Shown: positions 1-30,852 of the stretch, one piece after another
Layout: every line of letters begins with the position of its first letter
Position numbering within the stretch: position 1 is the first letter of the stretch
From: a virus
IMG/VR virus record: IMGVR_UViG_3300044302_002208
Coordinates: 1-30,852 of that record
Reading direction: 5' to 3' (one strand)
Length of the DNA stretch: 30,852 nucleotides
The notes under the pieces: model-generated
What the model was told of the DNA's origin: nothing
Seen by the model: only the letters and a program-made list of their open reading frames with translations
The model's database searches: none
Position numbers and translations under genes: made by a program

Positions 1-857
1 AAGCCTGCAACATTTCTATCTCTAGGAATGATTGCTCCTGCTATATCAACTGTACCTTTAACAAGTTCATTGTTAAGGTCTAGTAATTGTTTTGGGCTAA
101 CGCACAATACAGGTTGACTCATTGGTGCATGGTTATCATACATTCTCTTTAACGCACCTGAAATAGTTGCGAAAGAAATAACTTGTGTTGAACCAGTTCC
201 GTCTCCGTCTGTGTCGTTGTAGTAGCAGTTACCACCCAATGGGTTTACGGCTGCTGAGTTACTTGCGTTTTTGTTTAATGTAATCCATACATCAATACCG
301 TACATTTCTCTAGTTCCTGACCCAGGTGTTGTGTTAGCACCATCTGAGAAAGAACCATTGAATGCAAACCACTCAACTTCTCTTGCTACTTTTTCCATTG
401 CTTTTTCAAGCTGTAATGCAAATTCATCATTTACTGGACTACCACCAAACAATCCTAGTTTGTCTCCTGCTGTTACTGTTCCGTCTCCATCGGAGGCGTT
501 AGCAATATTAGCTGACAAATCAAAAGGATTTTGGTTTCCTGTAGATGCTAAAGCTGTATAAGTCATTTGTACACCTTTATGGAAAATCTGAGTTACATAA
601 GTATACGCAGCTCTGTCTCTTCCAAGATATTCTGTAGGTGCAGCACCTTCTTGTCCTTTAGTTGGTTCTGAAGAAATGGTTGCATTATCTTCTACTTGGA
701 CTTGCCAAAATGTAGAGTTTAATGTTTTACCACCATTCAAACCACCAACTGCTGACAGTAAAGGTGTTCTTTGACCACCAACTTTAAACAATTCACCAGT
801 AAAGTTATTGATATTTTGTGCATAAATCGTGTTATTAGTTAACGATATGTCTGCCAT
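1..857 (-). CDS. Major capsid protein, SU10/DUF5309-like (C-terminus off left edge)
   Basis: The frame is open from an ATG at 857 to the window edge, giving about 285 residues with no stop. An AGGAGA ribosome site lies about 10 bases upstream. The N-terminal part has the usual layout of SU10-type capsid proteins: TPLLSAVGG near residue 32, a W-x-V-Q-V-E-D segment, EGAAPTEYLGRDR, and later KVAREVEWFAFNG and REMYGIDVWI (compare the family pattern 'R-x-x-GI-x-x-WI-x-x-N'). It would form the icosahedral shell by HK97-fold assembly. It sits directly after a scaffold-like gene, as expected. The C-terminus is missing because the window ends. The structural role is well supported; the exact family assignment is from memory of the pattern. 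Confidence 0.82.
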   Translation of the reverse strand, partial: MADISLTNNTIYAQNINNFTGELFKVGGQRTPLLSAVGGLNGGKTLNSTFWQVQVEDNATISSEPTKGQEGAAPTEYLGRDRAAYTYVTQIFHKGVQMTYTALASTGNQNPFDLSANIANASDGDGTVTAGDKLGLFGGSPVNDEFALQLEKAMEKVAREVEWFAFNGSFSDGANTTPGSGTREMYGIDVWITLNKNASNSAAVNPLGGNCYYNDTDGDGTGSTQVISFATISGALKRMYDNHAPMSQPVLCVSPKQLLDLNNELVKGTVDIAGAIIPRDRNVAG

Positions 858-922
858 TTTTATCTTCTCCTATATAAATTGTCTAAATTGTTTATTTTTT
901 TAGAAGAAGTAAAAGAAACTAC

Positions 923-1393
923 TTAGCTGTTCTTTTTTGCTTCTTCTATAGCTGCAAGTTTTAGACGCATAGAGCTTCTAATATCGCCTTCTTTTCCTTC
1001 TGATTGTCTAATCGCTTCGATTAAATCATCAGTTTGAAAGCTATCTACTACTGAGTTTTTTGTTATGTTAGTTAACCTGTTTTGGCTATCTTGAATCTCA
1101 TCACGAATACCGTCTTGTTGCCCAACATCAGCCTCTATAGTGACTCCGTATTCCTCTGCTGCAAAAGTTTTTATAGCTTCGACATCTAAGTCTCCATTAT
1201 AAACCTGGCTTATTGCTTTACCGATACCTTGTGTGGTATCTAGTCCTGCATCTTTAAACACAGTTACCTTTGCTTGTTCTTCAAAAACCTCTAGCTTTTC
1301 TTTGAGAGCTTTATTTTCCTCTCTCATTGCTTTCCAGTTTTTGTCTTCACTTGCTTCGGAAGAGTCTAACTCTTGTTCTTCTGTCATATTCAC
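923..1393 (-). CDS. Capsid scaffolding protein (predicted)
   Basis: This is a 156-residue acidic protein with a predicted coiled coil near residues 18-45 (REENKALKEKLEVFEEQ) and a lysine-tipped helical C-terminus. Size, charge, coiled coil and position just before the capsid gene (65-base gap) are typical of phage scaffold proteins, which guide procapsid assembly and then leave or are cleaved. The listed start is GTG at 1393; an ATG two codons later (1387) is equally possible, with a weak AGAGAA site upstream. No protease domain is visible in it. The call rests on context and composition rather than a diagnostic motif. Confidence 0.65.
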   Translation of the reverse strand: MNMTEEQELDSSEASEDKNWKAMREENKALKEKLEVFEEQAKVTVFKDAGLDTTQGIGKAISQVYNGDLDVEAIKTFAAEEYGVTIEADVGQQDGIRDEIQDSQNRLTNITKNSVVDSFQTDDLIEAIRQSEGKEGDIRSSMRLKLAAIEEAKKNS

Positions 1394-1475
1394 TTGTCCA
1401 TTTCTCTAATGTTTTTTTCCAAGAGGTCATCAGGTATCCTCTGCCTATTTTTTACACTACTTTTTTTATTTGGCA

Positions 1476-1500
1476 GGTCTTGTTAGTAGGCATCAAGACC
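1476..1500. repeat. Inverted repeat in the scaffold leader
   Basis: GGTCTTG (1476-1482) and CAAGACC (1494-1500) form a perfect 7-bp stem around an 11-base loop. On the minus strand it lies between the promoter at 1554-1562 and the scaffold start, so it would be in the 5' leader of the scaffold/capsid mRNA. The sequence after it on the minus strand is A-rich, not U-rich, so it is not an intrinsic terminator. GGTC recurs at 1425, 1513 and 1544, so other pairings are possible. Confidence 0.45.
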
Positions 1501-1553
1501 GTATTCGTTCTAGGTCAAGTTTTACCCCCAGACCTTAGTACAGGGTCATAATG

Positions 1554-1562
1554 ATTATATCA
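1554..1562 (-). promoter_or_regulatory. Extended -10 promoter for scaffold and capsid genes
   Basis: On the minus strand this reads TGATATAAT, a perfect extended -10 (TGnTATAAT), within TTATGATATAAT. No good -35 box is seen 17 bases upstream, which is usual for extended -10 promoters. It lies about 160 bases before the scaffold start. The same 12-base core recurs at 18423-18434 before the whole structural operon, which supports it. It would give extra transcription of the two most abundant assembly proteins. Confidence 0.6.
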
Positions 1563-1588
1563 TAAATATATGAATGTATAGTTTAGAT

Positions 1589-2449
1589 TTAGATTTCTTC
1601 TAGACCTGTATATTGCCCAGTTTGACTTCTAACTGCTCCTGTTTGTGCAGCAGATAATGATTCTTGTTGTCCAATAATTCTTTGTATTCTCTTTTGTTCT
1701 TCAGGGTCTCCACTTAAACCACCCACTATATCAACTACATCTGTAGTTCTACCTTGTTGTTCTGCTATAGATTGTATTTGACCTGCTTGTCTAAATGATT
1801 GTTGAGCAGTCTTAGCTGTCAATCCTTGTTGTCTCAATGTCTCAGCCTGTGTCAATGTTATATTAAATCCTTCTGCTGAAGCTAGACCACCAATCTGTGA
1901 CCTAAGTATATTTTGTGATACAACTGTTGAAGCATCTATAGCACCTGTTGCTAACTGCTGACTAACGTTAGGGTCTATAGCACTAGCTATTATTTCTGCA
2001 TCTGTTAATTCTTGACCAAAATTTAATTGATAAAATTCTTTTACTTGTGGTATTGCAGTTAAAACATTTTGATATACAGCTTGTACTCTTTCTCCAAATT
2101 CTGAAGGAGATACTACATTTTCTATTAACGTAGCAATTCTATCATTAGTAATTATTACATTAGCATTAACACCTAGACTTTCTACTTTTCTTTTATATGC
2201 ATCTACTATTTGTAAGAACTCACTTTCTGAATATTTAACAGAAACACCGTCTGGATTTAAGTTACCAGGGAAAGCATCTGCATAAGCATCACTTTGTCTC
2301 ATAATATTTCCTGCTTCTACTGAATCATTGCCACTTTCTATATATGCGTCAACATATATTGACAGTAGTTCATCAGAAAAGTTTGGACCAAATTTACTTT
2401 TAGCTTCAGATATAATTGCTGCTTTTGCTGTTGATGATAACGTTGCCAT
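1589..2449 (-). CDS. Virion-associated protein of unknown function (286 aa)
   Basis: I do not recognise a named family with certainty. The N-terminal half has an ordered pattern (DAYADAFPGN, then SESEFLQIVDAYKRKV, then VSPSEFGERVQAVYQNV) that resembles proteins I recall in structural operons of actinobacterial phages. The C-terminal third is rich in Q, A, S and T. No signal peptide or membrane segment is seen. Its ATG overlaps the stop of the upstream 594-aa gene (TAATG), so translation is coupled. It is the last gene before the promoter that drives scaffold and capsid. A role as an internal or ejected virion protein is an inference from position. Confidence 0.55.
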   Translation of the reverse strand: MATLSSTAKAAIISEAKSKFGPNFSDELLSIYVDAYIESGNDSVEAGNIMRQSDAYADAFPGNLNPDGVSVKYSESEFLQIVDAYKRKVESLGVNANVIITNDRIATLIENVVSPSEFGERVQAVYQNVLTAIPQVKEFYQLNFGQELTDAEIIASAIDPNVSQQLATGAIDASTVVSQNILRSQIGGLASAEGFNITLTQAETLRQQGLTAKTAQQSFRQAGQIQSIAEQQGRTTDVVDIVGGLSGDPEEQKRIQRIIGQQESLSAAQTGAVRSQTGQYTGLEEI

Positions 2450-4233
2450 TATGTACTTTGTCCTCTCACTATACCTCTAGTTTGTGGACCAACACCTAAG
2501 AAACTACCTATATCATCAGTTACTTTATCCATTATGGTTTCATTACCTTTATTTAAACCGTAAGTAGTAAGAAGTTTATTAGCTTCTTGTTGGTCATTAG
2601 CATTTAATACTTCTATCCAATCTGTACTTGTTTCGTCTATTCTTTCTCCAAGTAATTGAAATGAAAAGTTTCTCCACGGTTGTGCTATTTCTTCGTAAGT
2701 TAGATTTTCATCATAAGTATCTGTAGTAAATAAAACTTTTCTAATATTTTTTAAACTATCTTGAACTTGTTGTATTCCTACTTCTTCACTTTCAGCATTT
2801 CTAATCATACTTGCATACTTATCTATATCAGCTTGTTCAAATGTTCCATACAAAGGCCCTAACCATTCTTCTGCTAATGCTCTTGCTGTTGCATATCCTG
2901 CTTGTGTAGTCTCTGGTTGCTTAGCTGAACCATTTAACCAATCTGTAAGTGCTTGTTCTTGTTGAATACCAGATAATGGGTCTCCTAATCCTTTAGCTTG
3001 ATTTAACCATTGCAATTCTGTCCAGGTTCCTGTTGTTAATTTATTACCAAACCAGTCTGTTAAAGACTGTCCGTTAAAAGTTACATCATCTGGATTAGAT
3101 ACACCATTTTGTCTAAGAACTTCTTTAGCTCTAATAGCATTATTTTTTAATAACTGTTCTGCATCTTTAGGTAATGTACTTAAATCTTTTCCTTGTGACA
3201 ATAACAACCAATCTCTTTCTTCTTGGCTATGTGTCTGCCACCATTCAGTACCTTCCCATTCATAATCAGCTATCTCTCTATTCTCAACGATACTTTCTAA
3301 CCATAAAGAATACATCTCATCATTTTCCATCCAAGGTCTGGTCTCTTTAACTTTGTCAAAGTTAGAAACTATCTGTTCAAAAAAACCACCTACTCCAGAT
3401 ACTTCCATATTTTCAACATCTACTTCAACTATGTTTCCTAATAAATAAGAACTAGACCATTGTTCAGAATTGAAATCAAATGTTTGTACAGCAGGTTTAT
3501 CTACTGTAAAAAAATTATCTATTTGTTCATCAGTAGCTGTGTATGCCATGTGCATAGATGTTTGAGGTATATCAAATACTATATAATTTAATCCGTCTAT
3601 ATTCCATATTTGCCCACCTAATCTACCGTATAAATTATCAGATACTACTTCTTCTTCCTCTACCACTGGCGGTGGTACATCTCCTGGAGGTTGTTCTCCA
3701 TCTCCTGGCTGTTGGTTATCTATTGGTAAATATTCAGATACTATTGGTGTATCAGAACCTCTTGCATCTAATCTTTGTTTAGCATCATCAATATGTCCTG
3801 TAAGCATCTCGTGAGTAGCTTGTATACCTTGCATTCTATCTACATTTGGCATTCCACCAGTAGCTTCTGTCTCTTCTTTAATTTTATCTAATCTATCTTG
3901 TTCTAAATCTTCTCTATATTCATCACTAAGCATATAATCTATTTTTGCTTGTGCATCTGCTTGTGCTGTTTTAGCTGTATTAATATCTATATCGCCAGTT
4001 TGTTCTAAACTTTCTTTTAGTTTGTTTCTTTGTTCTTGTTCAATACCTTCTAAAGTTAAATAACCTTGACCAGGAACTGTATATTTTACATTAGAATTAT
4101 TAAACCTTTCTTCTTTAGCTTCAGGTGTATCAGCAGTGCTTCTTAACTCGCTAATTTTTCTATCATACTCATTTTTATCAATGTAACCATCGATTAACTG
4201 TCTTAATAAACTTCTCTCTTGTGCATTGGCCAT
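2449..4233 (-). CDS. Putative structural protein (594 aa) with proline/acidic linker
   Basis: No known domain is recognised. The protein starts with a charged helical region (about residues 1-150), has a P/E/G-rich linker near residues 170-198 (QPPGDVPPPVVEEEEVV), and continues as a long W- and acid-rich region. The linker suggests two separately folded halves. Start and stop overlap the neighbouring genes (TAATG at both ends), so it is part of the tightly coupled virion operon. By position between the transglycosylase-like gene and the scaffold it may be an ejected internal protein, but nothing in the sequence proves this. Confidence 0.55.
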   Translation of the reverse strand: MANAQERSLLRQLIDGYIDKNEYDRKISELRSTADTPEAKEERFNNSNVKYTVPGQGYLTLEGIEQEQRNKLKESLEQTGDIDINTAKTAQADAQAKIDYMLSDEYREDLEQDRLDKIKEETEATGGMPNVDRMQGIQATHEMLTGHIDDAKQRLDARGSDTPIVSEYLPIDNQQPGDGEQPPGDVPPPVVEEEEVVSDNLYGRLGGQIWNIDGLNYIVFDIPQTSMHMAYTATDEQIDNFFTVDKPAVQTFDFNSEQWSSSYLLGNIVEVDVENMEVSGVGGFFEQIVSNFDKVKETRPWMENDEMYSLWLESIVENREIADYEWEGTEWWQTHSQEERDWLLLSQGKDLSTLPKDAEQLLKNNAIRAKEVLRQNGVSNPDDVTFNGQSLTDWFGNKLTTGTWTELQWLNQAKGLGDPLSGIQQEQALTDWLNGSAKQPETTQAGYATARALAEEWLGPLYGTFEQADIDKYASMIRNAESEEVGIQQVQDSLKNIRKVLFTTDTYDENLTYEEIAQPWRNFSFQLLGERIDETSTDWIEVLNANDQQEANKLLTTYGLNKGNETIMDKVTDDIGSFLGVGPQTRGIVRGQST

Positions 4234-5930
4234 TATATAATTCTAACTCTCCCTCCGCCACCAACTGTGGTAGGAGTATTTGTTTGTATTTTACCATAAA
4301 CATCCCCAAATAAACTATTAAAGATAGGTTTGCTTATCTTATAACTTAAAGAATATTTATCTGATGCTGAATCTGTAGTAAATCCTTCCCAAAAATCTTT
4401 ACCATAGTTACTCATATCTGGTTGTTTGTAATCAACAGTTCTATTATCTATTGTCTTACCACCAGTAAACGAATAACCTGTGTAGTCTTCTACCTTGTTT
4501 GCTGATAATCCTGCTTTTTCATTAGCTTCTCCTAAGCCTTTGACTACATCAGATAACAATAAAGAACCTTCGTATAATATATATGCGTATAAAGCTCCTG
4601 CAGATATAGTAGATAATCCCAATTTCTTACCCATTTGCATTATGCTAGTTTCAATAATTAAATCTCCTGGGTCTAATACTCTCATTGCTCTACCTGCTGT
4701 TTTACTTGTAACATCCTTTGCTTTACTAACAAATTCTTTAGCTGCATCTGCTAGAGCTGCACCTACTTCCCCTGCTTGTTCTAAAGTTTTTTGTGCTTTC
4801 CTAGCAAGTTCAGGGTCTACAAATTTTCCAATCTCATCTAATACATTTGTAGGTGTGTCTATTGGTATTAATTTGTATGGAGTTCCTTCTGGTTTTCTAA
4901 GAGGGTCTAAACTTGAAGGTAATGCTTCTTGTAATTTAGCTAACTCATCAGGATTTTTACCATATAAATCTAGTGCATAACCATCTTCTACTTTTTCAAT
5001 AACACCAGCTATTGCAATTTTTCCATCATCAAACATAGGTGAACCTTGTATTGCATTTTCTCCTATTTGTGCAGTTTCATCTAATCCTAAACGAACAAGC
5101 TCTCCATTCTTATTTTTAACATATATCTCTAAGTTATTTTCTTCTATTGTTTTAATAAGGTTCACAGTTGGAGTATTGTGCCATTGACCTTGATAATCTA
5201 AAGTACCTATTTTTTGTATATCATCTACTACATTTGTAGGTGTGTCTTTAAATTGAGAAGGTATATCTCCTGTAATTGTAAACACAGGGTCATCAGCTAT
5301 AGCTGCACCTAATGAGGCACCTCTAGGTCTTGTATCAACAAATTCTGTAATTTTTTTACCAATATCATCTACGTAATCTGCAAAAGAATTTTTTACTGAT
5401 GGATTTGTATTATAAGGATTAAAAGTTTTCCATATATTTTCTAATCTTTTATCTGAAATAGATGGAAATTCTTTTGCGTTACCATATAAAGTATTTAATA
5501 AAGTATCGAAACTCATGTTTAAATTATCTGCTAACTCTAATATACGTGGGTCAGTAGTAGTTATTTTAAGAAATTCATCAACCTCTCCTAAAGGTTTTCT
5601 TGAAAATGCTTTTGCTAATTCTTCAAATGAATCAGTAAATTCTGCTGCTGCATCTTGAGCTTTCTTAGGTAAATTACCTGCCATCCTTGACAACACACTT
5701 CTTGTCCTTACAGACTCAGGAACTAAAGCATATAACTCTCCTACTATTCTTGCCATCATATCTTCTGCTAAGTCAAGTGGAATTTTTGCAACATCAGTAA
5801 GATATTCAGTAATACCTGCGATTGATGTGCCATGCATTGCTGCATCTACAGTTAATAATCTTTTTAAAGCATACTGTCTTAAATCGTTTACGCTGAGACC
5901 TACTTTTCTAAGTATCTCCTCAGGAGTCAT
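4233..5930 (-). CDS. Putative internal virion protein (565 aa) with one hydrophobic segment
   Basis: The family is not recognised. It is mostly helical, with one strongly hydrophobic stretch near residues 440-465 (STISAGALYAYILYEGSLLL) that could enter a membrane. A short motif occurs twice: DTPTNVVDDI (about residue 230) and DTPTNVLDEI (about residue 360); the DNA there also repeats (around 4825-4860 and 5215-5250). The C-terminus is glycine-rich (VGGGGRVRII). Its start overlaps the end of the transglycosylase-like gene by 11 bases. A membrane-active ejected protein would fit the position and the hydrophobic helix, but that is inference. Confidence 0.55.
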   Translation of the reverse strand: MTPEEILRKVGLSVNDLRQYALKRLLTVDAAMHGTSIAGITEYLTDVAKIPLDLAEDMMARIVGELYALVPESVRTRSVLSRMAGNLPKKAQDAAAEFTDSFEELAKAFSRKPLGEVDEFLKITTTDPRILELADNLNMSFDTLLNTLYGNAKEFPSISDKRLENIWKTFNPYNTNPSVKNSFADYVDDIGKKITEFVDTRPRGASLGAAIADDPVFTITGDIPSQFKDTPTNVVDDIQKIGTLDYQGQWHNTPTVNLIKTIEENNLEIYVKNKNGELVRLGLDETAQIGENAIQGSPMFDDGKIAIAGVIEKVEDGYALDLYGKNPDELAKLQEALPSSLDPLRKPEGTPYKLIPIDTPTNVLDEIGKFVDPELARKAQKTLEQAGEVGAALADAAKEFVSKAKDVTSKTAGRAMRVLDPGDLIIETSIMQMGKKLGLSTISAGALYAYILYEGSLLLSDVVKGLGEANEKAGLSANKVEDYTGYSFTGGKTIDNRTVDYKQPDMSNYGKDFWEGFTTDSASDKYSLSYKISKPIFNSLFGDVYGKIQTNTPTTVGGGGRVRII

Positions 5931-6804
5931 TGTCTAAACTTAAACCTTTTAATACATCTATAGCTTCCCTAAAACTATCAAAACTAGACATGTACACTGA
6001 TTGTTCTGCTAGTTGTCTATCAACAGGAGGTAAACCATTTGATTCTCTTTGCTTGTTTATTTGTGCTTCAAACAAATCAACCATCTGTTGGTATGATTTC
6101 ATAAATGTCCCTGAAGGAACTCGTTCAGGAGCAGTCATTCTAGAAAAACTTTCTCTCATTTCTAATTCTCTTCTAGTTCTTTTTCTTGGGTCTACTTTTT
6201 CTACCACGTCATCTCCGTTGTCTACAACTGTTGTACTTGTACTAGGTATTGTAGTCGTAGTTGTTGGAGTTGGTGGTGTTTCCTCTAATTCTTCATAGTT
6301 GTCTATGTAACTTACTGCTAAATCCATATCTTCTTGTCTTGAATCTATAATATCTTTTATACCTTTTTCTACGTATGGTTCTATAAATTGATTCCATACA
6401 GACCAGGCACCATACTTTCCATCTGGAAAACTGTTAGGATTATCGTTTCTGTATTTAACTAAATCAACAGCAAATTGTGTTGAGTATTCTAAATCTGTTT
6501 TTACTTTCTCTCTGAAATCATCAAAACTTAATTCTCCACCATTATTTTTCATCCATTTTTTTGTAAAATTATCAGGTCCTTTTGAGTTATCATTTGTTCC
6601 CTCAGAGTCATGCCAGTAAGATTCTGCATTTATCTGCCATATACCTACATCTCTAGTTTTATTTTTGTTCTCTTTTCCTTCAATATTATTATTAAGGCCT
6701 GATTCCATTTGTGCAATAGCTAACATATTTGGTATATCAGAATTAGAAGCTCCTGCTTGTTTAAGCAGAAATATTAATAACCCAACTGCTATCTTTTCAG
6801 GCAT
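5920..6804 (-). CDS. Virion-associated lytic transglycosylase-like protein (SLT/lysozyme fold)
   Basis: The N-terminal 150 residues carry the hallmarks of the SLT/lysozyme superfamily: a helix ending in AQMESGLNNN with the likely catalytic glutamate E34, then DVGIWQIN (residues 52-59), the usual G-x-x-Q-I-N element. A W- and Y-rich helical part follows, then a T/P-rich linker (about 177-195, PPTPTTTTTIPSTST) and a helical tail. Such enzymes cut the peptidoglycan glycan backbone. Placed among structural genes far from the holin, it is more likely carried in the particle to open the wall during DNA entry than to act as the lysis enzyme. Stop and start overlap both neighbours. Confidence 0.75.
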   Translation of the reverse strand: MPEKIAVGLLIFLLKQAGASNSDIPNMLAIAQMESGLNNNIEGKENKNKTRDVGIWQINAESYWHDSEGTNDNSKGPDNFTKKWMKNNGGELSFDDFREKVKTDLEYSTQFAVDLVKYRNDNPNSFPDGKYGAWSVWNQFIEPYVEKGIKDIIDSRQEDMDLAVSYIDNYEELEETPPTPTTTTTIPSTSTTVVDNGDDVVEKVDPRKRTRRELEMRESFSRMTAPERVPSGTFMKSYQQMVDLFEAQINKQRESNGLPPVDRQLAEQSVYMSSFDSFREAIDVLKGLSLDNDS

Positions 6805-7772
6805 TATCTCTTGACTTGTCTACGACTTAAATTTGTTAAACTGTTTATAGTATCTGCAGCTCTTGCTCCTACTTGTCCTGCTGCACGTGATTGTGCTTCT
6901 AGTTCTTCTCTAGGTGCAAATACTTCTTCTATTACTTCATCAGTATCTTCTATTAATCCTTCGACATCTGGCTCTTCTGCCTCTGTTCCTGGAATAAATA
7001 CTGTTTGTTCAGGTCTACTTGTAGAGCTTACTGTTGTATCTCCTTCAATTACTCTAGTGCTTCCTTCTCTTGCAGGTGTATATTCAAACCTAGCATCTGT
7101 TCCCTGGCCTAATTCTGAAGAAGCTATGTTGAAATCTTTAGCTAATCCTTTAACTCTATTAGAAATATAGTCTCTTTCTTCAATACTTAGTGCAGCACCT
7201 TTTCTAGCTTTAGCTTTAGTTAATGTATCATCTACTAACTCATCTATTTCTTCAGCTTCAATCTTTGGAGAAGATGTAGTCATTGCTCTTCTTGCATTAA
7301 AATCAGTACGTATTGTTGATAATGCACCTAGCCAACTTACCTTGCCTCCTGTATTCATACTGAACTCCATAAGTTGTTTTATACCTTTAACAAATTCCTC
7401 ATCTGCTGCAACACCTACAGTTTTATTAGCATCAATAATTCCAACATTAACCATCTGTGTTTTAATAATTGCTATATTATCTTTAGTTAAATCTCTTGCT
7501 ACTTCTCCTGCATCTCTTGCAAAATAAACATGTTTAAATCCTTGTTGTTTTAAATATTCTTCAGCATCTACTTTTTTCATTATGACATTTCCATCAACTA
7601 TTACTTCCATATCATAATTAGATTGAAAACCTTCTCCTAAAGGTTTGTTTCTATCAGGGTCTGTTAGTAAATCTATAATAAACTGTGTTACATCGTCTTC
7701 TGGTTCCACACCATCAGTCTCAATAATATCTGAGACACTACCTGTTCTTGCTATGTATATACTTCCTGACAT
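6804..7772 (-). CDS. Putative structural protein (322 aa)
   Basis: No domain is recognised with confidence. Residues 1-190 look globular, with a helical region around EEFVKGIKQLMEFSMNTGGK. Residues 190-322 are acidic, low in aromatics and likely extended (IEGDTTVSSTSRPEQ, EEPDVEGLIEDTDEVIEEVF), ending in a basic SRRQVKR. It starts in a TAATG overlap with the 2089-aa gene and ends in the same way against the transglycosylase-like gene. It belongs to the virion module by position; its function is unknown. Confidence 0.55.
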   Translation of the reverse strand: MSGSIYIARTGSVSDIIETDGVEPEDDVTQFIIDLLTDPDRNKPLGEGFQSNYDMEVIVDGNVIMKKVDAEEYLKQQGFKHVYFARDAGEVARDLTKDNIAIIKTQMVNVGIIDANKTVGVAADEEFVKGIKQLMEFSMNTGGKVSWLGALSTIRTDFNARRAMTTSSPKIEAEEIDELVDDTLTKAKARKGAALSIEERDYISNRVKGLAKDFNIASSELGQGTDARFEYTPAREGSTRVIEGDTTVSSTSRPEQTVFIPGTEAEEPDVEGLIEDTDEVIEEVFAPREELEAQSRAAGQVGARAADTINSLTNLSRRQVKR

Positions 7773-10700
7773 TAATTTTCAACTCCAAACTTAACTACTT
7801 CATTATAGAACACTTCTTCAAAGACGACACCGAACATTGGGTCTTTAACAATTAACTCAGATGCTTTCTTAAATAGTAATTCTCTAACAGCTTGTGCTTT
7901 AGCACTGTCGTTAGTTGCTACCCAATAAGCTGCATCTTCTTTTGTAACCATCTTATTAGCTAATTGAACGCCTTTAAGAACTTCTGTTCTATAATCAGTA
8001 TATTCTTTTATAACAGGAGTTATTGCAAATTCAGAAAATCTTGGGTCATTAGCTGCTTTAGTAATAAGTTCTGCATTAAATGAATAGTCTGCTCCTTTTG
8101 GTAATTGATAACCAGGTAACTTTGCTAATTCTTCTGCTTTAGTTACTGGGTCTCCATAAGCTAATGGGAATAACTTAGCTAATACTATATCTACCTTTGC
8201 AAGTTCAGCTTTTATTGCTTGTTGACCTAACCCTGCTTCTTCAAACTTTCTTACCTTTTCAGCTTTAGCTGCTCTTTCTACTATAGAAGCAGCATAAGTA
8301 GCACTTCTGTAATAAAACTCTTCTTTAGTTAATGGAGTTACCATTCCTAATCCTTTTAATGCACCGTAAGCTGAGTAATCTATTTCCCCTTCTCCAAGAC
8401 CATCAAAGAAATATAAAACGTTACCACCATAATCTTCATATAAATCTTGATTATCTAAATAGAAATCATATTCAGGTTTGGTCATAGGTAATTTACCTGA
8501 TTCACTAATAGATTTTCCTTTAAGCTGCATAGATGCAGAAGTAAAACTATCTTCTAATGAATACTTATCTAGTCCTAAAAATCTAACTATATCTTTTGTA
8601 GCTTGAAAATCTGCTTCTTTTACACCCATAGTTTTTGCATATTCAATTTTTATATCTCTCCAGAAACTATGTATTACTGATAACTCAACAAAACTATTCC
8701 ATACAAGACCGCTATCTTCTCCTTCTTTTCCATACCATTCTAAGAATGTACTATCTTCTAAATCTGCTCTGTATAAAACATTCATCCTTGGAACAAGTGG
8801 ATTAATATTTCTATCCCATGCTTTTAATTGATAAATGTTATCTCTAATAATTGCAGCTTTATCAAATAAAAATTCGGAGTCTTGTACTTCATCAGGAAAT
8901 AATATTGAAGCTATCTGTGTACCTTGTGTAGTTGCTAACGAATACAAATCTTCATCTAAACCTGAGAATCCTAATTTACTTGCTACAGAATTTAATATAT
9001 TCTTTCCTGTAGCAGGTAATGTTTCTTCCATTAACACTTCTCCTACAAAACTTTTTAAATCTCCTGCACCACCTTCAAAAGGTAAACCGAATTGAAATAT
9101 AGTTCTTTCTAACGTTCTTCTTGCTTCTGGATTATCTGCAGTTAATAAACCTACTGGTATAGCTACAACTGGTCCTAGTGGAGGAAACAATCCACCACCT
9201 GCAACACCTAATGCTGATAGTGGAAAACTTCTTTTAAGAATTATTCCACTTTCTTCTATACCAATATCATCTGTCCATACTCCTTCTCCACCACTTTTAA
9301 CATAATTTTCCAATGCAGTTCCACCTACAGGTATTATTAAATATTGCTCTCCAAACTTGTCCTCATAGATTAGGTTTTCTTCTAATCCTTTTCTGTAGGC
9401 AAATGCAACTTGTGCTGTAGCTCTAGTATTTGTTGTTCCTAACTGGAACCATCTACCCAGTACTTCTCTATATGCTTCAAAGAACGGTAAACCTAACCTG
9501 TATGCTTCAGCAACATATCCTCTTTCCAGTAAGTTATAAAGTAATCTGTTATGTATTTCAAATGCTGCTTCTGATGCTCTTCTATCTAAGTCATCATAGG
9601 TCATGTTTCTTGTTATATCTGACCTAACATCTGCTCTATCTAACATTGTGTGATAATCTATCTCAGTTAATTCTTGAACTATTGGACTATTTTTAGGATT
9701 ATTAATAATAAACTTCCCAGTCTTTTCATCCAAGAAAGAATGTAGCCCACCTCTTTGAGCAATATTTACTACTTCTTCGTATTTTATATTTCCTAGTTTA
9801 AGTTCTTTTCTAAGTTCTTTAACACTAGGAGTAGAGTTAACTTCTTTTAAATATTTCTCAAAGCTATCGACTATAGCATTAGCATCTTTATTTGTATCTG
9901 GACCAAAGAAATCTATTAATGTTCTTCTTAATGTAGACTTTTGTTCTGGAAGAAGGCTTCCATTTAATACAACTTCTTCTTTTCTTAGGTTTGAATAGTA
10001 TGTTCCTATCTTTGTATTATCATCGCCTAACCTAATGTTGGCAATTTCTTTATCTGTAATGTATGCTTTTCTTTCTGCATTCTGTATGTTTACATTAAAC
10101 TCTAATTGATTATCTTTCATACCTCCTAAAGCTCTAGGTGTATATATACCATCTGAACTATAAGAAACAACAGTAATACCATCATCTGTTTTAGATACTG
10201 ACTGTTTTACTATCTTTGACATTACAGAATCTATTTCTTCTTGGTCTAGACGTTTATCTTCTAATAATCTTTTGGCTTTTCTAACTAAATCATCCGATAA
10301 ATTAACTGGAACATTAGGGTCATAATGATTTTTTAACATATCAGCTAATGCATTTCGTTGTGCAAAAGCCATGTTGGCATCAATGTAATGTAAATATGCT
10401 TGTTTAAATGTAGGAATACGAACTAATGATGCTTCTGCTTGTCCTACTGTAAAAAATAACGCATCTGTTAATGCTTGGTATCTTTCTATAAATCCTTTTG
10501 TATCAGGTTTTTTAACGCCAGGGACTGAAGCAGGTAAATTATCTATGTTTCTATTTATAAGACGAGTTAACTGTTTTTTGATACTTTGTGTATTCATAGT
10601 TCTTAATACTTCAAAATCTCTTACATCTATCTTTCCTACTCTTCCACTTGCTATAACTTCAATCAATCCATTATCTGCACCAGTAAAGTTATTAATAGAC

Positions 10701-13700
10701 ATTCTGTGGTGTTTAACAAAATCTAAGAAGTCTTTATCATTTTTAATTACAACAATATTCTGAGCTTTACCATCTACATTTTGCCTAGATAATATCTTTC
10801 TATTTAAAGAATCTATTTCATCCATTAAATATTTATTACTTTTTATTGCTTTAACTATTTCTTCATCAGACATACCTTTTTTCATAGCACCTGCCACAAT
10901 AGGCATAAATGGGTCGTGTGCCATTTGTGTTATTAAATAATCAATATACGCTTCTATATATTCATCTTTGACTTGAAAATCTTGAACTGTTGAAGCATAA
11001 ACATCATCTAGTACAGCAAAATCTTTTTCTCCTGTTTTATAAACATCTTCCCAATCTCCTCTGTCTTTTCTAAACACAGAAGTAAACTTAGGGTCTCTTT
11101 CATACAAGTCTCTAACTTCTGGTACACCAAATTCTGAGTTCCCTTCTGTAATAGCACCTAAAGATTTTCTAAACCTTAAAGGTAATTTAGATGATAAAGT
11201 TCCACCTTCTATTGGCTTAGTAACTCTAAATGGACCACGCAATGTAGTTAAAGGTTTTATATCTACACCTTTCCCTTCTAGAACTTTAAGCATTAAACCA
11301 TCTGGGTCATTCATTATCATCTTTAAATATTCTTGTGGGTTTCTAAAAATAGAAGCTAAACCTTTTGTAGATACTCTTAAACTACCATCCATTGTTATTT
11401 TAAGTGGGAATGCAATACGAGTAACAAGTTGTAATGGCATCCATACTCTTCGTATAAAACCAAACATTCCTCTTTCCATTGCAGATGGAATCTCCATAAC
11501 TAATTTTTTGTATAAAAAAGATTCATCTGGTAAATCTGAAAAAGCATCTTTAGTTATTTGACCTAATGGTGTTTCTGGGTCAAAGAAGTTACCTTTTACT
11601 CCTTTATCAGCTTCCGCTCTAATTTTTTTTATGCTTTCATCTACTTGATTAGAACCAACAAGTTTATTTCTAAGTCTTCTTCTTATGCCTGTATGTATTA
11701 ATGTAGCTCTTAAATCAGGAATATTTATAGTTAAATCCATAGCCTGTCCTGCCATACCTACTGCTTTTTGAGTAAAGTCTATTAACCCTTCTTCATTAGG
11801 TATTTGGTCAGCATATTGTGCTTTAGTAAAGGGGTCTACAAAATCATCCTCGTAATATTGTGTTTGTTGTTTTGGTCTATATGTTCTACCTTCATCTCCA
11901 AACCCTCTTACATCATCTAAATGTTTAGAGAAAAATTCTGTAATTTCCACATCTGATAAACCAAATGCAGCTTTTAATTGTATAGCTCCTTCTCTTAAAA
12001 TTAATTCATCATAAAAAATACTTTGAGCTAGTTTATAATTTTTATCTTGTACAGCAACATAGAACTTTTTAGATAAATCTTCTATAACTGCAGTTGGAAC
12101 ACTAAACAATCTTCCTGTTTTAATAAATGTATCTACTGACCTTGTTTGGTCTGTTAAATAAGCAAAAGGTCTAGAAGGTATCCTAACATCAGTGCCTAAG
12201 AAAACATCTTTTATACTAGATGTTGCAGTTCTTATTCTTCCTTTACTTTTAGTACCACCACCTCTAATGTAGTTTGCAGTAGTAGTATTACCTGACATTG
12301 TTTCTGCTATGTTGTCTAAAAAGTTATCGCTAAAAACTTTCGGTTGTAAATGAAAATCTTTAGCATTAGAACTCATTTTACCATTAACTCTTATATCAGA
12401 TATATAACCTTTTGTTAATGAATCTTTAATAATATTAAAATAACCTTGCGGATTATTTTTAGGGTTATCAACTATACGCCAGGCAACTTCTGGACTAAAT
12501 CCTCTTAATGTTAACTCACTAAACAATGGTGCATCTGCTTGTGCTAAGTCTGAAATTTTATCTGCAAGTATTCTTATAGCATCATCTTGTCCTTCTGCAA
12601 AAAACTCTGCTGCAGTACCACCTGCTTTTATATGTTCATCAAGTTGTTTGCCAACACCTGTTAACACTTCTTCACTAGCTACAGCTCTTCCTCCTACTCC
12701 TACACCCCTGGAAGCCATAATAAAAGGGTCTGTTTTAATCATTCCAATTAAGTTAGAACCAAATCCTATCCAAGCATTCCAACCGTGCTTAGGGTCAAAC
12801 TCCATATCACTTAATTGAGTTTGTTCTATTTCATCTATTTGTGCTTTTGCTTTTTCAAAATCTTCTTCGGTAATAGTTCCAAAGTTATATGCTTGTTCTA
12901 ATAAAAATAAATTAGCATCTGCTTCATCTTGTATTTCAGTACGTACTGCCATCTTTGGACTGTACTCTCCTGATAAAGAACCAGTAAGTGAATATCTAAC
13001 TAAGTCCCCAAAGTTAGATGCAATACTTGCTTTTTTAAAACCTTCTCTAGATTCTCTTGCTTCTTCTAAATATTGACCACGACCAAACCACGCTTCTATT
13101 CCTTCATCAACATTGCTACTAAGTAAATGATTAAATGTTTCAATATAAACATCAATAGATTCATTTAATGTAAGTTTTCTTTCTATACCACCTGTTTTTA
13201 TTTTTATTTGTTCAGATAATACATCTGGGAATGCTTCTTCAATAGCTTGTAAATCTGACTTCTGTAGCATTGGATTTCCTAAATCATCTACAAGATTTTT
13301 ACTTAATAAATAATTTCTTGCTCTATCTGAAATATAAGGAGTATAAGATGCAGATTCTTTATTTAATATATTATCTATAAGACTTTGTGTCATCCTGTCA
13401 TTATTTATTGAAAATGATTTAAACCCTGCAGCAAATGATTTTAATTTAATAGCTAAAGGTACTTCGTTGTTTTCTGTTTCTTTATCTCCTACATACCTAG
13501 CAAAATCTTTATCTATATCTAAACCTTTACTTTTTGCCCATTCTGCTTGATATGCTTTTTGTTCTAATCCAATAGTGTTAACTAAATATGTGCTACCTGC
13601 TTCAAACAATGAATTAAGTGTAAGTATAGCTGCGTTAATAAAAGCAGCTTTTTTTACATCAGCTTCGCCAAATAAGTTATATTGATTTTCTTTATTAAAT

Positions 13701-14041
13701 GTTTTGTAGTTATTATAAGAATCTTTTATTTCTTCCCAAAACTTTTTAGAAAGTTCTACAACAGGAGAATCTCCTGAAACAGAATAATTATATGTTTGTG
13801 GTCTTGTAGTTGTCCATAAATCGTTATATTGTTTAGGAGTAATATTCATAGAAGCTGAAGCTATAGCTAAATCTTCTGATTCAAATGGATTCATAGATAT
13901 AAACTTTGAGGTTTTTTCTCCTAAATCATTTATGCCTTCATCTCCTAATTGTTGTTTAGTTAATTCAGATGATTTAATTTTTGCTTCGTTATAGTGGAAG
14001 TCTTCTAATTTTTCTTCTCCCCAATTCAAATAGTAAGACAT
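7772..14041 (-). CDS. Giant virion protein (2089 aa), possibly ejected with the genome
   Basis: One uninterrupted frame fills over 6 kb. It is largely helical and hydrophilic, with a hydrophobic, glycine/proline-rich stretch near residues 1605-1633 (ALGVAGGGLFPPLGPVVAIP) that could be membrane-active. Near residues 855-900 is a segment with a W-x-P-L-Q-L pattern (RRVWMPLQLVTRIAFPLKI) that resembles segments I associate with very long 'polyvalent' or MuF-linked phage proteins; this is a weak resemblance. I do not see polymerase motifs such as those of the N4 virion RNA polymerase, and its composition is not the repetitive coiled coil of a tape measure. Size, location and the nearby transglycosylase suggest a T7 gp16-like internal protein by analogy only. 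Confidence 0.6.
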   Translation of the reverse strand: MSYYLNWGEEKLEDFHYNEAKIKSSELTKQQLGDEGINDLGEKTSKFISMNPFESEDLAIASASMNITPKQYNDLWTTTRPQTYNYSVSGDSPVVELSKKFWEEIKDSYNNYKTFNKENQYNLFGEADVKKAAFINAAILTLNSLFEAGSTYLVNTIGLEQKAYQAEWAKSKGLDIDKDFARYVGDKETENNEVPLAIKLKSFAAGFKSFSINNDRMTQSLIDNILNKESASYTPYISDRARNYLLSKNLVDDLGNPMLQKSDLQAIEEAFPDVLSEQIKIKTGGIERKLTLNESIDVYIETFNHLLSSNVDEGIEAWFGRGQYLEEARESREGFKKASIASNFGDLVRYSLTGSLSGEYSPKMAVRTEIQDEADANLFLLEQAYNFGTITEEDFEKAKAQIDEIEQTQLSDMEFDPKHGWNAWIGFGSNLIGMIKTDPFIMASRGVGVGGRAVASEEVLTGVGKQLDEHIKAGGTAAEFFAEGQDDAIRILADKISDLAQADAPLFSELTLRGFSPEVAWRIVDNPKNNPQGYFNIIKDSLTKGYISDIRVNGKMSSNAKDFHLQPKVFSDNFLDNIAETMSGNTTTANYIRGGGTKSKGRIRTATSSIKDVFLGTDVRIPSRPFAYLTDQTRSVDTFIKTGRLFSVPTAVIEDLSKKFYVAVQDKNYKLAQSIFYDELILREGAIQLKAAFGLSDVEITEFFSKHLDDVRGFGDEGRTYRPKQQTQYYEDDFVDPFTKAQYADQIPNEEGLIDFTQKAVGMAGQAMDLTINIPDLRATLIHTGIRRRLRNKLVGSNQVDESIKKIRAEADKGVKGNFFDPETPLGQITKDAFSDLPDESFLYKKLVMEIPSAMERGMFGFIRRVWMPLQLVTRIAFPLKITMDGSLRVSTKGLASIFRNPQEYLKMIMNDPDGLMLKVLEGKGVDIKPLTTLRGPFRVTKPIEGGTLSSKLPLRFRKSLGAITEGNSEFGVPEVRDLYERDPKFTSVFRKDRGDWEDVYKTGEKDFAVLDDVYASTVQDFQVKDEYIEAYIDYLITQMAHDPFMPIVAGAMKKGMSDEEIVKAIKSNKYLMDEIDSLNRKILSRQNVDGKAQNIVVIKNDKDFLDFVKHHRMSINNFTGADNGLIEVIASGRVGKIDVRDFEVLRTMNTQSIKKQLTRLINRNIDNLPASVPGVKKPDTKGFIERYQALTDALFFTVGQAEASLVRIPTFKQAYLHYIDANMAFAQRNALADMLKNHYDPNVPVNLSDDLVRKAKRLLEDKRLDQEEIDSVMSKIVKQSVSKTDDGITVVSYSSDGIYTPRALGGMKDNQLEFNVNIQNAERKAYITDKEIANIRLGDDNTKIGTYYSNLRKEEVVLNGSLLPEQKSTLRRTLIDFFGPDTNKDANAIVDSFEKYLKEVNSTPSVKELRKELKLGNIKYEEVVNIAQRGGLHSFLDEKTGKFIINNPKNSPIVQELTEIDYHTMLDRADVRSDITRNMTYDDLDRRASEAAFEIHNRLLYNLLERGYVAEAYRLGLPFFEAYREVLGRWFQLGTTNTRATAQVAFAYRKGLEENLIYEDKFGEQYLIIPVGGTALENYVKSGGEGVWTDDIGIEESGIILKRSFPLSALGVAGGGLFPPLGPVVAIPVGLLTADNPEARRTLERTIFQFGLPFEGGAGDLKSFVGEVLMEETLPATGKNILNSVASKLGFSGLDEDLYSLATTQGTQIASILFPDEVQDSEFLFDKAAIIRDNIYQLKAWDRNINPLVPRMNVLYRADLEDSTFLEWYGKEGEDSGLVWNSFVELSVIHSFWRDIKIEYAKTMGVKEADFQATKDIVRFLGLDKYSLEDSFTSASMQLKGKSISESGKLPMTKPEYDFYLDNQDLYEDYGGNVLYFFDGLGEGEIDYSAYGALKGLGMVTPLTKEEFYYRSATYAASIVERAAKAEKVRKFEEAGLGQQAIKAELAKVDIVLAKLFPLAYGDPVTKAEELAKLPGYQLPKGADYSFNAELITKAANDPRFSEFAITPVIKEYTDYRTEVLKGVQLANKMVTKEDAAYWVATNDSAKAQAVRELLFKKASELIVKDPMFGVVFEEVFYNEVVKFGVEN

Positions 14042-14343
14042 TAGAATCTACTTAATAACTGTGGAAATTTCTCCAATAGAACTGTTTTTAAAGTTTCTAT
14101 ATCATCGGCAGCAGAAATCATAGGAGTACTTTCTCCTAATGTATTACCTGCTTCTTGTGGTTTTTGTGTAGGTGTACCAAAGACATCCTGCATAGGAACA
14201 GCTTGAGGTGATTGAACAGGAGCTTGAGTTTGTACAGCAAGTGGTGTTTCAACAGCGTCCACTTGTTCTTGTAACATTTGTGTTTGTCCTGTTGGGTCTC
14301 CTTCTGCTCTTGTAGGAACTTGTATTTTTTTCTTTCTTACCAT
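14041..14343 (-). CDS. Small Q/P-rich protein of unknown function (100 aa)
   Basis: It starts with a basic patch (MVRKKKIQVP), continues with a low-complexity middle rich in Q, P, T and V (residues 15-75), and ends with a short predicted helix (IETLKTVLLEKFPQLLSRF). Its ATG lies inside the stop region of the 72-aa gene upstream (7-base overlap), and its stop abuts the giant gene. A disordered connector with a C-terminal docking helix is compatible with an assembly or packaging role, but there is no direct evidence. Confidence 0.5.
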   Translation of the reverse strand: MVRKKKIQVPTRAEGDPTGQTQMLQEQVDAVETPLAVQTQAPVQSPQAVPMQDVFGTPTQKPQEAGNTLGESTPMISAADDIETLKTVLLEKFPQLLSRF

Positions 14344-14555
14344 AAATTATCGTCTTCTATTTCTACTTCAAATCCCATGTTGAGATGCAACCATATTCCA
14401 GGTAAAGGTGTAGGCATTAAAATATTTCCTAAAGGAACTTCTGTTATTTTTACTTCATCTATATTTGGTAAACGAGCATCATAATTTAAATTCCAATCTT
14501 CTGAATTTATTATATCGTAAAACTTTTTTCTTAATTCTTGTTCTGGGTTAGACAA
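14337..14555 (-). CDS. Small protein after the portal gene (72 aa, TTG start)
   Basis: The family is not recognised. A longer version starting at an ATG at 14582 is open but has no ribosome site. The sequence AAGGAGG followed five bases later by TTG at 14555 is a textbook start, and it lies inside the portal stop region (GTTGTCTAA), so I prefer the TTG. The protein begins LSNPEQELRKKFYDI (first residue read as Met) and contains a proline-rich PLGNILMPTPLPGIW segment near the middle. Position next to the portal suggests a head-completion or connector role; this is inference only. Confidence 0.6.
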   Translation of the reverse strand: MSNPEQELRKKFYDIINSEDWNLNYDARLPNIDEVKITEVPLGNILMPTPLPGIWLHLNMGFEVEIEDDNLW

Positions 14556-16305
14556 CTGGTCCTCCTTCTTGAGGTGGTCCACCTGCTAAACCTGCTAATA
14601 CAGATGCTATATCTGTTGGTCCTTGAGGAACTGGTGCTTGTGGTCCACCAATAACAGCTTCTTCTTCAGGCGTTGTTTCTTCTTCGGCTGTATAAAATTT
14701 ATCAAGTATCTTTGTCATCTGAGCAGGATTCTTTCGTATCTCTGCTGCAGCCATAGTAGCTTTTGGATTTCCTTGTGCTGCTTGGGCCATTAATGATTCA
14801 AACAATACACCTTCTGCTTTTTCAGCATTAATTCTATTTTGTATGTTTGTAATATTATCTAACCCATCTAGGTTTTCTTGTAAGGTTTGTGTATCAATAA
14901 TACCTTGCTGTTTTAATTGCAACCCAGTGATGACCTTTTGTGGTTCATCAAATCCTGCCATTACTCCGTATACTCTTCTAGTCTTATACATTTCTGATAT
15001 ATCAGACTTTGGTGTATATGATTCTTTATAAGCGGTACCTTTATGCATTCCTGCTATTGGCTTTCTCTTATTAGGAAACATAACCTCATCGTATTCAAGT
15101 CTTTTAGCATCTACTTCTTGCAATGCATCTCGTAATACCTGTTGGTATTCTCTTACATGCATAGATGCAGATTGACCTAGTTCCTCTAATCCTCTACCAG
15201 TAACAAAACTGTTAGGAGATTGTCCATCATCAGAAACAGGATAGGCAGAACCTAAGCGTAGGTGTCTTTCCAATCTATCAACTTGTTGAAACAATTGATA
15301 TGGAAGATTATTAACTGGTTTAGAAACAGACGAACCTGGAGCTAAATAATTAACAGCAAATCTACCTTTACGATATTTTCCTGATTCTATTTCTCCTGTT
15401 ATGTTTGTTTCAGTAAACACTGCGTCTTCCATAGCAATGGTTCCTAGAATATTTATTTTAGCCATATTGGCCATAAGGCCTATAACGTGTTGAAACTGAC
15501 TTTGCATTTGGTCAAAAGAATATCTTTTAGCTACTACAAACATTGGGCCACTTAATAATGGATTAGGAATGTAATCTATAATTGTTCTAGTATCTGGAAG
15601 AAATACGTATGTTCCTTCTTCATCCATGTATTCAACTACAACTTTTCCATCTCCATTTTGATTAGCCCAACTTCCTTGACTAGGCCCTAAAGTCAAATAA
15701 GATACGTTGTTTTCAGTAGCTTTATCACTACCCATTATCTTTGCTTTATGTTGTGGGTATTCTTTAACTAATGAAGAAATTGGAACTCTACTAATAATTG
15801 CTAAATCTTCTGGTTGTTGGTCATTACCAAATGGTCCAGGGTAACAAGTAAATGGGTCTTTTAATTCAGCTTGAGGATAAGAGTTTCCATTTCTATCTTT
15901 TTTAGATGTAATACACCAAACAACAAAACCATATCCAGGAAGCCACCTACCTACTTGTGGTAATTGTAAATTTAATTTTTGCATATCATCGTAAGCACCA
16001 ACGATACGTTCTAGTTTTTCAGATTTCTTTTTTGCTCTTTCTGAATCTTTAGCATTAATAACATCAACTTTTAAATCTGGAGTTCTTCCTAATTTTTGTG
16101 CAAATCTTTCAAGAGCTGATAAAAACATATTAGGTGCAGGTAGTTCATGAAAATCTAAATTTGTTTTATTTCCAAGTAATGCTTTAACTGCATTTTGTCC
16201 ACCATTTAAAATATCTCGTATTCTTGCTCTATCTATTAAACCGTCTTGGTTTATACCTCTTAGGTAATCTATTCTGTCATATAGTTCGTCTTTAGACTTT
16301 ACCAT
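14548..16305 (-). CDS. Portal protein
   Basis: This 585-residue protein lies directly after the large terminase (7-base overlap), the usual place for a portal. The sequence fits SPP1/gp6-like portals: an N-terminal helical segment, a long alpha/beta body containing KDPFTCYPGPFGND and EEGTYVFLPDTRTI, the helical region around EQVDRLERHLRLGSAYPVSDDG, and a C-terminal acidic/P-rich tail (EEETTPEEEAVIGG). The portal forms a 12-mer ring at one capsid vertex through which DNA is packed and released. Identification combines synteny, length and general pattern; no single short motif is diagnostic. Confidence 0.8.
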   Translation of the reverse strand: MVKSKDELYDRIDYLRGINQDGLIDRARIRDILNGGQNAVKALLGNKTNLDFHELPAPNMFLSALERFAQKLGRTPDLKVDVINAKDSERAKKKSEKLERIVGAYDDMQKLNLQLPQVGRWLPGYGFVVWCITSKKDRNGNSYPQAELKDPFTCYPGPFGNDQQPEDLAIISRVPISSLVKEYPQHKAKIMGSDKATENNVSYLTLGPSQGSWANQNGDGKVVVEYMDEEGTYVFLPDTRTIIDYIPNPLLSGPMFVVAKRYSFDQMQSQFQHVIGLMANMAKINILGTIAMEDAVFTETNITGEIESGKYRKGRFAVNYLAPGSSVSKPVNNLPYQLFQQVDRLERHLRLGSAYPVSDDGQSPNSFVTGRGLEELGQSASMHVREYQQVLRDALQEVDAKRLEYDEVMFPNKRKPIAGMHKGTAYKESYTPKSDISEMYKTRRVYGVMAGFDEPQKVITGLQLKQQGIIDTQTLQENLDGLDNITNIQNRINAEKAEGVLFESLMAQAAQGNPKATMAAAEIRKNPAQMTKILDKFYTAEEETTPEEEAVIGGPQAPVPQGPTDIASVLAGLAGGPPQEGGPVV

Positions 16306-18248
16306 TCTTTAGTCCATATTCCTTCATCAAAATCGCTTGTTTCGTAACTAGAAAAACTAGGTTCATAATCTGTAGCTAGTTCTGCTAATCGTTCTTTTTG
16401 CATACGTCTAATTGCTCTCATTGGAAACCAACTAGCCATAACTATGTCAGTCTTTGTACCTACTGTCTTGCTTTTGTTTTTAGCTGAACTAAAATACACT
16501 AACTGACTTGTATATAAGTTTACCTTTTCTTGAGCTTCAAAACCCATATATGGTAAATTTATTATCTTTTCTTGAAACGCAGGTCTTAAAGCTGTAACAC
16601 CATAAACAGGGTCAAACTTATTAGAATACGTTTCATGTCCCTCTAAAAATATACCATGTCTTGACGCAAAATCACGTATAGATTTATCTTGTCTTATAGC
16701 TTTTTGAAAACCGTTCTCCTCAATTACCCAGTGACTACAATTATATTTTTGCCACCAATCTTTAATTACATTCAGTGCTTCTGGAATACCTCCACCTAGA
16801 TTGTTGTGCATATCTACCATGTACATAATTCCGTCTCCAGGTCCGTAAGCCCAAAGAAAAGCAGCTTGATAACCAGTCGAGGCAGGGTCAAGTCCTGCAA
16901 TAAGACGTGTGCCTTTAGGTATCTGCCCTATATCCCTCTTCTGGTCTCGACATTCTTCTATTTCATCTCTACTAAATAAAGCTAGTCCTTCTGGCATAGC
17001 TACATTAAGATAAACCATTTCATAAATTGCTCTACCTCCTGTAGTTTCTGCTGCTCTTTTTCTATCCATTAACCATTTGTATGTTCTCTTAGAACCCCAC
17101 AACATACACTTGTTATGGTCATTTTCGTTCCAGTCAGTTTTTACACATGCTGAATCGTGTGCTTCTTCTACAGTTGTAGTCCAGGATTCGTTTTCTAAAA
17201 GATGTGAATATATATCGTCATAGTGCTGTCTAGAACCTATAACAACCATAGCTGTATGTTCCTCTTTTCTAGATGATAAAGTTGTAGTCCACCAGTTTCT
17301 TGTATTTTCTCTAGAGGCAGGTTGCATAGTTGAACTGTGGTCTTCAATGTCATCTGCAATAATTATGTCACAGTCTCTTGATAGAATCTTACCACCACGT
17401 CCTATACCTACCATTGTTGGACTTTTGATTCCAGTAACTGTTCTAGTACCTACAGTAAATCCACTTTGAGACCAGGACTTAGCTGATTTAGTTTTAGGTT
17501 TAAATTTTTCTCCTGGTCCACATATCTCTTCTATTAATAATTCATTAAATTCAAGTTGGTCTAAAACAGAACCTATAGCGTTCTTAGCAATATCTTCGTT
17601 TCCACCTACCCATAAAATTCTAATATTTGGATTGTTGCATATAAGCCATATTACAAAATGAATTAATAAATCTGTTTTGCCATGACGAGGTGGAGATAAT
17701 ATCATGTGTTGATTTCCACTTTCTATAGTTTCCATAATTTGTTCTATCCATTTTTTGTGGAATGCAGGGGTCTCATACGGTATACCTTGTTCTGTTCTAA
17801 AATATCTTTCTCTAAAAGATTCAAAGTCTTGTAATGTTTTTTCAGCAACTTGAGGAAGTTTCCAATTTTCTTTATCTTTCTCTATTGATAAATCTTCCAT
17901 ATATGCCTGGTAGGCCATAGAGACAGCAGCATCTGTTGTGCCTAATATTTTAGCTACACCAGTAATAGTATTTTTCTTTTCAAAAATCTCTAGTGCAAGT
18001 CCAGATTCTCTAATATCGTCATAGACCTGTCCACGTCTAGCTGAAACATTTTTTTTCTGACTAGGAATATCTAGGACATCATCTTCTTGAGTCCATTCTA
18101 CTCCTGCTTTTTTAGCACGTTTCTTTTGTTGGGCAATCCTGTTGGAACATCTATCACTACAAAATTTAGACCTACCTTTAGGTAGTGGTCTATGGCATCC
18201 TGCAGCGTAACATAGTTTTCTATCCTTTACCTGCTTGTCGTTTACCAT
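16299..18248 (-). CDS. terL: Terminase large subunit with N-terminal zinc finger and helix-turn-helix
   Basis: The ATPase and nuclease of DNA packaging. The Walker A is SPPRHGKT (residues 185-192) and the Walker B is DIIIADDIED (294-303). The RNase H-like nuclease has GLDPAST with D454, VIEENGFQ with E510/E511, and KTDIVMASW with D601. Unusually, residues 13-34 hold C-x4-C-x11-C-x3-C with an FCSDRC core (a zinc finger), and residues 89-118 look like a helix-turn-helix (ITGVAKILGTTDAAVSMAYQAY). No separate small terminase gene is seen, so this N-terminal part may do the DNA recognition. The ATG at 18248 has an AAGGA 11 bases upstream. Length (649 aa) is longer than typical TerL by about this extension. 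Confidence 0.95.
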   Translation of the reverse strand: MVNDKQVKDRKLCYAAGCHRPLPKGRSKFCSDRCSNRIAQQKKRAKKAGVEWTQEDDVLDIPSQKKNVSARRGQVYDDIRESGLALEIFEKKNTITGVAKILGTTDAAVSMAYQAYMEDLSIEKDKENWKLPQVAEKTLQDFESFRERYFRTEQGIPYETPAFHKKWIEQIMETIESGNQHMILSPPRHGKTDLLIHFVIWLICNNPNIRILWVGGNEDIAKNAIGSVLDQLEFNELLIEEICGPGEKFKPKTKSAKSWSQSGFTVGTRTVTGIKSPTMVGIGRGGKILSRDCDIIIADDIEDHSSTMQPASRENTRNWWTTTLSSRKEEHTAMVVIGSRQHYDDIYSHLLENESWTTTVEEAHDSACVKTDWNENDHNKCMLWGSKRTYKWLMDRKRAAETTGGRAIYEMVYLNVAMPEGLALFSRDEIEECRDQKRDIGQIPKGTRLIAGLDPASTGYQAAFLWAYGPGDGIMYMVDMHNNLGGGIPEALNVIKDWWQKYNCSHWVIEENGFQKAIRQDKSIRDFASRHGIFLEGHETYSNKFDPVYGVTALRPAFQEKIINLPYMGFEAQEKVNLYTSQLVYFSSAKNKSKTVGTKTDIVMASWFPMRAIRRMQKERLAELATDYEPSFSSYETSDFDEGIWTKEW

Positions 18249-18333
18249 AGTGTTTACAATCCTTACTTTTACATTGTAATACGTTTTTTATAAAATGTAG
18301 CGGCTGTCCACAAGACGGACATTCAATTTTCAA
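18220..18333 (-). CDS. Tiny zinc-ribbon protein (37 aa) ahead of the terminase
   Basis: From TTG at 18333 the frame encodes 37 residues with a clear four-cysteine pattern, ECPSCGQ (C5, C8) and QCKSKDCKHYG (C21, C26), typical of a small zinc ribbon. The TTG overlaps the stop of the upstream 21-aa ORF (TTGA) and its end overlaps the terminase start by 29 bases. The cysteine spacing is unlikely by chance in such a short frame. Whether it is translated separately, or feeds translation into the terminase, cannot be told from the sequence. Function is unknown; a DNA- or protein-binding packaging accessory is possible. Confidence 0.55.
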   Translation of the reverse strand: MKIECPSCGQPLHFIKNVLQCKSKDCKHYGKRQAGKG

Positions 18334-18395
18334 GAAGTTTTCTTAATCCTCTTAGACGAATATCTTTTCTTCTTGCCTTTTTTTGTGTAGGGCAT
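18330..18395 (-). CDS. Tiny basic ORF (21 aa), first gene of the structural operon
   Basis: ATG at 18395 encodes MPYTKKGKKKRYSSKRIKKT plus one more residue, with about half the residues Lys or Arg. A GGAG ribosome site lies six to seven bases upstream. It is the first frame after the promoter at 18423-18431 and its stop overlaps the TTG of the zinc-ribbon ORF, so it may be a real nucleic-acid-binding peptide or a leader that couples translation. At this length coding status is uncertain. Confidence 0.4.
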   Translation of the reverse strand: MPYTKKGKKKRYSSKRIKKTS

Positions 18396-18422
18396 TTTAA
18401 CTCCAATTTGTCAATATTGATA

Positions 18423-18431
18423 ATTATATCA
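18423..18431 (-). promoter_or_regulatory. Extended -10 promoter of the structural operon
   Basis: The minus strand reads TGATATAAT inside CTTATGATATAATTAT. It shares TTATGATATAAT exactly with the site at 1554-1562, and both are followed by AT-rich sequence. No TTGACA-like -35 is present. It lies about 30 bases upstream of the 21-aa ORF and about 175 bases upstream of the terminase, facing leftward, so it would start the long virion transcript. Confidence 0.65.
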
Positions 18432-18465
18432 TAAGTGTGTAAAAAAAATTTTTTATTTAGAGAAG

Positions 18466-18570
18466 GTAGGAAGGTACTTTAACTTTCAATTTAATAAATC
18501 AAATATCATGTTTAAGTACCCTTGGTCTAAGACACCCTACCTCTTTTTTAAATCAGTTGCCTGATTTAAA
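18466..18570. repeat. Nested and perfect inverted repeats upstream of the structural operon
   Basis: TTTAAATCAG (18547-18556) and CTGATTTAAA (18561-18570) form a perfect 10-bp inverted repeat around TTGC. Just left of it, a GGTAGG/CCTACC pair encloses a GGTACTT/AAGTACC pair (roughly 18466-18543), again nested. Neither strand has a U-run after the stems, so these are not intrinsic terminators. They are candidates for operators or for cruciform/origin structure controlling the divergent promoters. Confidence 0.5.
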
Positions 18571-18656
18571 TATTGTTACATAATCAAAGGGAATTAAATA
18601 TGAATAATTTATTATACTATAAATTCTAAATATTCAAGTATTGTTTACAGAAACCT

Positions 18657-18721
18657 GAGGGTTACGCCTATGAGGTATTCCAGGCGAAAGGAGGAAACTC
18701 CTGAAAAAAAACGCAACCCTC
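18657..18721 (+). ncRNA. Putative structured RNA: three-way junction with GAAA tetraloop
   Basis: GAGGGTT (18657-18663) pairs with AACCCTC (18715-18721), closing a junction with two hairpins: CGCCT/AGGCG (18665-18669 with 18682-18686) and AGGAG-GAAA-CTCCT (18689-18702). The GNRA-type loop occurs on the plus strand, which suggests that this strand is the RNA. CTTTTCT follows the closing stem. A TATACT box at 18613-18618 could be its promoter. I cannot match it to a named riboswitch or ribozyme from memory. It could be part of a larger RNA spanning to about 18880. Confidence 0.5.
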
Positions 18722-18811
18722 TTTTCTAATTCTACACATATCGTTTCAACCTGCTATAGTGAGAAAAAACAAATATTTTTATTAAGTATATTGTTACAAG
18801 TAAAGTTGCCA

Positions 18812-18874
18812 TCGAGGGGCAGAAAGTTAGGGATACATAATAGTATAACGCAGAAACGCAAACCTAATACTCGA
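18812..18874 (+). ncRNA. Putative structured RNA element: nested stems
   Basis: TCGAG (18812-18816) pairs with CTCGA (18870-18874). Inside, GTTAGG (18826-18831) pairs with CCTAAT (18863-18868), and inside that ATAC/GTAT (18833-18836 with 18843-18846) closes an ATAATA loop, leaving an unpaired AACGCAGAAACGCAAA stretch with a repeated ACGCA. Each stem is short, so the fold is less certain than its left neighbour. The ordered nesting in a gene-free region suggests one larger RNA. Confidence 0.35.
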
Positions 18875-19088
18875 GGACCTTAGAACAGTAAAAATTAGAA
18901 AAAATAGCTTTCCAAGCAGTGTGGCTCGTTATAACCAAAAGGGCAAGAAACAGGTACTAAACAATAAACAATACCTACCTTAAATATACCCATTCTTTTA
19001 CTGATTAAATAGGTAAATTATTAACAGTATATTCTAAGGGAATACACACAGAATTCTATGGGGAGCCGCGTTTAACCCCCCAAACACT

Positions 19089-19172
19089 ATATATTGTGTA
19101 TGTGTGTGCGTATACAATATATTGTGTGCATGTTGTCCTTGTCTACATATTGTATGTACAACATATGGACTA
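19089..19172. repeat. Three 28-bp-spaced ATATTGT iterons with a strong hairpin; origin candidate
   Basis: ATATATTGTGT occurs at 19089 and again at 19117, and ACATATTGTATGT at 19145; the shared ATATTGT starts at 19091, 19119 and 19147, a spacing of exactly 28 bp. The first unit also forms a 14-bp stem: ATATATTGTGTATG (19089-19102) with CGTATACAATATAT (19109-19122), two wobble pairs, loop TGTGTG. ACAATATATTGT (19114-19125) is a perfect palindrome. AT-rich, phased iterons are typical of protein-bound origins or operators. No replication initiator is recognised in the window. Confidence 0.5.
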
Positions 19173-19256
19173 ATATAACCACCTTGTACTTGTTTTAATT
19201 CTTTCTAAGAGGGTGTATGGGTGTCTAAACAATCTAAACAAAATAATTTAAAAACA

Positions 19257-19289
19257 TGTAACCATTTAGTAACCAAAGTAGTCTAAGTG
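19257..19289 (+). promoter_or_regulatory. Rightward bipartite promoter element, copy 1
   Basis: TGTAACC (19257-19263), 16 bases, then AGTCTAAGTG (19280-19289). The same boxes at the same spacing occur at 19924, 21901 and 23032. An AAC-containing -35 and a GTCTAA -10 at about this spacing are features of ECF-sigma promoters. The next gene starts 24 bases after the second box with its own AAGGGG site. This would be the first promoter of the rightward gene cluster. Confidence 0.65.
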
Positions 19290-19312
19290 TTGTAAGCAAA
19301 AAAGGGGACGAT

Positions 19313-19660
19313 ATGAAAGCATATAAAGTAACTAGAACAATGACGCAGGAATTTATTTCTTTCGGCAAGAATAAAGAAGAGGCGATAAATAATTCCTACA
19401 ACTATGACTACATGAATCTAAGTTTTCTAGCCACAGACAGTATGGCTCAGGGAGAAGTAGTCGGAGGAAGTTCAAAAGCTCAGGTTATAAACGATGTTGT
19501 AATTATTAAACAACGAGGTAGTGATTACAGAGACTATATCAGAGATATTGAAGAGCTTATTGAGAAAGGTGCAAACATTCTCATAGAAGACTGGGAAGGT
19601 AACTTAAAGACTTTAGAGACCTTTAGAAAAGAAAACAACATCTGCTTTACCAAAGAGTAG
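19313..19660 (+). CDS. Hypothetical early protein (115 aa)
   Basis: Unrecognised, probably small and soluble. The N-terminus (MKAYKVTRTMTQEFISFGKN followed by KEEAINNS) has the form 'MKxYxVxRT...EEAxxxA' also seen in the next gene, suggesting a shared small alpha/beta fold. The C-terminal half is acidic and helical (YIRDIEELIEKGANILIEDW). The start is fixed by AAAAGGGGACGAT just before ATG. It is the first gene after promoter copy 1, so it is likely among the earliest expressed; such proteins often act on host functions, but no function can be assigned. Confidence 0.7.
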   Translation: MKAYKVTRTMTQEFISFGKNKEEAINNSYNYDYMNLSFLATDSMAQGEVVGGSSKAQVINDVVIIKQRGSDYRDYIRDIEELIEKGANILIEDWEGNLKTLETFRKENNICFTKE

Positions 19661-19671
19661 TAAACCTCTCG

Positions 19672-19711
19672 GAAGATATTCGAAAGGGTATCTTCTAGGA
19701 GCTTTAAGCTC
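19672..19711 (+). other. Two hairpins between early genes
   Basis: GAAGATA (19672-19678) pairs with TATCTTC (19689-19695), and GAGCT (19699-19703) pairs with AGCTC (19707-19711). Neither is followed by a U-run. They lie in the 71-base gap before the 58-aa gene and could stabilise or separate the messages. Confidence 0.4.
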
Positions 19712-19731
19712 AACAAAGAAAAGGGGACTAA

Positions 19732-19908
19732 ATGAAAAAATACAGAGTAGTAAGAACATTAGTAGAAACAGGAGAAATCCAAGCTAATAGTGAAGAAGAG
19801 GCATACGAAATAGCTGATAAGAATGCGATAGAAGATATTAAATTTATCGCCCAACCATTTGGTTTTGAAGTTAGCCAAATTAAATACGATGTATTGGAGA
19901 ATTACTAA
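19732..19908 (+). CDS. Hypothetical small protein (58 aa)
   Basis: It starts MKKYRVVRTLVETGEIQANS and continues EEEAYEIADKNA, the 'xYxV...TGEIxAxSEEEAYxxA' pattern of a small beta-beta-alpha fold common in phage orphan proteins. The preceding 115-aa protein shares the opening. AAAAGGGGACTAA lies before the ATG. Function is unknown. Confidence 0.7.
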   Translation: MKKYRVVRTLVETGEIQANSEEEAYEIADKNAIEDIKFIAQPFGFEVSQIKYDVLENY

Positions 19909-19921
19909 AAAATAAATAAAT

Positions 19922-19947
19922 TATGTAACCTCTTCGGAGGTTACATA
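19922..19947 (+). other. Strong UUCG hairpin overlapping promoter copy 2
   Basis: An 11-bp perfect stem, TATGTAACCTC with GAGGTTACATA, is capped by TTCG with a C-G closing pair, the classic extra-stable cUUCGg loop. It follows the 58-aa gene by 13 bases. There is no U-run after it, but it could end or protect the upstream message. Its 5' arm contains the TGTAACC box of the promoter element. Confidence 0.7.
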
Positions 19948-19956
19948 GTCTAAATA
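19924..19956 (+). promoter_or_regulatory. Rightward bipartite promoter element, copy 2
   Basis: TGTAACC (19924-19930), 16 bases, AGTCTAAATA (19947-19956). The gene at 19979 begins 23 bases further on, nearly the same distance as for copy 1. The spacer is a hairpin loop and arm, unlike the other copies, so only the boxes and their distance are conserved. Confidence 0.6.
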
Positions 19957-19978
19957 ATAGAAAAGAAAAGGGGAGACA

Positions 19979-20185
19979 ATGAAGAGAAGAGTAGAATTCA
20001 AATTCTATCTAGATATAGAAGGAGAAACAGAAGAACAAATCAAGAATGGGGTTAGATACACGGTTGAACTAATTCAAAACATGGAAGAATTAGAAGACTA
20101 TGAGCCATTAATTGAGCCGTATCAATGGAGAGACTTAGAGAATGACGGAGATTACAGCTACATAAATAACGCAGATTTACTATAA
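19979..20185 (+). CDS. Hypothetical small acidic protein (68 aa)
   Basis: It starts MKRRVEFKFYLDIEGETEEQ; a beta-strand-like start is followed by an acidic helix and an acidic C-terminus (WRDLENDGDYSYINNADLL). AAAAGGGGAGACA precedes the ATG. First gene of the second rightward unit. Function is unknown. Confidence 0.7.
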   Translation: MKRRVEFKFYLDIEGETEEQIKNGVRYTVELIQNMEELEDYEPLIEPYQWRDLENDGDYSYINNADLL

Positions 20186-20210
20186 AGTAAAAGAAAGAAA
20201 GGGAAGAACA

Positions 20211-20588
20211 ATGACTAAAGAAGAATATAAATACACCTATCAAGTGGACAAGTTAGGGACAAAGCTACGTGAATTCTATGACGGAATCCACATACAAAAG
20301 CAGGATATAGAGAGAACTTATAACGATGAGAAAAGTTATACAAAGATTTCTTATACTGCAAAAGGTTGGTGGGGTAGTGATAATTTTACTCTATTCAGAG
20401 ATAAAAGAGTCACAAGGAATAGAGATGACGGAGCTTGGAGAGTTTCTTGGTCTAGTGGTGGTTTTGATGATGAAATCGGAATCATTGACAGACTAGAAAC
20501 AGTTCAACAAATCATGGAAGATATGAAATGTTTTCTAGAGTATGGAACATTCTTATTTGAAGACGAGACCACAGAAGAGGAGGAATAA
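20211..20588 (+). CDS. Hypothetical early protein (125 aa)
   Basis: Unrecognised. The centre is rich in W, G, S and R (AKGWWGSDNFTLFRDKRVTR, then GAWRVSWSSGGFDDE), suggesting a beta-rich domain. The C-terminus is a helix ending in TTEEEE, whose codons carry the GAGGAGGAA ribosome site of the next gene (stop and start overlap as TAATG). AAAGGGAAGAACA precedes its own ATG. Confidence 0.7.
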   Translation: MTKEEYKYTYQVDKLGTKLREFYDGIHIQKQDIERTYNDEKSYTKISYTAKGWWGSDNFTLFRDKRVTRNRDDGAWRVSWSSGGFDDEIGIIDRLETVQQIMEDMKCFLEYGTFLFEDETTEEEE

Positions 20589-20782
20589 TGGGGAAAGTAA
20601 CAGTAGAAGTAGCAGTTAAAAAGACTTACGTTATAAATGGATTGCAACGCAACGAAATTTATGACCTAGTTAATGATGAACATACACAAATGTTATATCT
20701 AGAAGATATCAAGGCAGGAAATTTTGAAGATGAATTTGTTGACCAAGATATAAAGATAGTAAGCACAATGGAGGAGGAATAA
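20588..20782 (+). CDS. Hypothetical small acidic protein (64 aa)
   Basis: It starts MGKVTVEVAVKKTYVINGLQ, with alternating residues that predict beta strands, followed by an acidic half ending MEEE. It is coupled to both neighbours by TAATG overlaps with the GAGGAGGAA ribosome site inside the preceding gene. No domain is recognised. Confidence 0.7.
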   Translation: MGKVTVEVAVKKTYVINGLQRNEIYDLVNDEHTQMLYLEDIKAGNFEDEFVDQDIKIVSTMEEE

Positions 20783-20937
20783 TGGCTTTATATATTGAAC
20801 AAGTAGCAGAAAGAGATAGTTATTATTGCGATATTTGTTTTAAAGATATACCTAAAGACACAACAGTAGATAATTTAGATTTAGGTTTTGAGACAATAGG
20901 TAATTATGACATTAAACACAGAGATTGTGAGGAATAA
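20782..20937 (+). CDS. Small zinc-binding protein (51 aa)
   Basis: It has YYCDICFKDIP (C16, C19) and near the C-terminus KHRDCEE (H46, C49), a C-x2-C...H-x2-C set suited to one zinc ion. It begins in TAATG after GAGGAGGAA and ends in GAGGAATAATG, overlapping the next gene. Probably a small treble-clef or ribbon protein; function is unknown. Confidence 0.65.
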   Translation: MALYIEQVAERDSYYCDICFKDIPKDTTVDNLDLGFETIGNYDIKHRDCEE

Positions 20938-21308
20938 TGAAACTACACCATACAAAATATAAAGCTAACTATAAAGAATATATACTAGACACCCTTGACT
21001 ATTGGGACGGAGAAGAAAAAGCACTAACGAATGACGATGAGAAAATAAAACATATCTTCAACCGTTTTTATAGAGAGTATGGGTGGGCTATTGAAAGACA
21101 CGGAAAGCTAAAGGCAATGTCCGAGTGGCTTTCAGGTCTAGCTTTAGACATTCCATATTGGAATGAAGATATAGTAGACCTAGCAGTAGATATGGGCAGC
21201 ATAGAAGAAAATCCTAGTGACAAATTACAAGCGAAAGTAATTAATAATTACTGGGACTTCATGGCGAATATAATCTTAGGATTTGAGCCGAAAGAAAAGG
21301 GGGAATAA
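20937..21308 (+). CDS. Conserved-type phage hypothetical protein (123 aa)
   Basis: The pattern (REYGWAIERHGKLKAMSEWLSG, then DIVDLAVDMG, then INNYWDFMANIILGF) matches a family of uncharacterised phage proteins I recall from other environmental phages, in which E-Y-G-W, W-L-x-G-L and N-Y-W-x-x-M-A are conserved. It is mainly helical and acidic. It is coupled by TAATG on both sides. No biochemical role is known to me. Confidence 0.7.
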   Translation: MKLHHTKYKANYKEYILDTLDYWDGEEKALTNDDEKIKHIFNRFYREYGWAIERHGKLKAMSEWLSGLALDIPYWNEDIVDLAVDMGSIEENPSDKLQAKVINNYWDFMANIILGFEPKEKGE

Positions 21309-21460
21309 TGGATAAGTTGCAGACTCTTCCACTTAGAGAAGATATAGATTTTAGTTGTAAAACTTGTGGTATGGAACTTCTTTATGTTGGTAGTAAAGAT
21401 AAATATGAGTTTGGCGTATGCGTTTATAAAGATTGTGAAGAATACGAGGAGGAGAAATAA
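21308..21460 (+). CDS. Small zinc-ribbon protein (50 aa)
   Basis: Two cysteine pairs, SCKTCGMELL (C17, C20) and GVCVYKDCEEY (C38, C43), give a zinc-ribbon layout. It ends EYEEEK, the codons of which hold the GAGGAGGAGA ribosome site of the next gene. Function is unknown; it is one of several tiny cysteine-rich proteins in this cluster. Confidence 0.65.
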   Translation: MDKLQTLPLREDIDFSCKTCGMELLYVGSKDKYEFGVCVYKDCEEYEEEK

Positions 21461-21585
21461 TGTTCAGTAATGTATTTAGATACATAGATGAGCTTACTTG
21501 TTCAGAAGAACTAGAAGAAATAATCCAATCTTCTAAAGATAGATTATTTTTATTGAGCTTAAGAGAATGGGACGAGGAGGAATAA
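21460..21585 (+). CDS. Hypothetical small protein (41 aa)
   Basis: A short helical protein (ELEEIIQSSKDRLFLLSLRE) ending DEEE. It begins in a TAATG overlap preceded by GAGGAGGAG, a strong ribosome site. It is the last gene before a gene-free stretch with two hairpins. Confidence 0.55.
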   Translation: MFSNVFRYIDELTCSEELEEIIQSSKDRLFLLSLREWDEEE

Positions 21586-21587
21586 AT

Positions 21588-21647
21588 AGACACAATCCCC
21601 TTTGTGTCTCTCTAAGGGCTACTTGTTTTGCATTGTGCAGGTAGCCC
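21588..21647 (+). terminator. Tandem hairpins after the second early unit; possible terminator
   Basis: AGACACAA (21588-21595) pairs with TTGTGTCT (21602-21609), 8 bp around TCCCCT, followed by CTCTAA rather than a clean U-run. GGGCTAC (21616-21622) pairs with GTAGCCC (21641-21647), with an inner TGCA/TGCA pair. They begin three bases after a stop codon, where a terminator would sit; a processing or stability element is equally possible. Confidence 0.45.
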
Positions 21648-21680
21648 ATAGGGAAACATAAGAAAGAAAGAGAAGGAAGA

Positions 21681-21896
21681 ATGAAAAGATATAGCTATAA
21701 CTTTGATGACAAAGAAACTATTACATTGAAGGGCAAGGGATTGAAGGAGGCATTGAGACAGTTCAGGTCACAAAATCCTAAGCAGCTTGAAACAAATGTT
21801 TCTTATATCAATAAGAACGGAAAAGAAATAGACAGAACTATAAGACTAAGAGAAGTGAACATCGGTATTGATAGACACGGAAATATAATTAGATAA
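21681..21896 (+). CDS. Hypothetical basic protein (71 aa)
   Basis: It starts MKRYSYNFDDKETITLKGKG, continues with a basic helix (LKEALRQFRSQNPKQLE), and ends in strands rich in R and K (NGKEIDRTIRLREVNIG, IDRHGNIIR). AGAAGGAAGA precedes the ATG. The basic charge stands out among acidic neighbours. Function is unknown; nucleic-acid binding is possible. Confidence 0.65.
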   Translation: MKRYSYNFDDKETITLKGKGLKEALRQFRSQNPKQLETNVSYINKNGKEIDRTIRLREVNIGIDRHGNIIR

Positions 21897-21900
21897 AGTT

Positions 21901-21933
21901 TGTAACCTTTATACACAAAAGAAAGTCTAAGTA
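21901..21933 (+). promoter_or_regulatory. Rightward bipartite promoter element, copy 3
   Basis: TGTAACC (21901-21907), 16 bases, AGTCTAAGTA (21924-21933). Only two bases separate the second box from an ATG at 21936, so a transcript starting about seven bases after GTCTAA would be nearly leaderless for that ORF. The -10 side also matches copies 1 and 4 beyond the box (followed by TATGAAAG or similar). Confidence 0.65.
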
Positions 21934-21935
21934 AT

Positions 21936-22043
21936 ATGAAAGAAAAGTTAGAGAAGTTAAGAGAGGTAGAAAAAATTATTTCCTATCTTGAAGGACAGCT
22001 TGAACAATTAGAAGAAGAACTAACGAAGGGAAAAAATATATGA
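21936..22043 (+). CDS. Tiny coiled-coil ORF (35 aa)
   Basis: It encodes MKEKLEKLREVEKIISYLEG followed by QLEQLEEELTKGKNI, a near-ideal heptad helix with L/I at a and d positions. The ATG has no ribosome site but lies at the expected transcription start of promoter copy 3, so it could be translated leaderless. Its stop overlaps the next ATG (ATATGA). Confidence 0.5.
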   Translation: MKEKLEKLREVEKIISYLEGQLEQLEEELTKGKNI

Positions 22044-22219
22044 AACTATACGAAATAATTGATACTAAATACAATACTAATTTAGGTATGTACATAACTC
22101 ATATTGGAGAGGAATATTTAAACTTCCCTAAAGATATACAAGATAGTTATGACAAGCTACAAGAACAGTTAGGTCTGGACATTCCAGATGAAGAAGAACA
22201 GTTAGTAAATAATGGGTAA
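22040..22219 (+). CDS. Hypothetical small protein (59 aa)
   Basis: It starts MKLYEIIDTKYNTNLGMYIT and ends with an acidic tail (IPDEEEQLVNNG). GAAGGG about 10 bases before the ATG serves as ribosome site; the start overlaps the coiled-coil ORF stop. No domain is recognised. Confidence 0.6.
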   Translation: MKLYEIIDTKYNTNLGMYITHIGEEYLNFPKDIQDSYDKLQEQLGLDIPDEEEQLVNNG

Positions 22220-22361
22220 TGCAGGAACGCCTTATACTTTAACTTTTTATATTGTTGCTGAAGATATTGAACAAGCAATAAATGAATTGGACCAAATGAC
22301 ATTTAAAGAAAAATTAAATTACCTTAGTCAATTAAGTAACGAACAAGAAAGAGAGGAATAA
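22212..22361 (+). CDS. Hypothetical small protein (49 aa)
   Basis: It encodes MGNAGTPYTLTFYIVAEDIE and a helical remainder ending QEREE. It overlaps the upstream gene by eight bases; the C-terminal codons (GAGAGGAATAA) provide the ribosome site of the following gene. Part of the third early unit; function is unknown. Confidence 0.55.
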   Translation: MGNAGTPYTLTFYIVAEDIEQAINELDQMTFKEKLNYLSQLSNEQEREE

Positions 22362-22365
22362 ATAT

Positions 22366-22608
22366 ATGATTGAAGTAGAGGAAGTAAAAATATTAGTAGC
22401 AACTAGATATGGTAACGCACTTGACGAAATCATTACAAGATTAAATGAGTACGCCAACCAATGTGAAGGTATCCAAGACCTGCACATTCTAGACTATGAA
22501 ACACACGACATCGTAAAAATAAATAGTAAAGATACTGAAATTATGATGAGGAAGAATGCAACTTGGAAGAGCAGAATCAAGTTAGCTAACTGGGAGATAG
22601 ATAAATAA
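22366..22608 (+). CDS. Hypothetical small protein (80 aa)
   Basis: An alternating beta/alpha pattern: EVKILVATRYG, a helix (ALDEIITRLNEYANQ), then IQDLHILDYETHDIVKI and a basic C-terminal part. GAGAGGAATAAAT precedes the ATG. It is the last gene before the structured gene-free stretch at 22609-22767. No family is recognised. Confidence 0.65.
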   Translation: MIEVEEVKILVATRYGNALDEIITRLNEYANQCEGIQDLHILDYETHDIVKINSKDTEIMMRKNATWKSRIKLANWEIDK

Positions 22609-22613
22609 TTTAA

Positions 22614-22749
22614 AGATGTCTATTAGTAAGAGTTAAGAACTAGCCCTGTTGCTTAACCACTGAAAGTAGACATCTAGTAGCACATTAATTAGCGTTGAAT
22701 ACATTGCGAAAGCATTAGTAAGGACAATGATTTGTGTGTTACTAGATGT
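22614..22749 (+). ncRNA. Putative structured regulatory RNA with two competing stems
   Basis: AGATGTCTA (22614-22622) pairs perfectly with TAGACATCT (22667-22675). Inside is a hairpin, GTTAAGAAC (22632-22640) with GTT-G-CTTAAC (22648-22657), loop TAGCCCT. A second long stem pairs 22670-22685 (ACATCTAGTAGCACAT) with 22734-22749, 16 bp with two G-U pairs, and encloses a short TGC-GAAA-GCA hairpin. Bases 22670-22675 (ACATCT) are needed by both long stems, since AGATGT occurs at 22614 and at 22744, so only one can form fully. No coding frame with a ribosome site covers the region. It is not a canonical tRNA. Confidence 0.6.
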
Positions 22750-22767
22750 TTAATAGAAAAGGAAACA

Positions 22768-22989
22768 ATGGATAGAAGGTTTGAACTAATTAAATTAGCG
22801 GCCAAAGAAAGTAACATGTGGGAAGTTAATAACCCTCGTGTTATAAAAATATTGACAATGATAATGAAGTTGGTAGAAGAAGACGAAACCTTAGATGAAA
22901 GTCAGATTGAACAAATATTTTTTTACATCAATGTAACTACAAAACTATGGGGAAGAGAAGATATGACCGTTGATATATATGATAAATAA
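22768..22989 (+). CDS. Hypothetical protein (73 aa)
   Basis: I place the start at ATG 22768, after AAAGGAAACA; an upstream TTG at 22732 is open but lies in the RNA stem and lacks a ribosome site. The protein is helical and acidic (LVEEDETLDESQIEQIFFYI). It directly follows the competing-stem RNA, so that RNA is in its leader and may control it. Function is unknown. Confidence 0.65.
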   Translation: MDRRFELIKLAAKESNMWEVNNPRVIKILTMIMKLVEEDETLDESQIEQIFFYINVTTKLWGREDMTVDIYDK

Positions 22990-23031
22990 ATCTAGAGTTT
23001 TAGTAGAGATTTTAAAAAATAAAAAAAAAGA

Positions 23032-23064
23032 TGTAACCTTTTTGAAACTAAAACAGTCTAAGTA
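23032..23064 (+). promoter_or_regulatory. Rightward bipartite promoter element, copy 4
   Basis: TGTAACC (23032-23038), 16 bases, AGTCTAAGTA (23055-23064), followed by TTGTGAAAGTAAAAAG, close to the sequence after copies 1 and 3. The gene at 23094 starts 30 bases after the box. It opens the last and longest rightward unit, which ends with the Rad52-like gene. Confidence 0.65.
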
Positions 23065-23093
23065 TTGTGAAAGTAAAAAGTAAAGGGGAAGAT

Positions 23094-23285
23094 ATGAAGT
23101 ATAAGTTTGAAGAAACTTTTAAGGTAGAGTTTGAAATTGAAAGTGAAAGCGAGGCGAAAGCAAGACGTTCTTATTCAGAACTATTTGATAAGAACATACA
23201 ACTTGGTTTTGATAAATGGAAAGACACGGAACTAAAGATACTTGTCGGTAAGTTTAACTTACAAGTAATAGAGGAGGAAGAATGA
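23094..23285 (+). CDS. Hypothetical small protein (63 aa)
   Basis: The start at ATG 23094 is preferred because AAAGGGGAAGAT precedes it; a GTG at 23067 is open but falls just three bases after the promoter box. It begins MKYKFEETFKVEFEIESESE followed by AKARRSY, the recurring small fold of this cluster, and ends EEEE. The last codons (GAGGAGGAAGAATGA) carry the ribosome site for the next gene. Confidence 0.65.
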   Translation: MKYKFEETFKVEFEIESESEAKARRSYSELFDKNIQLGFDKWKDTELKILVGKFNLQVIEEEE

Positions 23286-23422
23286 ATAGACTTGAAAGAC
23301 GCAGGGCTAAATCTAAAAAGCTAGGTGGTACGCAACTGCACCATACAACAATGGGCGGTAAGCTGAAGGCCGAGCAAGACGAAAAAGCACATAACAAAAG
23401 AGCATACAAGGGAGAGGAATAA
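23282..23422 (+). CDS. Small basic protein (46 aa)
   Basis: It begins MNRLERRRAKSKKLGGTQLH and is rich in K, R and H, ending KRAYKGEE. It overlaps the preceding stop by four bases (ATGA) after GAGGAGGAAGA. Its strong positive charge contrasts with the acidic neighbours and suggests nucleic-acid binding. No family is recognised. Confidence 0.6.
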   Translation: MNRLERRRAKSKKLGGTQLHHTTMGGKLKAEQDEKAHNKRAYKGEE

Positions 23423-23550
23423 TGATGAAAGTAAAAATATGCGAGGGTTGTTTAGAAGATGACCAACAAAATAACATTATAACATATAGAGATATGAATT
23501 TTCATAATATTTGTATTGAAGATGTTAAGAAAGTTGAGGGTTGGGAATAA
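23422..23550 (+). CDS. Small zinc-binding protein (42 aa)
   Basis: It encodes MMKVKICEGCLEDDQQNN with C7 and C10, and FHNICIED with H28 and C31: C-x2-C...H-x2-C, the same arrangement as the 51-aa protein at 20782. It is coupled by TAATG overlaps on both sides. Function is unknown. Confidence 0.6.
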   Translation: MMKVKICEGCLEDDQQNNIITYRDMNFHNICIEDVKKVEGWE

Positions 23551-23768
23551 TGGCTAAAGAATATCGTACAGTAAAAGTTCATACAGAGGAATTGCAAGAG
23601 ATATTAGGTGCAAAGTCATTTGTAGTAGAAATAGAACGAGAAGTGTCAGTTGTTGTTAATGCTGATAGCAAAGAACAAGCAGAGGAACACGCTATGGATT
23701 TGTTTGTTGAAAATCCTAACGAACAACTTTTATTAAACAGAGTTGTAGGAGTTACAGAGGAGGAATAA
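23550..23768 (+). CDS. Hypothetical protein (72 aa)
   Basis: I use ATG 23550 (overlapping the previous stop as TAATG) rather than TTG 23541. The centre, VVVNADSKEQAEEHAMDLFV, is the cluster's repeated 'V-x-A-x-S-x-E-x-A-x-x-x-A' motif. It ends TEEE with the ribosome site for the next gene in GAGGAGGAATAAATG. Confidence 0.65.
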   Translation: MAKEYRTVKVHTEELQEILGAKSFVVEIEREVSVVVNADSKEQAEEHAMDLFVENPNEQLLLNRVVGVTEEE

Positions 23769-23954
23769 ATGTTAAAGAAATATATATACAAAGTGAAAGG
23801 CACAATGACAGTTATGTCAGAAACTTTAGGAGACGCAGATAAAAAGTTAAGCAAGTGGTTAGAGACAGCACCTAATTACATAGACACCACTGAATTTATT
23901 GAGGTACTTGGTTTAGAAAACGGTAAGTGGATAACTATACAAGAGGAGGAATAA
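23769..23954 (+). CDS. Hypothetical protein (61 aa)
   Basis: MLKKYIYKVKGTMTVMSETL and then GDADKKLSKWLE: strand-helix pattern like its neighbours, ending IQEEE. It starts immediately after the previous stop (TAA|ATG). No function can be given. Confidence 0.65.
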   Translation: MLKKYIYKVKGTMTVMSETLGDADKKLSKWLETAPNYIDTTEFIEVLGLENGKWITIQEEE

Positions 23955-23957
23955 ATA

Positions 23958-24401
23958 ATGACAGTTAAAGAATATAGTAAAGAAGTAATTAACAAGTTTG
24001 TTGATGACGAGGCATATTATTATTACGAAGATGATAACTGGGGTTGGAATTTTAATAATGTAGCTTTCTTTTACAAAAGTGTTCAGCTACTTAGGTGGTT
24101 AATCTGGTCAGAGACTAACGAAATGTTAGATAAGGCAACACCAGTAGATTTTGAAGAAGTATCTACATGGGATATGAATACTTGCGAGAAGTATATTGAT
24201 GAGGTAATGAGTAAACATTATGCAGATGATGACCTTTGGATAGGCGAAGATTATGGACATGTATCTTCTTACTTTGAATGGCTAGAAGACAATACAGAGT
24301 ACATATATCAATTCGCAGGTAGCAGCGACCATGCAGAGTGGACAGAAATAATACAGACTAAAAAAACAGACATGCTTGAAAGAATAAAAGGGGAGGAATA
24401 A
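23958..24401 (+). CDS. Hypothetical acidic protein (147 aa)
   Basis: It is very rich in D, E, W and Y (for example FVDDEAYYYYEDDNWGWNF and ADDDLWIGEDYG), with a helical middle (KSVQLLRWLIWSETNEMLD). Ends KGEE with the ribosome site GGGGAGGAATAATG for the next gene. The strong negative charge could mimic DNA, as some phage anti-host proteins do, but there is no motif to prove it. Confidence 0.65.
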   Translation: MTVKEYSKEVINKFVDDEAYYYYEDDNWGWNFNNVAFFYKSVQLLRWLIWSETNEMLDKATPVDFEEVSTWDMNTCEKYIDEVMSKHYADDDLWIGEDYGHVSSYFEWLEDNTEYIYQFAGSSDHAEWTEIIQTKKTDMLERIKGEE

Positions 24402-25693
24402 TGGAATACGAATACAGGGGAAGAAAAGGGTCTCATATGGAAGAGATACAAATGGAAAGAGCAAGACTTCCAAAAGATTTATTAACTAGAAGATTTACGG
24501 AAGAAGATATTGAAGAGATTAAAAAATATTACTGGATAGATTGCGAGTGGTTAGATAAACAAGAAAAATTTAATGGTGTTGGTAGTAGGAAATGTCCTAC
24601 TCATGGGAGAATACATTATAGATTACCAGACCAACTTACTTTTAAATTACTTGTAGATTTATTCCCAACGTATCCAATGGAGGCATGGGCAGAGGTATAT
24701 AAAGTTTCAAGAGAGGCAGTAAGAATACTTTATGCTCAAAGTGTTGATAGCGACAGAAGAAATTCTTATGGGGAAGACAGAGAGAAAACAATATACGGAG
24801 AGAAACCAGATTGGAAAAGACTTGGTGCTTATTTCAGGGATGTAAAAGAAAAATTATATATACCAAATCAGTATCTACTAGGATACCATGACTTAACTCA
24901 GAGCTATGTAAAGTATTGGATGAATAGAAACAAGAATGTTAATAGTGGATATAAAAAAGCACATGAGGTAAGAACACAGAAACAAAATAATCCTGACGAA
25001 CAAAAATGTTATAGATGTGGCGAGGTCAAAAAGATAAATGAGTTTCATCATTCTGCTAAAACAGTAACAGGATACACAAAGACTTGTAAATTTTGTTCAA
25101 GAGCAAGTGTCAAAGCATACTACATTAAACACCACGAGAACTTTAATCCAGAAAATATACCTAGTGAACAGAAATGCAGACTTTGTAAACAAACAAAACA
25201 TAGAAGTAAGTTTCATATTTCTAGAGGGACATCCACAGGACTTCAGTCAGATTGTATTAAGTGTATGAACGAAGTGCAGCTACGAATACAACATGGTCAC
25301 AAGAGTAGAAAGAAAAAATTTCAAGAGGCAGGGCTTGATAAGAATAAAGTTTGTCTTCATTGTCTAAAAGAAAAGGATTATTGGAATTTTTATTTATTAA
25401 AATATAGGCCTTACTCAAAAAATAAAGCTGAGTTTTCTTCAACTTATTGTATTGATTGTGTGAAAGACGCAAGACTTACAATTCCTGAAATCATAAGACC
25501 AACAACAACTAATTTTACATCAACTTATAGAGCGTCACATAAGTTTGTTCCTGCTAAATATAATGATACAAATGAAGATACGTTAGTAGAAATGAGTCCT
25601 TACGCATGGGCAGAAATATGTAAAGAACATGCAATGAATAATGCATTAAACGTTTCTAGAACTTTAATCCAAATGGAACAAGAGGAGGAATAA
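24401..25693 (+). CDS. Putative DNA-binding regulator: helix-turn-helix plus three zinc ribbons (430 aa)
   Basis: The N-terminal third has C48 and CPTHG (C65, H68), then PMEAWAEVYKVSREAVRILY (residues 92-111), which looks like a helix-turn-helix of the sigma-region-4 type. The second half carries three cysteine modules: C203/C206 with C229/C232, C259/C262 with C285/C288, and C318/C321 with C350/C353. Spacings of 22-28 residues inside each resemble the zinc-binding part of phage endonuclease VII/HNH proteins, but I see no H-N-H catalytic motif. A transcription regulator or a nuclease relative are both possible. It is the largest gene of the rightward cluster and is coupled on both sides by TAATG. 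Confidence 0.6.
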   Translation: MEYEYRGRKGSHMEEIQMERARLPKDLLTRRFTEEDIEEIKKYYWIDCEWLDKQEKFNGVGSRKCPTHGRIHYRLPDQLTFKLLVDLFPTYPMEAWAEVYKVSREAVRILYAQSVDSDRRNSYGEDREKTIYGEKPDWKRLGAYFRDVKEKLYIPNQYLLGYHDLTQSYVKYWMNRNKNVNSGYKKAHEVRTQKQNNPDEQKCYRCGEVKKINEFHHSAKTVTGYTKTCKFCSRASVKAYYIKHHENFNPENIPSEQKCRLCKQTKHRSKFHISRGTSTGLQSDCIKCMNEVQLRIQHGHKSRKKKFQEAGLDKNKVCLHCLKEKDYWNFYLLKYRPYSKNKAEFSSTYCIDCVKDARLTIPEIIRPTTTNFTSTYRASHKFVPAKYNDTNEDTLVEMSPYAWAEICKEHAMNNALNVSRTLIQMEQEEE

Positions 25694-25821
25694 TGACAAT
25701 TACAGAGAGCCAATATATAGATATTGCTACCAAAATATCAAACGCTGAAAACGATAATTGGTTAGTTGAATTACAGGGACTACTTGAATATAAATTACAT
25801 AAATTAAGTGAGGAGGAATAA
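25693..25821 (+). CDS. Hypothetical small protein (42 aa)
   Basis: MTITESQYIDIATKISNAEN and a helical remainder ending LSEEE. Coupled to the regulator gene upstream and to the 23-aa membrane peptide downstream by TAATG, each with GAGGAGGAA. Function is unknown. Confidence 0.55.
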   Translation: MTITESQYIDIATKISNAENDNWLVELQGLLEYKLHKLSEEE

Positions 25822-25892
25822 TGCACGAAGGAACAATAGTGCTGCTTATTATTGTTGTTGTTCATATAGCTGCATTCTATTTAATTGATTGA
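25821..25892 (+). CDS. Tiny single-span membrane peptide (23 aa)
   Basis: It encodes MHEGTIVLLIIVVVHIAAFY plus LID, almost entirely one hydrophobic helix. The ATG overlaps the preceding stop and has the strong GAGGAGGAA site, which supports translation despite the length. It could sit in the host inner membrane and act on a host membrane protein. Confidence 0.5.
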   Translation: MHEGTIVLLIIVVVHIAAFYLID

Positions 25893-25916
25893 AATGAAAG
25901 AAGAAAGGAATAAATA

Positions 25917-26255
25917 ATGGAACATAAACCAATAGTTAAAGCTATGGAAGAGACACATAACAAACTGAATAGAGGTAGAAGTTATTTTGGTATGGGATAT
26001 GTAGATAGCTATGACTTATTAGAGAGATTGATTGCTGATACAAAATATGAGTTAGAAAAACTAGAAGAAACAAAGAAAGTTGGTATAAAGTTTTGGTCTG
26101 ATACACAATTTATGAGGTACAACGAAAGCAAATACCATAAGAAACAGCTCATAGAAAAGTTAGAGTTTCTATACAGGGAGGCAGAAAAGTCAGAGGCAAT
26201 CTATGACCAAGCAAGAGAAGGGTCAGCAGAGCCAGTAGGAGACCCACCATTTTAA
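25917..26255 (+). CDS. Hypothetical helical protein (112 aa)
   Basis: Largely helical and charged, with a coiled-coil-like middle (LLERLIADTKYELEKLEETK) and second half (KKQLIEKLEFLYREAEKSE), ending in a flexible EPVGDPPF. AAAGGAATAAATA precedes the ATG. No family is recognised. Confidence 0.65.
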   Translation: MEHKPIVKAMEETHNKLNRGRSYFGMGYVDSYDLLERLIADTKYELEKLEETKKVGIKFWSDTQFMRYNESKYHKKQLIEKLEFLYREAEKSEAIYDQAREGSAEPVGDPPF

Positions 26256-26365
26256 CTAAATCATATTGGATTGTTTTTAATAACAAAGATTATAAAGATA
26301 ATCCTAACTTAGTTATAGATATGTTGACTGACGCAAGGATAGAAGAGATAGAGGAGGAAGAATAA
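26249..26365 (+). CDS. Candidate 38-aa ORF with an unusual ATT start
   Basis: The frame from 26249 reads [I/M]LTKSYWIVFNNKDYKDNP followed by NLVIDMLTDARIEEIEEEE and a stop just before the next ATG. The EEEE end and gap-filling position are exactly those of the neighbouring real genes. No ATG, GTG or TTG lies upstream before a stop at 26204; the next ATG (26324 region) would leave only 14 residues. ATT at 26249 has GGAG seven bases upstream, overlapping the end of the preceding gene. An AUU start, or a frameshift from the upstream gene at TTTT, would explain it. Confidence 0.35.
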   Translation: MLTKSYWIVFNNKDYKDNPNLVIDMLTDARIEEIEEEE

Positions 26366-26647
26366 ATGATTGTTAAATCGTTTAGAAATAAGATAGTTCC
26401 CTGGCACGTTAAATCTAAGAAAGATTTAATTGCCTGGGCATTAGTAACATTCAGGGAAGATGAGCCAATAAGTAATGGCGAGTTTGTATTTGACCTAAGA
26501 TGTACTAGATTTGGTGGACTACTTCACGACCTAAGGAGAGAAGGTTGGGATATAGTTACCGTATCAGCAAAAGAGAAAGGACATTACATATACTACTTGG
26601 TATCAATGCCTGATGAAAAGGTAAGTAACAACCTAAGATTAGTTTAA
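26366..26647 (+). CDS. Winged-helix (HTH_39-like) DNA-binding protein (93 aa)
   Basis: Residues around 40-70, FDLRCTRFGGLLHDLRREGW followed by DIVTVSA, resemble the small winged-helix family in phages whose signature is 'R-x-x-x-L-x-x-L-R-x-x-G-W-x-I' followed by a beta wing (here HYIYYLVSMP). It would bind DNA and regulate phage transcription or DNA metabolism. GAGGAGGAAGAATAA precedes the ATG. Family assignment is by pattern memory. Confidence 0.55.
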   Translation: MIVKSFRNKIVPWHVKSKKDLIAWALVTFREDEPISNGEFVFDLRCTRFGGLLHDLRREGWDIVTVSAKEKGHYIYYLVSMPDEKVSNNLRLV

Positions 26648-26687
26648 CAATAATTGTTTACACAAATTGTAAATATGTAGTAACATT

Positions 26688-26852
26688 ATGAGTATGATGT
26701 ATGTAGTAACAGCTATAAATATCTACAATAGTGAAGAGATAACGTGGGAATTTAATCAGCTCAGTCATGCAATGGCTAAGGTTAGAGAGCTGAAAGACAC
26801 ACCTAACAGATACATTGTTAAGTATTCTGCGACTCAAACTATTGAAGTATAG
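26688..26852 (+). CDS. Hypothetical small protein (54 aa)
   Basis: MSMMYVVTAINIYNSEEITW with a following helix (LSHAMAKVRELKDTP) and a C-terminal strand. The ATG lacks a clear ribosome site. The 40-base gap before it holds TTGTTTACA (26655-26663) and an AT-rich stretch that could be a weak promoter, so expression may be leaderless. Same strand-helix-strand size class as other orphans here. Confidence 0.55.
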   Translation: MSMMYVVTAINIYNSEEITWEFNQLSHAMAKVRELKDTPNRYIVKYSATQTIEV

Positions 26853-26894
26853 ATAGTAGTTAAAAAAAATATATAGAAAGGTAGGAGGATTTGA

Positions 26895-27107
26895 TTGTCA
26901 AATCTATTTGATGACCCCAAATCATTAAAGACATGGGCTATCAAGTTAGCAAATGCTTGTGGTGGACAGAAAGTGGAGAAGTCTATTATGCTAACAAAGA
27001 CTAATCCCCAAAGACTTAGAGAATTATTAGATGAGTTTGTGAATGACCATAACGAGAACACAATTAAAATAGCAAACGAAATTAACGAACAAGGAGAAGA
27101 GGAATGA
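26895..27107 (+). CDS. Hypothetical protein (70 aa, TTG start)
   Basis: The TTG at 26895 is preceded by AGGAGG with a six-base spacer, an ideal ribosome site, so the rare start is well supported. The protein is helical (LKTWAIKLANACGGQKVEKS, then QRLRELLDEFVNDHNENT) and ends QGEEE, which carries the ribosome site of the next gene. Function is unknown. Confidence 0.65.
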   Translation: MSNLFDDPKSLKTWAIKLANACGGQKVEKSIMLTKTNPQRLRELLDEFVNDHNENTIKIANEINEQGEEE

Positions 27108-27280
27108 ACCAAGAAAAAAATATAGAAGAATTATTAACTGAGTTATTTAAACAGAAGTTAGAGGACGGTACAGATATATTTGCACCGTCAATGGTTAGGT
27201 TGGGAAACAAACTTATGATTACAAACATAGGAATTGCAGTACCTTTAGTTATCAACGCTGATACAGAAGAAGAAGAGTAA
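27104..27280 (+). CDS. Hypothetical small protein (58 aa)
   Basis: MNQEKNIEELLTELFKQKLE, then FAPSMVRLGNKLMITNIGIA and an acidic TEEEE end. It overlaps the previous stop (ATGA) after GGAGAAGAGGA. No domain is recognised. Confidence 0.6.
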   Translation: MNQEKNIEELLTELFKQKLEDGTDIFAPSMVRLGNKLMITNIGIAVPLVINADTEEEE

Positions 27281-27282
27281 TA

Positions 27283-27492
27283 GTGGAGATACAAATAGTA
27301 GTAGGACTAGCAGTATTTTTAATACTCTTATTAGGATTCTTTGTTTCAATATACAAGATGATTAAATCAATGCTTATTAGTTTCGGCATTGTTTCAACAG
27401 AATTGAAATCTAAAAAATTACAGGAAAGAGCAACAAGAAATTTTATTGTAACTAGAGAAGGGAATTTAAGTGAGTGGTGGAGAAATGAGTAA
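27283..27492 (+). CDS. Single-span membrane protein (69 aa, GTG start)
   Basis: From GTG at 27283, residues 4-27 (IVVGLAVFLILLLGFFVSIY) form one membrane helix at the N-terminus, followed by a basic soluble tail (TELKSKKLQERATRNF). The upstream GAAGAAGAAGAG is a modest ribosome site within the preceding gene's end. Topology suggests a membrane anchor with a cytoplasmic tail; role is unknown. Confidence 0.55.
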   Translation: MEIQIVVGLAVFLILLLGFFVSIYKMIKSMLISFGIVSTELKSKKLQERATRNFIVTREGNLSEWWRNE

Positions 27493-27688
27493 CACAAATG
27501 TGGACAAACTTTTATTCAACAAGTTATTAATTGCTACTAAAAGAGACGAATTAAAAAAACTGTCACAGGACAGAACTAAACTAATAAGAAAATTGTTAAA
27601 AGAAGGATATAGTGTTGTGTCAATAAGCGACATAGCAGACATAAGTAGACAACGTGTTTACAAGATAATTAAAAAAGGAAATAAATAA
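27470..27688 (+). CDS. Small helix-turn-helix protein (72 aa)
   Basis: The C-terminal half, LLKEGYSVVSISDIADISRQ followed by RVYKIIKKG, is a helix-turn-helix with the sigma-4/LuxR-type look ('I-x-D-I-A-x-I-S-R-Q-R-V-Y-K-I'). GTG 27470 has AAGGGA about seven bases upstream; ATG 27485 is an alternative start with a closer site. It overlaps the membrane protein gene and its stop overlaps the Rad52-like start. A likely transcription regulator. Confidence 0.6.
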   Translation: MSGGEMSNTNVDKLLFNKLLIATKRDELKKLSQDRTKLIRKLLKEGYSVVSISDIADISRQRVYKIIKKGNK

Positions 27689-28617
27689 TGGATAAAGCTG
27701 CAAAGACTAAGGCGTGGAAAGAATTAACTAAACCCTTTGCTAAAAGTGTAGTGAAAAAAAACCCTAAAGGTTTTGGAGACTACGTTCCACATCATATATA
27801 CACAAGGAGACTTGTTGATAGTGGGTTGTTCAAGAGCTTTGATACAGTAGAAGTTATTAAAGCTGCTGACGGATTTGTTATTGGTGCAAGATGTACTCTT
27901 GTTATTGACAGTCCTGAAGGAGAAAAGACTGTGACTGCATGTGGAGATGTTGACGCAAATGCAATAGAACGTGCAAGAAAAGGTAATAAAAATCCTGGAG
28001 AACTTATTAAAGACGGAGAAAGTGACGCATTAAAGAGATGTTGTATGAGACTAGGCATTGGACTAGAGCTATGGGAACAAGAAATGAGTGAAGAAGAGTA
28101 TGACTCAGGTGTTGTTGGTACAAAAGAGACTAAAAAAAAACAGGTAACACAAGAGACTGGGACGTCCCCTTCTAATGATGTTCCTAATGGAAGTCCAGTT
28201 GCTGACCATATAAATAACATAATAGAAACTATGGTTGAGGATAAAGGTAAAAGATTACAATATCAGAAGGAAGCATACGACATGTGTGTAGAGGACGGTC
28301 TATCTAAAGAGGTAGAAGACTGGTCTGATGACGATGTAACAACTTTCTTAGCTACATTCCAGGCACAGATGAGCAACACAACTAATATAGTTGAAGAAGT
28401 ATTCGGAGATGTTAATAATAAATACGAAAACAAAACATGTCCAGAAAAGCCCTGTCAGTTGGCGGGAAACATTGAAGACAACAGAGAGAAGAAAGCTAAC
28501 GACCCAGATAAGTTTGGAAAGATTCCTGACTTTGCTTGTAGTAACTACGGAGATAAGAATGGTTGCGGCAAGGGTTGGTGGATAGGGTCTGCTGACTTAC
28601 CAACAGAATGGCTTTAG
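27688..28617 (+). CDS. Rad52/Rad22-like single-strand annealing protein with C-terminal zinc motif
   Basis: Residues 1-145 fit the Rad52-type annealing domain of phages: a conserved GFGDYVPHHIYTRRL, a beta region (GFVIGARCTLVIDSPEGEKT), and the diagnostic helix GESDALKRCCMRLGIGLELW. Such proteins anneal complementary single strands during phage recombination and replication. The middle (145-250) is a linker plus a helical part. The C-terminus has CPEKPC and ACSNYGDKNGC, a possible zinc module not needed for annealing. It starts in TAATG overlap with the HTH gene and ends overlapping the 101-aa gene by 10 bases, near the end of the rightward unit. Confidence 0.8.
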   Translation: MDKAAKTKAWKELTKPFAKSVVKKNPKGFGDYVPHHIYTRRLVDSGLFKSFDTVEVIKAADGFVIGARCTLVIDSPEGEKTVTACGDVDANAIERARKGNKNPGELIKDGESDALKRCCMRLGIGLELWEQEMSEEEYDSGVVGTKETKKKQVTQETGTSPSNDVPNGSPVADHINNIIETMVEDKGKRLQYQKEAYDMCVEDGLSKEVEDWSDDDVTTFLATFQAQMSNTTNIVEEVFGDVNNKYENKTCPEKPCQLAGNIEDNREKKANDPDKFGKIPDFACSNYGDKNGCGKGWWIGSADLPTEWL

Positions 28618-28913
28618 ACCCAATAGGAAATTCTTTAAAGTTAGATGAACTGAAAAGAAAACTTAAAGAAAGATTTCCTGAACACAACTTTGATATACCA
28701 CCAGAGCCAGATAGAAGGTGTAAAGCACCTAGTATGTGTAAGAGTAATAAAATATTTTATACTGATAGTGAAGGAAATAAATATTGTGGTCAAAAATTTA
28801 AACTACAACACGATGATAATCCTTACAGTTGGGAATGGGCTACATGTCATGCATTAGTTAGCTCAGCAGATGAACAAGGTAAGTTTAAAGAAATGCAGAC
28901 TAAAGTATTTTAA
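28608..28913 (+). CDS. Cysteine-containing protein of unknown function (101 aa)
   Basis: A charged helix (LDELKRKLKERFPEHNF) is followed by RRCKAPSMCKSNK, then KYCGQKF and ATCHALV; four or five cysteines and histidines could bind zinc. It overlaps the end of the Rad52-like gene by 10 bases and has no strong ribosome site, so it is probably coupled to it. A helper in the same DNA transaction is possible but unproven. It is the last rightward gene before a convergent operon. Confidence 0.6.
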   Translation: MALDPIGNSLKLDELKRKLKERFPEHNFDIPPEPDRRCKAPSMCKSNKIFYTDSEGNKYCGQKFKLQHDDNPYSWEWATCHALVSSADEQGKFKEMQTKVF

Positions 28914-28920
28914 ATACTTT
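28902..28920. terminator. Candidate two-way terminator between convergent operons
   Basis: AAAGTATT (28902-28909) pairs with AATACTTT (28913-28920) around TTA; the stem includes the stop codon of the 101-aa gene and is followed by TATAAA. Only 14 bases separate the two convergent stop codons. The stem is AT-only apart from one G-C pair, so it is weak as an intrinsic terminator. Confidence 0.4.
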
Positions 28921-28927
28921 TATAAAC

Positions 28928-30106
28928 CTATAATATCTTTAAGTTGTCCCAACCTTTACTATTTATAGTGAAAGACAACACACCTGGATGAGACCACATC
29001 CCTGTTCTAGCTGTAAAATCTATGCTCTTGTCAAGTGAAGGACACTGAAACCACGTTCTGTCTCCTTGTTGCTTAGCTCTGAAGTGGTGGTAATGAGCAG
29101 TTACTAATATTTCTGCGTCTCCTACAGGAAGAAAGCCATACATCTGTCCCTTCCACCAATTCTCAATCTTGTTCTCTGCGTTTCCACTGCCAGAACTCAT
29201 ATGTCCGTGAGTCCAGGCACAGGTAATACCTTTAACGATTACCTGTTGATGAAAGTCGTCAGGAACGTTGACTTCAACATGACTATATCTGTCAGGATTA
29301 GCTTTCATTATTTCATCTGCTATCTCTAGATGCATTGTGTCTGAATTGTCTAGACGTGTCGTGGTAACTTGGCCTTTACCTGAACGAGAATTTTCTCCAT
29401 GATTCCCTGGTACTCCTGCTAAATAAATTTTAGAAGCTAAAGGTAAGAATGTATCTATTGTTTTCATTATCATACTTCTAGCTAAAGCATATTGTTCTTG
29501 TAATGTAAGCTCAATATTAAATGGTTGAGAATCATAGAAGCCATAACAATTCTCTGTTAAGTCTCCCATTCCAACTATCCATATCTCATCAATATCATTA
29601 CCAACACGCCTTAAATCTTTTAACCTTTGGACTGCATCCTGAAGGGCTACATCATATCTTTTAATTGTGTTGTCAACTCCATAATCTCGCTTCCCCAACT
29701 GCCAGTCACTCATAAAGAACATGAAAGCCGTGTCTCCACCCTTGTCATACTTCTTTACAGGTACTTTTTTCTTAGCTTGATTAAATAATTGCTTAAAGTA
29801 TTTATCATGTCCAGGTTTTTTCTTACGAACAAGGCCTTTAAATGCGTAGAAAGTCTCTACTTGGCCACCTTTAAGCTGCGTATTCCAGGATGAAGCCCTT
29901 ACTTCTCCCTGAATTTCATAATGTTTAGGGTCAAATCCCCATTGTTTAAGTATCTCATCATACTTTGATTGATAGTTGGGGTCTGTTCCTACGTGTGTGA
30001 TTTCTCCAAGGCCTGTGACATTATCTATCTCATAGCCTGGTTGCCATCCAGATTTGTAAAAGTTATTACCTAACTCTTCAGAGGATAGCTTTTTTTTCTT
30101 AGGCAT
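28928..30106 (-). CDS. Calcineurin-like metallophosphoesterase (392 aa)
   Basis: Metal-site motifs occur in the family order: MSDWQLG (about residue 131), GMGDLTENC (about 179), GVPGNHGEN (about 232), THGHMSSG (about 298) and TAHYHHFRA (about 336). These match the D-x-H/Q, GDxxE, GNH and GHxH signature of the two-metal phosphoesterase superfamily, which includes DNA nucleases such as SbcD/Mre11 and many phage members. An N-terminal 120-residue part is of unknown type. A perfect AGGAGG site precedes the ATG, and a small hairpin (30121-30135) lies just upstream. Its substrate cannot be told; DNA is likely in a phage. Confidence 0.8.
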   Translation of the reverse strand: MPKKKKLSSEELGNNFYKSGWQPGYEIDNVTGLGEITHVGTDPNYQSKYDEILKQWGFDPKHYEIQGEVRASSWNTQLKGGQVETFYAFKGLVRKKKPGHDKYFKQLFNQAKKKVPVKKYDKGGDTAFMFFMSDWQLGKRDYGVDNTIKRYDVALQDAVQRLKDLRRVGNDIDEIWIVGMGDLTENCYGFYDSQPFNIELTLQEQYALARSMIMKTIDTFLPLASKIYLAGVPGNHGENSRSGKGQVTTTRLDNSDTMHLEIADEIMKANPDRYSHVEVNVPDDFHQQVIVKGITCAWTHGHMSSGSGNAENKIENWWKGQMYGFLPVGDAEILVTAHYHHFRAKQQGDRTWFQCPSLDKSIDFTARTGMWSHPGVLSFTINSKGWDNLKIL

Positions 30107-30179
30107 AATACCTCCTTTGCCTGTTGTACCAACAGTCTATAGGTATATATGTAAAAGTTGTGTATTTAAAAAAGAAATA

Positions 30180-30461
30180 TTATTTAGATATTTGCTTTTT
30201 AGCGTATGTCTTGACTACAGCTAAAGCAGCTCCGCCTCCTGCTAACGCAGCCAACTGAATTACTTCAGCGTCTACACCAACTAGAGGAGCAACTGTTAAA
30301 GCACCGATGAACGCTTCAATGAAGGTCCAAGCAGTTCTTTCAAGCATATCTTTGAGGTCTTCACTCATTTTATAGCTCCATGCTTCGTTCCAAGGGGTCC
30401 ACTTCACATCCTTCTTGAATGTACCATCGGTATTTCTTGCCCTTTTAAATTTCTGTAACAT
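30180..30461 (-). CDS. Holin, r1t-like (two membrane spans)
   Basis: The protein has a basic N-terminus (KFKRARNTDGTFKKD), then ERTAWTFIEAFIGALTVAPL (residues 41-60, first span), a short turn (VGVD), and EVIQLAALAGGGAALAVVKT (second span), ending in AKKQISK. The 'E-R-T-A-W-T-F-I-E-A' start of the first span and overall size match the r1t holin family, where 'E-R-A-x-x-T-F-x-Q' is typical. Holins form holes in the inner membrane to time lysis. It is adjacent to the DUF5675 gene (coupled start/stop) and upstream of the phosphoesterase. Confidence 0.75.
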   Translation of the reverse strand: MLQKFKRARNTDGTFKKDVKWTPWNEAWSYKMSEDLKDMLERTAWTFIEAFIGALTVAPLVGVDAEVIQLAALAGGGAALAVVKTYAKKQISK

Positions 30462-30852
30462 TAGATTATATCCTTTCCATCTATTTTAGCAGATAATACT
30501 TGAATCTCTCCACTTATCTCCTGGAGTTTCTCATAAACACTATCAGGTTTAATCATATCTGGACTAGCAGCATTACTTAATTGCTTACCATTTAAGTCAA
30601 TCTTGCTGTATTCTATAGTAACTTTTTCCCCTGCTAATATAGCTCCTGATACTTTAGGATAAAATTTCTTATATGCATTAGCCGAACTTCCTACCATTCC
30701 GTTAAAATTTACATCTAAATCCTGTTGTGTGTCTCCAATTATTAAACAACCTGAGGTATGCTCGTCATTGTTCCCTTGATGAATTAAGATATATTCAAAT
30801 CCTGGTACATCTTGTATCCATAACATGCCTCTATGCATTGTCGGATACTTTC
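30461..30852 (-). CDS. DUF5675-family protein (N-terminus off right edge)
   Basis: The conserved core QDVPGFEYILIHQGN followed by HTSGCLIIGDTQQ matches DUF5675 ('VPGFEGILIHxGNxxxDTxGCILVG'). The frame stays open beyond an ATG at 30838 to the window edge (...KYPTM), and family members have about 30-40 residues before this core, so the real start is probably outside. The H...T/S-x-G-C arrangement is reminiscent of L,D-transpeptidase active sites. It is next to the holin, and a cell-wall or lysis role is plausible but not shown. Confidence 0.7.
   Translation of the reverse strand, partial: KYPTMHRGMLWIQDVPGFEYILIHQGNNDEHTSGCLIIGDTQQDLDVNFNGMVGSSANAYKKFYPKVSGAILAGEKVTIEYSKIDLNGKQLSNAASPDMIKPDSVYEKLQEISGEIQVLSAKIDGKDII

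Follow-up and report, generated by a model that had tools for sequence, protein, structure and literature searches.

The DNA analysed here, a 30.9-kb virus record from IMG/VR taken at its full length (the window), raises the question of what reads the bipartite sites that recur ahead of its small genes. The window consists of a leftward structural arm encoding the terminase, the portal and large proteins (positions 1-18248, minus strand) and a rightward arm made up of small genes (19313-28913, plus strand), beyond which a short stretch with an exonuclease gene runs leftward again. About 1 kb without long open reading frames (ORFs) separates the diverging arms (18340-19250); it carries ATATTGTGTATG/CATATTGTATG-type repeats and is a possible origin or control region. 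An earlier note on this DNA had reported four copies of TGTAACC-N16-AGTCTAA, and all four are indeed exact and lie on the plus strand within the rightward arm. The motif was absent from 100 shuffled versions of the window, so that four copies stand against none expected. Single boxes also occur: TGTAACC at 4182 (+), 7943 (+) and 19939 (-), the last being the other arm of a palindrome at the second site, and AGTCTAA at 1363 (+) and 16292 (-).

As the earlier note had also held, each copy stands just before a gene, with ATG codons at 19313, 19979, 21936 and 23094; P1 to P3 are preceded by short intergenic stretches, and P4 heads the longest rightward run. The promoters and genes of the window given in this paragraph are on the plus strand. 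P1 (19257-19286), with TGTAACC as the putative -35 and AGTCTAA as the putative -10 element, holds a second GTAACC in its spacer, 11 bp on and in the direct form; the gene behind it (19313-19660; 115 amino acids, no assigned function) has the Shine-Dalgarno (SD) sequence AAAGGGGA and its ATG 26 nt past the -10 box. At P2 (19924-19953), the -35 box doubles as the left arm of a hairpin, and the following gene (19979-20185; 68 amino acids, no assigned function) heads a tightly packed run of small genes extending to about 21585. P3 (21901-21930) precedes a 35-amino-acid ORF (21936-22043), the stop codon of which overlaps the ATG at 22040 of a 59-amino-acid gene; with its own ATG placed just 5 nt past the -10 box, this ORF possibly has a leaderless start. 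The ATG lies 3 nt after the second box in three relatives (L012, L031 and L055). P4 (23032-23061) is the site closest to the family consensus described below (A-tract, TTTTT and GTATTG), and its first gene (23094-23285) opens the run toward an Erf-like annealing protein (27688-28617). Upstream of P4 lies the gene for a conserved 73-amino-acid protein (MWEVNNPRV; 22768-22989), homologs of which are found in 16 phage contigs and in an accessory island of candidate host genomes. An inverted repeat, AGATGTCTA/TAGACATCT, precedes this gene, and strong inverted repeats mark the intergenic stretches at 22608-22768, 21586-21660 and 19660-19720; a search of the window and the host island against Rfam gave no match.

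The signal extends well beyond this one virus. The exact pattern was found in at least 118 stretches of IMG/VR contigs; many single matches are chance occurrences since the pattern is so short, and between two and seven copies are present in many of the contigs among the matches listed. When the pattern was lengthened to TGTAACCTTT-N13-AGTCTAAGTA, 41 stretches matched. The consensus built from 39 dissimilar sites of multi-copy contigs reads AGTCTAAGTAnTA and continues into a ribosome-binding leader rich in A/G, and the extra similarity that the earlier note had seen after the second box turned out to be part of it. In order, it comprises TGTAACC, T-rich bases, a free spacer, AGTCTAA, G-T-A-(A/G)-T-A, an A/G-rich leader with an SD sequence, and the ATG; the usual flanks are an A-tract before the first box, TTTT after it and GTAnTA after the second box; ahead of the first box, A-rich tracts span roughly -18 to -12 and -8 to -4. 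The conservation of the boxes in this consensus is there by construction because they were the search terms, a reservation from which the flanks are exempt.

A less biased test, in which the two exact boxes could lie 8 to 27 bases apart in 23 phage contigs including the window, returned 84 pairs at a spacing of 16, 19 at 15 and none at any other value. Together with the shuffles, this rules out a chance origin of the four window sites. With up to one mismatch allowed, the same contigs held 176 sites, 143 of them at a spacing of 16 and 33 at 15; the fixed 16-base spacing asserted previously holds in the window, and its relatives make use of 15 as well. Nearly all sites (171/176) follow the majority direction of their own contig, and 146 of the 176 have an SD sequence and a start codon shortly downstream, mostly 15-33 nt past the second box. 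Where a base deviates, it is the first or last of the first box or A1 or T5 of the second, and rarely any other: GTAAC, TC and the final A are invariant in 176/176 sites, and the G of the GTC motif in the -10 core, GTC(T/A)AA, is altered in four. The sites thus combine an AAC-core -35 element, a GTC-type -10 core and a spacing kept close to 16 bp, as is typical of promoters for extracytoplasmic function (ECF) sigma factors. Their orientation, spacing and near-invariant AAC and GTC cores mark the boxes as promoter-like and of the ECF-sigma type, and we regard it as very likely that the sites are ECF-type promoters. The proposal that bipartite ECF-type promoters serve the rightward small-gene arm is thereby borne out, and in related phages the boxes recur with a spacing that varies by one base at most, the very comparison on which the earlier note had made its reading depend.

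Two other readings of the boxes have to be weighed against this one, and both draw on additional copies of the first box. An inverted second box lies in the spacer of 19 of 128 distinct spacers, as compared with 1.6 expected, and a direct one, placed one helical turn on, in 11, against an expectation of 1.3. At P2, the -35 box is part of a perfect hairpin, TGTAACCTC-TTCG-GAGGTTACA (19922-19947), with a CUUCGG loop and a predicted folding energy of -17.4 kcal/mol (z -8.2). Palindromes resembling that of P2 are found again in relatives, where both arms have changed (TGTAACCCC-TTCG-GGGGTTATG). For the second box, roles as an operator, as an additional docking site or as an RNA hairpin terminating the transcript from upstream are conceivable. 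Since palindromic variants fold into stable RNA hairpins, one might see in the boxes some other cis element, such as replication or packaging repeats or an RNA element, and not promoters at all; we consider this highly improbable, as the sites are oriented with transcription, occupy a fixed place before an SD sequence and a start codon, have a promoter-like composition and tolerate a single base of variation in spacing, while the hairpin forms are in the minority. Somewhat less remote, and still improbable, is that TGTAACC serves as an activator or repressor operator ahead of a primary-sigma promoter with its -10 element in the AGTCTAA region. The above-chance frequency of second boxes would suit such an operator; however, most sites lack a second copy, AGTCTAA is a poor TATAAT, and the distance between the boxes is held to 15-16. 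Moreover, sigma-70-like matches (TTGACA/TATAAT) at 18000-24000 are not above the level of shuffled sequences (20 versus 25.3), and none of them coincides with a site itself.

The ECF-type promoters occur in phages of two lineages. Lineage A, the family of the window, consists of 16 contigs that have the terminase, the portal and other structural genes in common; its sites lie between the start of the terminase gene and the Erf-like gene and point the opposite way from the structural genes. One of its sub-groups bears an additional site, flanked by two structural genes and likewise reversed relative to them, that precedes a small gene. Lineage B (G001, G002, G003 and G014) possesses a different terminase along with an HK97-type portal and protease, and bears as many as some 20 sites; with one or two exceptions these lie upstream of its terminase. 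Many marine phages, from no fewer than two unrelated families, share the signal. The two lineages have an HNH protein and several small genes in common, and our search for a candidate factor gene carried by all members of both found none. Because the sites are located in the erf-side arm, mostly away from the structural genes and with none before the terminase, portal or capsid genes, the promoters appear to serve an early or middle arm; a search for late promoters upstream of the terminase gene revealed no shared sigma-70-type site. Neither the window DNA nor a consensus promoter retrieved a related record from among annotated phages. The terminase and portal are 23-25% identical, over 69-89% of the protein, to those of the Streptomyces phages of the FlowerPower/Immanuel3 group, the genomes of which differ from the window.

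As to the factor that would read these promoters, the earlier note had left the choice between an alternative and a phage-encoded sigma factor. Sigma70 region 2 was detected in none of 27 phage records, some of which may be fragments, in a search that was positive in 10 control genomes. No match to region 4 (r4_2) rose above the cut-off in 19 phage records, the best partial one having an E value of 4e-4 over 22 positions. With no region 2 and only sub-threshold helix fragments of region 4, the idea of a phage-encoded sigma factor found no support, and a host ECF sigma is the likelier agent. WhiB, looked for as an actinophage marker, is likewise absent from the 27 records. These phages, in which no sigma factor is recognisable, therefore probably borrow the sole ECF sigma factor of their likely host.

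Who that host might be was approached through a scan of 395 genomes of one class with the shorter pattern GTAACC-N16/17-GTCTAA, which matched in 31 places. Several genomes of 1.0-1.1 Mb carry it, with a GC content of 32-37% in the sampled stretches, similar to that of the phages. Ca. Actinomarinales have genomes of about 1.1 Mb with 32.4% GC and two sigma factors (Table 1 in PMC7771536). Judging from genome size, GC content and sigma factor count, the likely hosts would be streamlined marine actinobacteria matching this group. A first guess at the host, low-GC genomes in a phylum-wide sample, had led to an anaerobe-like order of four genomes without the signal, and no phage record contained a tRNA through which a host could be linked. 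Exactly two sigma factor genes, a primary and an ECF one, for proteins of about 358 and 194 amino acids, were found in 11 of 12 candidate host genomes, and a single one was detected in the twelfth. The protein of about 194 amino acids is an ECF sigma factor of the RpoE/SigW type: it scores well above the TIGR02937 cut-off, contains Sigma70_r2 and r4_2, and has E. coli sigma-E structures as its nearest solved relatives. Its gene lies in the order rpmG-ECF-ORF-secE-nusG, and the ORF behind it, with a CxxC motif and one hydrophobic or transmembrane stretch and without a family match, may encode an anti-sigma factor. The rpmG-ECF-secE-nusG operon (L273:1202-3203 and relatives) is kept across much of the class. 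No AAC/GTC promoter lies upstream of the ECF operon of the candidate host, and autoregulation of the ECF operon via this signal was rejected.

Within these genomes, the pattern is confined to one element and not scattered (G481, G588 and G563). This accessory island is clearly present in 8 of 42 genomes of about 1 Mb from the order of the candidate hosts, as judged by DNA search (L251:2240-2921; L253; L339:14500-16040). Seven aligned island promoters share an invariant GTAACY-N16-GTCTAA and have diverging spacers; about 20 nt downstream lies a terminator-like hairpin, and a CTCAAT...ATTGAG inverted repeat is also present. The island encodes a PD-(D/E)XK nuclease and a small MWE(I/L)NNPR protein homologous to the 73-amino-acid protein of the window, and could be a satellite, a prophage remnant or a defence element. 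Its phage-type promoter and phage-homologous gene would tie the phages to these hosts. In a matrix scan of 794 kb from two candidate host genomes, the sole match above background was the island of one of them (G487), and a host regulon with this consensus is consequently not visible there. That the chromosome is so poor in the signal could be due to a regulon of very few members, to host sites that are weaker, or to a factor of phage origin.

More distant genomes also carry the signal. In a collection of 84,980 species, the 20-base pattern was found in two contigs only, both upstream of fabD in actinobacterial MAGs, which by themselves prove little since, on size alone, the collection should yield about 0.5 chance matches. 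The class-wide scan added a third such signal in G804 (C157), directly upstream of fabD, with TTTTTT after the first box and the ATG 35 nt past the second. TGTAACCTTT-N13-AGTCTAA hence lies directly upstream of fabD in all three genomes (G017, G018 and G804), and FabD is 47% identical between the two diverged lineages bearing it. That three of the 31 places in the scan fall just before fabD is not expected by chance; we estimate that fewer than 0.01 would do so. All three genomes have a syntenic ECF ortholog, with 40-42% identity and clearly the best match in each genome. In the candidate host genomes of about 1 Mb, fabD follows acpS and no signal precedes it; a fabD promoter of this kind was accordingly dismissed for them.

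These distributions bear on a third alternative, a phage-encoded specificity factor that would be too divergent for the Pfam sigma models, be made early and act on the host core polymerase, in which case infection would switch on the host island. T4 gp55 and SPO1 gp28 are models for such a factor. It would account for a signal that phages carry in abundance and the sampled host chromosome hardly at all, its only copies in the genomes of about 1 Mb being those of an island with a phage-homologous gene. Yet no sigma domain was detected in the 27 phage records and no gene is universal to the two lineages, and three cellular genomes, in which one would not expect a phage factor, also have the signal before fabD. 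We consequently judge a phage specificity factor to be unlikely, though the least so of the three alternatives.

We favor, with a probability of roughly 0.57, transcription of the phage early operons by a host ECF-sigma holoenzyme. From the sequence evidence assembled above we infer that the ECF sigma factor reads the signal, that the hosts are Actinomarinales, and when and from which points transcription would start. P1 to P4 would thus be promoters of the rightward early/middle arm, read by the host RNA polymerase equipped with the host ECF sigma factor. Sigma region 4 would bind TGTAACC(TTTT) as the -35 element and sigma region 2 would open AGTCTAA(GTAnTA) as the -10 element, and the A-tract ahead of the first box would probably act as an UP element; transcription is predicted to begin about 5-8 nt past AGTCTAA. 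The main objection to this host-sigma model is that the sampled host chromosome outside the island is without the signal. Phage early genes are as a rule read by the host primary sigma factor. The promoter type itself is already known, and it is the phage strategy that would be novel if confirmed; our search, which covered open-access papers, found no report of a phage group using a host ECF sigma factor in this manner. More tentatively still, in streamlined marine actinobacteria with two sigma factors only, phage lineages without kinship may have arrived by convergence or by exchange at promoters for the one ECF sigma factor of the host, to run their early arms, with the host island wired to the same promoter and expressed along with, or in answer to, the phage program. 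Were a widespread group of marine phages to run its early arm through a host ECF sigma factor, infection would be tied to the sole alternative sigma factor of actinobacteria that rank among the most abundant in the ocean, searches with the promoter string would provide a sequence handle for phages of uncultured hosts, and the regulon of an orphan ECF sigma factor would become testable.

Repeated non-housekeeping promoters that govern a class of phage genes have precedents. Phage 7-11 employs its own sigma factor for late promoters and host sigma70 for its early ones (PMC8948821), and phages of Bacillota with an own sigma factor have been described (PMC9429907). Like these phages and phiEco32, the viruses studied here place a class of their genes under a repeated promoter of the non-housekeeping kind; they differ in that the former encode their own sigma factor and none is detectable in the latter.

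On the side of cellular promoters, the -10 element of E. coli RpoE is GTCTAA. SigX of B. subtilis recognizes TGTAAC at -35 and CGWC at -10 (PMC12153292), and the -35 elements are ATTGAAACCTTT for SigW and GGAACTT for RpoE (PMC8103513). The promoters of all three sigma factors have, as do the phage sites, an AAC-core -35 element followed by a C/T run and a spacing of 15-17 bp; the GTC-type -10 core of the phages resembles the CGWC of SigX and the GTCTAA of RpoE, and the CCTTT after AAC in the -35 box of SigW matches the phage TGTAACCTTTT. Unlike the promoters of SigX, SigW and RpoE, those described here are set in phage early arms, keep TGTAACC and AGTCTAA near-invariant, and carry an A-tract before the -35 box and GTAnTA after the -10 box.
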